A program made the position numbers and the translations under genes. Of a stretch of 64,000 nt of DNA, positions 1 through 64,000 are shown one piece after another (position 1 is the stretch's first letter; every line of letters begins with the position of its first letter). The notes beneath the pieces are model-generated. The model did not search any database. It had not been told where the DNA came from and was given only the letters and a program-made list of their open reading frames with translations. The DNA is from Paludibaculum fermentans (GTDB lineage Bacteria; Acidobacteriota; Terriglobia; Bryobacterales; Bryobacteraceae): the NCBI RefSeq assembly GCF_015277775.1, contig NZ_CP063849.1:1984001-2048000 (forward strand), given 5' to 3'.

Positions 1-153
1 CTAAAGAGGATCGGCGGCCTGTATGAGAAAGCGGCCGATTGGGAAAGCTTCGCGGTGGTCGACGGCCGGCTGGTCACCGGGCAAAACCCGGCCTCGTCGA
101 CGGCCGCGGCCTGGGAGCTCCTGAAGGTACTTGCCGTGAGCAAAGCGGCGTAG
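1..153 (+). CDS. DJ-1/PfpI-family protein, C-terminal fragment
   Basis: Only the last 50 residues are in the window; the gene begins to the left. The reading frame ends at TAG 151-153. The tail contains VVDGRLVTGQNPASS followed by a short helix rich in Ala and Leu, which matches the end of the DJ-1/PfpI class I glutamine-amidotransferase-like fold (stress proteases, glyoxalases, chaperones). The catalytic Cys lies outside the window, so function within the family cannot be decided. A gap of about 130 bases separates it from the cupin gene. Confidence 0.75.
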   Translation, partial: LKRIGGLYEKAADWESFAVVDGRLVTGQNPASSTAAAWELLKVLAVSKAA

Positions 154-284
154 GTTCGATTCAGGACGGCTGGGCGGGAGCGGTCGCCGCCGGTTTGAGA
201 CGACGTTTATCGAGTCCCTGGACGCCTGGGCTCGACGGGAGCATCTGCGATGCCGGAGCCAGAGCCACAGCAAGGAGCGATGAG

Positions 285-809
285 ATGTTTCGACGTATCT
301 CGATCGGAGTGCTTTTCTGCGCGTTGTCGGGACTCTCCTGGGAGGCACAGGAGAACGCGCGCGCCAGCGACCGCCCGCTCCACCAACCAGGGCAGGCGGT
401 CTTTCGGTCCGTGCTGCCGGAAGATATCGACTGGAAACCGTTCCCCGCCTTCCCGCCATCGGTCCGGCTCGCGGTGGTGGTCGGGGAGCCCTCGACCGCG
501 CATCCCTACGTGGTGAGGGTCAAGGTGCCGTCAGGCGTGAAACTGATGCCGCACCGCCATCCGGAGGATCGGGTCTACACGGTCCTCTCTGGCGTGTTCT
601 ATATCGGCCTGGGCGAGACATTCGAGGCGGACAATCTGACCGCGTATCCACCTGGCAGCGTCGTCGTGCTTCCGGGCAACACGTACCACTACCATTGGGC
701 GAAGTCCGGAGAGTATGTCACCCAGGTGACGGCGATTGGACCGCTGGGCCTGGAATACCGGAATGCGGAAGACGATCCACGCCGTGCCGCGCAAGGAGCG
801 AAGCAGTGA
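285..809 (+). CDS. Secreted cupin-domain protein
   Basis: A 174-residue protein. The ATG at 285 is chosen because AAGGAG lies just upstream (272-277) and a hydrophobic signal-like stretch starts at residue 5; longer in-frame starts lack both. A single cupin barrel is visible: the metal-binding motif HRHPEDRV near residue 90 and the second motif GNTYHYHW near residue 131. Such small cupins bind a metal or small ligand; the substrate is unknown. Its TGA overlaps the GTG start of the cytochrome c gene by four bases, which argues for translational coupling and a shared role with the molybdenum hydroxylase genes behind it. Confidence 0.8.
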   Translation: MFRRISIGVLFCALSGLSWEAQENARASDRPLHQPGQAVFRSVLPEDIDWKPFPAFPPSVRLAVVVGEPSTAHPYVVRVKVPSGVKLMPHRHPEDRVYTVLSGVFYIGLGETFEADNLTAYPPGSVVVLPGNTYHYHWAKSGEYVTQVTAIGPLGLEYRNAEDDPRRAAQGAKQ

Positions 810-2113
810 TCCGTCGCGTTGGTATCGCTGCCCTGGCCGTGGCAGTGCTGGCGCTCTGCGGCCTGCTGCTGCTGGCGCGGCGGAGCGAGATCGGGCCGCT
901 CGGCAGCGCTGCTCAAGCAAGTTTCCCTGCCGCGGATATCGCGCAGGGGGCAGCGCTCGCTGCCGCGGGGCATTGCGCCTCCTGCCACACACAAACCGGA
1001 GGACCCGTCTTCGCCGGCGGCTATGCGGTGAATACGCCGTTTGGAAAGATCTACGGATCGAACATCACGCCGGATCCGGCAACAGGAATCGGGCTGTGGC
1101 CACTGGAGGCATTCACTCGCGCGATGAGGGAGGGTGTGTCGCGCGACGGATCGCATCTGTTCCCCGCCTTCCCGTACTACGCGTATACCAAGCTCAGCGA
1201 CTCAGACATCCGGTCGTTATACGCGTTCCTCATGACGCGCACTGCGGTGAGGGCTTCCGTGCCGGGCAATACCCTGCCCTTCCCGTTGAGGATTCGCGCT
1301 TTCCAGGAGGGCTGGAAGATCCTCTTCTTTCAGGAAGGGCGCTACCAGCCTAATCGAGCGAGGAGCGATGAATGGAATCGCGGCGCCTACCTGGCGGAGG
1401 GCCTGGCGGACTGTTCGGGCTGCCACACGCCGCGGAATGCGCTCGGCGGAGAAGAGAGCCGCCGTGCTTACGCCGGCGCTGGGATAGACGGCTGGATTGC
1501 GCCCGCGCTGAACAGCGCCAACCCGTCGCCCATCCCGTGGACGCGCGAGGAGCTGTTCCAGTTCCTGCGCACCGGTTCCAGCCCGCTCCACGGCGCAACG
1601 AGCTCGACAATGACCGCGGTCATTCGCGACAGCCTGGCGTTGCCCATAGTTCCGGACTCCGACATTCGGGCGATCGCAGCGTACTTCATCGATGCGGATC
1701 AAGCGAATCCTCGCGCGGAGGGAACCGAGTCCAGGATACGAGAAGCGCTGGCCACTTCCTCACTTGGCAGCGGCCAGGAAGACGACCCGGATGCAGCGCT
1801 GTATGCCGCAGCCTGCATCGCCTGTCATTACAACGCGAGTTCCGGCCCTCTGGCCGCGCGCCCGGAACTGGCCCTGAACAGCTCGCTAACGATGCCGGAT
1901 CCGGCGAACTTCATTCAGGTGGTATTGCAGGGTGTCGGCAGCACGGACGGCGCGCCGGGACTGGTGATGCCCGGATTTGCCTCCTCCCTGACGGATGCCG
2001 AGATCGCACGGCTGGCAGCGTATCTGCGGCGAACGCGGACCAAATTGCCGCCATGGCGCGACCTGGAGAGCAGGATCCGTGTGATTCGCAGGACGGCGGC
2101 CAAGCAGGAATAG
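806..2113 (+). CDS. Membrane-anchored tri-haem cytochrome c subunit
   Basis: A 435-residue protein starting at GTG 806, which overlaps the previous stop as GTGA and has AAGGAG at 793. An N-terminal hydrophobic helix (about residues 6-22) is followed by three CxxCH haem sites: CASCH at residue 57, CSGCH at 203 and CIACH at 337. This matches the cytochrome subunit of membrane-bound periplasmic dehydrogenases (alcohol dehydrogenase, aldehyde or isoquinoline oxidoreductase type). With the 2Fe-2S and molybdopterin genes immediately downstream, it most likely takes electrons from the hydroxylase and passes them to the respiratory chain. Confidence 0.9.
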   Translation: MIRRVGIAALAVAVLALCGLLLLARRSEIGPLGSAAQASFPAADIAQGAALAAAGHCASCHTQTGGPVFAGGYAVNTPFGKIYGSNITPDPATGIGLWPLEAFTRAMREGVSRDGSHLFPAFPYYAYTKLSDSDIRSLYAFLMTRTAVRASVPGNTLPFPLRIRAFQEGWKILFFQEGRYQPNRARSDEWNRGAYLAEGLADCSGCHTPRNALGGEESRRAYAGAGIDGWIAPALNSANPSPIPWTREELFQFLRTGSSPLHGATSSTMTAVIRDSLALPIVPDSDIRAIAAYFIDADQANPRAEGTESRIREALATSSLGSGQEDDPDAALYAAACIACHYNASSGPLAARPELALNSSLTMPDPANFIQVVLQGVGSTDGAPGLVMPGFASSLTDAEIARLAAYLRRTRTKLPPWRDLESRIRVIRRTAAKQE

Positions 2114-2143
2114 CTTGCGTGGACGAAAAGGAGTGACACGAGC

Positions 2144-2617
2144 ATGACCACCATTGAGCTGAACGGCGCCAAGGTTTCCGTTCACAGTCCGGAGAACACG
2201 CCTCTGCTTTGGGTGATTCGCGAGGAACTGGGGCTCAGCGGGACCAAGTTCGGTTGCGGGATCGGCCTTTGCGGTGCGTGCACGGTGCATGTGGAAGGGC
2301 GCGCGACACGAGCCTGCATCACGCCGATTCGTGCGGTTGCCGGGGCCCGGATCACGACGATTGAAGGACTCGATGCGCAGGGCAGGCATCCGCTGCAAAC
2401 CGCATGGCTCGAGGTGCAGGCGCCGCAATGCGGCTACTGCCAACCGGGTCAGATCATGCAGGCCGCCACGCTGCTCAAGGATTATCCCGATCCCAACGAC
2501 GCCGACATCAACGCCGTGATGGCGGGGAATGTCTGCCGTTGCATGAGTTACGTTCGAATCCGCAAAGCCATCAAGCTGGCGGCAGCAAGAATGCGGGAAG
2601 GGGCCTCACATGATTAG
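2144..2617 (+). CDS. (2Fe-2S)-binding subunit of a molybdenum hydroxylase (IorA-like)
   Basis: A 157-residue protein of the usual small-subunit length for the xanthine dehydrogenase/isoquinoline 1-oxidoreductase family. The plant-ferredoxin-type cluster ligands are Cys38, Cys43, Cys46 and Cys58; the second cluster domain has QCGYCQPGQ (Cys96, Cys99) and CRC (Cys131, Cys133). There is no signal peptide, so if the complex is periplasmic this subunit would travel with the Tat-bearing large subunit. A GGAG-containing site precedes the ATG. The gene overlaps the next one by eight bases. Confidence 0.93.
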   Translation: MTTIELNGAKVSVHSPENTPLLWVIREELGLSGTKFGCGIGLCGACTVHVEGRATRACITPIRAVAGARITTIEGLDAQGRHPLQTAWLEVQAPQCGYCQPGQIMQAATLLKDYPDPNDADINAVMAGNVCRCMSYVRIRKAIKLAAARMREGASHD

Positions 2618-4892
2618 TTTGTCCGCCCACGGCCTCAGGAACACGCCTGATCCTTCGCGCCGCGGTTTTCTCATCGCCATGATGGGAGCGGGGGTGATGC
2701 TGGGATACGCGCGGTCGGGCCTGGGCGCAGTTCCGGCGGGCCGCGCCAGCGATCTATTCGAGCCCACAATCTGGTATGGGATCGATCCCAGCGGGACCGT
2801 GACGGTCAACATCGTCCGGGCGGAGATGGGCCAGCATGTCGGTACCGCGCTGGCTCGCATTGTCGCTGACGAGTTGGAGGCCGATTGGAACAAGGTCAGG
2901 ACGGTCACGGTGGATTCCGACCCTAAGTGGGGGCTGATGATCACGGGTGGCAGTTGGTCAGTCTGGCAAAGCTTCCCCCTGCTCAGCCGCGCCGGCGCCG
3001 CGGGGCGCATCGCTTTGGTTGAAGAGGGCGCGAAACTCCTGCGTGTCCACCCAACAGCCTGTACCGCGCGTGATGGCGCCGTGCACGCCAACGGAAGATC
3101 GATTCCTTATGGAGACATCGTGGCGCGCGGGGATTTGCGGCGGACTTACACGCCCGAGCAGTTGAAAGGCATGCCGGTCAAGCCGGCACTCCAACGGCGC
3201 TTAATCGGCAAGGAGACGATGGCGCTGGATGTTCCGTCCAAGGTCGACGGCAAGGCCCGGTATGGCATTGATGCATCAGTGCCAGGCATGGTCTACGCCC
3301 GGCCGAAAGTGCCCCCGACGCGCTACGACTCCAAGGTGGTTTCGGTGGACGATTCGGCGGCCAGGCGCCTGCCCGGCTATCTGCGGAGCATTGCGCTCGA
3401 GGATCCGTCCGGAACGGCTCCAGGCTGGGTGATAGTTTACGCCGACAGCTTCACGACCGCGAATCGGGCGGCCGACCTGGTTCAGGTGCGATGGCAGTCC
3501 GGGCCCGCCGCCCAGGTGTCGGAGCGCGACCTCCAGCAACGCGCAGCCGAGCTCATTGCGGATCCCAAAGGGGGTTCGCTGATGGTCGACGACGCTGGTG
3601 TGGATGCCGCGATCTCGAGTGCGAAGCGCAAGCTGGAGCGGACCTATACGACCACCACGGTCATGCATTACGCCCTGGAACCGGTGAATGCCCTGGCCTT
3701 TGAAAAGGACGGCGTGTTTGAGATCCACACCGGGAATCAATGGCAATCGTCGATCCTGCCCGTGCTGGCGAAGGCGTTGGGCCGGAGCGAAGACAAGATC
3801 GTGATGCGCAGCTATCTGCTGGGAGGCGGCTTCGGCCGCCGCCTGGATGGCGACTATGCAGTCCCCGCGGCGCTGGCCGCCAAAGCGATGGGCAAGCCGG
3901 TCAAGATGATCTGCACACGAGCCGATGACATGCGTTTCGATTGTCCTAGATCCGCCTCACGACAGGTCCTGCGGCTGGCCTGGGGGGAGGGTAACCGGAT
4001 CGCCGCGATGGAGCATCACGCGGCAGCCGGTTGGCCGACAGCCCACATTGCTCCTTACTTCATGCCGAAGGATGCCAAGGGCAACCTCTACGACCTTTTC
4101 GCCATCTCAGGCGCGGACCACTGGTACTCCGTCGGCGCACACAGAGTGCGCGCGCTACGGCACGACCTGGCCGACCGGACGTTCCGGCCCGGGTACCTGC
4201 GTTCCGTGGGCGCCGGCTGGACGAGTTGGGCCGTGGAGACTTTTATGGACGAGGCTGCCCGCGCCGCGGGCGTCGATTCGCTGGCGTTCCGTCTGAGTCT
4301 GCTCGATGGCGCGGGCCGTAACGCCGGGACGGCGCCCAACTCGATTGGCGGCGCGCGCCGCCAGGCCGCGGTGCTGGCCCGCGCTGCGCAAAAGGCCGGA
4401 TGGGGGCAGCCCGTGCCGAAGGATGTTGGCATCGGCCTCGCATCGACCTTTGGACAGGAGCGAACCATGCCGACTTGGGTCGCCTGTGCAGCTCGCGTGC
4501 GAGTGAACCGGACAAATGGCCACGTTACGGTGGAAAAGCTGAGCCTCGTGATCGACGCGGGTACCATCATTCATCCAGACAGTGCGACGGCGCAGGTGGA
4601 GGGGGCCGCTTTGTGGGGCCTGGGCATGACCTTGTATGAGGGCACGGAGTTCCTGAACGGGCAACCGAAGGACACAAATCTCGACAGCTACCGGGTGCTG
4701 CGCATGGGTGACGTGCCGGAGATCGAAATCGAATTTATGCCTAGTACGGAGGCGCCAGTCGGGCTGGGCGAACCGGCAACTACGGCGGTCGCGCCCGCGA
4801 TTGGGAATGCAATCTTCACCGCCACCGGCGCGCGGCTGCGGGATCTACCGATTCGTCCGGCAGCTGTCCTGGCCGCACTTCGCCGGCAGTAG
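2610..4892 (+). CDS. Molybdopterin-binding subunit, xanthine dehydrogenase family (IorB-like)
   Basis: A 760-residue protein whose start lies inside the end of the 2Fe-2S gene. The N-terminus carries a twin-arginine motif, SRRGFL, before a hydrophobic stretch, as in the membrane-associated IorB/aldehyde oxidoreductase group. The cofactor-contact motif GGGFGRR is near residue 405. Near the C-terminus GLGEP (about 717-721) supplies the Glu that is catalytic in this family. There is no separate FAD subunit; the cytochrome c gene two places upstream replaces it as electron acceptor. The substrate (an aldehyde or N-heterocycle) cannot be told from sequence. No cofactor maturation gene is visible in the window. 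Confidence 0.92.
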   Translation: MISLSAHGLRNTPDPSRRGFLIAMMGAGVMLGYARSGLGAVPAGRASDLFEPTIWYGIDPSGTVTVNIVRAEMGQHVGTALARIVADELEADWNKVRTVTVDSDPKWGLMITGGSWSVWQSFPLLSRAGAAGRIALVEEGAKLLRVHPTACTARDGAVHANGRSIPYGDIVARGDLRRTYTPEQLKGMPVKPALQRRLIGKETMALDVPSKVDGKARYGIDASVPGMVYARPKVPPTRYDSKVVSVDDSAARRLPGYLRSIALEDPSGTAPGWVIVYADSFTTANRAADLVQVRWQSGPAAQVSERDLQQRAAELIADPKGGSLMVDDAGVDAAISSAKRKLERTYTTTTVMHYALEPVNALAFEKDGVFEIHTGNQWQSSILPVLAKALGRSEDKIVMRSYLLGGGFGRRLDGDYAVPAALAAKAMGKPVKMICTRADDMRFDCPRSASRQVLRLAWGEGNRIAAMEHHAAAGWPTAHIAPYFMPKDAKGNLYDLFAISGADHWYSVGAHRVRALRHDLADRTFRPGYLRSVGAGWTSWAVETFMDEAARAAGVDSLAFRLSLLDGAGRNAGTAPNSIGGARRQAAVLARAAQKAGWGQPVPKDVGIGLASTFGQERTMPTWVACAARVRVNRTNGHVTVEKLSLVIDAGTIIHPDSATAQVEGAALWGLGMTLYEGTEFLNGQPKDTNLDSYRVLRMGDVPEIEIEFMPSTEAPVGLGEPATTAVAPAIGNAIFTATGARLRDLPIRPAAVLAALRRQ

Positions 4893-5142
4893 GGTTGGTG
4901 GGCGCACGAGTAGGCGTCGCCCTAGCGGATCTGCCTCAGGGGACTTTCCCGATTGGCAGGGCGGAAGCCTACGCCGGTGGTCACCGGGAGGAACTGCCCG
5001 TTCTGAATCGCGGTACGCATCCGCACTGCCCAGGTTGCCGGCGTACTCCTGACTCGCGCGCATTTTCTCCACACATCTGGAATTCGGACCGATATGGGTA
5101 CGCGGAGGCCGCTCTACGTACTCTCGAGTCCTGATCGCCACA

Positions 5143-6429
5143 TTGATTTTGCTGATCGCCGCGCAGCGGGGTACCCTGGCGCAGACGGGCGGCCAACCGG
5201 AAGGCCTGATTTCGCGGTATGCGGGTTCTGAGCTGCCTGGATGGCTGAGGCTGGGGGGCGAGGAACGCGTGCGTCTGGAGGCGCTGGGCGGTATCGGTTT
5301 CAAGCCGGCCAGCAATGCGTACCTGTTGCAGAGGCTGCGGTTCAACCTGGAGGCGGCTCCGGTGCGGTGGCTGAAGTTCTCATTCCAGGCGCAGGACGCG
5401 CGCTCGTTTCTGACGAATGTTTCGCCAGCACCCAGTTCCCAGAAGGATCCGCTGGATCTGCGGTTGGGGTATGTGCAGATTGGTGAAGCGGAATCCGGGT
5501 GGATTAGTGTCCGGGCGGGACGGCAGAGCCTGAGCTTTGGCGAGGGGCGGCTGGTGGCGGATCCCAACTGGTCGAATGTCGGCCGGACCTTGGACGGAGT
5601 TCGCGTGACTGTTCACTACCGGGGGCTGCGGCTGGATGGGTTCAGCGGCGCATCCGACCGGATCTACACAGATGGCTTCGATACCCCAACGCCGGGCCAG
5701 CATTTTCACGGATTGAACGGATTACTGGACCGGTTGATTCCGAATGCCGTGCTGGAGCCCTATGTCTTCTGGCGGCTGGAGCACGATATCCGGGGGGAGA
5801 AGGCCGGGCCCGGCCACCTGGATACCAAGACCGCGGGCTTCCGTTGGGCGGGCAGGCTGCCGGCCCGCATGGACTATGGTGTGGAGGTTGCGGTGCAGCG
5901 CGGGCGGCAGGCAGGCGAGCCGGTGGCCGCGTGGGCCGGGCACTGGGTGGTGGGGCACACGTTGAAGGAACAGCGGCACCGTCCGAGGGTTTATGTGGAG
6001 TTCAACCGGGCGTCCGGCGACAGGGACGCGCGAGACGGTGTGCATGGCGCGTTTGACCCGCTGTTCCCCAGTGCGCATGACAAGTTCGGGGTGGCGGATC
6101 AATTCACGTGGACGAACAGCGTGCATGCGCGGTCGGGACTGCAATACAAACTGCGGCAGAACCTGACGATCGGCACGGCTTACAACTCTTTCTGGTTGGC
6201 GGACCGCCATGACGGCATCTATAGCGGCGGCAAGGTGGTGATTGGGTCGAACGGCCAGCAGGGCTCGCACATTGGGCAGGAGGCGGACTTCCAACTGCAG
6301 TGGAGCGCCACACGGCTCACGGCGGTGGACGCAGGTTTTGGGCATATCTTTCCGGGTGAGTTTCTTCGTAAAGCGGGGCGCGGCTCGGCGTACAACTGTT
6401 TTCTGCTGGGCATCACCCAGCGGTTTTGA
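5143..6429 (+). CDS. Outer-membrane porin of the alginate-export family
   Basis: About 428 residues of amphipathic beta-strand pattern ending in aromatic QRF, as expected for an outer-membrane barrel, with sequence flavour of the AlgE/alginate-export family (motifs such as LRLGYVQIG and [13 protein letters not shown]). The start is uncertain: no ATG is in frame after the upstream stop at 5050; TTG 5143 or CTG 5131 would give a short signal peptide ending near LAQ. It follows the molybdenum hydroxylase genes by 250 bases and may bring in their substrate, which is inference from position only. Confidence 0.75.
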
Positions 6430-6470
6430 GATTCGCGAGTGCGGATCCAGAGGGTGACGGGAATAAAACA

Positions 6471-7910
6471 ATGAAAGTATCAACGAAGCTGTATGCGGCC
6501 GTCGGCGCGCTGGCAGCGATCGGCCTTCTGGCCACGGGGTCCGGCTTCTGGTATCTGCGCGAGTTGGGACGAGAGTTGGCGGAGGCGACCGGCAAGACCG
6601 CCGTCAACCTGGATCTGATCAATGCGACGAGGGCACGGTCGTGGGAGATGGTGTCGGCGCTGCGCGGCACGTTCATCCTGCAGTACCTGAAGCTCGGCAG
6701 CGGGGCGGAACAGAGCGCACAAAGGTGGACGGCGGCGTTCCGGCGAGCCCATGCGCAGATCGAGGAACTGCGGGCCACGGTCTCGACCCAGGACGACAAT
6801 GTGGATCTGGATCGATTTGCGGGCAGCCTGGAGGAGTTCGGCAAGACATCGCAGGAGTATCTGCGGTTGTCGAGGAGTGGGGCATTCGAGCAGGTGGGCG
6901 GGCTGGCGCCCGCAATTGCGCGCTTCACGACGGAGGCCGATGAGTCGTTGAACCGAATGAAGGACAGGCAGCGTGGACTGCTGCGCGCGTCGCAGGCGCG
7001 GGCGGATTCGTTGAGATTGTGGAGCCAGGCGATCAGCGGCGCGATGAGCGGGGTCCTCGTGCTGATTGTGGTGCTGGTGGGCTTCGTTGTACGCGACATT
7101 CACCGGACCCTGGTGGCGGCGGTGAGTGAGCTGGCAGCCGGCGCACATCAGGTGACGGCCGCGGCCGGTCAGGTGGCGCAGGCCAGCCAGTCGCTGGCAC
7201 AGGGGTCGTCGGAGCAGGCGGCCTCGCTGCAGCAGACGTCCGCCTCCACGGAAGAGGTGAACGCCATGGCGCAACGAAGCAGGGAGAATTCGACCATGGC
7301 GGCGGGCCTGGCCACGCAGTCGAGGGAGAAGTTCACGCAGACGGATGCCTCGTTGGACGAGATGGTCGCGGCGATCGCGGAGATCAACACGCAGAGCGAC
7401 AAGATCTCAAGAATCATCAAGGTGATCGACGATGTCGCGTTCCAGACGAACATTCTGGCGCTGAACGCGGCGGTGGAGGCGGCGCGGGCCGGCGAATCGG
7501 GCATGGGGTTCGCAGTGGTGGCGGATGAGGTCAGGAACCTGGCGCAGCGCTGCGGCCAGGCGGCCAAGGACACGTCCACGCTGATTGAGGAGTCGATCGC
7601 GAAATCGAAGAAGGGTAAGAGCAAGGTGGATGAGGTGGCGGCCGCGGTACGCAGCATTTCGGCGGACTCCACACGGATCCAGTTGCTGGTGGAAGAGGTG
7701 AGCCAGGGCAGCAAGGAGCAGGCTTCGGCGATGGGGCAGATTGGGAAGGCGGTCGTCGAAATGGAACAGGTGACGCAGGGAATCGCAGCCAACGCGGAAG
7801 AGGGCGCATCGGCGGCGCAGGAACTGAATGCGCAGGCGGAGACGCTGCGGGATGTGGTGCGGAATCTGAGTGTAATGGTGGGCGGTGCGACGGCACGCGG
7901 CAGGAACTGA
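6471..7910 (+). CDS. Methyl-accepting chemotaxis protein without a HAMP domain
   Basis: A 479-residue chemoreceptor. The first membrane helix is at about residues 7-27, a helical sensor segment follows to about 185, and the second membrane helix is at about 188-206. The cytoplasmic hairpin tip is clear ([20 protein letters not shown] and the following [12 protein letters not shown], about residues 319-356). After the second helix the sequence enters the coiled coil almost at once; I cannot find the roughly 50-residue HAMP domain. No CheR/CheB tether pentapeptide is present at the C-terminus. It lies 41 bases behind the porin. ATG 6471 is preferred over the TTG at 6426. Confidence 0.93.
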
Positions 7911-7966
7911 GGTGGCTGAACTTGTCCGGCCGCTGGGCTGCGGCGGTCAGGCAGCTTGGATCGGAA

Positions 7967-7992
7967 CGGCCCGCCCGGTGAGGGACGGGCCG
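7967..7992. terminator. Hairpin between convergent genes
   Basis: A perfect 7-bp stem (CGGCCCG at 7967-7973 with CGGGCCG at 7986-7992) and 12-base loop lies between the chemoreceptor and the convergent PEP-CTERM gene. There is no T-run on either side, so termination is a guess from position. Confidence 0.35.
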
Positions 7993-8015
7993 AAGAGATC
8001 AACGAACAGGGCGGA

Positions 8016-8879
8016 TCAGGAACGCAGCCGACGGCGTTTCCAACCGGCCAGCGCCAGCCCGGCGGCGCAGAGCAGATAAGTTGCGGGCTCCGGCACGGTG
8101 GAATTCGTGGCATCGGGCCCGTAGGTGAGGCCGGCGGCCGCGTAGCCGTCGCCCAGGATCGGCCCGGGGGTGACCGAACCCGGAGCTCCAGGCAGAATCT
8201 CATTCAGCGTGGAGGCTCCAAAGTTGTCGATGTTGATCGCGTAGAAGCCACCGGTGGCCTGGTTGAAGGCCACACCACCGAGGAAGCCGGTGCCCAGCGG
8301 CGGTGAGGTGGCAGAGAAAGCCCCAGTGGCGATAGTGATGCGCATGAGGGTGGAGTTGCCCATGAAGTCGTTCACGAGACCGTAGAGGTCCCCGTCAGCT
8401 GAACTGTAGGTGAGTCCGCCGGTGAGACCTTCGCGCACCGAGAAGAGGAAGGTGGAGGTATGACCGGCAGGATCGAGCCGGTAGATGCTGGAGTAGCCAT
8501 TGCTGTCGTTCTGCACGGCATAGAGGCAGCCGTCGGACGGATTCCAGGCCAGACCGCCGAAGAAGCCGTCGCCCAACGAGAACTCGGAGGTGAGGGCGCC
8601 CGTCAGATCGAAGGAAAACAGGCTGGAGGCCCCGAGGCCGTCACTGGCGATGGTGTAGAAGCGGCCGGCGGAGGAGCTATAGGCCAAGCCGCCGGTGAAG
8701 CCCAGCGAGCCATCGCTCAGCGTGAAGAGCGGTGAAGCGGGACCGGTCGGATCAAACGACGAGACCTGCCTGGGGACTCCATTGATGTCGCCGGAGATGG
8801 CATACAGGGTGGCCGCCTGGCCGGGCAGGGTGAGTGCCAGGCCAAGAACGGCGACCGCGGAGAGGGAGAAGATTCGCAT
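8016..8879 (-). CDS. PEP-CTERM-sorted secreted protein
   Basis: A 287-residue protein with an N-terminal signal peptide ending at about GQAA, a body of six or seven repeats of roughly 40 residues built around GGLAYSS/GGVAFN-type strands (beta-propeller-like), and a classic PEP-CTERM tail: VPEPATYLL, a hydrophobic helix and a KRRR cluster at the extreme C-terminus. In this system an exosortase cleaves the tail and places the protein at the cell surface; no exosortase gene is in the window. It is downstream of the 187-residue secreted protein by 18 bases, likely one transcript. Confidence 0.9.
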   Translation of the reverse strand: MRIFSLSAVAVLGLALTLPGQAATLYAISGDINGVPRQVSSFDPTGPASPLFTLSDGSLGFTGGLAYSSSAGRFYTIASDGLGASSLFSFDLTGALTSEFSLGDGFFGGLAWNPSDGCLYAVQNDSNGYSSIYRLDPAGHTSTFLFSVREGLTGGLTYSSADGDLYGLVNDFMGNSTLMRITIATGAFSATSPPLGTGFLGGVAFNQATGGFYAINIDNFGASTLNEILPGAPGSVTPGPILGDGYAAAGLTYGPDATNSTVPEPATYLLCAAGLALAGWKRRRLRS

Positions 8880-8897
8880 GGCTGGGACGCTGTGGGG

Positions 8898-9461
8898 TTA
8901 CGGAAGTAAGTCGACCAGGTAGCCGCTGAAGGTGATGTCGCCGGAGGCCGGCACGCCCAGGTTAGCGCTGCGGGCAACGCTGATCTGGACACCCGCACCG
9001 GGATCGCAGTAGATGCGAATCAGGCGGGAGGCAATGGAAGTCGCCTGAAGGTTGAGCGAATCCGTGGCGACAGGTGTCTCCAGAGGCATGTAGTACAGGG
9101 CGGTGGAATTGCCGGCGGAAGTTGTCTGCAGAGTCACCCGGACGCGCTGGCCCGCCATGGCCGGAATGTCGGCGGTGAAGTACTCGAGCACGAGACGCTT
9201 GTTGGCGGGTACGGTATAGAGGTTGGCGGCTGGCAGGAGGTGGGGAAAGTACGACCCATCAAAGAAGGTGACCGCCGCATGCAGGTAGACCGGCTGGCGG
9301 GCGCCGAGGTCCTGGTCCTTCACGGGCACGGACTGGGTGGTGGTGTTGGTAATCCGTACGGGCGAAGAGAACTGGGCCTGTGCCGCCCGCGGCAGCAGGG
9401 CCGCCGTGAGGGTGAGACCGAGGAACAAAGCTCTCCGAAAAGGTGATGTGGACGTTTTCAT
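8898..9461 (-). CDS. Secreted protein of unknown function
   Basis: A 187-residue protein with a good Sec signal peptide (Arg-containing start, hydrophobic LFLGLTLTAALL, cleavage near AQA). The mature part is beta-rich and Thr/Val/Ser-rich with no motif I recognise; it contains two Cys-poor strands and ends in LVDLLP. It appears to be the first gene of a two-gene unit with the PEP-CTERM protein. A surface or adhesion role is possible from the neighbour only. Confidence 0.7.
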   Translation of the reverse strand: MKTSTSPFRRALFLGLTLTAALLPRAAQAQFSSPVRITNTTTQSVPVKDQDLGARQPVYLHAAVTFFDGSYFPHLLPAANLYTVPANKRLVLEYFTADIPAMAGQRVRVTLQTTSAGNSTALYYMPLETPVATDSLNLQATSIASRLIRIYCDPGAGVQISVARSANLGVPASGDITFSGYLVDLLP

Positions 9462-9546
9462 GGTTTTCCTTGTGGGCGCCGATTGCGCCGCCTGACCAGT
9501 GTGGGCGGCGACACGCGGCAGCGGGCGTTATCGCGGCGTGAATTGA

Positions 9547-9558
9547 CGTTACGTAACG
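9547..9558. promoter_or_regulatory. 12-bp perfect palindrome in a divergent promoter region
   Basis: CGTTACGTAACG is its own reverse complement. It lies in the 173-base gap between the divergent secreted-protein gene and the TolB/TPR gene, and overlaps TTGACG (9543-9548), which could be a -35 element on the + strand. This is the usual position for a repressor operator. No -10 at ideal distance is convincing. Confidence 0.4.
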
Positions 9559-9634
9559 CAGCATATTGTTATTTCTCAATACGATAGGAAGAGGAAAAAG
9601 AAGCCGCCCGTTTGCCGGGACGGGGTCCGCTATA

Positions 9635-11599
9635 ATGACGTTTGTCATTGCCGCGTGCTTGCCGGGAGGCTCTGTTCCGTTAAAATCGTCAGAATTTGTG
9701 CCCCCGGAGTTGCCCCCGCGGGAAGAAGAAGTGCGCGCGGCGCTGACGCGGATTCTGGCCAGTCCTCGCTTCGCCGGCGCGGAAAAGCTAAGCCGGTTTC
9801 TCTCCTTTATTGTGGAAACGACCCTGGCTGGGGCGGGCGCGGAGATCAAGGAATACCTGATCGCGCTGGAGGTCTACCAGCGGCCGGAGTCGTACAATCC
9901 GCGAGTGGATTCGATCGTCAGGGTGGAGGCGTCCCGGCTGCGGACGCGATTGAGCGAGTATTACGCAGCCGAAGGCCAAACTGAAACAATCCGGATCAGC
10001 CTGAGCAAGGGCCGCTATGTACCGGACTTCGAGCGGCGGCCAGCAGCGCCGCCGGCACCAGAGGCGCCGTTCCCTGCTCCGGTTCCGTCCAAACGATCGT
10101 GGCGGTGGGCTGCCCTGGCTGCCATGGTTGCGGTCTGCGGGGCGAGCTTCGCGGGCTGGCATTTCTGGAGAGCGAATGAGCATAGCCGGGATTTGGGCCG
10201 GGCGATCGCCGTGCTGCCATTTGAGGACTTCAGCGAGGAATCCGGCAATGGCCGTTTCGCGGCCGGCCTGGCCGTGGAGATTGCGGACCGCCTGGGCCAG
10301 GCTGGCGGATTGCAAGTGGCCGGACGGACTTCGGCCGACCGGTACAAGGGGAAATCCGACAGTATTCACAGTATTGGTCAGCAGTTGGGCGTGGGCTCGG
10401 TGCTGGAAGGCAGCGTCCGGCGGGAGGGCGACCGGCTGAGGATCACGGCGCACTTGGCCAGCACCAGGGATGGCTTCCACCTGTGGTCGGCTACATACGA
10501 CCGGACAGCCCGGGATCCGCTGGCTATTCAGGCCGAGGTGGCCAAGCTGATCGAGACGGAAGTGCGTGCGAGGCTGCTGGAAGAAACCACGAAGGCCGCA
10601 CGAGGCGACGGCAAGGCGGAAGCCGTGCGGCTGAGCCGTGAAGGCTGGGATCGCCTGACGAATGGAACGATGGATTCGATGCTCGACTCGCGCGGCGACG
10701 CGGGCGTACCCGGCGGGATGTTCGCGCAGGTGACGGAATCGATCCGGTTGTTTGACCGCGCGGTCGCCCTGGATGCGGAGTGCGCCTCGGCCTACGCCGG
10801 CCTGGCGGCTGCGTGGCTGGGCGCGGCTGAGTTCGACGATCAGGCCATACAGCACGTGCGGCCGGCGGCGGAGCGTGCGCTGGCACTGGACGAGCAGTCG
10901 CCGCAGGCACACTTTGCGCTAGGCTACCTGAAGTTCTTCCACGAGTGGGATTTTCCAGGTGCGCGAGAGGAGTTCCTGCGGACCTTGGAATCGCGCCCCA
11001 GGGACGCGCTGGCCACGCGGTTGTATGCGGACGCGGCTACGCTGACCGGCGACCTGGAATTGCCGCTGGCGCGGCTGCGTGCGTTTGCGGCTACCGATAG
11101 GGATGCCCTGGCGATCCATGCCGAGATCGGCATCCTGTTGTACCACCTGCGCCGCTTTGAGGAACTCGCCGCGTACTCCGCCGGGGTACAGCGGGATCAC
11201 CCCAATTTCGCGTTGAGTTACTGGCTGGGCGGCCTGGCCAACGAGCAACTGGGACGGCTGCAGTTGGCCGAAGCAGGGTTCCGGAAGTGCCTGGAACTCT
11301 CGCCCGGCGACCTGCGCGGCAGCCTGGCGCTGGCCCACATCCTGGCGCGAACCGGGCGCGCAAAGGAAGCGCACAAGTTGATCGACGAGCTCGAGTACGG
11401 TCAGAACAGAACGATCCGGCCCTATGGCGCGGCGCTGGTCGCCGTCGGGCAAGGGGATCAGGCCGGCACGCTGGAGCAACTGGAGCGGGCGTTCCAGCAG
11501 CACTACTCCGGACTCGCCTTCATGAAAGTGGATCCACGCTTCGATGCGGTGCGGTCGAACCCACGCTTCACCGGCATGCTGCGGAAGCTGCGCCTGTAA
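9635..11599 (+). CDS. Membrane protein with TolB-like domain and TPR repeats
   Basis: About 654 residues from ATG 9635 (GTG 9698 is an alternative; neither has a good Shine-Dalgarno). The N-terminal ~120 residues (RILASPRF, RPESYNPRVDSIVRVEASRLR) form a soluble domain common in acidobacterial proteins that pairs with TolB/TPR modules. One membrane helix is at about 155-178. Residues 187-330 resemble the TolB N-terminal/FlgO domain (IAVLPFEDFSEES, LEGSVRREGDRLRITAHL), also found in adenylate-cyclase-type proteins. The rest, about 375-650, is TPR helices. There is no cyclase or kinase catalytic domain. Role unknown; a signalling or scaffold function is typical. Confidence 0.75.
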   Translation: MTFVIAACLPGGSVPLKSSEFVPPELPPREEEVRAALTRILASPRFAGAEKLSRFLSFIVETTLAGAGAEIKEYLIALEVYQRPESYNPRVDSIVRVEASRLRTRLSEYYAAEGQTETIRISLSKGRYVPDFERRPAAPPAPEAPFPAPVPSKRSWRWAALAAMVAVCGASFAGWHFWRANEHSRDLGRAIAVLPFEDFSEESGNGRFAAGLAVEIADRLGQAGGLQVAGRTSADRYKGKSDSIHSIGQQLGVGSVLEGSVRREGDRLRITAHLASTRDGFHLWSATYDRTARDPLAIQAEVAKLIETEVRARLLEETTKAARGDGKAEAVRLSREGWDRLTNGTMDSMLDSRGDAGVPGGMFAQVTESIRLFDRAVALDAECASAYAGLAAAWLGAAEFDDQAIQHVRPAAERALALDEQSPQAHFALGYLKFFHEWDFPGAREEFLRTLESRPRDALATRLYADAATLTGDLELPLARLRAFAATDRDALAIHAEIGILLYHLRRFEELAAYSAGVQRDHPNFALSYWLGGLANEQLGRLQLAEAGFRKCLELSPGDLRGSLALAHILARTGRAKEAHKLIDELEYGQNRTIRPYGAALVAVGQGDQAGTLEQLERAFQQHYSGLAFMKVDPRFDAVRSNPRFTGMLRKLRL

Positions 11600-11672
11600 A
11601 ACGGGACGGCTGCGGGCCGGGCGGGCGAGATTCCAGGTGCCGATTCGCGGTGTTTCGGATAGGATACTCCGT

Positions 11673-12641
11673 ATGCAGAGTCTCCTGTCCCTTCCTCGTG
11701 CCGGCTGCCTGGCGGCGTTGATCAGTCTTGTTTGCGCGACCCAGGGGGCAGCGCAACCGGGGGTCTTCTCCAAAGCGGAGCTGATCAAGTACACGCCGGA
11801 CTGGAAGGGCGAGCGGTTCGCGGACGGCCGCCCCAAGGTCTCCGACAACATCCTGAAGCGGATAAAGGACGTGAGCCTGGAAGAGGCGTGGGCGGTGCTG
11901 CGCAACGAGGGCTTCACGTTCCAGTACGAGGACAACTGGCTGTCGATCCATCCGGAGAAGACGCTGGTCGGCCGGGCGCTGACGGCCTCGTGGATGCCGG
12001 GCCGGCCGGATATTCACAAGGTGATCGCGGAGCAAGGCAAGAAGGACGGCCGCATCGGAGGGCAGAATGCCTGGCCGGTGGACCTGTTGCAGCCGGGCGA
12101 TGTCTATGTCTGCGACCACTTCGGCCTGAAGATCAACGGGCCGTCGATCGGCGACAACGTCGGGAATTCAATCTATGCGAAGAGCGGCAACGGCATCGTG
12201 TACGATGGCGCGGTGCGCGATATTGACGGGTTGGAAGAGCTGGAAAACTTCACCTCCTTTGTCCGCTCGTACCATCCCTCGCATCACTTCAGCGGGCTGG
12301 GTCCGGGATTGAACTCGACGCTGGTGGGCATCAACGCGCCGACGCGGATCGGCCAGGTGCTGGTGATGCCGGGCGACGTGGTGCTGGGCAAGAAGGGCGG
12401 CGTGGTCTTTATCCCGCCGCAGTTGGCTGAGAAGGTGGTGACGACATCAGAAGTCGTGCGGCTGCGGGACATGTTCGGCCACCAGAGGCTGCGCGAGGGC
12501 AAGTACACCGCGGGACAGATCGACACACGCTGGGCGGATGCGATCGAGCGCGACTTCTCGCAGTGGCTGCGCGACCACATGGACAAGCTGCCCATCGCGA
12601 AGGAGCAGATTCAGGAGATCCTCAAGGCCCGCACCTGGTAA
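11673..12641 (+). CDS. Exported RraA-family protein
   Basis: A 322-residue protein starting at ATG 11673 with a clear Sec signal peptide (LAALISLVCA, cleavage near GAAQ). The C-terminal half has the RraA/HMG-aldolase fold signature: DGAVRD near residue 178 and VMPGDVVLG, GGVVFIP near the end. Family members are RNase E inhibitors or metal-dependent pyruvate aldolases and decarboxylases, normally cytosolic, about 160-230 residues. Here there is an extra N-terminal ~100-residue segment and an export signal. The convergent neighbour is an exported enolase-superfamily enzyme, so a shared extracytoplasmic sugar-acid pathway is possible but unproven. Confidence 0.8.
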   Translation: MQSLLSLPRAGCLAALISLVCATQGAAQPGVFSKAELIKYTPDWKGERFADGRPKVSDNILKRIKDVSLEEAWAVLRNEGFTFQYEDNWLSIHPEKTLVGRALTASWMPGRPDIHKVIAEQGKKDGRIGGQNAWPVDLLQPGDVYVCDHFGLKINGPSIGDNVGNSIYAKSGNGIVYDGAVRDIDGLEELENFTSFVRSYHPSHHFSGLGPGLNSTLVGINAPTRIGQVLVMPGDVVLGKKGGVVFIPPQLAEKVVTTSEVVRLRDMFGHQRLREGKYTAGQIDTRWADAIERDFSQWLRDHMDKLPIAKEQIQEILKARTW

Positions 12642-12654
12642 GCGGACCCGACCG

Positions 12655-13908
12655 TCAGGCCTCGAACCACTTCGAGCCCGGCATTTGGGACTTCCTGGCG
12701 GCCTCTTCGTTCATCTCGACGCCGAGGCCCGGACGGTCTGTGACCGTGACAAAGCCTTTGTCGATGATCTCGCCTTCCTTGACGAAGTCGCGCCAGAGCT
12801 GCTGGTGGCCGATCCAGTGCCACTCCAGCACCAGGAAGTTGGGCACCGCGGCGCAGACGTGGCACGAGGCCATGGTGCCGATGGGCGACACCACGCAGTG
12901 CGGAGCAAACGGCACGTAGTAGGTGTGCGCCATGTCGGCAATTTTGCGGGCTTCCAGCAGGCCGCCGCACTTCTGGATGTCGGGCATGATGATGTCGGCG
13001 GCGCGCTTTTCCAGCAGTTCGCGAAAGCCGTGCCGGAGGAAGAGATTCTCTCCGCAGCAGATGGGTGTTTTGGTCGACTGGCGGATGTCGCGCATGACAT
13101 CGATGTTCTCGGCCGGGACGGGCTCTTCCAGCCAGAGCAGGCGGAAGGGTTCGAGTTCGATGGCGACGCGTTTGCCGGTGGTGGCGTCGTAGCGGCCGTG
13201 CATGTCGACCGCCAGTTCGACGCCCTTGCCGAGCGTCTCCCGGACGAAGGCCACTTCCTTCACCATTCGGTCGATCTCAGCGTTGTTGGCGGTCCAGTTC
13301 ACGCGATCGAAGCGGTTGGGATCCCTGGCTTCGTCGATGTCGATCTTGGCGGCGGTGAAGCCCATCTTCTCGATTTCGTTGAGCTTCTGCCTGGCCAGCG
13401 GATCGTCGGGATGATGATTGGCGGAGTCGCAGTAGATGCGTACTTTGTCGCGCACCTTGCCGCCGAGCAACTGGTAAACCGGCAGGCCCACCGCCTTGCC
13501 CACCAGATCCCAAAGGGCGATCTCAATGCCGCTGAGAGCCGTGATGTACTGGCCCGACTGGGCTCCGGCGAAGACCCCGGCGGTGCGGATGCGCTCCCAC
13601 AGTGCCTCGACGTTCAGCGGGTCCTGCCCGATGAGGATGCGGCGGAAACCGGCGATGATGGCGGCCCCGCCGAGGGCGGCGTCGGTCGCCTCGCCCTGGC
13701 CGATCAGGCCCTGGTCGGTGTAGATGCGCACGTGAAGCTGGGGTCCATGCACCGTGACGTAGGCGGTGCGGATGTCGGTGATCTTCAGCTTCGGCCGCCC
13801 GTGGGGCGAAGTGTTCTGCTGCATGGCGGCGGCGAGACCGCTGAGCGAGAGGGCGCCGGTCGCGCCGATGGAGGCCTGCAGCATGCTGCGGCGGGAGATC
13901 AATGACAT
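12655..13908 (-). CDS. Tat-exported mandelate racemase/muconate lactonizing-type enzyme
   Basis: A 417-residue enolase-superfamily enzyme. The start is put at ATG 13908 because it yields a twin-arginine signal (ISRRSMLQ followed by a hydrophobic stretch and an Ala-rich cleavage area). The capping domain is at about 45-160 and the barrel follows, with the family's catalytic pattern: Lys in AAKIDID, metal ligands in ELAVDMHGR, LWLEEP and CGENLF, then PDIQKCGG and the late His in APHCVVSP. This pattern fits acid-sugar dehydratases. It ends 13 bases from the convergent RraA-family gene. Confidence 0.88.
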   Translation of the reverse strand: MSLISRRSMLQASIGATGALSLSGLAAAMQQNTSPHGRPKLKITDIRTAYVTVHGPQLHVRIYTDQGLIGQGEATDAALGGAAIIAGFRRILIGQDPLNVEALWERIRTAGVFAGAQSGQYITALSGIEIALWDLVGKAVGLPVYQLLGGKVRDKVRIYCDSANHHPDDPLARQKLNEIEKMGFTAAKIDIDEARDPNRFDRVNWTANNAEIDRMVKEVAFVRETLGKGVELAVDMHGRYDATTGKRVAIELEPFRLLWLEEPVPAENIDVMRDIRQSTKTPICCGENLFLRHGFRELLEKRAADIIMPDIQKCGGLLEARKIADMAHTYYVPFAPHCVVSPIGTMASCHVCAAVPNFLVLEWHWIGHQQLWRDFVKEGEIIDKGFVTVTDRPGLGVEMNEEAARKSQMPGSKWFEA

Positions 13909-14014
13909 GGGTGGACCCTTCCAGAAACGGAGTTTCAGCTTCGGAAGTGCCATATTATCGGCTCGCGCCGGAATGCGCAATCAGACGAGGTAAAGATTCA
14001 ACGGCGGCGCTCCG

Positions 14015-16366
14015 TTAGCGCCTGGTGGCTGGATTCTGGGCGATGCGCTGGCGGAGCTCTTCAGCAAACTGGAAGTTGCCCGGATTGGGTACGAGGGCCA
14101 GTGCGCGGCGAGCAGCATCGACCGCTTCGGGCATGCGCCCGGATTCCGCGTAGAGGCGGCTGAGCAGGGCCAGCATATTGGGATCCCTGCTGCCGGCTAG
14201 TTTGACGGCCTGTTCGGCCTGGGGCACGGCTTCCTTCACGCGGCCCATGCGATAAAGGGCGAGCGCCAGGTTACGCCGCGCGTTGGCGTCGGTGGGTTTG
14301 TACTCGACGCTCTTCTGCATGTGAGGCAGCGCGCGGTCGATCTGGCCCAACTGCGCCAGGGCAGCTCCGAGATTGGAGTGGGCTTCGGCGTAATCGGGGC
14401 TGTACTGGAGCGCCTTCTCGAAGTTGGTCACAGACTCCTCCACACGGCCCGCGCTGAGCAGCAGGCCGCCGAGGTTGTTGTAGGCGTCGGGAAAGTCAGC
14501 GGAGAGGGCAATCGCCTTGCGGTACTCCCCGACGGCCTCTTCCGGGTGGCCGGTACGGCTGAGGGCCACACCCAGGCTGTTGTGGATCATGGGGTCGTCG
14601 GCATCCTGGGCCAGGGCTTTGCGGAAATCGGCGATGGCCGGCTCCAGACTTCCCTTCCTCAGCTCCTCTTCGGCGACATCGATGAGGCGGTAGTAATCCG
14701 TGACGGGCGCGCTGATCTTCATGAGGCCATCCTGCGGGATGTTCACGAACTCCGGAATGTTCACAGCCCGGTTGGCGGCGGTGGAGTTGTCGATGAGGAT
14801 GGCTGGGCTGTCGTTGCCCTGTTCGTCGATGTGCGTGAGGAAGAGCTGGGTGTAAGGAGACCGGCTCTTGGAAGAGAAGACGAGCCAGCGGCTGTTGGGT
14901 GAGAAGCTGTGCCAGGAGTTCATCAGCCGGGTGTTGGCGTTCATCAGCCGCGGTTCACCGCCGGCGGCGGGTACGATGTAGAGCTTGCCGTCGGGCCGCA
15001 TCAGCAGTCCATTGGCGCATTTGACGAAGATGAGCCAGCGCCCGTCGGGGGAGATCTTGGGGAAGCTGTTGCTCATGCCGTTGTTGGAGGCTCCGGTCAC
15101 GGGCTGGGCGACGCCGCCTTTGCCGCCGTTGAACGGGATGCGGTAGATCTCGAACTTCATCTGGGTTTCGTTCGGATCGTTGGCGCGCTCGGCCAGCTTC
15201 ACCCCCGCTGGATAAGGGTCCTTGGCTTCGGCCCGGGCGAAGTAGAGGTACTGGCCGTCCGGGCTCCAGACGGCATTCGTGTGGACATAGCGGGGGTCGT
15301 CCGCGCCCGGCAGCGGCTCCAGACGAGCCGTGGCGCGGCTGTACCAGGCCAGGATTCCGCGGGTCGGGTAGAAGACCTGCAGGAAGCGGTAGTCCTTGAA
15401 GTTGGCGACGTAGTAGTTGGAATTGAAATCGCGCCGGTAGATGCGGCGCTGATAGTCGGACTCGGCCTTACCGGGGTCGTTGATGGTGGTGACGACGTAC
15501 TGGCCGGTGGGCGAAACCTGCGACATGAAGCCGACGCGCAGTTTGCCGCCGAGCTTGCCGCGGAAGGCGCTCCAGGCCACCACGTTTTCCTTGGTGATGC
15601 TGGTCTGCGGTTTGACGGGGTAGAGCGCGTAAAGGCCCTTGTCGTTGCGTGGCCCATCGAGATCCATGCCCATGGTCTTGCCATCACCGGAGAACGAATG
15701 GCAGTTGGCACAGGAGTGCATGCCCTCCAGCACGACGCGGCTGCTGGTCTCGGCGACATTCCTGAGCCGCCAGGCGATGAGCGGGATGGCGGTGGAGGCG
15801 AGGGGCTTGATGACGCCCTTTTCCGCATCGGAGGGCATGAGCGGAACATCGCGGTAAAAGATGGGCGCACCGACGGGATCGCTCGAGGTTTTGATGGTTA
15901 CGCGCCCCTGCGAGACGGGCTTCGCCGGATCCGCCGCGGTGTAGCCGGAGAGGGTGAGCGTCGCCTCGCCATCGGCGGAGTACTTCTTGATGGCGGCCCA
16001 GGTGGCGGCATCGGGTTTCCAGGTGTGACCGACGGCCTGTTCCGGCGTGAGCACCGGCGGTTTGTTGGTGGGCGAGATGCAGCGCGGATCGATTCTTCCC
16101 AGGGTATAGCGCTCCCCGGCGGAGCGCGCATGGAGTCCCGGCTGACCGCCGCTAAAGGTCACGTCGATCGTCCAAGTGGTGGCTTCCGCCGCCGCGTCGC
16201 GCCACTCAAACGTGGGCGAAGGGAATTCCGGAGGGAAGACGGCACCGTTGAGCGGATAGTCGACAGTGATGGCGGGCTTGGCCGGTGGATGGTCCTGTCC
16301 GGCAAGGGCCAGCAGGAGCATGGCTCCAAGAGTGACGCGAGCGAAAGTGGAAATCAATGCGGGCAT
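14015..16366 (-). CDS. Secreted haem-binding PD40/TPR fusion protein
   Basis: A 783-residue protein with an N-terminal signal peptide (ALISTFARVTLGAMLLLALAG). One CxxCH haem-attachment site, CANCHSFSGDG, lies at about residues 219-223. The middle part (about 300-520) has WD40-like PD40 blades as in TolB: SPDGQYLYFA, SPDGRWLIFV and SPNSRWLVFS. The last ~220 residues are at least five TPR repeats (motifs such as NSLGVALSRTG, NNLGGLLLSAG, SNLGAALAQLG). Electron transfer, or sensing by a c-type haem combined with protein-protein interaction, is likely, but no pathway can be named. Confidence 0.82.
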   Translation of the reverse strand: MPALISTFARVTLGAMLLLALAGQDHPPAKPAITVDYPLNGAVFPPEFPSPTFEWRDAAAEATTWTIDVTFSGGQPGLHARSAGERYTLGRIDPRCISPTNKPPVLTPEQAVGHTWKPDAATWAAIKKYSADGEATLTLSGYTAADPAKPVSQGRVTIKTSSDPVGAPIFYRDVPLMPSDAEKGVIKPLASTAIPLIAWRLRNVAETSSRVVLEGMHSCANCHSFSGDGKTMGMDLDGPRNDKGLYALYPVKPQTSITKENVVAWSAFRGKLGGKLRVGFMSQVSPTGQYVVTTINDPGKAESDYQRRIYRRDFNSNYYVANFKDYRFLQVFYPTRGILAWYSRATARLEPLPGADDPRYVHTNAVWSPDGQYLYFARAEAKDPYPAGVKLAERANDPNETQMKFEIYRIPFNGGKGGVAQPVTGASNNGMSNSFPKISPDGRWLIFVKCANGLLMRPDGKLYIVPAAGGEPRLMNANTRLMNSWHSFSPNSRWLVFSSKSRSPYTQLFLTHIDEQGNDSPAILIDNSTAANRAVNIPEFVNIPQDGLMKISAPVTDYYRLIDVAEEELRKGSLEPAIADFRKALAQDADDPMIHNSLGVALSRTGHPEEAVGEYRKAIALSADFPDAYNNLGGLLLSAGRVEESVTNFEKALQYSPDYAEAHSNLGAALAQLGQIDRALPHMQKSVEYKPTDANARRNLALALYRMGRVKEAVPQAEQAVKLAGSRDPNMLALLSRLYAESGRMPEAVDAARRALALVPNPGNFQFAEELRQRIAQNPATRR

Positions 16367-16460
16367 CCTGAAGCCGGTGAGCAGGCTGGTAGCATCTTAT
16401 CGTGTTTCAGGAACCGGCCCAACTGCCTCTTTTGGCCAACGGAGGAGGGAGCCGCGACCC

Positions 16461-17522
16461 TTATGTTCCAGCCCGGAGCATGGCGTCAACTTTCGCGCGG
16501 ATAGTGGCCGCCGCCTCAGGCACATGAAGCACATCGCATTCCGAGCCCAGGATGTGCGGGTGGCCGCACTCAGCCATCTTTGCTTTCAGCTCCAGGGTGA
16601 GGCGCGTCACTTCTTCCACAGGCATCACCGAGTCCGAGTAGAACATTTTGGTGGGCAGGTTCCCAAAGAGGACGATCTCTTGCCGAACGACGGCCGCATC
16701 CTCCCACAGCTTGCGGCTGCTACCCAAGCTTAGGATGGAGGGTTTCAGTTCGGCGGCAAACTGCCGCACCATGTCGCTGGTGAGCGTTCCGCAATTGTGG
16801 AAGATCAGGTCCACACCATGCGCGGCGAGCAGGGCCCGCAATTGGCGGTTGGGCTCCAAGACGAAGCGCTCGAGCAGGCCGGAGCCTCCACGCAGTTGGC
16901 GCGGAGAGAGGTAGACGGTATTCGCCGCGGGCTCGCAGACGATCATGGCCTTCGCCCCTGCCGCAATCTGCGCACGTGCGGAACGCAGGACGGTTAGCAG
17001 GGCCAGTTGCAGGCAACGCTCCACCAGCCGGACCCCGTCGTCTTCCTCGGCGGTCACGCCGTTGCCCGCCATGGCGACGGGCGCGATGGGATCGGCGACG
17101 AGCTTCGTCATCAGGGAAAAGGGCCCGATCAGCATGCCGACCGGCAGTAGACCGGGGCAATCCGCGATGAAGCGGACAGCGCCCTGATTCGCCTGAATCC
17201 TGGTAGAGAACGGCCGGGCATCGGCGAGGCGTAGGGCCGGGATGAGCTCACTGGAGGGCGGCTCGGCAAAGTGGAACGAGTCGACTAAGTCCTCGGGTAT
17301 GCCGCAGAAGGCCAGCAGATCGGCCTTCTCCAGCCGCAAATCCATGAGAGGAAAGGCGAGCGGCGTGTTGTACCGCCTGGCGGCCGCGGCCACCACCGGC
17401 CCAAGCCGTCCGGCGTCGAGGAGGACCGCCTCCGGATCCTCCTGCTCCTGCAGGAGCAAATCCGCCCCGACGGGCATTCGCAGGCCCGCCTCCGCCAGAT
17501 CCAGATAGAACCGCTGATCCAT
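16461..17522 (-). CDS. Uroporphyrinogen-decarboxylase-family protein with H-x-C...C metal site
   Basis: A 353-residue protein of the URO-D superfamily; start taken at ATG 17522 (MDQRFYLDLAEAG), which fits the usual N-terminus. It keeps the zinc-binding pattern of the methyltransferase branch (MtaA/CmuA type): HNCG followed by a later Cys in SECDV close to the C-terminus. True HemE enzymes lack these ligands, so this is more likely a cobamide-dependent methyltransferase or a relative. No corrinoid protein gene is nearby. Compare the second family member at 35945-36991, which has lost the site. Confidence 0.8.
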   Translation of the reverse strand: MDQRFYLDLAEAGLRMPVGADLLLQEQEDPEAVLLDAGRLGPVVAAAARRYNTPLAFPLMDLRLEKADLLAFCGIPEDLVDSFHFAEPPSSELIPALRLADARPFSTRIQANQGAVRFIADCPGLLPVGMLIGPFSLMTKLVADPIAPVAMAGNGVTAEEDDGVRLVERCLQLALLTVLRSARAQIAAGAKAMIVCEPAANTVYLSPRQLRGGSGLLERFVLEPNRQLRALLAAHGVDLIFHNCGTLTSDMVRQFAAELKPSILSLGSSRKLWEDAAVVRQEIVLFGNLPTKMFYSDSVMPVEEVTRLTLELKAKMAECGHPHILGSECDVLHVPEAAATIRAKVDAMLRAGT

Positions 17523-17735
17523 CGCACTTCCCGGCTGCCGGACGCACCCGGCATCCAGAAGCCTATCACCGTCCAAAGAATTCTGTTATCGATGAGCAGG
17601 AGCGTGGTCTATCTGAGCGGCTGCGCAATGTGTTGCCGCCAGTTGTCCTGCTGGCCGTATGGACTGGCGCCGCTACCGCCAGGCGCAGCAGATCCAGCGC
17701 GAGTTGGAACAGGTTGGCACGCTGTAGCTGGCTTG

Positions 17736-18821
17736 CTACTGAGCAGCGCCTGCCCAGTAGCCGGGCCTGGCCCGAAGGAGGAAATCGCCCTCGCGTTTGA
17801 GCTTCAATTCGATACGGTGGTAGCCCGGCGTCCGGTCTTCGGGGGTAAAGCTAAGCACGTATTGGGTTTGCAGCTCGGAGCCGAGCTTCTGCACCACCTC
17901 TTCCAGGGCGGCCTGGCGGGTGAAGGGCATGATGGTTCCTCCGGTGAGCGTCGTCAACACCTGGGCGGTGTTGGACTTATCCAGCCGGGCCAATTCCTCG
18001 CCGGCGGCCAGGACGTCAACGCGCTGCTCCGGCGGAGTTGAGCGCGGCTGGCGGTCAAGGGTCGGCGGGCTGGCAGGTTCGTGACGGCCCAGGGTGGAGC
18101 GCCGCATACCGATGGGCAAGCGCGTAATGGGATTGGACTTGGTGGTGAATCCCGTGACGAATGCCGAGTAAGTGAACGCGTAGACGCTCACGGCGGAAGA
18201 TTCGCACATGCGGGCAACAGCTTCCAGGCTAGTCTCGCTGCCCCTGTCCTTCGATTCGGAGATCAGCAGCAGGACATGGCGGGAGTTCGGCCGGGTATTC
18301 AGGCGGCCGACCGCTTCCGAAACCGCGTCCAGCATACGGCCAGCCCTGGGTTCGGCCGGCTTTAAGCGGCTGAGCGCAGCATCGATGGCATCATTACTAT
18401 TAGTGCACTCCTGCAGCCAGTCCACTTTTTCCGAGAAAGTGACCACGGCGGCGCAGCCCCGCTCGCCGATGATGAGCGGCTGAATCATGGCTCCTATTTT
18501 TCGAACCTTCTCCAGGACCGGCGCGGAAATGCCCGAAGTCTGGACCGCGATGACGAGGGAAATGGGCGCCAGGCCGCTGCCCAGGGAATCGACGATGAGC
18601 TTCTGCGGCTGGCCGTTATCCAGAAGCTGAAAATCCGCGGTATCCAGGCCGTCCAGGGTATTTCCCTTGGCGTCAGTGACCAGGACAGGGACCTGGACGA
18701 GGCGGGATTGCACATCGAATTTCTGGGGTTGGGCGGAGGCCAGCAGGAACATGACACCAGTCAACAGCCCCAGCCGGCCAAGGAGAGGGAGGAACGGGGG
18801 GGGCGAGTGCATGGTGACCAT
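17736..18821 (-). CDS. Acidobacterial VWFA-related secreted protein
   Basis: About 361 residues from ATG 18821 (ATG 18812 also possible; no clear ribosome site for either). The signal peptide ends near LLASAQ. The body begins with RLVQVPVLVTDAKGN, the beta-strand domain typical of the acidobacterial VWFA family, followed by a von Willebrand A-like domain. The metal-site motif that is normally DxSxS reads VQTSGIS here, so the first Asp is missing and metal binding may be lost. It ends in a positively charged strand region (YHRIELKLKREGDFLLRARPG). Divergent from the first giant repeat gene; 162 bases between them. Confidence 0.82.
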   Translation of the reverse strand: MVTMHSPPPFLPLLGRLGLLTGVMFLLASAQPQKFDVQSRLVQVPVLVTDAKGNTLDGLDTADFQLLDNGQPQKLIVDSLGSGLAPISLVIAVQTSGISAPVLEKVRKIGAMIQPLIIGERGCAAVVTFSEKVDWLQECTNSNDAIDAALSRLKPAEPRAGRMLDAVSEAVGRLNTRPNSRHVLLLISESKDRGSETSLEAVARMCESSAVSVYAFTYSAFVTGFTTKSNPITRLPIGMRRSTLGRHEPASPPTLDRQPRSTPPEQRVDVLAAGEELARLDKSNTAQVLTTLTGGTIMPFTRQAALEEVVQKLGSELQTQYVLSFTPEDRTPGYHRIELKLKREGDFLLRARPGYWAGAAQ

Positions 18822-18938
18822 TAGACGTCCGATAGTCGACCGAAGTTGCGAAGGACTGCTGGCATTCCTCTCTCCGGGGGTAGGATCATCCTGAATTAGG
18901 GGCAGTCCTTCGAAATGGCCTTTCATTTGGCTTTGCGG

Positions 18939-18967
18939 TTGACTTCATGACCGGGCGCAGTTAGTTT
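18939..18967 (+). promoter_or_regulatory. Promoter of the first giant repeat gene
   Basis: TTGACT (18939-18944), exactly 17 bases, then TAGTTT (18962-18967). Six bases later comes AGAGGT (18974-18979) and, four bases on, the TTG start at 18984. The second giant gene repeats the same spacing. Transcription would begin almost at the ribosome site, giving a leader of about ten bases. Confidence 0.65.
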
Positions 18968-18983
18968 TACTGGAGAGGTGGTC

Positions 18984-21900
18984 TTGCGGTCGAATTCCCG
19001 TCTTTTCCCTGCCCTGGCATTCGTCTTTTTTTCCTGTGCACATTCATTTGCGGCGAGCCAGCCCGGCATTGCCGCCGGCAATGGCGCGAATCCTGACCTT
19101 TCGATAAACATGGTGCACACCACCAGCTTTCTGCAGGGTCAGATCAATGCTGTTTACCTCATTCATGTGGAAAACGCGGGCACCGCGCCCACGGCCGGCA
19201 CCATCACCGTGGTCGATTCCATGCCTTCCGGCATCACCATTCTGTCGATGTCGGGGCCAGGCTGGACTTGCGCGGCAAACACCTGCACCCGAAGCGATAG
19301 CTTTCCCGCCGGTCAGATGCTGCCCACCATCAGTGTTTTCGCCAGCGTGGCAAACAACGCACCACCCTCTGTCAGCAATATAGTCACGGTTTTCGGCGGT
19401 GGTGACACGAACATCGCAAACAACATTGCCAACGATGTGGCAACGATCGCCGCCAACGGCTGGGTGCTGGGTTGGGGCTATGAGGTTAGCCCGGGGAATC
19501 ATATCCCGGCAGGCCTGAACGATGCTGTCGCAGTATTCCCAGGGCCAAACCACGCCATTGCACTTCGCAAGAATGGCACGGTGGTGGTTTGGAATTACGC
19601 CAGCGTCGACACCCCGGCGGCGGTCCGGGCTCTCTCCGGAGTGGTCGCCGTGGCGGCAGGCAACCTCACCGGCTACGCGCTGAGAAGCGATGGGACGGTT
19701 TATGCCTGGGATCTATACACCGGAACTCCGGTGAGCAACACTGTGTCGAACGTCGTGGCCCTCGCGGCAGCCGACCAGATTTGTCATGCCCTGAATGCGG
19801 ACGGAACCTTCAGTACCATCGGCCCTCTCTTCTGGGCGTCCGATTGGTACCCACCGGCCGGCACCGCGAATGTCGTACAGATCTCCGCCCGCCAGAGGTC
19901 GTTTGTAGGATTGACCTGGGATGGCAAGGTGGTGAGTTGGGGCGCCTCTGCACCGCCGACGCCCGCTGGACTGGGGCCGCTGGCTCGGGTGGAGGCCCTT
20001 GGGGGCTATACGGCCGCTGGCATCCGGCAGGACGGAACCGTGGTCGCCTGGGACAACGGAAGCGGCGAACCCGGCGCCACCGTCCCTTCCGGCTTGAATA
20101 ACGTGGTGTCGCTGGCCGGAGAAGCTTACGCGATGGCCCTCAAGGCGGACGGGACCATCCAGGCGTGGGGTGTGTCCGGTGAGAACCAGGTCGAATTCGC
20201 AGCCAGGGTTTCCCAGGCTCGGGCCCTCGTAGGCAACGGCTCCTATGCCATGGCGATCCTCTCAGCTCCACCCGTCAATGTCACGGTACAGGCACGGGCT
20301 GCCGGCGTGGATCTCGCCAGCCCCCTTTACGGACAGCCGCAGCTCATTTTTGACGGCATCCAGTTTGGCACCTCGCGCACCTTCCAGGTCGCGCCAGGGA
20401 GTTCGCACGACATTGCATTCCTCCCCCCTGACCCCGCCAGCAGCATCACTACGCGGTTCTACTTCAAGAACTGGAGCGATGGCGGTGCGATTGCGCGCAC
20501 TGTGTCCGCAGCGGCCGACACAACATTCACAGTCAATCTCGGCACGCAGTTCAGGCTCGACACCTCGGCTTCAGCCGGCGGGGCGATCAGCCCGGCCACG
20601 TCATTCCATGAAGCCGGCAGCTCGGTCCTGATTAAAGCAACACCCCAGGCGGGCTATGTTTTCTCCTATTTCAGTTGGCCGAACACTATCGAGACCAACA
20701 ACCCCACGCGGATGACCATGACGGCGCCGATCAGCATGACGGCGAACTTCGAAAAGCCCGCCGGCCCGGTAGCCCGCCTCAGCCTGGAGCAGGTGCACAA
20801 ACCGGTGCAAGGCCAGCAGAACGCAGTCTATGTCGCCCGGGTATCGAACGTAGGCGTGGCTGACTTGAGTGGCTTCAATCTGTATTTCCAGGGCATTACG
20901 GTGGTAGGGACCATCGGCACGGGCTGGACCTGTTCCGGCAAGGCATGCAGCCGCACCGATTCGTTGCCGGCGGGGCAGAGCTTTCCGGCCATCCTCGTGG
21001 TCGCCGCCATCGACAAGACGGCAACCGGGAAATTTACGGCGACGGTAAACGGATTCGACGAGGCTAATTTGCGGGCTATCACCGCCTCAGCGTCCTCGAG
21101 CATCTCCGGAGCAGGTAATGCGGTGGTGGGATGGGGGGACAATTCATCCGGACAAGCCGGACCGCCGTCCGGGGTGTCCAACCTCGTCGACGTCTCGGCT
21201 GGCTTCAAACACAGCCTGGCGCTGAAGGGGGACGGCACGGTCGCCGCCTGGGGCGACAACTCGAAATTGCAGACCAGCGTGCCGCCCGGTGTCTCCAGCA
21301 TCATTGCCATCGCCGCCGGAGGGAACCATAACCTGGCGCTGAACGGCGGGGGTGGGGTGATCACCTGGGGTGACAACACGAGCGGACAGACCTCCGTGCC
21401 GGCCGGCCTCTCCAATGTCATCGCCATCGCCGCCGGCGCCAATCACAGCCTCGCCCTGACCAGCCAGGGCACAGTCATCGCCTGGGGCGCCAACGGCAGC
21501 GGGCAAGCGTCTGTCCCTTCCAGCGTCATTGACGCAGTCTCCATTGCAGCCGGGGGAGACCACTCGCTGGCCGTACTCAGAAACGGAACCGTGGTCGCCT
21601 GGGGCAGCAACGCCGCCGGAGAAAGCACCGTACCAGCCGGCTTGAATAGTGTGAAATCCGTCTCGGCCGGCGCCGAGTTCAGCCTGGCGCTGAAAGACGA
21701 TGGGACGCTGGCCGCCTGGGGCACCAGCCCCGCGTCGATCCAGACCGGGATTCCAGCCGATCTCGCCGCGGTCCGCGTTCTCGCCGCCGGCGCGTCGCAC
21801 GTCCTCGCCCAGCAATGGGATGAGACGCTGCGCGCGTGGGGCGACAACGCCCACGGCCAGACCGTCCTGCCCGCCGGACTCACCCTCGTCGACGCTATCG

Positions 21901-23294
21901 CCGCCGGCAGCGCGCACAGCCTCGCCATCGCCTCGGCGCCGCCCCTCGTTGACATCACATTCGCAACCCAGCCACAAGGCGCTGTTTATGTGGTCGACGG
22001 CGTCAGCTACTCCTCTCCACAGAAGTTCCAGTGGCCGGCGGGCAGCAGCCATTCCGTGGCCGCCTCATCACCCCAGTCGGCGGCGCCCGGTACGCAGTAT
22101 GTCCTCCAGTCATGGTCTGACGGCTTTGCCGGCACCTCCCGGACCCTCGTGGTGGGCGCACCGCAGGACTTCGGCCTCTATTTCAAGACAAGGTACCTGC
22201 TGACGACTTCCGCCACAGCCGGCGGCAGCATCATCCCCTCCACCGGCTACCTTGACGCAAGCAGCCCCATGGCGGTCATTGCGGTCCCGGATCCTGGATT
22301 TGTCTTCAGCGGTTTCAGCCTCGATCTGACCGGTTCGGCGAATCCCCAGTCGCTCACCATGTCAAAGCCCGCTACCGTCACCGCCCGGTTCACCGCCGTC
22401 AGTCCGCAGCCCCCATCCGTCGATCTGTCGCCCACCACGGGTTCCGGAGCCTCCGCCTCGCTCACGGCAACCTATCTGGCCCCGCTCGGGTACCAGAACC
22501 TCTCCTGGGTCCAGTTGCTGCTGGCCGCCGCACCCGACGGCGGAGGCCAGCCCTACTGCTTCATCCACTTCGATGTCCAGGGTGATGCGTTCTGGGTCTA
22601 CGGCGACGGCGGTTTCTTCGTCGGACCCGTCGCCCGCGCCGCCACCAGCGCCCAGTTGCAGAACTCGCTCTGCGCGCTCAATACGAAGACATCCACTGTC
22701 ACCGGCAATGGCGTCGCGCTCACCCTGAAGGCCGATGTCGTGTTCAAATCAGCCGCCGCCAGAAACATCTACCTGCGCGCGTACACCCAGGGCGATCTCG
22801 ACACAGGCTGGGTCCTGAAAGGCACGTGGACTTCCGCGGCCATCCCCCTGGGTTCGAAGAGTGTCCTGCCCGCTTCCGGCTCCGCCGCCCAGCCGAGCTT
22901 CGCGGCCTCGTTCACAGATCCGGCTGGGTTTGAAGGGACCACCGCCGGGTGGTCACAGTTCCGGGTGGCCGCCGCTACCGATGGAGGCGGGCAACCCTTC
23001 TGCTTCGTCCACTACGACCGGGCGGGCAACGGGTTGTGGATGTACTCCAGCGATGTCGGGTTCTTCCTGGGACCGGTCAGCCCGGGCGCAGCCTCCACAC
23101 TCCTCGACAGCAGCGCCTGCGCCGTGAAAACCTCCTCCACAGCCACCGCCCAACAGTCGGGCGCCTTGCAGGTAATCATCTCCCTCACCCTCAAGGCCCC
23201 CATGGCGGGACCAAAGAACCTCTACCAGCGCAGCCTCGATCCCTTGGGACGCGATTCCGGCTGGATCAAAACCGGTACATGGACCATCCCGTAA
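18984..23294 (+). CDS. Giant secreted DUF11/RCC1/InlB-repeat protein A
   Basis: About 1436 residues. TTG 18984 is chosen over GTG 18978 because AGAGGT-4 bases-TTG is repeated exactly before the second paralogue. Order: signal peptide (1-24), DUF11-like domain with the motif SFLQGQINAVYLI (about 37-155), a worn RCC1-type propeller (155-430), InlB-like beta-repeats with NWSDGG (430-595), a second DUF11-like domain (595-710), a regular seven-blade RCC1 propeller (713-985), more InlB-like repeats (990-1140), and two copies of a ~140-residue C-terminal domain (1143-1436). No LPXTG, PEP-CTERM or type IX sorting tail is seen. First of three tandem paralogues. Likely a surface or extracellular binding protein; ligand unknown. 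Confidence 0.85.
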   Translation: MRSNSRLFPALAFVFFSCAHSFAASQPGIAAGNGANPDLSINMVHTTSFLQGQINAVYLIHVENAGTAPTAGTITVVDSMPSGITILSMSGPGWTCAANTCTRSDSFPAGQMLPTISVFASVANNAPPSVSNIVTVFGGGDTNIANNIANDVATIAANGWVLGWGYEVSPGNHIPAGLNDAVAVFPGPNHAIALRKNGTVVVWNYASVDTPAAVRALSGVVAVAAGNLTGYALRSDGTVYAWDLYTGTPVSNTVSNVVALAAADQICHALNADGTFSTIGPLFWASDWYPPAGTANVVQISARQRSFVGLTWDGKVVSWGASAPPTPAGLGPLARVEALGGYTAAGIRQDGTVVAWDNGSGEPGATVPSGLNNVVSLAGEAYAMALKADGTIQAWGVSGENQVEFAARVSQARALVGNGSYAMAILSAPPVNVTVQARAAGVDLASPLYGQPQLIFDGIQFGTSRTFQVAPGSSHDIAFLPPDPASSITTRFYFKNWSDGGAIARTVSAAADTTFTVNLGTQFRLDTSASAGGAISPATSFHEAGSSVLIKATPQAGYVFSYFSWPNTIETNNPTRMTMTAPISMTANFEKPAGPVARLSLEQVHKPVQGQQNAVYVARVSNVGVADLSGFNLYFQGITVVGTIGTGWTCSGKACSRTDSLPAGQSFPAILVVAAIDKTATGKFTATVNGFDEANLRAITASASSSISGAGNAVVGWGDNSSGQAGPPSGVSNLVDVSAGFKHSLALKGDGTVAAWGDNSKLQTSVPPGVSSIIAIAAGGNHNLALNGGGGVITWGDNTSGQTSVPAGLSNVIAIAAGANHSLALTSQGTVIAWGANGSGQASVPSSVIDAVSIAAGGDHSLAVLRNGTVVAWGSNAAGESTVPAGLNSVKSVSAGAEFSLALKDDGTLAAWGTSPASIQTGIPADLAAVRVLAAGASHVLAQQWDETLRAWGDNAHGQTVLPAGLTLVDAIAAGSAHSLAIASAPPLVDITFATQPQGAVYVVDGVSYSSPQKFQWPAGSSHSVAASSPQSAAPGTQYVLQSWSDGFAGTSRTLVVGAPQDFGLYFKTRYLLTTSATAGGSIIPSTGYLDASSPMAVIAVPDPGFVFSGFSLDLTGSANPQSLTMSKPATVTARFTAVSPQPPSVDLSPTTGSGASASLTATYLAPLGYQNLSWVQLLLAAAPDGGGQPYCFIHFDVQGDAFWVYGDGGFFVGPVARAATSAQLQNSLCALNTKTSTVTGNGVALTLKADVVFKSAAARNIYLRAYTQGDLDTGWVLKGTWTSAAIPLGSKSVLPASGSAAQPSFAASFTDPAGFEGTTAGWSQFRVAAATDGGGQPFCFVHYDRAGNGLWMYSSDVGFFLGPVSPGAASTLLDSSACAVKTSSTATAQQSGALQVIISLTLKAPMAGPKNLYQRSLDPLGRDSGWIKTGTWTIP
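21121..21938 (+). repeat. Seven tandem RCC1 blades in giant protein A
   Basis: Seven successive units of roughly 35-40 codons, each with a core like VVAWGDNxxGQxxVPxG and then IAAGxxHSLAL. Seven blades would close one complete RCC1 beta-propeller. The repeat exists at protein level; the DNA copies are diverged. Confidence 0.85.
22410..23291 (+). repeat. Twin C-terminal domain, giant protein A
   Basis: Two tandem ~140-residue units. Each has WxQ, DGGGQPxCFxHxD, GFFxGP, a second Cys in SxxCAxxT and a closing GTW. The last five residues, GTWTIP minus one, match those of both paralogues. The two conserved cysteines per unit suggest one disulfide each. I do not recognise the domain. Confidence 0.8.
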
Positions 23295-23604
23295 AACCAC
23301 AAATCCGCGCACCCGGTCCAAATGGCCCTTCGTACCCGCTACAAACAAATTCTAATAATGTAGTACGCTCCCGGCCCGCGAGCCCCATGAGATTGAACGG
23401 CAATACCGCTATTTATCTGTAAGCAACCTTACGTTTCTCACGGCGTTTCCACGCCCGCCGGGCCCGGCAATAGCCTCTTCCGCGCCGTTTTTGCAAATAC
23501 TGTCCGCGCCCGATATGCGCACGCTTACGTGTCAAAGTTGTACAGATTCGGCGTATCGGTTGACTTAGTCCGATTACGCATGTAGGTTTATTCCAGAGGT
23601 AGCC
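23295..23604 (+). other. 310-base gap between giant genes A and B
   Basis: No credible open frame or RNA gene is seen. The first part is comparatively A/T-rich for this genome (around 23335-23420). The last 45 bases hold the promoter and ribosome site of giant gene B. No hairpin with a T-run was found after gene A, so readthrough into gene B is possible. Confidence 0.6.
23560..23588 (+). promoter_or_regulatory. Promoter of the second giant repeat gene
   Basis: TTGACT (23560-23565), 17 bases, TAGGTT (23583-23588), then six bases to AGAGGT (23595-23600) and four to TTG 23605. Spacing is identical at every step to the promoter of gene A, and the flanks also match in part (CGGTTGACTT, CGCA in the spacer, TTTA before the ribosome site, CTTGCG across the start). 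Confidence 0.65.
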
Positions 23605-26600
23605 TTGCGCTTCAATTTCGGTCAATTTTCCAGCCTGGCACTTTGCCTTTTTTCGATCGGACATTTCCTAGCTTCGGGTCAAACTCAGGACCCCCGCGCG
23701 GCCGCCGCCACGCACGACGTCCTGGCCGCCGGCTCGCCCGGCCCGGATCTCTCCGTCAACCTGACCCATACCAGCGCGTTTCTGCAGGGCCAGACTAACG
23801 CGGTCTACCTCATCCGCGTCACCAACGAAGGCGGGACCGCCACCACCGGCACCATCTCCGTCGTCGACATGATGCCCTCCGGCATCACCATCACGTCGAT
23901 GTCCGGACCCGGGTGGTCGTGTCTCTCGAACACCTGCAACCGGAACGACTCCGTACAGCCGGGCCAGATGCTGCCCACGATCACGGTGCTGGCCAGCGTG
24001 GCGGCCAACGCGCCCCCGTCGGTCAGCAACATGGTGACTGTCTCCGGCGGCGGGGATCCGATTATTACGAACAACATCGCCAATGACGTCACGACCATTG
24101 CCGCCGAAGGCCGCCTGCTGAGCTTTGGGTACTACTACTCACCCTCCTCCGGGACGCCCAAGGACCTCTCCGACGTGGTGGCCGTCTCCGCCGGTTCTGA
24201 CCGGGCGCTGGCCTTGAGGAAGAACGGCACCGTCGTGGAATGGGCCAACAGCGGCCTCCTGAGTTCCCCCGTGGCTCAGGGTTTGACGAACGTGGTGGCG
24301 GTTTCGAGTGGCTACTACTACAGCTTTGCGCTCTTGAGCGACGGCACTGTCGTCGCCTGGGGCTACGGTTCCACCGCACCGCCGGCGACAGGATGGTCGA
24401 ATATTGTCGCCCTCGCAACTGCCGACGCTTTCTGCCTGGCTCTGCGCGCCGATGGCACGGTGAGCGGCGTCGGGACCGACAACAACGGAGAGTTGTCGAT
24501 TCCCTCAAATCTCTCCAATGTAATCCAGGTTTCCGCCAACAGCGGAATGGTGCTCGCCCTGCAGTCGAACGGGGCGGTCATCCCCTGGGGCATCTACGCG
24601 CCGCAAACTCCGGCCGGACTGGAACCCCTCACCCGAATCGCGGCCCTCAGTTCGGTCACCGCGGCCGGCATCAAGGCTGATGGCACCGTCACAGTTTGGA
24701 GCAACAACCCGAATCAGCTCACCACCATCCCTTCCGGGGTCAACAATATCGTAGACATTACGGGCAAGCAGCTCGTCATGGCCGTGAGGAACGACGGCAC
24801 CGTGAAGGCGTGGGGCAATACCGGCTACGGACTCACGGAGTTTGCCGCGAACCTCGCACATACCAGGACAATCAGCGCCTCCTTTTATTACGGACTCGCC
24901 ATCCTCGACAAGGCGCCCGTCCTGCTCAAAATCCAGACTGCCGCAAAAGGCCTCGATCTCACCAGCTACTACTACTATTCGGGTCCACTCGTCACTTTGG
25001 ACGGCGCAGCCCTCACGATGCCTTACTCAGCACTGGTAGCGCCCGACAGTACGCACACCATTGCCACCGCGGTCACGCAAACACCTAGCGGTGGGGGTAT
25101 CCAGTTCCTCTTTGCCAATTGGAGCGACGGCGGCGCGGCTTCCCACACCGTTACGGTCCCGGCCGACACCTCGTACACCGCTAACTACACGGTCAAGTTC
25201 CAGCTGTCGACCTCAGCCGGCACGGGCGGAACCATCAGCCCCGCGCCCGCTTCCACATTCTACGACCCCGGCACCACGATCCTGGTTCGGGCTACGCCGT
25301 CGGCCGGGTATGTCTTCTCTGGCTTCTATCTCAGTTCAGCCGGAACAGAGCAGAACAACCCAACCCGGGTGGAGATGAGCGCGCCTGTCAGCATCACGGC
25401 CAATTTCCTTGCGCTAAAGGACGCCGGCCTGCGGATTTCCCTGAAACCCATGCGCCAACTGGTTCAGGGGCAGCAGAATGCCGTCTACATCGGCCGCCTC
25501 TTCAATGACGGCCCAAATACCATTTCTGGACCCCAGGTCCAGTTCTCCGGGCTCACCGTCGTCAGGATGTCCGGCACGGGATGGGCGTGCGCCAACGCCA
25601 CCTGCTCCCGGACTGACTCGCTCGCTCCAGGCAAAGCCTACCCGGCAATCCTGATCATCGCCGCGGCAGACTCCACTGCCACCGGGACAGTGACGCCAAG
25701 CCTCGCTCTCAACACATACCCCTACAACAGCGCGGCCCGAGCCCCGTCCAAAGTCTACGGGGCCGGCAATGCCGCCATCGGTTGGGGCAACAATGCCTCT
25801 GGACAGGCGACCGCCCCAGCCGGCCTCACGAACCTGGTCGACATAGCCGGCGGCATCAGCCACAGCGTAGCCTTGCGCGGCGACGGAACGGCAGTGGCCT
25901 GGGGCGATAACTCGAGACTGCAGACGACTGTGCCCGCCGGCCTCGTCAACCTGGTCGCCATCGCGGCCGGGGGGAATCACTCCCTGGCGCTGATGGAACT
26001 CGGCAAAGTAGTAGCTTGGGGCGATAACGCCAGCGGCCAGTCCACCGTCCCTGCCAACCTTGCGGATGTGATCGCCATCGCAGCCGGAGCCAATCACAGC
26101 CTCGCGCTCACCGGCAGCGGAACCGTCGTCGCCTGGGGCGCCAACTCCAGCGGCCAGTCCACCGTCCCCGCCACGGTGAAGTATGCCGTGGCCATCGCGG
26201 CCGGGGGCGATCATTCCCTGGCCGTCCTGCGCGACGGTACGGTCATCGCGTGGGGTAGCAATGCCGCCGGGGAAAGCACTGTGCCCTCGGGCCTGGCCAG
26301 AGTGGAATCTGTCGCCGCCGGCACTCAGTACAGCATGGCCCTGCTGGATGACGGTGCCGTCATCCCCTGGGGCAGCGTTCCACCCTCCATCGTCAGCGGC
26401 ATGCCCGCCGGCCTCACCAACGTCAGAGTCCTGGCAGCCGGGGGCGCCCATGCGGTCGCCCTCCAGTGGGATCAGACCCTGCTGTCGTGGGGCGTGAACA
26501 CCAATGGTCAAACCTCTGTACCACCCGGCCTCACCCAAATCACCGCCGTCGGCGCCGGCGGCACCCATAGCCTGGCCATCGCCGCCACACCAGCCGTCGT

Positions 26601-29600
26601 CAATGTGTCGTTCGCTACAAATCCTTCAGGTGCCACCTTCACCGTCGATGGTGCGCCCTACACCACCAACCAAAGCCTCCAATGGACCTACGGCAGTACG
26701 CACACCGTCACCGTCCCCTCCGCTCAACCCGGCCTGACGCCCGGATCTCAGTTCGTGCTCTCCAGTTGGTCAGACGGCTCTTCCCTCACCACCCGCACGT
26801 TGACGGCGACCCAGAACGCATCCTACACGCTGACGTTCAAAACACAGTACGCGCTCACCACCTCAGCCTCGGCCGGCGGCACCATCAGCCCCGCCACTGC
26901 CTACTTCGATGCCAACAGCACCGTCACCATCAGAGCAACCGCCAATCAGGGCTATGCCTTCGCGGGCTTCGGCGGCGACATCTCCGGCTTGTCGAATCCG
27001 CGCACCATTGTCCTGAGCAAACCCCTAAACGTCTCGGCCACCTTCGTCGCTCCTCAGGGTAAAGCAAAGCTCAAACTCGACCTGCGGCATACCAGCGCCT
27101 TTCTGCGCGGTCAGACCAATGCCGTCTACCTCGTTAGAATCGCCAACGATCCCACGGGCGGCTCCACCTCGGGCCAGGTACAAATGACCCCCACCGTGCC
27201 CTCCGGACTCCAGATCACCTCCATGTCCGGACCCGGCTGGACCTGCACGGCCAGCTCCTGCAGCCGCGGCGACGTGCTCAGCGGTGGACAGTCTTATCCC
27301 GCTATCACCGTCCTCGCAAAGATCGACAACCTCGCGCCGAGCAGCCTCACCTTCCAGGCCGTCATCTCCGGCGGCGGCACCTCGGGAGTAACCACCGCCA
27401 GCGATACCGCGGCGGTCAATTCCATCGCTTACCCCATTTACTGGTCCAACTATTACACCTACTACTACAACACCGATAAGCCCTTCCCCGAAGGGCTGAA
27501 TGATGCGGTCGCTGTCGCCACAGGCAACAACTTTAACGTTGCCCTCAAGAAGGACGGCACGGTCGTAGCTTGGGGCTCAAACTCGAATGGCGAATGCAAC
27601 GTGCCCGCCGGGCTGACAAACGTCGTCGCCATTGCCGCCGCAAACTACTCCACCGTGGCTCTCAAGGCCGATGGCACTGTGGTTGCCTGGGGCACCAGCC
27701 AAGTGGTCACAGGTCTACCAGCCGGCCTCAGCAATCTCGTCGGCATCGCCGACGGCAATGATTATGCCATCGGCCTCAAGGCTGATGGCACCCTCGTGAC
27801 GTGGGGACAACCGTCTTACTATCTGGATCTAACGGCCATCGCCCAGGTTCGCAACGCTGTTGCGGTGTCCGCACAATACAATGCCCTGGCCTTGACCGCC
27901 GATGGCATCCCGGTTTCGCTCAGCACCGAGTCTTCCTCCCTGCCCCCACCCTCCCTTTCGAATGTGGTCTCGGTATACGCCAACTCTGGATACGGCGCCA
28001 TCACGCAGGATGGCTCACTCACCTTGTGGGCTAATTCGAACAACTCCACCGTCCCCGCCGACTGGGTGAATCTCTCCTCCGTCGCCCTCGGCGGCAATTG
28101 CCCCCTGGCGCTAAAGCAGGATGGCACCCTCTCACAGTGGAACTGTTCCTTCTCCTACACCACCACCCAGCCGAAGGACGTCCCCAACGTGACGGCCCTG
28201 GTCGGCACCGGCGATCGCGCCATCGCCCTCACTTCGACACCCCCGCAAGCGCAACTCAGTGTCAGCGCTGGTTCCGGCAGCTTCACGGTCGATGGCACCG
28301 TCTATCAGCAGCCCCAAACCTTCACCTGGCCCTATGGCAGCGTCCACTCGATTTCCGCCTCCTCGCCAATCGATGGCGGAGCCGGCATACGATCCGTGTT
28401 CTCAAGCTGGTCCGATGGCGGAGCCATCTCTCATAGCTTCGTCGCTGCATCGGCCAACTCAATGCAGCTAACTGCCTCCTTCAAGACTCAGTACTACCTG
28501 ACGACCAAGGCCACCCAGGGTGGCACCATCAGCCCGCCCAGTGGCTGGTACGACGCCAACTACACGCTCGTCTTCGCCTCACCCGACCAGGGCTACACCT
28601 TTAAGGACTTCACCGGCGCCACAATACAGAGCGGAACACAGGGCTATCTGTACCTCAACGCCCCCACCACGGTAACGGCCAACTTCGTCTCTCAAACCAC
28701 CGGGCCGAAACTGGCCATCACCAGCACCCATACCGGCAGCTTCACCCAGGGCCAGCAAGGCGCTACTTACACCCTCACCGTCAGCAATGCCTCCGGGTCG
28801 CCAGCCACCACCGGCACCGTCTATGTCACGAATTCCCTGCCCGCCGGCCTGACAACCATCTCCATCAGCGGCAATGGCTGGAGTTGCCAGAACATGACCA
28901 CCTGCTACCGGTCCGACGCCCTCGCGGGCGGCTCCAGCTACCCGCCCCTCATCGTCACCGCGAACGTCGCCATCAACGCCACCTCCCCGCAGGTGAATCA
29001 GGCCACAGTCAGCGGCGGCAACTCGCCGCAAGCTTCCGCCACGGATTCCACGGCCATACTTACCCTGGTCAACCTCACCAGCAACCCCAGCGGGATGACC
29101 ATCGTGGCCGACGGCACCTCCTACACCACCCCGAAATCCCTCGGCTGGGCGGCCGGGTCCTCCCACACCTTGAGCGTCGGTTCACCCCAGACCTTCGGCA
29201 ACACGCGGTACTCCTACCTGAGTTGGAGCGACAGCGGAGCCCAGTCCCACAACGTCACTACCCCGAGCGCGTCCACCACCTACTCGGCCAATTTCAAGAC
29301 GCAGAACAAGCTCACACTCGCTGCCACCGCCGGCGGTAGCATCAGCGCCTCTCCGGCCTCAGCCGATGGGTGGTATGACACCTCGCAGGTCCTCCAGATC
29401 ACCGCTACGCCGGCAGGCCTCAACACGTTCTCCGGATTCTCGGGCGACCTGATCGGCACGGTAAACCCGCAGTCCATCGCAATGGTCGTCCCCCGCTCAG
29501 TGACGGCGAACTTCGCAGCCGTCAATCCGCAGCCTACGGCAGTGAGCGTCTCGCCCGCGTCGGGCTCCGGAACTTCGGCCTCGTTCACGGCCACCTACTC

Positions 29601-30417
29601 CGCCGGCCTGGGCTACCAGGATCTGTCGTGGGTACAGTTGCTCATCGCCACGGCTTCCAACGGCGGCGGCCAGCCCTATTGCTTCGTTCACTTCGACGTC
29701 CAGGGCGACTCGTTCTGGGTCTACGGTGACGGCGGCTTCTTCGTCGGACCGGTCAAACGCGGCACCACCAGTGCCCAGTTGCAGAACTCGCTGTGCGCCT
29801 TGAATACCAAGACCTCCACGGTCACCGGCAACGGCACGACCCTCACCGTGAAGGCCGACATTGTCTTTAAGGCGGCCGCCGCGAAGAACGTCTACCTGCG
29901 CGCCTATACGCAGGGCAATCTCGACACCAACTGGGTGCAGAAGGGCACCTGGACGACAGCGTCCTCCGCCCTGGGCGCAATGTCAGTCCTGCCCGCTTCC
30001 GGCACCGGCTCTCAGCAGACCTTCGCAGCCTCATTCACGGATCCCATCGGCTTTGAAGGAACCACGGCCGGGTGGTCGCAGTTCCTGGTGGCCGCGGCCA
30101 CCGATGGCGGCGGGCAACCCTTCTGCTTCGTCCACTATGACAGGGCGGGCAACGGGTTGTGGATGTACTCCGGCGATGTCGGCTTCTTCCTGGGACCGGT
30201 AAATCCGGGCACGGCGTCGAATGCGCTGACCAGCAGCGCGTGCTCGGTCGATACGTCCGCATCCACCGTTACCAATCAATCCGGCACAGTCAAGGTGAGT
30301 GTTCCGGTCACGCTGAAGGCGCCGATGTCCGGAGCCAAGAACCTCTACCAGAGGAGCCTCGATCCGCTGGGCCGCGACTCCGGTTGGAGCAAGGCCGGCA
30401 CCTGGACGATCCCGTAA
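23605..30417 (+). CDS. Giant secreted DUF11/RCC1/InlB-repeat protein B
   Basis: 2270 residues from TTG 23605 with AGAGGT four bases upstream. Order: signal peptide, DUF11-like (about 40-165), worn RCC1 propeller (165-430), InlB-like repeats (445-600), DUF11-like (605-710), regular seven-blade RCC1 propeller (720-995), InlB-like (1000-1150), third DUF11-like (1155-1265), third RCC1-type region (1270-1545), InlB-like (1548-1690), fourth DUF11-like (1695-1810), InlB-like (1810-1970), twin C-terminal domain (1976-2270). It is essentially protein A with an extra DUF11-RCC1-InlB module set inserted before the C-terminal pair. Tyr runs (YYY, YYYY) occur at module edges and are absent from A and C. 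No anchor motif is seen. Confidence 0.85.
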   Translation: MRFNFGQFSSLALCLFSIGHFLASGQTQDPRAAAATHDVLAAGSPGPDLSVNLTHTSAFLQGQTNAVYLIRVTNEGGTATTGTISVVDMMPSGITITSMSGPGWSCLSNTCNRNDSVQPGQMLPTITVLASVAANAPPSVSNMVTVSGGGDPIITNNIANDVTTIAAEGRLLSFGYYYSPSSGTPKDLSDVVAVSAGSDRALALRKNGTVVEWANSGLLSSPVAQGLTNVVAVSSGYYYSFALLSDGTVVAWGYGSTAPPATGWSNIVALATADAFCLALRADGTVSGVGTDNNGELSIPSNLSNVIQVSANSGMVLALQSNGAVIPWGIYAPQTPAGLEPLTRIAALSSVTAAGIKADGTVTVWSNNPNQLTTIPSGVNNIVDITGKQLVMAVRNDGTVKAWGNTGYGLTEFAANLAHTRTISASFYYGLAILDKAPVLLKIQTAAKGLDLTSYYYYSGPLVTLDGAALTMPYSALVAPDSTHTIATAVTQTPSGGGIQFLFANWSDGGAASHTVTVPADTSYTANYTVKFQLSTSAGTGGTISPAPASTFYDPGTTILVRATPSAGYVFSGFYLSSAGTEQNNPTRVEMSAPVSITANFLALKDAGLRISLKPMRQLVQGQQNAVYIGRLFNDGPNTISGPQVQFSGLTVVRMSGTGWACANATCSRTDSLAPGKAYPAILIIAAADSTATGTVTPSLALNTYPYNSAARAPSKVYGAGNAAIGWGNNASGQATAPAGLTNLVDIAGGISHSVALRGDGTAVAWGDNSRLQTTVPAGLVNLVAIAAGGNHSLALMELGKVVAWGDNASGQSTVPANLADVIAIAAGANHSLALTGSGTVVAWGANSSGQSTVPATVKYAVAIAAGGDHSLAVLRDGTVIAWGSNAAGESTVPSGLARVESVAAGTQYSMALLDDGAVIPWGSVPPSIVSGMPAGLTNVRVLAAGGAHAVALQWDQTLLSWGVNTNGQTSVPPGLTQITAVGAGGTHSLAIAATPAVVNVSFATNPSGATFTVDGAPYTTNQSLQWTYGSTHTVTVPSAQPGLTPGSQFVLSSWSDGSSLTTRTLTATQNASYTLTFKTQYALTTSASAGGTISPATAYFDANSTVTIRATANQGYAFAGFGGDISGLSNPRTIVLSKPLNVSATFVAPQGKAKLKLDLRHTSAFLRGQTNAVYLVRIANDPTGGSTSGQVQMTPTVPSGLQITSMSGPGWTCTASSCSRGDVLSGGQSYPAITVLAKIDNLAPSSLTFQAVISGGGTSGVTTASDTAAVNSIAYPIYWSNYYTYYYNTDKPFPEGLNDAVAVATGNNFNVALKKDGTVVAWGSNSNGECNVPAGLTNVVAIAAANYSTVALKADGTVVAWGTSQVVTGLPAGLSNLVGIADGNDYAIGLKADGTLVTWGQPSYYLDLTAIAQVRNAVAVSAQYNALALTADGIPVSLSTESSSLPPPSLSNVVSVYANSGYGAITQDGSLTLWANSNNSTVPADWVNLSSVALGGNCPLALKQDGTLSQWNCSFSYTTTQPKDVPNVTALVGTGDRAIALTSTPPQAQLSVSAGSGSFTVDGTVYQQPQTFTWPYGSVHSISASSPIDGGAGIRSVFSSWSDGGAISHSFVAASANSMQLTASFKTQYYLTTKATQGGTISPPSGWYDANYTLVFASPDQGYTFKDFTGATIQSGTQGYLYLNAPTTVTANFVSQTTGPKLAITSTHTGSFTQGQQGATYTLTVSNASGSPATTGTVYVTNSLPAGLTTISISGNGWSCQNMTTCYRSDALAGGSSYPPLIVTANVAINATSPQVNQATVSGGNSPQASATDSTAILTLVNLTSNPSGMTIVADGTSYTTPKSLGWAAGSSHTLSVGSPQTFGNTRYSYLSWSDSGAQSHNVTTPSASTTYSANFKTQNKLTLAATAGGSISASPASADGWYDTSQVLQITATPAGLNTFSGFSGDLIGTVNPQSIAMVVPRSVTANFAAVNPQPTAVSVSPASGSGTSASFTATYSAGLGYQDLSWVQLLIATASNGGGQPYCFVHFDVQGDSFWVYGDGGFFVGPVKRGTTSAQLQNSLCALNTKTSTVTGNGTTLTVKADIVFKAAAAKNVYLRAYTQGNLDTNWVQKGTWTTASSALGAMSVLPASGTGSQQTFAASFTDPIGFEGTTAGWSQFLVAAATDGGGQPFCFVHYDRAGNGLWMYSGDVGFFLGPVNPGTASNALTSSACSVDTSASTVTNQSGTVKVSVPVTLKAPMSGAKNLYQRSLDPLGRDSGWSKAGTWTIP
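25772..26583 (+). repeat. Seven tandem RCC1 blades in giant protein B
   Basis: Seven blade units in the same order as in protein A, with cores such as IGWGNNASGQ, VAWGDNASGQSTVP and IAWGSNAAGESTVP. Position-by-position likeness to A shows that the whole propeller was duplicated as a block. Confidence 0.85.
29533..30414 (+). repeat. Twin C-terminal domain, giant protein B
   Basis: Same two-unit arrangement as in protein A, ending in GTWTIP. The first unit is nearly identical to A in the stretch around QLQNSLCALNTKTSTVTGNG, closer than the N-terminal modules are to each other. Confidence 0.8.
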
Positions 30418-30423
30418 AGTTCC

Positions 30424-30472
30424 GCACGGCCGGGCTGGCTCTCCGTGCCGGCCCGGCCGTGCTGTGTTCTTT
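30424..30472 (+). terminator. Strong hairpin after giant gene B
   Basis: A perfect 12-bp G/C stem (30424-30435 with 30451-30462), extended inward by three further pairs, begins seven bases after the TAA and is followed by TGTGTTCTTT. This looks like an intrinsic terminator with a weak T-tract, so giant gene C probably has its own promoter. Confidence 0.75.
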
Positions 30473-30525
30473 GATCCGCCGGTTCCCTGCGAAATCCGCT
30501 TTCGCCTGGTTAGAAAAGGAAGTTC

Positions 30526-33213
30526 ATGATTCGCGCCAGTGTTTGTCGTGTTTTGCTGTTGGCGGCCACGCTCAGCCCGACCCTCCGCAGTGAAACTCCC
30601 GGCGTTCCCAACCTGACTGTCTCGCTCACCCACACCTCCGCCTTTCTCCGTGGTCAAACCAACGCGGTCTACCTGATCCGCGTCACGAACGTAGGCACGG
30701 CAGCCACCTCGGGACCCATTTCCGTCACCGACGCGCTGCCATCAGGCCTCACCCTCACCTCGATGACCGGTCCCGGCTGGACCTGCCTGGGCAGCACCTG
30801 CACCCGCGCCGACATCGTGCAGGCCGGCCAGATGTTGCCGACCATCACCGTCCTGGCCACTATCGGCGCCAACGCCCCAAACTCCGTCAGCAACACGGTC
30901 ACCGTCGCTGGAGGCGGCGATCAGAATGCCGCCGACAATTCGGCCACCGACCTGACGTCCATCGCCTCGGAGGGCTGGCTGCTGGCCATGGATGACGGCA
31001 CCGATTACACCTCGGGACTCTGGGTACCACACGACGTCTCCGATGCGGTGTCCGTCGCGGCATCGAAGTACGGGGGCATCGTCCTCCACAAAGACGGCAC
31101 CGTCTCGGCCTGGACGTTCAATTACCCAGGGAACCTCATCGTCCCCAGCAACCTCACCGGCATCGTTGCCGTAGGTGTCACCTACTGGAACTTCTTTGCT
31201 TTGAAGAGCGACGGCACCGTCACCGGCTGGAGCCCGTGGGCCGAAGTGCCGGATACCACCAGCCTCACGGACATCGTCGCCCTCAGCGCGGACCCCTGGA
31301 TGACGTATCCCGTCATCGCGCTCCACGCCGACGGCACTGTCACTGCGCTCGGATACGGAACCAGCCCCGAACTCACCGTGCCTTCGGGCCTCACAGGTGT
31401 CGTCCAGGTCAACACCAACTCCGGCTGCGTCGCCGCCGTCACCGCCCAGGGATCGGTCGTCACCTGGGGCAGCGGCGTTCCGCCCACCCCCGCCGGACTC
31501 GGTAGACTCACCCAGGCCGCCTGCCTTGGCGATTACAGCGTTGCCGCCATCCGACCCGACGGAACCGTGGTCGCCTGGGACAAGTACGGGACCAGCGCCG
31601 TGGCGAAAGTCCCAGCGGGCCTGGATCACGCCGTCGCGCTCACCGGAGCTTACACCTTCGCGGCCGCCGTGCGCGACGATGGCACCGTACAAGCCTGGGG
31701 CCGAATCCCAGGCGGCCTCGGCTTCAATTACTTCCCTAATGCGCCGCAGGCGCTCAGCACCCTCACCCACACTCGGTTGCTGGTGGCTACCATGGACTAC
31801 GCCGTCGCAATCCTGTCCGCGAAGCCAATCCTCCTGCACGCCACCACTTCGGCCCCGCCCCTGGCCGATACCAATGGCCACCTCGTACACGGTGCTTTCT
31901 TCATCGACGGGTACCGGCCCCACTTCGGGCCGTTCATCTCCCTGCGGGTTTCGCCCGGCAGTACCCACACCCTCTCCACTGAGGCTACCCAGGTTCCCGA
32001 TGGCGGAACCGTCCGCTTCGATTTCGACAGTTGGAGCGACAACGGCCCGGCCACCCACCAGATCACTCTCGGCGACGCCGATGCCAGCTACTCACTGGTT
32101 TGGAAGCCGTACTTCCTGCTTGAGACGATCACTAGCGTCGGGGGAACCGTCACACCGGAGACCGCATTCTGGCCGGCTGGCGCCCAGGTCCAGGTCACGG
32201 CCACGCCAGCCGCGGGCTACACCTTCACTGGATTCTCGGCCCCGCTCAGCGGAACCGCCAACCCGCAGACCATCCTTTTGTCCGGCCCCTCCTCCGTCAC
32301 CGCCTCGTTCATCGGCTCCGGACTGGCGCCACCTGTCATCGATTCCCCCGGCTATCTCGGATCCGACGCCACCGCGTATCTCAACCCCCATTTCACGCCG
32401 GGCACGCCGGACCAGCAACTCGCCTGGGTGCAGATTCTCTTCGCCGCGGCACCCGATGGGGGCGGCCGGCCCTTCTGCTTCCTCCACTATGACGTGCAAG
32501 GCAATGGCCTCTGGTTCTATGGAGACCAGGGATTCTTCGTCGGTCCCCATGCCCCCGGCGCCGTCACGGGCAATCTTCGCAATGGCCTTTGCGCGGTGAG
32601 TACAGAATCCACTGTGGCGAGCTTCTACCTCAGTACGCTCACTGTAGCCACGAATATCACCTTTAAGTCCACTGCCGCGTTGAAGGTCTACTTCCGCGCC
32701 TACACCACCGCCGGAGTCGACACGGGCTGGATTCAGCGCGGCACCTGGTCGGCCAAACTGCCCGCGCTGCCAGCGATGGCCGTCTCTCCGAACGGCCAGT
32801 CATCCGTCAGCCCTTTCTTCAGCGCACTGTACCCCGACCCGCCTGGCTTCGAAGGCGTCAATCAAGGCTGGGCCCAGTTCCTCATAGCCGCCGCCCCCGA
32901 CGGCGGAGGCCAGCCCTTCTGTTTCCTCCACTACGACAAGGCCGGCAACGGGCTCTGGATGTACTCCTCCGATGTAGGCTTCTTCCTCGGACCCGTCGCG
33001 CCGGGAACGGCTTCCACGGACCTCGACAGCAGTGCATGCTCCCTCAACACGGCCTACACCTCGATTAGCAAAGCCAGTGGGCTGTTCTACATCCACTGGC
33101 CCGTCACCTTGAAGCCCCCCATGTCCGGCCTCAAGAACATCTATCAGCGCACCCTGGACCCCACGGGCCGCGACACGGGCTGGGTCCAAACCGGCACCTG
33201 GACAATCCCATAA
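30526..33213 (+). CDS. Giant secreted DUF11/RCC1/InlB-repeat protein C
   Basis: 895 residues from ATG 30526, with AAGGA upstream. Signal peptide (1-24), DUF11-like domain with SAFLRGQTNAVYLIRVTN (about 27-145), one RCC1-type region (150-430) with blades such as VTGWSPW and VVTWGSG, InlB-like repeats with SWSDNG (440-600), then the twin C-terminal domain (601-895) ending GTWTIP. This is the shortest architecture and may be close to the founding unit of the family. Unlike A and B it uses ATG and lacks the shared TTGACT promoter block. It ends 13 bases from the convergent GH67 gene. Confidence 0.85.
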   Translation: MIRASVCRVLLLAATLSPTLRSETPGVPNLTVSLTHTSAFLRGQTNAVYLIRVTNVGTAATSGPISVTDALPSGLTLTSMTGPGWTCLGSTCTRADIVQAGQMLPTITVLATIGANAPNSVSNTVTVAGGGDQNAADNSATDLTSIASEGWLLAMDDGTDYTSGLWVPHDVSDAVSVAASKYGGIVLHKDGTVSAWTFNYPGNLIVPSNLTGIVAVGVTYWNFFALKSDGTVTGWSPWAEVPDTTSLTDIVALSADPWMTYPVIALHADGTVTALGYGTSPELTVPSGLTGVVQVNTNSGCVAAVTAQGSVVTWGSGVPPTPAGLGRLTQAACLGDYSVAAIRPDGTVVAWDKYGTSAVAKVPAGLDHAVALTGAYTFAAAVRDDGTVQAWGRIPGGLGFNYFPNAPQALSTLTHTRLLVATMDYAVAILSAKPILLHATTSAPPLADTNGHLVHGAFFIDGYRPHFGPFISLRVSPGSTHTLSTEATQVPDGGTVRFDFDSWSDNGPATHQITLGDADASYSLVWKPYFLLETITSVGGTVTPETAFWPAGAQVQVTATPAAGYTFTGFSAPLSGTANPQTILLSGPSSVTASFIGSGLAPPVIDSPGYLGSDATAYLNPHFTPGTPDQQLAWVQILFAAAPDGGGRPFCFLHYDVQGNGLWFYGDQGFFVGPHAPGAVTGNLRNGLCAVSTESTVASFYLSTLTVATNITFKSTAALKVYFRAYTTAGVDTGWIQRGTWSAKLPALPAMAVSPNGQSSVSPFFSALYPDPPGFEGVNQGWAQFLIAAAPDGGGQPFCFLHYDKAGNGLWMYSSDVGFFLGPVAPGTASTDLDSSACSLNTAYTSISKASGLFYIHWPVTLKPPMSGLKNIYQRTLDPTGRDTGWVQTGTWTIP
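32326..33210 (+). repeat. Twin C-terminal domain, giant protein C
   Basis: Two units with the same fingerprint (AAAPDGGGRPFCFLHYD and AAAPDGGGQPFCFLHYD cores, GFFVGP/GFFLGP, second Cys in NGLCA/SSACS, closing GTW). The second unit is the better conserved one across A, B and C. Confidence 0.8.
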
Positions 33214-33226
33214 CAGGCGAGTGAGT

Positions 33227-35734
33227 CTACGGCCGCTCTGGCAACACCTCGAGATAGTCGAGGGCCGCCTTCTCTCCGCCGTCCGGAGTGCCCTCCACCC
33301 GGATCACATCACCCGGTCGCAGTGCGATGCCCGTCACGCTGCGCCGGGTGGACGAAGAACTGTCGATCTTCTGTGTCGGGACCCAGTTCGACGCGGTCCA
33401 TTCATCCACAACCTGCTCTCCGACCTTCACCCGGTACCGGGCATTGCCATTGTTCTGGTCGAAGTACTGTACTCGAACCGTGTACCAGCCCGCCTTGCCT
33501 TCAAAGCGGGTCGCGGCCGAACACTCCGCCGCCTGACAGGCCACGGCTTTTCCACCCGAGCCGCCCTCCCAAGGAGTCACCGGCGTCTCCGCATAGCCCT
33601 CCAGCGTCATGGCCTCGGCCTCAATCCGGCCCGGTTGATGCCCGACCCGGCCCTTCGCATCCGCAATGCCCGACGCGCGGTGGAACCAGTTGTTCACCGC
33701 ATCGCGCCAGACCTGCGCCTGCCCGGCGTGATACTCCAACTGCGCCAGCACCTCGGCATAGCGCCGCTCGTCCACGCGCCCCTTCAAGAGCTTCCAGGAG
33801 TTCACATAGCCCTCCACCGAGACCGCGCCGTCATAGTGCAGGTCGTAGAGCGTCTGGATCACCGTCTTGCCCGAATGCAGCATGTGCGTATACGGCACGT
33901 GGTGGAAGAACAGTAGCAGTTCGTCAGGACAAGTCGCCAGTGACTCGTAGCGCTTCGCTACCGCCGGCCGGTACTGGCCTGCGTAGCCGGTGCCGGTCGC
34001 CACCGTGCGGTCCATCCCTGCGCCCTTCTCATCAGACCGGTGCCATTGGCCCCAGCCGTTGCGTTCCGATGCCTCCACCGACACGCCGTAGTGGTTGCCC
34101 ACAATATCAGTGAGGGTCTGCAGCCCGAGCGGGCCGGTGTAGTCCTCAAACACCCGCCACGACTTCAACTGCAGCGACTCGATGGTCTGCACAACCTGCG
34201 GATCATTACCGAAGGTCAGCCGCGTCCACTCGGCCGCAATCTGCTGCGACGTGAGGTCTGGATTCCAGGCCAGCCGTCCATAACCGTACAGATTCGCCTG
34301 CGACATGTGGTTGCCCAGCCAGTTGGCGTCCAGGCCCACATTGGAGACGCCTACAAACCCGCCGGTCGGGCGCTGGAAGACTTTCCCAGCCACCAGGGCC
34401 TTCACCGGAGTGCCGGCGCCGCGCGCCTGCATGTCGAAATCGAGCGCCTCTTTCCACATCGGAACCAGGAACACCAACTGGCGGGCCTGCCCGAAGTACT
34501 CCTGGGTCACCTGCAGCTCGATCGCCTGGTTGGTGTGCTCCAACGCTCCGAACAGTGGCGAGGCAGGTTCGCGCACCTGGAAATCGATGGGACCGTGCTT
34601 GATCTGGATGACGACGTTGTCGTCGAACTGGCCGTCCAGGCGGTTGAAGTTGTCGTAGGCGGCGCGAGCCCGGTCGTTCTTCAGATTGCGCCAGTCCATG
34701 TGGTGGTCGTAGACGAACCCGCGGTAGAAGAACAGTCCGCCGTGCGGCTTCAAGGCGCGGGCGATGACGTTCGCCGCGTCGGCATGGGTACGCCCGTAGG
34801 CGGAAGGTCCGATGCGCCCTTCCGAATCCGCTTTCAGCAGCAATCCAGCGAGATCGGGCACGGCCCGGTAGAGTTCGTCCGTCTTCGCCTTCCACCAGGC
34901 GGCCACGCCGGCATCCAGCGGATCGAAGGTCGCCAGGCCGCCCACTCGCTGCGGACTGCCGAAGTCAACGGACAACACCAGGCGGACACCCCACGGCCGG
35001 AACGCCTCGGCGATGCGCGCGATCTGCGGCAGGTACTCTGCAGTCAGGATTCGGGGATCGGTATTGACGTTGTTGATGGAACAGCCGTTGATGCCGAGCG
35101 AGGCAAGCAGGCGTCCGTATTCGCTGACGCGGCTCAGGTCCTCGCGCACGACGCCCTTGTCCCAGAAGATGGACCGGCCGCCGTAACCGCGTTCGATGGT
35201 GCCATCGAGGTTGTCCCAGTGGTTCACCCAACGTACTGGCGCGTAGGGCGCGGAGTGCTCGTTGAGCGCCTCCATCGCCTCGCCCAACGCGATCTTTCGC
35301 AGCAGGGCGAAAGTGCCGTAGAGCACTCCACGCTCACTGCCCCCGGCAATGGAGAGGTGCCGGGCCGTACCTGCAGTCCGAAGACTGAGCGCGTAGCCGT
35401 CCTCCGCCAGCGGATTACCGGCTGGAGTTCCTGGAACCGCCTTGCGGACAGCCGGGTCCAGGCCAAGGACAATGGCGCCTTCCGCCGGAACTGTGGAGCT
35501 GACGCGCAGGGTGACGCCGAGCATGCCCCTGATGCCGCGAATCAATTCGCGCTGGGCCGTCTGCTCGACGGGCGAGTTGCCGAGCACGACCACGACCGGC
35601 GGCAGGGTGTTCACGTAGCGGCGGGCGGCCGCGGCATCCAGCGCTGCGTACCTCAGCCAGGCATCCGCTCCGGTCTCGGCATGAAGTCCGGCCAGGGGCA
35701 CCAGGGCCCACAACCACCGCAGTTTTCCGCTCAT
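33227..35734 (-). CDS. aguA: GH67 alpha-glucuronidase with C-terminal carbohydrate-binding-like domain
   Basis: An 835-residue secreted enzyme; ATG 35734 is chosen for its GGGAGG ribosome site and the signal peptide after it (LRWLWALVPLAGLHA). GH67 enzymes release (4-O-methyl)-glucuronic acid from xylan oligosaccharides. The family's active-site motifs are present: KADSEG (about residue 304, proposed acid), GPIDFQVREP (about 384) and QEYFGQ (about 411). After the usual ~700-residue core, residues 700-835 form an extra beta-rich domain (RIEAEAM, GWYTVRVQYFDQNNG) like CBM6/35-type modules. It is an isolated gene, not in a xylanase cluster within this window. Confidence 0.9.
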   Translation of the reverse strand: MSGKLRWLWALVPLAGLHAETGADAWLRYAALDAAAARRYVNTLPPVVVVLGNSPVEQTAQRELIRGIRGMLGVTLRVSSTVPAEGAIVLGLDPAVRKAVPGTPAGNPLAEDGYALSLRTAGTARHLSIAGGSERGVLYGTFALLRKIALGEAMEALNEHSAPYAPVRWVNHWDNLDGTIERGYGGRSIFWDKGVVREDLSRVSEYGRLLASLGINGCSINNVNTDPRILTAEYLPQIARIAEAFRPWGVRLVLSVDFGSPQRVGGLATFDPLDAGVAAWWKAKTDELYRAVPDLAGLLLKADSEGRIGPSAYGRTHADAANVIARALKPHGGLFFYRGFVYDHHMDWRNLKNDRARAAYDNFNRLDGQFDDNVVIQIKHGPIDFQVREPASPLFGALEHTNQAIELQVTQEYFGQARQLVFLVPMWKEALDFDMQARGAGTPVKALVAGKVFQRPTGGFVGVSNVGLDANWLGNHMSQANLYGYGRLAWNPDLTSQQIAAEWTRLTFGNDPQVVQTIESLQLKSWRVFEDYTGPLGLQTLTDIVGNHYGVSVEASERNGWGQWHRSDEKGAGMDRTVATGTGYAGQYRPAVAKRYESLATCPDELLLFFHHVPYTHMLHSGKTVIQTLYDLHYDGAVSVEGYVNSWKLLKGRVDERRYAEVLAQLEYHAGQAQVWRDAVNNWFHRASGIADAKGRVGHQPGRIEAEAMTLEGYAETPVTPWEGGSGGKAVACQAAECSAATRFEGKAGWYTVRVQYFDQNNGNARYRVKVGEQVVDEWTASNWVPTQKIDSSSSTRRSVTGIALRPGDVIRVEGTPDGGEKAALDYLEVLPERP

Positions 35735-35875
35735 CGATCCTCCCACCAACGCCGCTAAACCGATTCAGCCGATCCTTCCAGGGCATCCGGACGGCATACC
35801 CGCCCACCGCAACCACTGCCGGCTGGCGCTCAACTGTATAGTGTTATCCCAATAAGGGCCGAAACACAATCCAAG

Positions 35876-35891
35876 CGGCCGGTTCCGGCCG
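35876..35891 (-). terminator. Short G/C inverted repeat downstream of the URO-D gene
   Basis: CGGCCGG-TT-CCGGCCG; the usable stem is six pairs with a four-base loop. On the - strand it is followed by a moderately T-rich stretch (TTGGATTGTGTTTC). It may end the URO-D transcript before the GH67 gene. Confidence 0.35.
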
Positions 35892-35944
35892 ACCACTGGG
35901 CGCTGCAAGGCGCCGCACAGGACTGAATCCGTTCATTTGATAGT

Positions 35945-36991
35945 TCAGCGGCTGGCTTCGAATTCGCGTGCCGCCTCCACCAGAGCCCGGATATTCTCCG
36001 CCGGCATGCCCGGACTCGCGCCTCCGCCCAGCGACAGGATCAGGTTCGTGCCGGAGGTCTTTCTCAGCACCTCGAGAGCCGCCGCTTTCACCGCTTCGGC
36101 GGTACCGCGCACCCCGAGTTCCAGCGGAGAGACATTCCCCATCAGGCACATCCGGCCGCCAGTCCTGCGGGCTGCCTCGGCAATGTCCACCTTGTGGCTA
36201 AAGTTCAGGACGTCAAAACCGGTGTCGGGCAGGTCGTCCAGGAACTGTTTAATGGCTGCGTCGTTGTGGTAAACCTTCACCCAGTCTGGTGGGAACGCGT
36301 CGCAGATCTTCTTCAGGTACGGAGCGGCGAACTGGTTGTATGAGGCGCGGGAGAGGAACCCAACTACGTCGTCCAGGATGAAGATGCCTTCCACGCAGGG
36401 GCCGATCGCTTCCGCCTGTGCCTTCAACCACGCGATGATCCCATCGGTAACGAAGCACAGCAGGCGATGCACCCCCTCCGGATCATCGACGATGTTCGTC
36501 ATCAGGTTGTTGACGTCATGCACGAAGGCGGCGGTGCAGAGCGGACCGCGGGCGGCGACCACGGGGATCGTGTAGCCGGCATCGAAGATGCGCTGCTTCT
36601 GCATGCGGTAGCGATGCAGCGCCAACGACATGAAGCCGTCCCGCCAGGGATCGATGGGGACCATGTGATCGAGATCGCCCAGGCGGTGCAGGGTCGCGCT
36701 CTGGCTGGGGGGCTGGTCCGGCTGGAAGGTGATGCGCGCCCCCATCGCGGAAGGCTCGATCGCCATGCCATACTCCACCCACCAGGACGGGAACAGCGTG
36801 ACTTCCGGAAAGTCCTGGGCCACCTTTAGGTTGGACTGGAACCAGACTTCCGGATCGAGGAAGTAATCCAGGTGGTTAATGCCGAGATACCCGGGCATCC
36901 AGGGGCTGTCCACAATCAGGGCGAGAGGAACGGAATCCACGGGCTGGCGTTTGGCGGCTTTCTTGAAGGCGTCCCACTGTTGCTGTCGCAT
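35945..36991 (-). CDS. Uroporphyrinogen-decarboxylase-family protein lacking the metal site
   Basis: 348 residues, ATG 36991 with AAGGA upstream. The URO-D barrel is recognisable (IFILDDVVGFLSRASYNQF, VKVYHND, LMGNVSPLELGVRGTAEAV, ENIRALVEAA). Where MtaA-type methyltransferases have HxC it reads HND, and the late Cys region reads GGGASPG, so the zinc ligands of the methyltransferase branch are gone. It also lacks the HemE signature. Its reaction is unknown. It lies 210 bases upstream of the alpha-glucuronidase on the same strand. Confidence 0.8.
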   Translation of the reverse strand: MRQQQWDAFKKAAKRQPVDSVPLALIVDSPWMPGYLGINHLDYFLDPEVWFQSNLKVAQDFPEVTLFPSWWVEYGMAIEPSAMGARITFQPDQPPSQSATLHRLGDLDHMVPIDPWRDGFMSLALHRYRMQKQRIFDAGYTIPVVAARGPLCTAAFVHDVNNLMTNIVDDPEGVHRLLCFVTDGIIAWLKAQAEAIGPCVEGIFILDDVVGFLSRASYNQFAAPYLKKICDAFPPDWVKVYHNDAAIKQFLDDLPDTGFDVLNFSHKVDIAEAARRTGGRMCLMGNVSPLELGVRGTAEAVKAAALEVLRKTSGTNLILSLGGGASPGMPAENIRALVEAAREFEASR

Positions 36992-37119
36992 TGGCTTCCT
37001 TACGGGCGACCGTGTCGCGGTGGCCTCTGGCGATGAGCCGGGCTATTTCCGGCTAATCAGGCCTGCAAGTATCATAATGGAGCGCGGGAAACAGTGGGGC
37101 GCATTCAGGCGGAGGGAGT

Positions 37120-37153
37120 CTGGATGGGAGCGCAAGGATGCCGCCCCATCCAG
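37120..37153 (-). terminator. Hairpin downstream of the FAD oxidoreductase gene
   Basis: CTGGATGGG (37120-37128) pairs perfectly with CCCATCCAG (37145-37153), with three further pairs inside after a bulged base. It lies 40 bases past the oxidoreductase stop. There is no T-run on the - strand. Confidence 0.45.
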
Positions 37154-37192
37154 TACCAAGTGTTGTCGTTTTGAGAACCTGACGCCGAGGCC

Positions 37193-38506
37193 TCAGCCCT
37201 GGTTCGATTCCCGCAGCTCAACGAGCCTGGGCTCATCTTTACGGACGCGGGTCACTGGGTCGGGCTGCCCCTTCAGTTCGCGAATCACGGCTTCACCCGT
37301 CAAGCGGCCGCTCTCCATTGCGCCCTGAATGCTGGGCGTGGAGCGATGGTCGCCACACACATACAAGCCCGCAGCCAGTCTGGACGACTGTTGCCACTCC
37401 ATGGGCGAGACCACCGGCAGGCCGTGTTCGATGCGGTACATCCGCAGCAGGCGCCACTCATCGGCGACCAGGCCGTACCAGTGACGCAGTTGGCCGCGCA
37501 CCATGCTAACCACCGTCTGGTCGTCCCGGCTGGGCCAGCCGAGCACGGTGATACTCACCAGTTGCTCGCCTGCGGGCGCATATCCGGGCGCCACAACATT
37601 CATCACCGCCAGGTTGTTGATAGGACCCCGGCTGCTGCCGCTCAGCACGAGCATCGGCTCCTCAACCGGCGACTCTTTGGCCGCGAAGTAAAGAGTGCAG
37701 ACGCTGCGTGACGAAATGGTGCGATCAAAACCCAGCAGGCGCGAGGCTTCCGGTCCTTCCGTCGCCACTACCACCTGTTTTGCCGCCAACACTTCGCCCG
37801 TGGAGAGCTTCACCTGGTTGAGGCCGATGGAATGGACACGCTCATTGAAGCGGATCGAACCTTCCGGGAGAACTTCGGCCAATTGCCGGGGGATGGCCTG
37901 CATGCCCTCGGCCGGAACGGCGGCGTCGCCTTCGGCGAACATCTTGAAAACGAACTCAAACAGCCGGTTGGAGACGGTCAGCTTCGGGTCCAGCATGACG
38001 CCGCCGATGAACGGCTTGAAGAAGCGGTCGATCATGGGCTGGGAGATCTGGCGCCGGCGCAGCGCCTGCATCGTGGAGATGTCTTCTCCCTCGAAGATCT
38101 CCTCGATCGTTTTCCGCAGGACAGCGCTTCGGATCCGCGACAGCTTGAACTTATCGGCAAACCCGCCGATGGGCGAAAAAAGGCTGGTCATGAAGGCGCC
38201 AGGTTCGCGCCAGGGATCGGGAATGCGGAAGAAGCGGCCGTCGGCGCGAATCAGCGCACCAGGCGCGAAAGCGCACAACTGCAGCCGGTCGTAGTCCAAT
38301 TGTTCCAGAGCTTCGGGATATGCGGTGAGCAATACCTGGAAGCCACGATCCAGCAGAAATCCATCAACTTTTTCAGTCCGGACACGCCCCCCCACACTGT
38401 CCGACGCCTCAATCACCTGGAATGAGACGCCTTCCTTCTGCAATGCCCGCGCACAACAAATGCCGGCGAGCCCAGCGCCGACGATCAATACATCTGGATT
38501 AGACAT
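37193..38506 (-). CDS. FAD-dependent amine-oxidase/protoporphyrinogen-oxidase-like enzyme
   Basis: A 437-residue flavoprotein. The dinucleotide-binding motif VLIVGAGLAGICCA is at the N-terminus, followed by the acidic end of the second strand (IEASDSVGGRVRT), typical of the amine oxidase/phytoene desaturase superfamily. The C-terminal FAD motif is GLYVCGDHRSTPSIQGAMESG. The substrate is unknown. Its ATG overlaps the end of the site-2 protease gene by eight bases, so the two are translationally coupled. Confidence 0.87.
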   Translation of the reverse strand: MSNPDVLIVGAGLAGICCARALQKEGVSFQVIEASDSVGGRVRTEKVDGFLLDRGFQVLLTAYPEALEQLDYDRLQLCAFAPGALIRADGRFFRIPDPWREPGAFMTSLFSPIGGFADKFKLSRIRSAVLRKTIEEIFEGEDISTMQALRRRQISQPMIDRFFKPFIGGVMLDPKLTVSNRLFEFVFKMFAEGDAAVPAEGMQAIPRQLAEVLPEGSIRFNERVHSIGLNQVKLSTGEVLAAKQVVVATEGPEASRLLGFDRTISSRSVCTLYFAAKESPVEEPMLVLSGSSRGPINNLAVMNVVAPGYAPAGEQLVSITVLGWPSRDDQTVVSMVRGQLRHWYGLVADEWRLLRMYRIEHGLPVVSPMEWQQSSRLAAGLYVCGDHRSTPSIQGAMESGRLTGEAVIRELKGQPDPVTRVRKDEPRLVELRESNQG

Positions 38507-39650
38507 TTCGCTCGATACCTGAATCAGGTCCCTGGGCAGATCCGCGTGATTGCCGGATCTTCCGAAGCACCAGAAACTCTGAAAGATTCTCGCCCGTCAG
38601 TAACCCGACTAGTTTCTCGCGTTTGAACACCAATGCGCAATTGCCGGACTCACCCATCATTAGAGCGGCCTCGGAAAGCTGCATCTCTGGAGAAAGCCGC
38701 GCGAACGCCCGATCCATGGCTCCGGCGACATAGGAGTCCGGCCCTTCGGATGCCATCGCTTTGAGCAGAGCCGTCCGGTTCAACAAACCCACGGTCTCCT
38801 CTCCAGAAAGCACCGGGAAATCCTGCTGGGACGTGGCCAGCAGAAGGTCGGCTGCATCGCGGATCGAATGGCCATGCTGCAGAGTGCGGAAATCCGTGAT
38901 CATTGCGTCCAAAACAGTCGCGCCCCGCATCAGCGCCTGGGCGGATGTCGCCATCACTTCCTGTGTAGCACCTACATAGACGATGAAGGCGAAGAAGATA
39001 AAGATGAAGTTCGAATTTAACAAACCATACAAACCCATGGCCGCCGCCACTACGGTGCCGATTCGGGCTGTCAGGCGTGTGGCATCTTCGATCGGACGTT
39101 TTGCCGCGAGCAGGGATCTCATCACCCGGCCGCCGTCCATGGGAAAAGCAGGCAGCAAATTAAAAAACGCTAAGACAAGATTTGTAACTGCCAGCCTGCC
39201 GGGAAGATTGGCATCAGTCGATGCCCGCCAATGGCTTAGCTCCACCGTGCCGCCCTGCGAATAAGTCCAACCGAGCAAACCGGCGCCCAGCACGAAGTTC
39301 ACCATCGGCCCGGCGAGGGCTACCCAGAACTCCTCTGACGGCTTGGGCTGCCGGGCCAGCTTCGCCAACCCGCCCAAGGGCATCATCACGATCTCGGTGG
39401 TCTGAATGCCAAAGTGGCGTGCGGCCAGGGCATGTCCAGCCTCATGCAGCAGGACGGAGGCAAACAAGCCGATGACGTACAGGGCCGTACCCGCAATGGA
39501 CTGCGTGCCTTCCGAACCCATGAAAATGAGCCAGATGACCAGCAGCCAGAAGGTGAAGTGGAAGCGGACCGGGACACCGAACAGCCGAAAGAGCCCGACC
39601 GAGCCTGGTGCCCGACCGTCGTTCACCGGCGAAGTATTGGGTTCTTGCAT
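38499..39650 (-). CDS. Site-2 protease family (M50) membrane peptidase with CBS domains
   Basis: 383 residues from ATG 39650; the upstream TTG lacks support. Several membrane helices carry the zinc motif HEAGH in the third helix and the second metal motif LLPAFPMDGGR. After the membrane core (to about 235) comes a cytosolic CBS-domain pair (VLDAMITDF, QDFPVLSGEETVGLLNR, NCALVFKREKLVGLLT). This is the SpoIVFB-like group of intramembrane proteases, some regulated by nucleotide binding to the CBS pair. It overlaps the FAD oxidoreductase start, an unusual partner for a regulatory protease. Confidence 0.92.
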   Translation of the reverse strand: MQEPNTSPVNDGRAPGSVGLFRLFGVPVRFHFTFWLLVIWLIFMGSEGTQSIAGTALYVIGLFASVLLHEAGHALAARHFGIQTTEIVMMPLGGLAKLARQPKPSEEFWVALAGPMVNFVLGAGLLGWTYSQGGTVELSHWRASTDANLPGRLAVTNLVLAFFNLLPAFPMDGGRVMRSLLAAKRPIEDATRLTARIGTVVAAAMGLYGLLNSNFIFIFFAFIVYVGATQEVMATSAQALMRGATVLDAMITDFRTLQHGHSIRDAADLLLATSQQDFPVLSGEETVGLLNRTALLKAMASEGPDSYVAGAMDRAFARLSPEMQLSEAALMMGESGNCALVFKREKLVGLLTGENLSEFLVLRKIRQSRGSAQGPDSGIERNV

Positions 39651-39688
39651 TAACAAGCAATCATAAACCGGCTGGCGGCAAAACGCGA

Positions 39689-40669
39689 TCAGGAGTCGCG
39701 GAGCTCAGGTGCGGCATAGTCCCGGCCGGTGACCAGGGCCAGGTAATCCGGACGGTCCGCCGGGCTTTGGTGGCGGTAAGTGCGGACGATTTCGCCATGG
39801 AACAACAGGAAGGCGCCCGGCATTTGAAATGCATCGCCGACAGGGCGGCCCATGCCGTGGCGGCCGAGGATGCCCACTTGGAAGGCGCGCCACCATACCT
39901 TGGGGCCGAACAGGTCCAACAGGCTGCCTCGGGACAAGGCGAAGGCGCGGTAGAGGGTGCGCTCCGGATCGCCGATGCGGGGAACATTCTCCAAACCATA
40001 GTGAGTAAAGAAGTTCGCCGCATGCGGTTCGCGCCCCATGTGCACCAGAACCAGGCGAGCGCCCTGGGCCTCCACTTCGGGCTGCATTCTGGCCAGGTCG
40101 CTGAGCGCCTCACGGCAGAACATGCAGCCGGTATGCCGCAGAAATACGAGCAGCACCGGCGTCAGCCGCGAGTGCTCGTCGAGCGTGATGCCATACTGCG
40201 TCTTACGCCGCAGGGCAAACCGTAATACATCGGGCGAGACGGTGCGCCGGATGCGCAGCATCATCTCGTGCGTGGCGTGCAGCAGCACCGCGAACGCGAG
40301 AGTCCATACAAGATTGTCGAGAATGACGATCAGCCAGGCAGCGGGATCGAGGCGATGCCGGACAATCTCCAGGCCGAGTCCTGCGCCAAGGGCCACCTTC
40401 GCGAGAAAGCCCATCAGAACTACCGGCCAATGCCGGAAAACGTGGCTGGCGGCGAACAGGAATCCGGCTCCTAACGCGGCGGTCAGCAGGGCGGCCGCGC
40501 CGAGAAACTCGAGCGCCACTTGCGGAGGAGCCGGTTGGCCGGGAATCAGGTAGCGCAGCAGGATGGCCGGGAAAAAGAGGCCGATGACCGCGAACGCAAG
40601 ATGCCAGGTTCCGGCGGCGCGCAGCAACCACTTCATCCAATCCGGCGGCCGCTCTGTGAGGTAATGCAT
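39689..40669 (-). CDS. Four-helix membrane domain fused to a peroxiredoxin-like domain
   Basis: 326 residues. Residues 1-140 contain four hydrophobic helices (such as LAFAVIGLFFPAILL and LDNLVWTLAFAVLL). The rest is a thioredoxin fold of the SelL/AhpC-TSA-like group: VLLVFLRHTGCMFCREAL gives a CxxC redox site, followed by LVLVHMG and VPRIGDPERTLYRAFAL. A membrane-bound thiol-redox role on the cytosolic face is likely. The gene is followed by a 38-base gap to the site-2 protease on the same strand, so it may be the first gene of that unit. Confidence 0.82.
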   Translation of the reverse strand: MHYLTERPPDWMKWLLRAAGTWHLAFAVIGLFFPAILLRYLIPGQPAPPQVALEFLGAAALLTAALGAGFLFAASHVFRHWPVVLMGFLAKVALGAGLGLEIVRHRLDPAAWLIVILDNLVWTLAFAVLLHATHEMMLRIRRTVSPDVLRFALRRKTQYGITLDEHSRLTPVLLVFLRHTGCMFCREALSDLARMQPEVEAQGARLVLVHMGREPHAANFFTHYGLENVPRIGDPERTLYRAFALSRGSLLDLFGPKVWWRAFQVGILGRHGMGRPVGDAFQMPGAFLLFHGEIVRTYRHQSPADRPDYLALVTGRDYAAPELRDS

Positions 40670-40786
40670 GCTGTTCCGCAGGTATGATGCACGTCCGGCC
40701 GGGCCTGCATCAGAATCATCGCACCCTCACAGACGGCGCCCGCGGGGGGCCAGTTCGTAAAGTTCTGGTTAAGTCGCTCAGCGCCG

Positions 40787-41404
40787 CTATTCGTTGGTGG
40801 CCAGGAACTCAAGCACGCGTTCGCCTGAGCGCTCGATGGGGTCGGTACCCGATAGCGAAAGATCGGCGAAGTCCTGGCAGGGGTAGATGAAGGTGCGCGC
40901 GCCGGGCAGGACACTGGTTTCGAACTGCCACTTCACGCTCTCCGGCGTACGGGCGCGTTCGCGGATGTCGCGATAGAGCCGCCGCTCCAGGCAGACCGCC
41001 TCCGGCGCCTCGACGTACAGTTTGAGTGACAGCAGATCCCGCAGTTCGGGCCAGTAGAGCGCGAACAGCCCTTCCATGATCACGCACGTGCCGGGTTGGA
41101 TGATGTCGTCCCCAGGCGTCCGGGAGTGGGTCTCAAAACTGTAATGAGGCGCATGGATTGGCTGGCCGGACGCAAGCGCCCGGGCATGTTCCAGGATGGC
41201 GTCGTGGTCGACGATGTGGGGCTCGTCGAAGTTTGTCTTCTCCCGAACCTCCATCGGCAGATGGGAGAGGTCGAGGTAATAGTGGTCGAGATTCAGGACC
41301 CGCGCGCCGGTCCTGGCGGACAGCCAGCGCGCGAGTTCCGTCTTGCCGGAGCACGAGGGCCCGGCGATTCCGATCAATTTGACCGGTTGGGACTGCCTGT
41401 TCAC
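40787..41404 (-). CDS. udk: Uridine kinase-like P-loop kinase
   Basis: 205 residues, the normal length for uridine/cytidine kinase. The Walker A motif is GIAGPSCSGKT at residues 12-22; LNLDHYYLDLSHLP matches the substrate-binding loop, and NFDEPHIVDHD follows as in Udk. The late RDIRERARTPESV is the lid. It starts at GTG 41404, three bases after the smc stop, so it is the second gene of an smc operon. Other members of this family phosphorylate phosphoribulose or pantothenate, so the substrate is likely but not certain. Confidence 0.82.
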   Translation of the reverse strand: MNRQSQPVKLIGIAGPSCSGKTELARWLSARTGARVLNLDHYYLDLSHLPMEVREKTNFDEPHIVDHDAILEHARALASGQPIHAPHYSFETHSRTPGDDIIQPGTCVIMEGLFALYWPELRDLLSLKLYVEAPEAVCLERRLYRDIRERARTPESVKWQFETSVLPGARTFIYPCQDFADLSLSGTDPIERSGERVLEFLATNE

Positions 41405-41407
41405 TGC

Positions 41408-44400
41408 TTACACCCTCGCGGCCGTTTGCATACTCTGCGCCGGGGGAGGCGGCGGCGCCTGCAGTCTCACGCTCACCAGTTTCGACACGCCTTGTTCCTG
41501 CATGGTGACGCCGTAGAGCATCTCGGCCGCCTCCATCGTCTTCTTGGCGTGGGTGATCACAATGAACTGCGTTTGCGCCGCCATATCCTTCAAAAGATTG
41601 GCCAGACGGCCTACGTTGGCTTCGTCGAGCGGAGCGTCGACTTCGTCCAGGATGCAGAACGGGCTGGGCTGGTAGTGGAAGATCGCCATCAGCAGCGCCA
41701 CCGCTGTCAGCGCCTTCTCACCGCCCGAGAGCAGCAGGACGTTCTGCAGCCGCTTGCCGGGCGGCGAAGCCACGATTTCGATGCCCTGGTCGAGCGCATC
41801 GCCCTCGCCGGTCAGGCGCATCTCGCCTAACCCGCCGCCGAACAACGACTTGAACATGTCGCGGAACTTGTCGTTGATCACCGCGAAGGCCTCGACGAAG
41901 CGCTTGCGCGACTCGCTGTCGATCTCGTTGATCGCCTTCTCGGTGTCGCGGATGGAATCGAGCAGGTCCTGCCGCTGGGTGTTCAGGAAGTCATAGCGTT
42001 GTTGCGACTCCTGATACTCGTGGAGCGCCTCCGGATTCACCGGGCCCAGGGCGTCGATCCGCTTGCGCAGTTCCGAAACCCGCTCTTCGATGTCCGAGAC
42101 GGCCATTTCGTCCAACTCGACGACGGCCGGCGCGGTCTCGCCTTCCGCCACTTCCGCCGGAGCGGCCGCGGCCTGCGCCGCCAGTTCGGCCACTGGGATG
42201 TCGAGGTCTTTCCTACAGGTGTCGTCGAGGAACTTCAGCTCACTCTGGCGGCGGACCAGGTTCAATTCAATCTGGTTGCGCTTGTCGTGTGCCTCGGCCG
42301 ACGCCTGGCGGGTGGTCTTGATGTTCTCTTCGCTGGCCGCCAGGGCGGCGCGCTGGCCGGTTTCCAACTCGGCCAACTCGCCCACGGTCTTCTCGAAGAA
42401 CTGCTGCTCGTCGCCCAGCGACGAGGCACGCTCTTCGAGCTGCATGTTGTTCTCGAGGAAGCGGTTGCGGGCCACGCCCAGGCGCTCCATCTCGGCCTGC
42501 AGGCTCTGCCGGCGATTCGTGACCTCGCGGATCTGGTTCTCGAGACGGGCCGAGGCGTTTTCCACACCGCGGCGGCGCTCGTCAAACCCGGCCAGTTCGA
42601 CGCGAAGCACAGAGTGCTCTTCGGCGAGCAGATTCACTTCCTGCTTGAGCGATTCGAGGTCGGCGCGGCCCTGTTCGAGGGACTGTTCCACCGCGACCCG
42701 CTGCTGCTCGCGCTCTTCCACCAACGCCTGCTTCTGCTGGCGCTGCTCCATGCTGCGGGCTGCATCGCGCTGCAAACGCTCCAGTTCCACGCGGGAGACA
42801 GAGAGCTTCTGGGTGGCGCGATTGAACTCCTCGGAGATCTTGCGCATCTCCTGGTCGAGGACCAGGGTGTCTTTCTCCTGCCGCTGCTGGTCCGTGCGGA
42901 GCCGCTCGAGCTCTTCGCTGAGAGACTGGATCTCGCCGTCCAGTTGATCCAGCGTCTCCTGGGCGGTCGCCAGTGCGTTCTGGCGGACCTGGAACTGGCC
43001 GCTGATCTCGCGCAGTTCGCGCTTCAGGGCGAGGGGGCCGGTGCCGGTCTTCTTGCCGCCGCTGACGGCGTGGCCGCTGTAGCAGACCCCGTCGGGCAAC
43101 AGGAAGAAGAGATCCGGATACATCATCGCCAGCCGCTGGGCGGAGTCGCGGCCTTCCGCCAGGAAGCAGCGGGCCAGGCGCGGCAGCAGCGCGGCCGGAG
43201 CGTTCGTCAACCCGTTCGTGAAGCGGATGCCATCACTGAGCCGGCCAACGATCCCGGTTTCGGGACCGATAGCCGGCTCGTGAACGGGGGAGGCGGCGAC
43301 AGCAGTACTGTCACCGTTAAGGTGGGGTTCCACGAGGAAGGTAGCCCGGCCGTCGAGGTCGCCGCGCAGGACGTCGATGCCGCGCTGGGCATCGTCCCAC
43401 GTCTTGACGACCACGTACTCGAGCTCTTCGTGGAGGAATTCTTCGGTCGCTTTTTCGAACTTCGGATCAGTGAGATCGACGAAGTCGGCCAGCACGCCGG
43501 CAGGCTTCAGGTCCTGCGCCTGGCCGCGCTCGATAGCCGTAAACAAACGCTTTACGGATTCGGTCGTATACGCGCGGTGGGAAAGGATTTCTTCCAGCGA
43601 GTCGCGGCGTGCGCGCAGGCGGGAAGTCTCGGTCTTCAACCCGTCCAGTTGGCGGCGGGTCTCCTGGGCGCGGGCCCTGCGCTCCTGCAAGTCAGCGTCC
43701 ACGCTCTTGCGCCGGGTCTGGATGTTCTCCAGCTCCATCTGGCGGTTGGCGAGGCGGATGCCGAACTCTGCTTTCGACTGCTCGAGGCGGGCCAGATCGG
43801 TGATCGCCGTCGTCTCGTCGTGCTGGACGCGGGCCGTATCCCGCTGCATGGCGGAGAGATAGGTGTCGATCTGGCCGACCTGGTTTTTGAGCTGGGAGCT
43901 CTCGCCCAGCAGGCGGACCACCTGCTGGCGGGCGGACTCGAGACCGCGTTCCCGCTCCCGCAGTTGGGCCTGGAGCGAGTCCTTTTCCTCGTTCTTCGCC
44001 ATCAGCCGCTCGCGGGCTTCGCCGGCCTGCACCTGCAACTGCTGAAGCTGGGCGGTGAGGTTGGTGCGTTCCTGGTCGAGTGCTTCCAGGCGCTTGTACA
44101 TCTCCTCGCTCTCGCCCTCGCCCTGCTGCAGGCGCTGGTCGATGCCGCCGATCTGGCGGGCTTGCGATTCGATCTGGCCGCGCGTGCGCTCGGTTTCGAT
44201 GCGGACTTCCGCCAGGCGCTTGCGGGCTTCGGTCAGGTTGGCTTCGGTCTGGTAGAACGTCTCGCGAGCGGCGGCGAGCGACTTTTCTTCTGTCTCTACG
44301 CTGGAGTGCAGTTCCTGGTAGGTGCGCGTGGCTTCGCCGAGTTCGAGGGCGACGCGGGTCGCCTCCCGCTCCAGCAGGCGGTAGCGGCCGGTGAGGGCAA

Positions 44401-45316
44401 CGCGCAACTGGGCGTCGAGTTCAGTCTTCAACTCCTCATAACGCTTGGCTTTACCGGCCTGGCGTTTGAGTGAATTCACCTGCCGGTTGACCTCTTCCAG
44501 GATGTCGAAGACGCGGGTCAGGTTCTGCTTGGCGCCCTCGAGTTTGGCTTCCGCCAGGCGGCGCTTCGTCTTGAACTTGCTGATGCCGGCGGCCTCTTCA
44601 ATAACCGCGCGGCGGTCGAGCGGCTTGGACGAGAGGATCTGGCCGATGCGGCCCTGCTCGATGATGGCGTAGGATTCCGGACCAAGTCCGGTACCCATGA
44701 AGAGGTCCTGGATGTCGCGCAGGCGAGCCTGTTTGCCGTTGATCAGGTATTCACTTTCACCCGAGCGGAACAGACGCCGGGTGATGGTGATTTCCTGTTC
44801 TTTACCTGGCGAATGAAGAGAGAAGACATTGGCGCGTGCGGCGCCATTTGTCCCATTCGCGTGCCCGTTTGTGGGTCCGGTGGTAAGCGGCTCATTCGCA
44901 GGGACTTCGATCACTTCGACCGGCCCTTGGAAGGGCACTGCGTCCACTGGCGTTTCAGCGGCGGGCTCGACGGCCACCGGGGCGGCTTTGGCGCCCTTCG
45001 ACGGCTTGGCCTGTTCGGGTCTTGCTCCGGGAATCACGACACTGCCGGTGGGGTCGACCAAAACCATGGTGACCTGCGCCATCCCGACAGGTTTGCGGCC
45101 GTGGGTGCCGGCAAAGATCACGTCTTCCATGCGGGCGCCGCGCAGCGACTTCGCCGATTGTTCGCCAAGTACCCAGCTGATTGCATCGCTGAGGTTGGAT
45201 TTGCCACAGCCGTTGGGGCCGACTACGGCGGCCACGCCACGACCTTGGAATCGCATCTCGGTGCGGTCACAGAAGGACTTGAAGCCCTGGATTTCAACGC
45301 GTTTGAGTGTCAGCAA
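41408..45316 (-). CDS. smc: Chromosome segregation SMC protein with a head-domain insertion
   Basis: About 1302 residues, longer than the usual ~1180. TTG 45316 is chosen: AGAGGAAG sits six bases upstream and the conserved LKRVEIQGFKSF begins at once. Walker A is VGPNGCGKSN (residues 32-41), the hinge is near the middle (ADFVDLTDPKFEKATEEFL), and the signature and Walker B are LLSGGEKALTAVALL and FCILDEVDAPLD. Two long coiled coils flank the hinge. Residues of about 91-172 form a low-complexity Pro/Ala/Asn/Gly-rich insertion in the N-terminal head where most SMCs have only a few residues. It organises the chromosome with ScpA/ScpB, neither in the window. Confidence 0.96.
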   Translation of the reverse strand: MLTLKRVEIQGFKSFCDRTEMRFQGRGVAAVVGPNGCGKSNLSDAISWVLGEQSAKSLRGARMEDVIFAGTHGRKPVGMAQVTMVLVDPTGSVVIPGARPEQAKPSKGAKAAPVAVEPAAETPVDAVPFQGPVEVIEVPANEPLTTGPTNGHANGTNGAARANVFSLHSPGKEQEITITRRLFRSGESEYLINGKQARLRDIQDLFMGTGLGPESYAIIEQGRIGQILSSKPLDRRAVIEEAAGISKFKTKRRLAEAKLEGAKQNLTRVFDILEEVNRQVNSLKRQAGKAKRYEELKTELDAQLRVALTGRYRLLEREATRVALELGEATRTYQELHSSVETEEKSLAAARETFYQTEANLTEARKRLAEVRIETERTRGQIESQARQIGGIDQRLQQGEGESEEMYKRLEALDQERTNLTAQLQQLQVQAGEARERLMAKNEEKDSLQAQLRERERGLESARQQVVRLLGESSQLKNQVGQIDTYLSAMQRDTARVQHDETTAITDLARLEQSKAEFGIRLANRQMELENIQTRRKSVDADLQERRARAQETRRQLDGLKTETSRLRARRDSLEEILSHRAYTTESVKRLFTAIERGQAQDLKPAGVLADFVDLTDPKFEKATEEFLHEELEYVVVKTWDDAQRGIDVLRGDLDGRATFLVEPHLNGDSTAVAASPVHEPAIGPETGIVGRLSDGIRFTNGLTNAPAALLPRLARCFLAEGRDSAQRLAMMYPDLFFLLPDGVCYSGHAVSGGKKTGTGPLALKRELREISGQFQVRQNALATAQETLDQLDGEIQSLSEELERLRTDQQRQEKDTLVLDQEMRKISEEFNRATQKLSVSRVELERLQRDAARSMEQRQQKQALVEEREQQRVAVEQSLEQGRADLESLKQEVNLLAEEHSVLRVELAGFDERRRGVENASARLENQIREVTNRRQSLQAEMERLGVARNRFLENNMQLEERASSLGDEQQFFEKTVGELAELETGQRAALAASEENIKTTRQASAEAHDKRNQIELNLVRRQSELKFLDDTCRKDLDIPVAELAAQAAAAPAEVAEGETAPAVVELDEMAVSDIEERVSELRKRIDALGPVNPEALHEYQESQQRYDFLNTQRQDLLDSIRDTEKAINEIDSESRKRFVEAFAVINDKFRDMFKSLFGGGLGEMRLTGEGDALDQGIEIVASPPGKRLQNVLLLSGGEKALTAVALLMAIFHYQPSPFCILDEVDAPLDEANVGRLANLLKDMAAQTQFIVITHAKKTMEAAEMLYGVTMQEQGVSKLVSVRLQAPPPPPAQSMQTAARV

Positions 45317-45921
45317 AGGCGTCTTCCTCTCAATGGAATGCCAGCGTTTCGACGCGCACCCAATAGGGAGCCGCCACTCGGGGGGGTACTTCCGAGAATA
45401 CACCGCCCAAAGAGAAAAGGCAAGCACTATGCCGCCAGATTCAGCGGTCGGTTTTCGGCGACCACTACTGGTAGTGGTCACAAGGAAAACCTGTGGGAAA
45501 TCAGGGGGAAACTGCGCGCTCTCAACGCACTTTGACCGCTCTATCCGCGCTTGCATCATGTGCCGCATTCAGAATCTCCTTCAAGCAATTCATTGCAATG
45601 ACAATGCACTCCGGTATTCACTCCAAACAGCAGCAGACGGTCCCAGTTGGACGAAATCCGCCGGGCAGAAGTTGCCTCGGCAGCCGGACAACAATTTCTC
45701 TTCACGAAGAGCCGCGAGAGCCCGAGCCTGGCGCAGGGCCGCGAATTACATTGACAAAAGGTCTGATTTCCCGTAATTTCTACTGAAACGTACAGCACCC
45801 GCCAACCGTCGCGAGGTGCCGCCCCACCCACGTCGCACCTGAGCTCCCCAGATTCGTCGCCAAGACGCAGGTCAAGGCGGCTTCCGCCAACCAGGCCACA
45901 CCTCAACAGGGAGATCCATCC
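45317..45921. other. 605-base divergent intergenic region between smc and the aminotransferase
   Basis: No convincing coding frame or RNA gene. It holds the smc ribosome site at its left end and a good promoter for the aminotransferase at 45751-45779. The leader of about 135 bases after that promoter contains a 6-bp inverted repeat (AGGTGC 45814-45819 with GCACCT 45835-45840). Confidence 0.6.
45751..45779 (+). promoter_or_regulatory. Sigma-70-type promoter of the aminotransferase gene
   Basis: A perfect TTGACA (45751-45756), 17 bases, then TAATTT (45774-45779). The pattern TTGAC(A/T)-17-TAnnTT is the same as in the two giant repeat genes, so it probably reflects the housekeeping promoter of this organism. 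Confidence 0.7.
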
Positions 45922-47046
45922 ATGGAAACGCAGAAGTTCAGCCGCCGGAGCATGGCACGCATGGCCGCGCTGCTCACGGCAGGCTCCAGCTTGCCCTTTT
46001 ATAATGAAGCCGCTCTCGCGCAGGAAGCGCAGCGCGGAGTTTCCCGCGGCGCGATGCCGGCGGATGCGGTCCGCATCAGTTCCAACGAGAATCCGCTGGG
46101 GCCATGCCCCGAAGCACTGGAAGCCATCTACAAGATTGCAAAGTATGGCGGACGGTATCAGCCCTTCGGAGAGACCGCCGCTTTCATCAAGACGGCAGCC
46201 GAAGTGGAAGGCGTGAAACCTTCCTATATTGCTCCGTTCGCCGGATCGAGCGATCCACTGCACCGGACCACGGTCGCCTTCACCTCGCCGGAGCGCAGCT
46301 TCGTGATGGGGGACCCGGGCTATGAGGCCGGGGCGCGCTCGGCTCAATTCATCGGCGCCAAGGTGCACCGGATTCCACTGAGGAAGGACTTCTCGCACGA
46401 TGTCGAGGCGATGTGCAAGGCTGACCCGAATGCGGGCGTCATCTACATCTGCAACCCGAACAACCCGACGGGCACGCTGACCTCGCGCAAGGACATTGAA
46501 TATGTCCTGGCCAACAAGCCGAAGGGTTCGATCCTGCTGTTGGACGAAGCGTATGTCCACTTCTCGGAGATGACCCCGGCGTCCGAGCTGGTGGCGGCCG
46601 ATAAGGAAGTCATCATTCTGCGTACCTTCTCGAAGGCGTACGGAATGGCGGGCATCCGGGCCGGCATGGCGATCGCCCGGCCGGACCTTTTGGAGAAGAT
46701 GCGTCCGTACGGCGCCGGTATGCTGCCCATCACCGGGCTGGTGGCCGCCACGGCCAGCATGCAGGTGAAGACTCTGGTGGCGGAGCGCCGCAAAATCAAC
46801 AAGGACATCCGCGAGGATACATTCGAGTTCCTGACGGCGAAGAAGTTCACATTCGTCCCGTCGCAGAGCAACAAGTTCATGCTGGAAGTCCACAAGCCGG
46901 GCATGGAAGTGGTGAAGGCCCTGGCGGCCGAGAAGATCTACATCGGGCGCGTCTGGCCGATCTGGCCGACGCATGTCCGGGTGAGCATCGGGACGCAGGA
47001 CGAGATGAACAAGTTCAAGACGGCGCTCGTCAAGGTGATGGCGTAA
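45922..47046 (+). CDS. Tat-exported HisC-like PLP aminotransferase
   Basis: 374 residues, ATG 45922 with AGGGAG upstream. The N-terminus is a twin-arginine signal (FSRRSMARM, then AALLTAGSSLPF and an AxA-like cleavage area). The remainder is a fold-type I aminotransferase close to histidinol-phosphate aminotransferase: NENPLGP, CNPNNPTG near residue 177, LDEAYVHF, and the PLP lysine in TFSKAYGMAGIRAG (Lys238). Arg in HVRVSIGT near the C-terminus would bind the substrate carboxylate. No other his gene is near. Export of a PLP enzyme suggests a periplasmic role, not histidine synthesis. Confidence 0.88.
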   Translation: METQKFSRRSMARMAALLTAGSSLPFYNEAALAQEAQRGVSRGAMPADAVRISSNENPLGPCPEALEAIYKIAKYGGRYQPFGETAAFIKTAAEVEGVKPSYIAPFAGSSDPLHRTTVAFTSPERSFVMGDPGYEAGARSAQFIGAKVHRIPLRKDFSHDVEAMCKADPNAGVIYICNPNNPTGTLTSRKDIEYVLANKPKGSILLLDEAYVHFSEMTPASELVAADKEVIILRTFSKAYGMAGIRAGMAIARPDLLEKMRPYGAGMLPITGLVAATASMQVKTLVAERRKINKDIREDTFEFLTAKKFTFVPSQSNKFMLEVHKPGMEVVKALAAEKIYIGRVWPIWPTHVRVSIGTQDEMNKFKTALVKVMA

Positions 47047-47052
47047 GCATCA

Positions 47053-47113
47053 GCCTTCAGCAGTCAGCGATCAGACGGCACCTTCCAGCCGCTGAGCGCT
47101 GACAGCTGAAAGC
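47053..47113. repeat. 22-base inverted repeat downstream of the aminotransferase gene
   Basis: Left arm 47053-47074 and right arm 47092-47113 pair in 19 of 22 positions around a 17-base loop. The core is TCAGCxGTCAGCGxTCAG. There is no T-run. It may act as a transcript-end structure or belong to a dispersed intergenic repeat family. Confidence 0.7.
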
Positions 47114-47270
47114 CAATCGCCCGGCGATTCGCAGTTTCGCTTCCACCCACATGTTTGGGCCGCGTTGGGGCGGCCCTCCCCTTACAGATAGTGTCGACGC
47201 TCCCTGTCCGGAGCGACCTCCCAGCCGCAGTGTGCCTGGCCGCACCCGATTTCACTTTTGGAGAAACCAG

Positions 47271-50200
47271 ATGCGATTGCTGTCGTACTTTGTGTTGGCA
47301 TTACTACTCTGTGGGGAGACCCTCTCCGCCCAGAGTTTCCAGGGGAGCCTGCGCGGACGGCTGACCGACGAGAGCGGAGCCGCGGTGCCGGATGCGAAGG
47401 TCACTCTGCGCGATGAGGCGACGGGGATCACCCGCAGTTCATTAACGAGTTCGGCGGGCGAGTACACGTTTCCATCCCTGAATCCGGCCACCTACACGGT
47501 GGTGGCGCAGGCGCCGGGGTTTAAAACGATGGAGAAGCTGGGGGTCGTGGTGGCAACGCAGAGTGCGGTGACGGTGGATCTCACGCTGCCGCTGGGGCAG
47601 GTTTCGGAGAGCGTGAACGTGACCGAGGAGGTGCCGTTGATCGAAACGGCCAACGCGTCGACGGGCCAGGTAATCGACCGGCAGAAGCTGGAGGATCTGC
47701 CGAATCTGGGACGGAATCCCTTCATGATGTCGAAGCTGTCGCAGAACGTGGTGCAGGTGGGCAACCCGAAGTTCAATCGCATGCAGGATCAGTCGGGTTC
47801 GTCGCAGATCTCCATCGCGGGCGGACCAGTGCGGGGCAACAACTACCTGCTGGACGGGATTTCCATCACGGATTCAACGAATCGCGCGGTGATCATCCCG
47901 TCGCTGGAGGCGGTGCAGGAAGTGAAGGTCCAGGCCAACACGTATGACGCGGAGATGGGCCGTACGGGCGGCGGGACGTTCAATACGTTCCTGAAGTCGG
48001 GTTCGAACCGCATGCACGGCAGCGCGTTCGGCTACCTGCGGGAGACTGAGTGGCTGGCCAATAACTTCTTCTCGAACCGTGCGGGGCAGCCGAGAATCGA
48101 CCAGCCGTTCCGCAACTATGGCGGATCGATCGGCGGTCCTATCCGGATCCCCAAAGTGTACGACGGGCGCAACAAGACGTTCTTCTGGATCTCGGGCGAA
48201 GCATACCGGCAGACCGAAGCGGCGGGGACAGCGCTGGCTGTGCCGACCGCGCGCGAACTGGCCGGCGATTTCAGCCAGAGCAAGGCGCAGGCCGGCGGGC
48301 TGCAACTGATGTACGATCCGCTGACAAGCCGGACGGAGAATGGCGCTATTGTGCGGGACGTGTTCGCGGGCAACATCATTCCGGCCAACCGGGTGAGCAA
48401 AGCAGGGACGAGCCTGGCGGCTTACTACCCGGCGGCCACGCGCACTGCTGCGTTCTACGGCGACAACAATTTCGACGCCACGGTAGGCGCCTATAACCGC
48501 GCCGACCAGACAACCTGGAAAGTGGACCACGAAGTCACGCGCTGGTGGCGGGCGAGCGCTTCCTACCTGCACTACGGCAGCCGCGAACCGGGCAACGCGT
48601 GGTTTCCGAACATCGCCTCGCCCAACCAGGGCGTGCTGTACCGCAAAGTGGATGCGACTCAGTTGAACAGCACCCTGACGCCGACGCCGACCATTGTGGT
48701 GGCCCTGCGCTATGGCTTCAACCGCTTTCCGAACTTCAGCGCACCCACCAGTTTTGGCATGGACATGACGAAACTGGGCTTCCCCACTTCCCTGCTCTCG
48801 CAACTGCCGGTGCAGGCGTTTCCCAGTGTCACGATGTCGGATCTGGTGAGCTACGGCGGCGGAGGCGTGTCGCAGAACGTCTTCCACTCGCGTACCTTCG
48901 CGGCAAGCCTCTCGAAGTTCGCCGGACGGCACAGTTGGAAGTTCGGGTTTGACTACCGCGTGCTGAACCACGACGGGTCGCCGACGGTGACTCCGGGCTC
49001 CTACAGCTTCAGCGATGTCTTTACACGGGCCACACCCACAAGGACCACGCTGGGCACCGGTTCCTCGCTTTCGGCCCTTCTGTTGGGCTATCCGGCCTCG
49101 GCCAGCGCGACGCTTTCGACGAATGTCTACAACTACGTCCGTTACTACGCCGGCTTCGTGCAGGACGACTTCCGCGTCAACTCGAAGCTGACGCTGAATC
49201 TCGGCCTGCGTTACGAGCTCGAGACGGGCATCGGCGACCGCAACAACAACTTCGTGGTGGGCTTCAACCCGGACAAGACGAATCCGCTGCAGTCGACGGT
49301 GACGGGCCTGACCTTGAAGGGTGTGGTGATGTACGCGGGGGTAAACGGAAACCCGACACGGTCGGGCGATCCGAACAAGAACAAGTTTTCCCCGCGCATC
49401 GGCGTCGCCTATTCGTTGAACTCGAAGACGACACTGCGCGGTGGGTATGGCATGTTCTGGGCGCCGATTCCGTTCAGCCTGCAGGATCCCATCGGTTACA
49501 CGCAATCGACGCCGTATGTCGCATCGATCGACAACAATGCGACGCCGTCGGGCACTTTGGACAATCCCTTCCCGACGGGCCTGCTGAAGCCGGTGGGCAA
49601 CTCGGCGGGGGAAATGGCAGGTATCGGACAGGGCATCTCCGCATACGACCTGAAGGCGCGCTCGACGCTGGTGCAGCAGTACTCGTTCGACATCCAGCGG
49701 CAACTGGCGGGCGGTGTCGCCCTGGCACTGGGCTATGTGGGCTCGAAGTCGACCCACCTGGTGCAGGGGACGGGCAGCATCAACATCAACCAACTGGCTT
49801 CGCAGTATCTGTCGCTGGGTTCGACGCTCAACCAGTCTGTGGCGAATCCCATGGCGGGCAACGGCGGCCAGTTCGCCGTGGCGAGCACGACGATCACACG
49901 CTCGCAGTTCCTGCGGCCGTTCCCCGAGTTCACGAGTGTCTCGCTGCAGAACTCGGATGCAAGCCGTGCCCTGTATCACTCGTTCTTTGTCCGAGGGCAG
50001 AAGCGGTTTGCGACGGGCATGAGCTTCGTGGCGACCTATACGTGGTCGTTGAACCAGGACAGCGCGTTCTCGGGCGCGGGGAACGTGTACAGCGGCCAGG
50101 CGGGTACGGCGCAGAACAACTACGATCTGGATGCGGAGTACGGCCTCTCGACATCGCACACACCGCACCGGCTATCCACGGCGGTGACGTATGAACTGCC

Positions 50201-50708
50201 GTTCGGCAAGGGCAAGCAGTTTCTGACGAACAGCCGGATTCTCGACTATGCGGTGGGCGGCTGGAGCCTGAACGTGGTGGGTACGATCCAGAGCGGCTAC
50301 CCACTGGCGATCACGCAGGTGAACAACAACGCCGTCATCGGTACGTCGGTACAGCGTCCGAACGCGACGGGCCTTTCACCGGTCACACCGGGGGCGCTGA
50401 CCGACCGGTTGGACAACTACATCAGCACGGCGGCGTTCAGCCAGGCCGCGCAATTCACCTTTGGCAATGTGAGCCGGACGATCGGGATGCGGGGTCCGGG
50501 GCAGATCAACTGGGATGTTTCGATGTTCAAGACATTTCAGGTGACTGAACTGTTCAAGGCTCAGTTCCGCGCGGAAGCCTTGAATTTCACGAACACGCCA
50601 TTGTTCTATGGGCCCAACACGCAGTTCGGCAACGTAGCGTTTGGGCGCATCACGAGCCAGGCCAACTTTTCTCGCATGGTCCAGTTGGGAGTGCGTTTCC
50701 TCTTCTAG
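47271..50708 (+). CDS. Oar-like TonB-dependent receptor with carboxypeptidase-regulatory N-terminus
   Basis: 1145 residues; ATG 47271 is chosen (TTTTGGAG eight bases upstream, then a signal peptide ending near LSAQ). Residues 22-105 are the carboxypeptidase regulatory-like/CnaB-type beta-sandwich (GRLTDESGAAVPDAKVTL, SAGEYTFPSLNPATYTV). A plug domain follows (VNVTEEVPLIETANAS, NNYLLDGISITD), then a long beta-barrel ending in an aromatic residue (VRFLF). This is the large acidobacterial outer-membrane receptor type that takes up or anchors unknown, probably polymeric, substrates. It is monocistronic, with a strong terminator. Confidence 0.92.
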   Translation: MRLLSYFVLALLLCGETLSAQSFQGSLRGRLTDESGAAVPDAKVTLRDEATGITRSSLTSSAGEYTFPSLNPATYTVVAQAPGFKTMEKLGVVVATQSAVTVDLTLPLGQVSESVNVTEEVPLIETANASTGQVIDRQKLEDLPNLGRNPFMMSKLSQNVVQVGNPKFNRMQDQSGSSQISIAGGPVRGNNYLLDGISITDSTNRAVIIPSLEAVQEVKVQANTYDAEMGRTGGGTFNTFLKSGSNRMHGSAFGYLRETEWLANNFFSNRAGQPRIDQPFRNYGGSIGGPIRIPKVYDGRNKTFFWISGEAYRQTEAAGTALAVPTARELAGDFSQSKAQAGGLQLMYDPLTSRTENGAIVRDVFAGNIIPANRVSKAGTSLAAYYPAATRTAAFYGDNNFDATVGAYNRADQTTWKVDHEVTRWWRASASYLHYGSREPGNAWFPNIASPNQGVLYRKVDATQLNSTLTPTPTIVVALRYGFNRFPNFSAPTSFGMDMTKLGFPTSLLSQLPVQAFPSVTMSDLVSYGGGGVSQNVFHSRTFAASLSKFAGRHSWKFGFDYRVLNHDGSPTVTPGSYSFSDVFTRATPTRTTLGTGSSLSALLLGYPASASATLSTNVYNYVRYYAGFVQDDFRVNSKLTLNLGLRYELETGIGDRNNNFVVGFNPDKTNPLQSTVTGLTLKGVVMYAGVNGNPTRSGDPNKNKFSPRIGVAYSLNSKTTLRGGYGMFWAPIPFSLQDPIGYTQSTPYVASIDNNATPSGTLDNPFPTGLLKPVGNSAGEMAGIGQGISAYDLKARSTLVQQYSFDIQRQLAGGVALALGYVGSKSTHLVQGTGSININQLASQYLSLGSTLNQSVANPMAGNGGQFAVASTTITRSQFLRPFPEFTSVSLQNSDASRALYHSFFVRGQKRFATGMSFVATYTWSLNQDSAFSGAGNVYSGQAGTAQNNYDLDAEYGLSTSHTPHRLSTAVTYELPFGKGKQFLTNSRILDYAVGGWSLNVVGTIQSGYPLAITQVNNNAVIGTSVQRPNATGLSPVTPGALTDRLDNYISTAAFSQAAQFTFGNVSRTIGMRGPGQINWDVSMFKTFQVTELFKAQFRAEALNFTNTPLFYGPNTQFGNVAFGRITSQANFSRMVQLGVRFLF

Positions 50709-50780
50709 CAGGACCGGCGTTTGTTTCCGGTTTGAAGTAATAATGCTGGCCTGGTCCACCCCTGAGACCGGGCTTGGGAC

Positions 50781-50822
50781 GCGGTGCATTGTAGCTCCCC
50801 TGCGATGCACCGCTCTTTTTTT
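50781..50822 (+). terminator. Intrinsic terminator after the TonB-dependent receptor
   Basis: Stem GCGGTGCAT (50781-50789) with ATGCACCGC (50805-50813), a 15-base loop, then TCTTTTTTT. This is a textbook intrinsic terminator. Confidence 0.92.
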
Positions 50823-50845
50823 GTCCGCGCTATTGTGGAATGCAT

Positions 50846-51340
50846 ATGGCTGAACCCTGGCTGAGTGGAACTCTGGGCGAATACCACGCCGTGGTGCGGG
50901 CTGTGCTGCATGGGCTGCAGCAGGCTCAGGAAGATATCGAAGAGTGGACGGACGATCTCATCGACGAGGAGTTATGGGCGCGGCCCAGCGGACTGGCTCC
51001 GGTGGGCTTTCAGATGCGGCACATGGCCGGCAGCATCGACCGGCTGCTGACGTATGCGCGCGGTGAGCAGTTGAGCGCCGGACAGTTGACCATCCTGAAG
51101 GCAGAGATGGAACCGGGCGCGGGGCGCGGCGAGTTGCTGGCGCTGATGGAGAAGACGTTTGCGGCGGCTGCGGCGCAGGTGCGCGCGACGGATCCGGCGA
51201 CCTTGATCGAGGCCCGCGGAGTCGGCCGGAAGGCCCTGCCGACTACCGTGGGCGGATTGCTGATTCACACGACCGAGCACACGCAGCGGCACGTGGGCCA
51301 GTTGATTGTGACGGTCCGCGTACTGCGCGCGGCGCGCTAA
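50846..51340 (+). CDS. DinB-family protein
   Basis: About 164 residues (166 if ATG 50840 is used). A four-helix DinB/YfiT-type fold: the three metal-ligand histidines are visible in RHMAGSIDRLL, HTTEHTQ and RHVGQL. DinB proteins are metal-dependent thiol S-transferases or hydrolases, sometimes damage-induced; the substrate is unknown. The stop codon overlaps the stop of the convergent small membrane protein gene. Confidence 0.88.
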   Translation: MAEPWLSGTLGEYHAVVRAVLHGLQQAQEDIEEWTDDLIDEELWARPSGLAPVGFQMRHMAGSIDRLLTYARGEQLSAGQLTILKAEMEPGAGRGELLALMEKTFAAAAAQVRATDPATLIEARGVGRKALPTTVGGLLIHTTEHTQRHVGQLIVTVRVLRAAR

Positions 51341-51573
51341 GACGGCTGTTCCGGCTGCGCCACCGGCGGGCGGCGCAGCGAGGAGATCAGTGCGACTGTT
51401 GCGACCAACACGTTGGAGACGATGACGGGCATCGACTGGATGAGGACACCGTAGGCGATCCAAAGGACGGCTGCTGTGGCCTGCAGACGCCGCAGCGCAC
51501 TGGGTCCCTTGAGAAAGTACGAGGCGGCAAACGTCCCCGTGGCCACGTATCCGAGCAGATCTACGCCTTGCAT
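51337..51573 (-). CDS. Small membrane protein, YgjV-like
   Basis: 78 residues from ATG 51573, with AAGGAG just upstream. Three hydrophobic segments (LLGYVATGTFAASYFL, ATAAVLWIAYGVLIQ, VIVSNVLVATVALISSL) resemble the repeat unit of YgjV/SemiSWEET-like inner-membrane proteins. It starts eight bases after the HAD phosphatase stop, so the two are one operon. Function unknown; transport of a small solute is possible by analogy. Confidence 0.68.
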   Translation of the reverse strand: MQGVDLLGYVATGTFAASYFLKGPSALRRLQATAAVLWIAYGVLIQSMPVIVSNVLVATVALISSLRRPPVAQPEQPS

Positions 51574-51581
51574 GGGGCTCC

Positions 51582-52406
51582 TTAGGCGAACTGAGCCGCG
51601 GCGGCGCCGTGCTCGGCGATGGTGAGCGTGTCGGTGCGCACCTTGTTCCAATCCTGCAGGGCGAAGCCGTTGGCGGTGAAGAAGGCGCGGATGCGGAGGG
51701 AATCCCAGCCGGCGACGTCTTCCAGGATGGGGATCAGCACGCTGAGCGCGTCGTCGCTGAGAATGGTGCGGCGCGCGATCTGGCTGATGAACTTGGCTTC
51801 GGAGACAGCGATGGTGAGACCTTCGTGGCGGTTCACGTTGAGCATGACGTGCACGTCGGAGCTGCCGTCGCCCACGTAGACCACATGGTCGTAACTGATT
51901 TGGAGCGAGTTGCGGAGTTCTTCCAATACTGCCACCTTGCCGTAGCCGGCCGAGACGCGCAGCACTTCCTGGATCTCGCCCGTTTCCGGATGGTAGCGGA
52001 ACTTGGTGCCGTAGATGTTCTCGGGCGGCACGATGCCTTCGAGGGCGGATTGAATGACTTCCTCGGGAGCGGCGGAGACGACGTAGAACGCGAAGTTGCG
52101 TCCATCGATATCCTTGAGCAGCTGTGACAGGAGGCGGATGTTTTGTTTCAGGCGAATGTGCTTGCCGACTTCGTAGAGGTGCTCTTTGCGGACGCGGCGG
52201 TACTCGGGGTCGTGCAACAGCAGATAGGCGAGTTCCCCGCCCTGCTGCACCATGTGGATGCGGGACAGGCCCTCCACCTTTTTGATGAAGTCCTTGGTAC
52301 CCAGCAGTTCACTCAGGACGATGCCGGAGTCGTTGAAGCTCAGCGTTTGGTCGAAGTCGGTGGCAAACAGATACTGCTTTGCGGTGTTGGTGCGTTCCTG
52401 GATCAT
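51582..52406 (-). CDS. HAD-family phosphatase
   Basis: 274 residues, ATG 52406 with AAGGAG upstream. The HAD motifs are complete: I, FDQTLS after FAT-D (nucleophile and acid/base Asp); II, VVSAAP; III and IV, Lys in GYGK and [10 protein letters not shown]. The cap is helical and inserted after motif I, as in phosphoserine phosphatase-like enzymes. The substrate is unknown. A likely promoter lies at 52597-52625. Confidence 0.88.
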
Positions 52407-52596
52407 ATTCGAGAAAACTCCTTTCCTTCGGGCCCGGCGACACTAGGATCGCGCGAAGAATTATCAGCGCGATGTCGGATTCGTTACAGTTCGAGCGGGG
52501 TACAGTCCGTAGACACCTCGGCCTGGAGAAGGCTTGTGAACTGAAATGAAATACGGGGAGCTTGTGGCGGCGGGGCCTTGCGGGAATTACATCTCT

Positions 52597-52625
52597 ATTA
52601 TAGCAGACGCGCGGGCTCGGCCCAA
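52597..52625 (-). promoter_or_regulatory. Candidate promoter for the HAD phosphatase operon
   Basis: On the - strand: TTGGGC (52625-52620), 17 bases, then a perfect TATAAT (52602-52597). This would give a leader of roughly 180 bases before ATG 52406. The -35 is weak and lies within a hairpin (52612-52642). Confidence 0.5.
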
Positions 52626-52642
52626 GGATTCAGCCGAGCCCG
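52612..52642 (-). terminator. Hairpin after the enoyl-CoA hydratase operon
   Basis: A 10-bp perfect stem (CGGGCTCGGC with GCCGAGCCCG) and 11-base loop, about 35 bases past the hydratase stop. There is no T-run; it overlaps the -35 of the candidate HAD promoter. Confidence 0.5.
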
Positions 52643-52677
52643 ATAGATAGGCGAATAAACAACAGTATCGTCTTTAT

Positions 52678-53448
52678 TTACTTCACGTTGAGAGAAGGCC
52701 ACACGGGCTTTCTCTTCTCGCGGAAGGCGCGCACACCCTCGATGAAATCAGCGGAGCGAAAAGTCTTGGCGCGAAATTCGGCAGCCAGGCGGCCAGCCGT
52801 TTCCCAGCTCATTTCGCGGCTCTTCTGCACGAAATCGAGGCCGCGGCGGAGAGTTTCCTGGCTGGCGTGGGCGAGCATGCGGGCGGTATTTGTGGCGCGG
52901 TCGTCCAGTTCGAACGGCGGGACGACTTCGTGGACGAGGCCATATTGCTGGGCTTCATTCGTGCCGAAAATACGGCCGGTGAGCGAGAGTTCCACCGTGC
53001 GCCGTTCGCCGATGGCGAGGGCCACGGCGCGGTGGATGACAAAAGGCCAGAGGCCGACACGGATCTCAGTGAGGCCGAAGTTGGCGCCTTGCGCGGCCAG
53101 CACGACGTGGCAATTGGCCAGGAGTCCGATGCCGCCGCCGAGGGCGCCGCCCTGGACAGCAGCGACGATGGGCTTGTGATAGTGGACGCCGAAGGTGAAG
53201 AGCTGCTCGTGAATCTCCATGCGCTCTGGTGCGTCCGGCTGCAGGGCGTCTTCGAGATCCATGCCGGAACAGAAGATCTGGCCGGAACCGTCGAGCAGCA
53301 CGCAGCCGACGGTGCGGTCGCGGCCGGCTTCCCTCAGGGCCTCGACCAGATCGCGGCATAGCTTTTCGTCGAGGGCGTTGCGCTTTTCGGGATTGTTCAG
53401 TGTCATGCGAAGAACACGTTCCTCGCGCGAGATCATCAGTTGGCTCAT
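52678..53448 (-). CDS. Enoyl-CoA hydratase/isomerase family protein
   Basis: 256 residues of crotonase fold. The CoA/oxyanion-hole motifs are clear: NNPEKRNALDE, then FCSGMDLEDA and AAVQGGALGGGIGLLANCHVVLA. The usual catalytic Glu of hydratases is in FGLTEIRVGL. It is the last gene of the carboxylase operon and overlaps the small AtuA-like gene by four bases (ATGA). In acyclic terpene and leucine pathways a hydratase of this kind acts on the carboxylated acyl-CoA, which fits the operon. Confidence 0.9.
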   Translation of the reverse strand: MSQLMISREERVLRMTLNNPEKRNALDEKLCRDLVEALREAGRDRTVGCVLLDGSGQIFCSGMDLEDALQPDAPERMEIHEQLFTFGVHYHKPIVAAVQGGALGGGIGLLANCHVVLAAQGANFGLTEIRVGLWPFVIHRAVALAIGERRTVELSLTGRIFGTNEAQQYGLVHEVVPPFELDDRATNTARMLAHASQETLRRGLDFVQKSREMSWETAGRLAAEFRAKTFRSADFIEGVRAFREKRKPVWPSLNVK

Positions 53449-53771
53449 GAACTTGCTGTTTCCGTTTCGATTTCGAGGCGCAGCAGGGCCGCGCCGAAGG
53501 TCTTCCCCTGCGCGTCAACACGCAGAGTCACCGTCCCGCCGCCGCCCAGGGCGCCTTGCAGGACGAAGTTGAGGGCGTGGACATTGGGGAGTTCGTACCG
53601 CACAACCGGTCCGCGAACACGGGAGCCGAAGAACGAGTGTACCTTTTCGGCCGTGAGCTCGCGAAGCAGCAGGGCATAGTCTTCCGGACGCCAGGCGATG
53701 ACGCCGATGTTGACGGTGTCGCCTTTGTCGCCGGAGCGGGTGTGTGCGAAATGCGCGAGTGGGGCTTTCAA
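53445..53771 (-). CDS. AtuA-like ferredoxin-fold protein (C-terminal half of AtuA)
   Basis: 108 residues that match the C-terminal domain of AtuA/DUF1446 proteins: RSGDKGDTVNIGVIAW, RYELPNVHALNFVL and GALGGGGTVTLRVD. In many bacteria this domain is fused to the large DUF1446 domain; here it is a separate gene joined by a 4-base ATGA overlap. It presumably works with the product of the preceding gene. Confidence 0.88.
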   Translation of the reverse strand: MKAPLAHFAHTRSGDKGDTVNIGVIAWRPEDYALLLRELTAEKVHSFFGSRVRGPVVRYELPNVHALNFVLQGALGGGGTVTLRVDAQGKTFGAALLRLEIETETASS

Positions 53772-55102
53772 CTGAGCACCTCGACTTGCGGCGTAATCTC
53801 CTCGCGAGGCAGCAGCGCGGGCCAGTAGGCGATGACTTCGCGCACCGCCGGGCGTCCCTCGCCATACCCGGTTGCGCCGGGCGGACCGCTGAGCACCAGC
53901 GGGATCAGTTCGCTGGTGAAGCGGTCGACGTCCTTCTTGGATGGACCGCGCGCGCCAATGCGGAGCATCACTTCGGGCGGATCGGCGATGGGCGGCGCGG
54001 CGGGTCCGTGGCAGGAGTTGAAGCCCACGAATTCGCTGTAGATCTCCTCGAACTGGAGGCCGAGCTGCGCCAGCCGGCCGCGCACGATGCGATCGGCCGC
54101 GTAAGCTTTTTCAAGGGCTGAGGGCCAGCAGTAGACCAGGCTGCCCTGCGCCTTCCAGCCGGCGTGGTAGCTGATGGAGGCTTTGAGCTGGGCCGGCGCG
54201 GGGGCTCCGGTGGCGCCGCTGATGCGGACACAGTCGGGGCCGGCATCCTCAATCTGGACGGACGTGAAATCGGCAACGCAATCGGGCGTGAAGTAGGCGC
54301 GCGGATCGCCGATTTCGTAAAGCATCTGTTCGATGACGGTGTGCCGGTTGATCGCGCCGCCGGTGCCGGGGTGCTTGGTGATGGTGCAGACCCCGTCAGG
54401 GGAGGCGTCGATGATGGGGTAGCCGATGTTGGCGGGATCGGCCATGGTCTGCCAGTCGACCTGGGAATTGCCTCCGGTGCACTGCGATCCGCACTCGATG
54501 ATGTGTCCGGCGATGGTGCCGGCGCAGAGGAGATCGACATCGCTGGGACGCCAGCAGAACTGGTGGATCATGGGCGCCAGGGCCAGCGCGGCGTCGGCGC
54601 AGCGGCCCGTGATGATAACGTCGGCGCCGGTGGAGAGAGCTTCAGCAATGGGGAAAGCTCCAATATAGGCGTTGGCGCTGGTGACGGCGGAGCGGACATC
54701 GGAGAGCGGCGCGCCGGTGTCCATGTTGCGGAGTTCGATGCCGCGGGCGAGCAGGTCGTCCAGTCTCGGGTAGATATCGTCTCCGGTGACAATCGCCACC
54801 TTGAGTTCAGGGGCGAGGGCTCGTACCTGCGCCGCGCAGGCGTGCGGGTTCACACCGCCGGCATTGGCGATGACCCGGATGTTGCGCTGCTTCAGGCGCG
54901 AGGCCAGGCGGGCCATCAGCGGAGGGAAGTCCCGGGCGTAGCCGAGCTGGAGGTCGGCTTGTTTCTGCTTCTGCAGGATCGACATCGTCACCTCGGCCAG
55001 GTAGTCGAGCGTGAGGTAGTCGATGGGTCCCTGTTCGACGAGATGGACGGGCGCGTCCAGCCAATCGCCCCAGAAGCCTTGCCCGTTGGCGATACGGATC
55101 AT
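53768..55102 (-). CDS. AtuA/DUF1446-family protein, large domain
   Basis: 444 residues from ATG 55102, which overlaps the carboxylase stop by four bases. DUF1446 motifs: GQGFWGDWLDAP, DYLTLDYLAEVTM, IRVIANAGGVNPHACA, VIITGRCADAALALAP and the Cys/Gly-rich ECGSQCTGGN. AtuA is required for growth on acyclic terpenes in pseudomonads, but its reaction is not established. The gene stops where full AtuA would continue into the ferredoxin-fold domain encoded next. Confidence 0.9.
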   Translation of the reverse strand: MIRIANGQGFWGDWLDAPVHLVEQGPIDYLTLDYLAEVTMSILQKQKQADLQLGYARDFPPLMARLASRLKQRNIRVIANAGGVNPHACAAQVRALAPELKVAIVTGDDIYPRLDDLLARGIELRNMDTGAPLSDVRSAVTSANAYIGAFPIAEALSTGADVIITGRCADAALALAPMIHQFCWRPSDVDLLCAGTIAGHIIECGSQCTGGNSQVDWQTMADPANIGYPIIDASPDGVCTITKHPGTGGAINRHTVIEQMLYEIGDPRAYFTPDCVADFTSVQIEDAGPDCVRISGATGAPAPAQLKASISYHAGWKAQGSLVYCWPSALEKAYAADRIVRGRLAQLGLQFEEIYSEFVGFNSCHGPAAPPIADPPEVMLRIGARGPSKKDVDRFTSELIPLVLSGPPGATGYGEGRPAVREVIAYWPALLPREEITPQVEVLS

Positions 55103-56673
55103 GATCCAAGAACCTCCAGGGCGGTGTGCGCGCGGTGGCCGGAGGCGCAGGCGCATTCGAAAGCGAAAGCGAGCAGCAGGCGGGTCTCCAGGGGGTCGAT
55201 GATGGCGTCCACATGGCCGCGCGCGGCGGCATAGCGGGCATCCAGCCAGCGGTCGTAGTCGGCGCGGGTCTTGTCGATCCGCTGCTGCAACTCCGGCGGC
55301 ACAGGCGACGCTTCGGCCTTCAATTTGTCGAGTTCCACACCGTGGACAGCCTGGACCGCGGAATCCCCTTCCATCACGCCGATGCGGGCAGTGGGCCAGG
55401 CGAAGGTGAAGTTAGGATCGAAGCCCTGGGCGGCCATGGCATAGTAGCCGGCGCCGGAGGCGTGATTCAGCGTCAGGATGATCTTCGGGACCGTGGCGCA
55501 GGCCATGGACTCCACCATCTCGGCTCCGGCACGGATGATGCCGGCGGCTTCGGCGTCGGGGCCCACCATGAAGCCGGAGACGTCCTGCAGGTAGAGCAGC
55601 GGCAGGCTGCGGCGCTCCGCATACTCGACGAAGTAGGATACTTTGCGGGCGGTTTCGGTGTAGACGATGCCACCGATGCGCGGCCCGGCATTCGACTTCA
55701 GAAAGCCGCGGCGATTGCCGATGACGCCGATGGCCCGGCCGTGCAGGCGAGCTTCGATGCAGTACATCTCGGGCGCGAAGTCCGGCTGGAATTCGAGTTG
55801 GGGGCCGGCGTCCAGTAGCCGGTCAAGGATTTCACGGATGTCGTAAGCCTGGCGGTGATCCTGCGGCAGGATGTCGTAGAGATCCTCGGCCGGCTTAGCG
55901 GTATTGGTGCCCTGCTGGCGGGCCGGAGCGGCGGGGAGTCCGGCGATGCGCTCACGAATCTGGCGAAGACAGTCCGGATCGTCGGAGGCGGTGAAGTGGG
56001 CGACGCCGCTGATGGTGGTGTGCATGCGCGCGCCGCCCAGCGACTCGCTGTCTGTCTTCTGGCCGGTGGCGCCTTTGACCAGGTTGGGGCCACCCAGGCC
56101 CATGAAGCTGGTGCGTTCCACCATGTAGATGACATCGCTCAGGGCCGGTAGATAGGCGCCCCCGGCGATGCACGGGCCCATGACGGCGGCGATCTGGGGG
56201 ATTTTCAGGACGCGCCGCATCAGGGAGTTGTAATAAAAAATGCGCGCCGCCCCGTATTGCCCAGGAAATATTCCATCCTGCAACGGCAAATTCACACCGG
56301 CGGAATCCACCAGGTAGACGATGGGTAAGCGGTTGCGCATCGCGATCTCCTGCGCGCGCAGGATCTTGGTGATGGTTTCAGGCCACCAGGCACCCGCTTT
56401 CACGGTGGCATCGTTGGCGACGATGACCACGGGGCGGCCTTCCACACGGGCCAGCAGGGTGACGACTCCGGCGGCCGGAGCCTGTTCCTCGTAACGGTCC
56501 CAGGCGACCAGGAGACCTATCTCCAGAAGGGGGGAAGATGGATCGGCGAGGCGCGCAACTCGTTCACGGGCCGTGAGTTTTCCATCGCGATGCTGCTTGT
56601 CGGCCTTGGTCTGTCCACCACCCTGGACAAGCCGCTCCTCCAGCGCTCGCAGTTGCCGTAGCAGAAGGCGCAT
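55099..56673 (-). CDS. Acyl-CoA carboxylase beta subunit (carboxyltransferase)
   Basis: About 524 residues from ATG 56673 (GTG 56706 in frame is an alternative; neither has a good ribosome site). It is the carboxyltransferase subunit of biotin-dependent acyl-CoA carboxylases: GKLTARERVARL at the N-terminus, ATVKAGAWWPETITK, MGPCIAGGAYLPALSD in the N-lobe, and GFMVGPDAEAAGIIRAGAEM plus HASGAGYYAMA in the C-lobe. It is closest in style to methylcrotonyl-/geranyl-CoA carboxylases (LiuB/AtuC). No biotin carboxylase/carrier subunit is in the operon. It is the first gene of the four-gene unit. Confidence 0.92.
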   Translation of the reverse strand: MRLLLRQLRALEERLVQGGGQTKADKQHRDGKLTARERVARLADPSSPLLEIGLLVAWDRYEEQAPAAGVVTLLARVEGRPVVIVANDATVKAGAWWPETITKILRAQEIAMRNRLPIVYLVDSAGVNLPLQDGIFPGQYGAARIFYYNSLMRRVLKIPQIAAVMGPCIAGGAYLPALSDVIYMVERTSFMGLGGPNLVKGATGQKTDSESLGGARMHTTISGVAHFTASDDPDCLRQIRERIAGLPAAPARQQGTNTAKPAEDLYDILPQDHRQAYDIREILDRLLDAGPQLEFQPDFAPEMYCIEARLHGRAIGVIGNRRGFLKSNAGPRIGGIVYTETARKVSYFVEYAERRSLPLLYLQDVSGFMVGPDAEAAGIIRAGAEMVESMACATVPKIILTLNHASGAGYYAMAAQGFDPNFTFAWPTARIGVMEGDSAVQAVHGVELDKLKAEASPVPPELQQRIDKTRADYDRWLDARYAAARGHVDAIIDPLETRLLLAFAFECACASGHRAHTALEVLGS

Positions 56674-56931
56674 ACTGTTATCAGGCGTGCTCGTCCCAGG
56701 AGTCACCGACCACTAGTGTACGGCAAGCGCGCACGCTGAGTAACATTCGCGAAGGGGGCCGTTTCGCTTTGAAGTTTTTTGAACCCTTTGCGATACTGGG
56801 TGAGTCCGTACAGTAAAGAAGCTTAACCTTCCTGTGGCTCTTCGACAATTCGCATCGAAGTGACTCCCCGTTGAAGTTCTCTTTGACGTAACAGAGCACA
56901 GGAGAGGTGTGTCGACTTAGGAGAAGTATCT

Positions 56932-57135
56932 GTGAAGGAAAAAGGTGTCGTGAAATGGTTTAATGCCGCGAAGGGCTACGGCTTTATTCAGCGGCATACG
57001 GGGGAAGACGTGTTTGTCCACTACAGCGCCATCCAGATGTCTGGCTACCGGACCCTGGACGAGGGCTTGGAAGTGGAATTCGAACTAAAGACCGGACCCA
57101 AAGGCCTTCAGGCTGAAAACGTTACGCGAGCATAG
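56932..57135 (+). CDS. Cold-shock-domain protein (CspA family)
   Basis: 67 residues from GTG 56932, with TAGGAG eight bases upstream. The OB-fold RNA-binding motifs are intact: RNP1 KGYGFIQ and RNP2 VFVHYSAIQ. It binds single-stranded RNA/DNA and acts as an RNA chaperone. The leader shows a small inverted repeat (CTTCGA 56840-56845 with TCGAAG 56855-56860), which may be part of a structured 5' region. It is divergent from the carboxylase operon. Confidence 0.95.
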
Positions 57136-57153
57136 TTAAGGCTCTTATCCAGT

Positions 57154-57193
57154 ATCGGCGACGGGTCTCTCCAGAGGGGCGGCCCGCGCCGAT
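57154..57193 (+). terminator. Long hairpin after the cold-shock gene
   Basis: ATCGGCG plus CGGG on the left pairs with CCCG plus CGCCGAT on the right, 11 pairs with a single bulged A, and a further short stem in the loop. It begins 19 bases past the stop. There is no T-run, so it may be a stabilising 3' structure or a factor-dependent terminator. Confidence 0.5.
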
Positions 57194-57253
57194 CGGCACC
57201 CGCAAAGCTCTCCGTGCAGCGTGCGCCGGCAGGAACCATTATCCTGTACAGGA

Positions 57254-58765
57254 ATGGGCTCTAGGTTTCGCACAACGCTGGGTCGTTGGATCGTACCCTC
57301 CCTGGCAGATTTGCTGCTGGCGGCGCTTGTTCTGCGCCCCTATCTCCTGCCGGGCGGCCTGGAAGAACTGCTGTCGGACGCAAGCGTTTGCATGCACATC
57401 CGTACCGGCGACCTGATCCGGGCCACTGGTTCCTTGCCTCACACAGATCCCTTCTCATTCGCGCTGCCAGGCAAGCAGTGGTTCGCCTGGGAGTGGTTGA
57501 CAGAACTCGGGTTATCGCTGCTGCACTCCTCGTTCGGATTAGCTGGCGTGGCGCTGCTGGCCGTTGCCTTGATGGCAGGAACGTCGGCCCTCATATTAAG
57601 GACCAGCCTGCGGCGCGGTGAAAGCGCTCTAGTCGCACTGCTTCTGACGATGGCCGGATTCCAGGCGTCAATGAATCACGCCCTGGCGCGCCCGCACCTG
57701 ATCACCTGGCTGTTTCTTGCTGTTTCCGTAGCGATTGTAGAGAGGGAAAGACGGCGGCCGTGGGGCGGGTTCTGGCTGTTGATCCCCCTCGCGGCGCTCT
57801 GGGCCAATCTGCACGGAGGATTCGCGATTCTCCCCGTCTATCTGGCTGTGGTGTGTACGGGACTGGGGCTCGAGGCGCTGTGGAACCGGTCGAACTGGCA
57901 GGGTGTCTGGCGGATGGTGGCGTGCGGCCTGATGGTGGGTGCGGCGACCCTGGTGAACCCGTACGGCATCCGGCTGCACCAGCATCTGATCGAGTTCGTC
58001 TCCTCGCCGTGGGCGATCCAAATGATCGAGGAGTATCATCCGCCCTCGCCGTCCCTGGGAGAACAGTATTACTGGTTCGTGGGGCTGGGCCTGGCGGCGG
58101 GACTCGCCGCGATCTCGGCCTTACGCCGGCGCAGGGTGAGCGATGCGCTGGTTTGCCTGGTCTTCCTGATCTCGGCTTGCAAGTCGGCCCGGCATATTCC
58201 CTTGTTCGTGATTGCGGTGACGCCCATCGTTGCCGGTGAACTGCGCTGGCTGTGGGACGTGGCGAGGAGCAGGACGGGCCGGCGCGGCACGGCGGAGCAC
58301 ATCCACAAGATGGATCTGGGGATGCAGCCGCAATTCGGCCGGCATAGCGCCTGGCTGGCTGCCTGTTTCGTGATTGTGCTGCTGCTGAGGGGACCAATGG
58401 GGCTGCCGTCCAACTTCCCCGAGAAGCGGTTCCCGGTGGACCTGGTTTCCGCCAACAGGGAAACCCTGCGAAATGGACGAGTCTTCTCGACAGACGCCTG
58501 GGGCGATTTCCTGATCTACACCGGGTACCCCGGCCAGCATGTTTTCATCGATGGCCTACAGGACTTTTTTGGACCTGCCCTGGCGGAAGACTATCTGGAG
58601 ATGCTGGCGGCAGGCCCGCGGACCGACGAGTTGTTCCGGCAGTGGAAGTTCGATACGGCCCTCGTGCCGGCAAAGCAGCCAATAGCCAAGTGGCTGAAGT
58701 CACAGAGCGATTGGCGGGTGGTGTCGGAGACGCCGCTGGCGGTCCTGCTGGTGAAGGAGAAATGA
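57254..58765 (+). CDS. Polytopic membrane protein with GT-C-like architecture
   Basis: About 503 residues from ATG 57254 (GTG 57221 would add eleven). Roughly ten hydrophobic segments fill residues 15-390, with an early extracytoplasmic loop (DPFSFALPGKQWFAWEWLTE) like that of GT-C glycosyltransferases. The soluble C-terminal tail (VFSTDAWGDFLIYTGYP, HVFIDGLQDFFG) matches the conserved tail of a large uncharacterised membrane family. A role in glycan or lipid-linked sugar transfer is an inference. The TGA overlaps the start of the peptidase gene (ATGA). Confidence 0.75.
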   Translation: MGSRFRTTLGRWIVPSLADLLLAALVLRPYLLPGGLEELLSDASVCMHIRTGDLIRATGSLPHTDPFSFALPGKQWFAWEWLTELGLSLLHSSFGLAGVALLAVALMAGTSALILRTSLRRGESALVALLLTMAGFQASMNHALARPHLITWLFLAVSVAIVERERRRPWGGFWLLIPLAALWANLHGGFAILPVYLAVVCTGLGLEALWNRSNWQGVWRMVACGLMVGAATLVNPYGIRLHQHLIEFVSSPWAIQMIEEYHPPSPSLGEQYYWFVGLGLAAGLAAISALRRRRVSDALVCLVFLISACKSARHIPLFVIAVTPIVAGELRWLWDVARSRTGRRGTAEHIHKMDLGMQPQFGRHSAWLAACFVIVLLLRGPMGLPSNFPEKRFPVDLVSANRETLRNGRVFSTDAWGDFLIYTGYPGQHVFIDGLQDFFGPALAEDYLEMLAAGPRTDELFRQWKFDTALVPAKQPIAKWLKSQSDWRVVSETPLAVLLVKEK

Positions 58766-59826
58766 TGCGGATTCTTCTACCGCTGTTCTGCCTCGGCGCC
58801 TTGTTGGCGCAGACACCTCGCCCCAGGGCCCGCGAAGCCGGGGTAGTCACAGGACGGCTGCCGGTTGGCCGCTGGAACGCCATCACCGACGTGGCGGGGG
58901 TGCGCGTGGGCCATGCGACGCGCGTGCGCGGCGAGAATGTTCGCACCGGCGTGACGGCGATTGTCCCTCACAGTGGGAATCTCTTCCGCGAGAAGGTGCC
59001 GGCGGCCGTTTTCGTCGGGAATGGGTTCGGCAAGCTGATGGGCTCCACGCAGGTGGAGGAACTGGGTGAACTGGAGACGCCGATCCTGCTCACCGCCACC
59101 CTAAACGTGCCTCGCGCAGCCGATGCCCTCCTGGAGTACATGCTGGGCTTGCCGGGGAATGAGCAGGTGCGCAGCATCAATGCTGTCGTGGGTGAGACAA
59201 ACGACGGCTACCTGAACGACATCCGCAGCCGGCCGGTGGGTAAGGACGAAGTCTTCGCGGCGCTGCGCGGCGCCCATTCCGGGGCGGTGGAAGAAGGAGC
59301 CGTGGGCGCCGGCGCCGGCACGGTGGCCTTCGGATACAAGGGCGGCATTGGAACGTCCTCCCGCGTTCTGGGCCAGTACACGGTGGGCGTGCTGGTGCAA
59401 TCAAACTATGGCGGCGACCTGATGATTGCAGGCATTCCCGTCGGCCGCGAGCTGCGCCGCGCGGGCCAGGGCTCAAAGGACGGCAGTTGCATGATCGTCA
59501 TCGCGACGGACGCTCCGGTGGATGCACGGAATTTGAAGCGCATGGCGGCGCGGGCGATGCTGGGACTGGGCCGGACTGGTTCCTCGGGCTCGAATGGCAG
59601 CGGCGACTACGCCATCGCATTCTCCACGCACCGGGGCGGCTCACCGTTGGTCTCCAACGACGACATGACACCACTGTTCGAGGGCGTCATTGAAGCGACG
59701 GAAGAGGCGGTGAACAACTCGCTGTTCAAGGCGGAGACAGTGACTTCGAATGGGCACACCGTCGAGGCGCTGCCGGTGGAGCGAGTCCTCGATATCCTGC
59801 GCGCGCACAAAGTACTCAGCAAATAG
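58762..59826 (+). CDS. P1-family (S58, DmpA-like) aminopeptidase
   Basis: 354 residues; ATGATG at 58762 overlaps the previous stop and has AAGGAG. A short signal peptide (ILLPLFCLGALLAQ) suggests export. The family motifs are NAITDVAGVRVGHATRV at the start, GVTAIVPHSGN, INAVVGETNDGYLND and the autoprocessing site in KDGSCMIVIATDAP, where the Gly-Ser bond is cut and Ser becomes the N-terminal nucleophile. Members are D-/L-aminopeptidases or beta-peptidyl aminopeptidases. Confidence 0.92.
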   Translation: MMRILLPLFCLGALLAQTPRPRAREAGVVTGRLPVGRWNAITDVAGVRVGHATRVRGENVRTGVTAIVPHSGNLFREKVPAAVFVGNGFGKLMGSTQVEELGELETPILLTATLNVPRAADALLEYMLGLPGNEQVRSINAVVGETNDGYLNDIRSRPVGKDEVFAALRGAHSGAVEEGAVGAGAGTVAFGYKGGIGTSSRVLGQYTVGVLVQSNYGGDLMIAGIPVGRELRRAGQGSKDGSCMIVIATDAPVDARNLKRMAARAMLGLGRTGSSGSNGSGDYAIAFSTHRGGSPLVSNDDMTPLFEGVIEATEEAVNNSLFKAETVTSNGHTVEALPVERVLDILRAHKVLSK

Positions 59827-59828
59827 AA

Positions 59829-59859
59829 ACGCCACACTCCAAGGGGAGCATGGCGTCTT
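59829..59859. terminator. Bidirectional terminator between convergent genes
   Basis: ACGCCA-CA-CTCC, loop AAGG, GGAG-CA-TGGCGT: two stems separated by a 2x2 mismatch. CTTT follows on the + strand, and TTTCTATTT on the - strand, so it can serve both the peptidase gene and the oxidase operon. Confidence 0.75.
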
Positions 59860-59881
59860 TGGATCAACGATCGGCTGACGG

Positions 59882-60283
59882 TTAGGGAGCCGGTGTGCCC
59901 GCGGGCTGTCCCGTGGAAGGACGGACCGGCTTGTTCAGCGGAGCCCCGGGGAACTCCAGCACAGGTTCCTTCAGGTTCGACGGCAGGATGGTTTCCCGTG
60001 TGCCCAAGTCGAACATCGTCCAGATGATGAAGATCGATAGGAACAGCAGGCCGCCGACGAAGATCACGGCGTTGAACTTGTCGTGGCGCAGGTGCATGAA
60101 GAACAGCGCGACGAGCGAAGCCTTGATAGTCGCGATGATGAGGGCGACCACCGTGTTCATGGACCCGAAGTCGATGTAGGAGGCCTGGACCGTGATGACG
60201 GTCAGCACCAGCAGGCCCAGCAGGACGGCGCCGTAGGTCTTCGGACCGGTAATGTGTGCGGCGTGCGAAGCGGATTGAGACAT
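59882..60283 (-). CDS. ctaF: Cytochrome c oxidase subunit IV
   Basis: 133 residues with three hydrophobic helices (LLGLLVLTVITVQASYI, VVALIIATIKASLVALFFMHL, AVIFVGGLLFLSIFIIW). The FFMHLRHDK motif is characteristic of bacterial subunit IV (CtaF/CyoD-like). The C-terminus is a Pro-rich tail. It is the last gene of the oxidase operon, 18 bases after subunit III. Confidence 0.9.
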   Translation of the reverse strand: MSQSASHAAHITGPKTYGAVLLGLLVLTVITVQASYIDFGSMNTVVALIIATIKASLVALFFMHLRHDKFNAVIFVGGLLFLSIFIIWTMFDLGTRETILPSNLKEPVLEFPGAPLNKPVRPSTGQPAGTPAP

Positions 60284-60301
60284 GGTTCCGGGTGGTCTCC
60301 T

Positions 60302-60970
60302 CTAGGAAATCAGATACATCAACGGGAACAGGTAGATCCAGATGAGATCGACCAGGTGCCAGTACAGTCCGGTGACATCCAGCGGCCCGTAATAATCCGG
60401 GCCGAAATCGCCCCGCACAGCCCGGAAGATCAGCCAACTGATGACGACCATGCCCAGCAGCACGTGGATACCGTGCAGGCCGGTCATCATGAAGTAGAAG
60501 CTGAAGAACAGGAACTGGCCGGGAACGGTGTCGCCCTCATGCGTGTAGTATTTGCCCGGCAGCAGCCCTTCGTGGAACTTGTGGCTGTACTCGGAATACT
60601 TGACGCCCATGAAGGTGGCGGCGCAAAGCAGGGTGATGACCAGGAACAGAATGACCAGTCCCTTGCGTGAGGTCTGCGCGGCCCAGATCGCCATCACCAT
60701 GGTGAAGCTGGAAAAGAGCAGGACGATGGTGTTGATGGCGCCCATCGTGCGGTCCAGGTGGTGGTGAGCCGCCAGGAAGGCCTGCGGGTGGCTGGCATGC
60801 ATGATGCCATAGCCGATGAAGAGGCCGCCGAACATCAGGATTTCCGTTACCAGGAACAGCCACATACCGATCTTGGCGGTATTGAACTGCTGGTCCATGT
60901 CACGGAAGTGATGCTGGAGGAACGGCGAGTGCCCGTGATCGGCGCTGGTCGTATGGGTCGCAGTACTCAT
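60302..60970 (-). CDS. ctaE: Cytochrome c oxidase subunit III
   Basis: 222 residues from ATG 60970, with five membrane helices. Family motifs are AKIGMWLFLVTEILMFGGLF and the late GLHGIHVLLGM, VTGLYWHLVDLIWIYLFP. Length fits the five-helix bacterial form. It stabilises subunit I and the proton path. It lies 31 bases behind ctaD. Confidence 0.95.
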   Translation of the reverse strand: MSTATHTTSADHGHSPFLQHHFRDMDQQFNTAKIGMWLFLVTEILMFGGLFIGYGIMHASHPQAFLAAHHHLDRTMGAINTIVLLFSSFTMVMAIWAAQTSRKGLVILFLVITLLCAATFMGVKYSEYSHKFHEGLLPGKYYTHEGDTVPGQFLFFSFYFMMTGLHGIHVLLGMVVISWLIFRAVRGDFGPDYYGPLDVTGLYWHLVDLIWIYLFPLMYLIS

Positions 60971-61001
60971 GATATGCGTCTCTTGAAGAACTCCGTCGAT
61001 C

Positions 61002-62654
<1,653 letters not shown>

Positions 62655-62667
62655 TCCGTTGCTCCTG

Positions 62668-63609
62668 TTACTTCACCGACTTGATGAACTCGATCACGCC
62701 CAGGATTTCGCGCTCGCGCAGGAGACCCTGGAACGTCGGCATGATCGGCTCGAAGCCCTGTACCACCACAGCCTGAGGCTGCAGCACAGACTGGCGGATG
62801 TAGTTGGCATCAACCGTATAAGGCTTGCCGTCCGCACCCTTGCCCGTTTCGCCCCAGATTCCCTTCCAGGAGGGGCCCTGGCCGCGGGTGCCGTCCAGAG
62901 AGTGGCACGTCGCGCAGCCCTTGTTTTCGTAGACCAGCTTGCCGAGATCCTTCAACGGCATCTTGCGAACCTGTTCGTCGCCTTCGCGCAGGAACGTCTC
63001 GTACTGCTCGGGGGTGTCGACGAAGATGCGGGCCAGCATGTCGCTATGGCCCTTGCCGCAGTATTCAGCGCAGAACACCTGCTGGACGCCCGGCTCAGTC
63101 GGGGTGAACCAGAGTTCCGTATAACGGCCCGGGATCACGTCGCGCTTCAGCCGGAAGCTGGGCACAAAGAAGCTGTGAATCACGTCTTCGGAGTGCATCA
63201 CGAGCTTCACGGGCTTGTTCAGCGGCACGTGGAGATCGTTCAGTGTACGAGTACCGTCCGGATACTCGAACTGCCATACCCACTTCTTGGCGGTGACGAC
63301 AATCTCCATGGAGTCGTTCGGCGGAACCCAGGCTTTGACATAGCCTTTGAAGCCCCAGAAGAAGATGCCCATCACGACGAACAGCGGGATGATGCTCCAG
63401 ATGAGCTCCATCTTCGTGTTGTGCGTGATGTGCGGCGTCACCTCCTTCGCTGAGCGCCGCCGCCATTTCCGTACGGCGTACAGGATCAACGCTCCGTTGA
63501 AGAAGAAGAAGAATATGGTGAGGTAGACGATGAACATATAGAGTCCATCGACGTCACCGGCATGTGTGGCCGCCGCTTTGGGCAGCATCCAGTTCTGGAA
63601 CCAATTCAT
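62668..63609 (-). CDS. ctaC: Cytochrome c oxidase subunit II with fused cytochrome c domain
   Basis: 313 residues. Two N-terminal membrane helices ([37 protein letters not shown]) are followed by the CuA domain: [18 protein letters not shown] gives the His and [14 protein letters not shown] the two Cys, Glu, His and Met ligands. The last ~100 residues are a cytochrome c domain with CATCH. This is the caa3 arrangement, in which electrons from soluble cytochrome c enter at the fused haem. The start overlaps the sco stop by four bases. Confidence 0.96.
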
Positions 63610-64000
63610 TTCGCAGTCACCATAGGAGGGTGGTTGAATCCAACCCGGCGTTCACGTCGCCACAATCGAAACAGGACAAAACCGAAGATCAACAGCGCCA
63701 GCGCGCCACCGCCGCGCATGAAGTTGCGCGCGAACAGGACGTAGCCGCGGGAGGCTGGATCGTAGTGGAAGCAGTAGAGCAGAATACGGTCGCTGACGCC
63801 GAACTTCTCGCTCGCGGCTTCCGTCAGCGCCATCTGAATGTCGAACGGCTTGAAGTTGACGCCGTAGAGGTAGCGGCTGATCATGCCCTCCGGTGAGAGC
63901 ACGAAGATGGCCGCCGCGTGAGCGTACTGGCCGGTGGCCGGATCCCGGCGGTAGCCGAAACCGATCTGCTTGGCCAGCTTGGCCACGTTCTCCTGATGGT
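63606..64000 (-). CDS. SCO1/SenC-family copper chaperone, C-terminal part
   Basis: The last 131 or so residues of a gene that starts beyond the right edge. HQENVAKLAKQIGFGYR, FVLSPEGMISRYLYGVNF and the following ERK-type strand match the end of the SCO thioredoxin fold. The CxxxC copper site is outside the window. After the fold there is one membrane helix (GALALLIFGFVLFRLWRR), an added C-terminal anchor often found in acidobacterial SCO proteins. It delivers copper to CuA of ctaC, with which it overlaps by four bases. Confidence 0.9.
   Translation of the reverse strand, partial: HQENVAKLAKQIGFGYRRDPATGQYAHAAAIFVLSPEGMISRYLYGVNFKPFDIQMALTEAASEKFGVSDRILLYCFHYDPASRGYVLFARNFMRGGGALALLIFGFVLFRLWRRERRVGFNHPPMVTAK

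Follow-up and report, generated by a model that had tools for sequence, protein, structure and literature searches.

Three adjacent repeat-protein genes of Paludibaculum fermentans carry a paired C-terminal domain present in 28 proteins of the genome

The window analysed here is a stretch of 64,000 nucleotides from the genome of Paludibaculum fermentans P105T (chromosome CP063849, according to the retrieved part of PMC8407742). Reading its open reading frames confirmed the three neighbouring same-strand genes of the first-pass annotation, with the lengths given there; we call them A, B and C (Table 1). Gene A opens with a TTG codon behind GGAGAGG, while an alternative GTG start at 18978 would yield 1438 aa. 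The start previously assigned to the array, 18939, lies 45 bases upstream of A, on a TTGACT hexamer that forms part of one of two weak promoter-like elements. A promoter regulon was considered and dropped, as the expression TTGAC-N15-19-TANNNT matched 6 of 30 frames and a consensus scan left the gap between A and B empty. The locus is flanked by a gene for a VWFA-related acidobacterial protein (17736-18926, - strand; TIGR03436, 129.8 bits), which diverges from A, and by a GH67 alpha-glucuronidase gene with all three GH67 Pfam domains (33227-35749, - strand), which converges on C.

Table 1 Features of the three-gene locus, in window positions
Feature	Position	Strand	Description and basis
TTGACT-17 nt-TAGTTT, upstream of A	18939..18967	+	weak promoter-like, by eye and regular expression
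Gene A	18984..23294	+	1436 aa: signal-like N-terminus, set1, set2, twin CTD
A DUF11, set1	19092..19439	+	local profile; PF01345
A RCC1-type region, set1	19440..20288	+	RCC1-like motifs; PF13540
A InlB-like module, set1	20289..20777	+	Pfam and local profile
A DUF11-like module, set2	20766..21095	+	local profile only
A RCC1-type region, set2 (39-aa repeats)	21096..21929	+	Pfam and module map
A InlB-like module, set2	21930..22424	+	Pfam and local profile
A twin CTD, N unit	22404..22847	+	unit comparison and profile
A twin CTD, C unit	22842..23291	+	ends at stop codon (...GTWTIP)
TTGACT-17 nt-TAGGTT, upstream of B	23560..23588	+	weak promoter-like, by eye and regular expression; not called by consensus scan
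Gene B	23605..30417	+	2270 aa: set1, set2, set3, DUF11-InlB, twin CTD
B set1 (DUF11, RCC1, InlB)	23743..25437	+	Pfam and local profile
B set2 (DUF11-like, RCC1, InlB)	25423..27072	+	Pfam and local profile
B set3 (DUF11, RCC1, InlB)	27064..28719	+	Pfam and local profile
B set4 (DUF11 and InlB without propeller)	28705..29547	+	Pfam and local profile
B twin CTD, both units	29527..30414	+	unit comparison and profile
Gene C	30526..33213	+	895 aa: set1-class DUF11-RCC1-InlB, twin CTD
C DUF11	30607..30954	+	Pfam and local profile
C degenerate RCC1-type region	30955..31845	+	Pfam and local profile
C InlB-like module	31846..32343	+	Pfam and local profile
C twin CTD	32323..33210	+	predicted structure pLDDT 93.6, two Ig-like sandwiches

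The proteins are built from four modules (DUF11, RCC1-type, InlB-like and a C-terminal twin domain), and the names of the first three, until then given by eye, were borne out in all three proteins by Pfam matches above the curated cut-offs: RCC1_2 (PF13540; 200.8, 233.7 and 29.5 bits in A, B and C, cut-off 22), Flg_new_2/InlB (PF18998; 68.1, 85.0 and 37.9 bits, cut-off 23.6) and DUF11 (PF01345; 28.8, 46.3 and 33.6 bits, cut-off 24.6). Taken singly, a lone DUF11 stretch passed Pfam in A, as did two stretches in B; the DUF11-like copies of set2 were called by local profile only. In NCBIfam, A had no match; B and C matched the DUF11-type repeat TIGR01451, above its cut-off in B only, and B gave two weak unrelated matches besides. 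The joint architecture is not spanned by any single Pfam or NCBIfam family.

Module maps built with local profiles resolved the N-terminal parts into sets of ~550 aa in the order DUF11-RCC1-InlB. On these maps A reads set1-set2-twin, B set1-set2-set3-(DUF11-InlB)-twin and C set1-twin. The earlier description of B as A plus an extra set thus holds for one full set but omits a further DUF11-InlB pair, and C is indeed the minimal form. A, B and C resemble RCC1-repeat, DUF11 and InlB B-repeat (Flg_new_2) proteins in passing the respective models; unlike those proteins, they repeat one joint order, have sets that fall into positional classes and end in an undescribed domain.

The history of the sets was read from a tree covering 12 proteins and 25 sets, the three DUF11-InlB sets having been left out as too short. 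Set1 (11 rows), set2 (9) and set3 (5) formed separate groups with 100% SH-aLRT each. C carries a set1-class set, whereas L022, a 912-aa protein beside a second B-like gene, carries a set3-class set; short forms thus arose separately, and gain or loss affected entire sets. A tree of 49 twin C-terminal domains (CTDs) grouped A and B with two further B-like proteins (96%) and placed C beside its syntenic counterpart in a metagenome-assembled genome (MAG; 95%); with the Pfam matches and module maps, this supports the common ancestor postulated for the three genes. The gene order of the window (VWA, B, C, GH67) is kept in the MAG locus (L044), but no A lies between VWA and B, implying that A is either a lineage-specific gain or was lost in the MAG. 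The VWFA-related gene there flanks B.

B and its MAG counterpart share 57-74% amino acid identity per module, with four-fold sites 38-57% identical, and across ten protein pairs module identity was 45-78% against 34-57% at four-fold sites. Because amino acid identity exceeds four-fold-site identity, the proteins are under protein-level constraint and the genes look real. Between A and B the twin is 77% and the sets 50-56% identical. Recent gene conversion of this domain between A and B was considered but is not demonstrated: four-fold identity is 55% in the CTD versus 38-40% in the sets, but reaches 57% between B and its MAG orthologue.

The three-gene array had been singled out as the unit of interest, yet it proved to be one among many dispersed loci, and in the closest MAG A is missing between these neighbours. 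Across 33 loci (L021-L053), with a few kb on each side and the 25 largest neighbour clusters considered, no conserved partner gene was specific to paralogous loci; the clusters comprised syntenic orthologues of P. fermentans and the MAG as well as general families found in 3-5 loci, identified by eye as FtsX-like permease, TonB-type receptor and oxidoreductase.

What these loci share is the C-terminal end. The last ~296 aa of A, B and C consist of two copies of a ~147-aa domain, the second half of the A twin being 40% identical to the first. Each unit keeps two nearly invariant cysteines and highly conserved HYD-x-x-GN, W-x-Y-x-x-D and GFF-x-GP strands and turns, and all but three of the 49 twin blocks (46) have [I/V/A/L]P as their last two residues. 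The structure predicted for the C twin (pLDDT 93.6) is a tandem of Ig-like sandwiches resembling antibody V domains, and no type IX secretion system (T9SS) CTD entry was among the structural matches listed for this model. No convincing sequence match was found in Pfam, NCBIfam or the PDB. The 28 twin CTDs of the genome, searched against NCBIfam at E up to 1, matched four families, each through a single member (best E 0.12); no sorting domain was among these, and there was no match to TIGR04183 or TIGR04131, which we take to be the T9SS CTD models of that collection. Among described bacterial Ig-like domains, Big_9 (PF17963) weakly matched 5 of 34 units of the wider family (best E 0.0014); it was absent from the families matched by the 28 twins at E up to 1, and the twin has its own Cys, GxW and terminal [IV]P pattern. 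The twin is a candidate new domain family, judged by the Pfam and NCBIfam copies searched. A literature search lying largely outside subscription papers yielded no description of the domain or of the joint architecture, nor did the retrieved portions of PMC8407742, PMC9143113, PMC5900883 and PMC5445135.

A tree of 128 units placed 47 of the 49 first units in a single pure clade (90% SH-aLRT) and 48 of the 51 second units in a second one (99%); L035_505 and the L100 frames did not conform. The separation of first and second halves implies that the pair predates the spread of the family, and independent origin of the halves in each protein was rejected except for the L035 type.

We next surveyed the genome with the unit profile, which gave 64 matches over 30 frames. 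A strong pair was present in 28 frames, 26 of which end exactly with it; of the other two strong-pair proteins, one closes with a third unit and the other extends 8 residues past the pair, so that a unit occupies the last residue in 27 of the 28 twin proteins. Of the two frames without a strong pair, one is a divergent protein of six units and the other a remnant of 100 aa; both also end with a unit. The remnant, a twin C unit (L024 8129-8428, - strand), adjoins an intact A-like gene and is probably a decayed paralogue; a suspected Illumina adapter in L024 was looked for and not found. The six-unit protein (~1590-1610 aa; L039 5812-10578, - strand) recurs in genus members (L067, L068, L077), and its DUF7948/SBBP part was seen in L039, the copy tested. 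One RCC1-twin gene (L031, G000 C1:5944597-5948516, - strand) apparently runs over three frames of 876, 252 and 561 aa, while the copies in its neighbourhood and in the MAG each occupy a single frame (1357-1392 aa).

The same arrangement was found in 14 loci on related contigs, 13 from MAG JAFKEE01 and one from UBA8773, where all 21 twin proteins (19 and 2, respectively) end exactly with the twin; two further frames cut by contig or locus ends were kept apart. Of 15 hand-chosen gene pairs, 13 showed higher conservation in the twin than in the cargo, some by only 1-5 points, and the other two showed the reverse. CTD subtrees largely track cargo types and synteny: whole-gene duplication accounts for much of the family.

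The domains attached to the twin are diverse. Pfam was run on 19 paralogous frames, of which 18 encode twin proteins and one the six-unit protein, as well as on A, B and C; these scans, covering 21 of the 28 twin proteins, returned RCC1, DUF11, InlB, astacin, BACON, DUF7948/SBBP/VPS10-like, NHL and TIG domains, or nothing. Conversely, a twin was present in 13 of 17 RCC1_2 genes or frame groups among the matches listed (150 of 385 candidates scored; the gene taken as split over three frames counted once, and C outside the list), and the eight DUF7948 proteins of the genome comprise five without a unit, two with a twin and one with the six-unit array. Eight proteins sampled family-wide carried DUF7948/SBBP (four), an M12 reprolysin-type peptidase, NHL, BACON with a weak reprolysin match, and nothing definite (one each).

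The twin profile matched all nine genus genomes, but matches above 300 bits were restricted to G000 and G399, apart from a single internal copy in G402; outside the genus, G535 alone exceeded 300 bits among the matches listed for the family sample. Agreement in frame lengths suggests that G399 is MAG JAFKEE01 and G535 is UBA8773. G402 has a single strong pair, internal and followed by a 466-aa tail, plus a six-unit array. Among the 150 Bryobacteraceae genomes sampled, 83 had related units (no more than 15 candidates were scored in any one genome), and in the phylum sample 14 of 396 genomes matched the twin profile and 15 of 396 the broader unit profile.

Twenty family regions taken from the best matches contained 28 frames with units. 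We set aside a frame truncated by the end of its contig (9 units) and another in which the last unit scored below 20; of the remaining 26, 19 end with a unit, two end within 3 residues of one and five continue for 128-493 residues, with 1-7 units per frame. Among the loci read, genus and family arrays mostly end with a unit, at most 1 residue from the end. In other families, 334 residues follow the last unit in L060 and L061 and 182 in L062 and L063, while L056 and L059, also from outside the family, end with a unit. The last unit is likewise not terminal in the genus loci L066 and L087, the tails of these six loci spanning 182-466 residues. Internal units were also observed in L107, L117, L121 and L123, with 159-493 residues past the last one.

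Next, we considered how these proteins might leave the cell. The first-pass annotation recognised no sorting signal in A, B and C; a crude hydropathy scan revealed a Sec-type hydrophobic N-terminus in each. Judged by eye on that scan, 23 of the 28 twin genes have a signal-like N-terminus, which is absent or doubtful in L028_1086, L031_561, L032, L034 and L037. Within a few kb of each locus, neither a dedicated exporter nor a recurring specific neighbour of twin genes was found. A locus resembling a type II secretion system (T2SS) lies at C1:6.98 Mb and includes pseudopilin-like genes, names other than GspD having been assigned by eye. Its GspD-type matches, 236.3 and 146.0 bits on two frames, each fall below the cut-off of 351.35. 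In a glycine-rich stretch, this secretin (L140 6201-8509; G000 C1:6.986-6.988 Mb) is read as two overlapping frames of 401 and 394 aa, whereas G399 has a single frame of 778 aa in its place (L141); an assembly error and a real break are both possible. Adjoining gspD is a 591-aa protein that has no twin unit; the cargo of seven twin proteins is homologous to it (37% over 485 aa and E 3e-76 in the best case), and the layout in G399 is similar. This cargo homologue makes the T2SS-like locus the best candidate export route, by association only.

Known C-terminal sorting elements offered a further comparison. Sortase (LPXTG), PEP-CTERM and GlyGly-CTERM signals consist of a C-terminal hydrophobic helix and a basic tail. 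They would be like the twin in that a shared C-terminal element sorts; the twin differs in being a folded ~296-aa domain lacking such a helix, as the mean hydropathy of 17-residue stretches within the last 45 aa peaks at 1.36 across 49 twins.

We tentatively prefer to view A, B and C as members of a lineage-specific family of secreted, adhesin-like proteins that would use Sec, perhaps leave through a T2SS-like system and carry the twin as a targeting or retention module. This role for the twin is suggested by the terminal unit in 27/28 proteins of the genome and 21/21 on related contigs, by the last unit lying within 3 residues of the end in 21/26 family frames, and by diverse cargo, twin conservation, fixed clades and the Ig-like fold. 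Such proteins, presumably mostly beta-structured, would reach the periplasm by the hydrophobic N-terminus read from their sequence, may fold there, each CTD unit having its cysteine pair, and would then cross the outer membrane, most likely by the type II-like system of the genome. The twin might hold them at the surface or in the matrix, leaving the N-terminal DUF11-RCC1-InlB sets to bind ligands or partners, and duplication with gain or loss of whole sets could vary reach and valency around a fixed C-terminus. Targeting is weakened as an explanation by the copy numbers of up to 7 in related arrays (9 in the cut frame) and the 128-493 trailing residues in 5/26 frames, unexpected in a mere signal, by the two pairs in which cargo is better conserved, by the internal units outside the family and in G402, by DUF7948 proteins and a 591-aa gspD neighbour without the unit, by the lack of a dedicated machine and by the 5/28 proteins without a clear signal. 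The earlier proposal of an export or anchoring logic of its own accordingly fares unevenly: the twin is placed genome-wide like a shared sorting or retention domain, but partner machinery was not found.

Nearly as likely, given the variable copy number in relatives, the internal copies and the same-cargo proteins that lack it, is that the twin binds a polysaccharide, mineral or matrix component in the manner of a carbohydrate-binding module, with export by Sec and T2SS alone and the C-terminal place a habit of accretion. The Ig-like fold accords with such a role and the conserved strands and turns could form a binding face; the terminal position and the order of N and C units, fixed bar the L035 type, are nevertheless tighter than expected, and the cargo has no known common ligand. 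We think it improbable that the twin is instead a structural cap spread by gene duplication, its place reflecting descent and no shared function; subtrees following cargo and synteny would fit, but several unrelated cargo kinds carry the twin and it is better conserved than its cargo in most of the chosen pairs. A comparably small chance attaches to the idea that Acidobacteriota have an undescribed route of outer-membrane export or surface anchoring, parallel but unrelated to T9SS, with the tandem Ig-like CTD as its sorting signal. This signal would serve propellers and M12-type proteases across Bryobacteraceae and of which the P. fermentans lineage would have fixed an asymmetric two-unit form with a strictly free C-terminus. 

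T9SS itself is unlikely. According to the retrieved parts of PMC5445135 and PMC9143113, the type A/B CTDs of Bacteroidota (PorZ, RgpB) are C-terminal sandwiches of the Ig superfamily on Sec-exported cargo that includes a protease and, in PorZ, two propellers (PMC5445135), an analogy that would hold for the broad fold class only, through the modelled resemblance to antibody V domains. That the twin proteins are true type IX substrates is highly improbable despite this PorZ-like combination of Sec signal, propeller cargo and C-terminal Ig-fold, as the twin comprises two ~147-aa units with a Cys pair each versus the 72 aa of the RgpB CTD (PMC5445135), its 28 members match no T9SS CTD model, and SprA_N (PF14349) was found in 0/9 genus genomes, in a search where 0/14 controls gave a match.

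In our view the twin matters more than the local three-gene array. One C-terminal domain marks 28 proteins of a single genome and has relatives in 83 of 150 sampled family genomes. Acidobacteriota are common in soil, yet descriptions of their large secreted proteins are poor, and the twin may offer a way to learn how proteins reach the surface of these bacteria.
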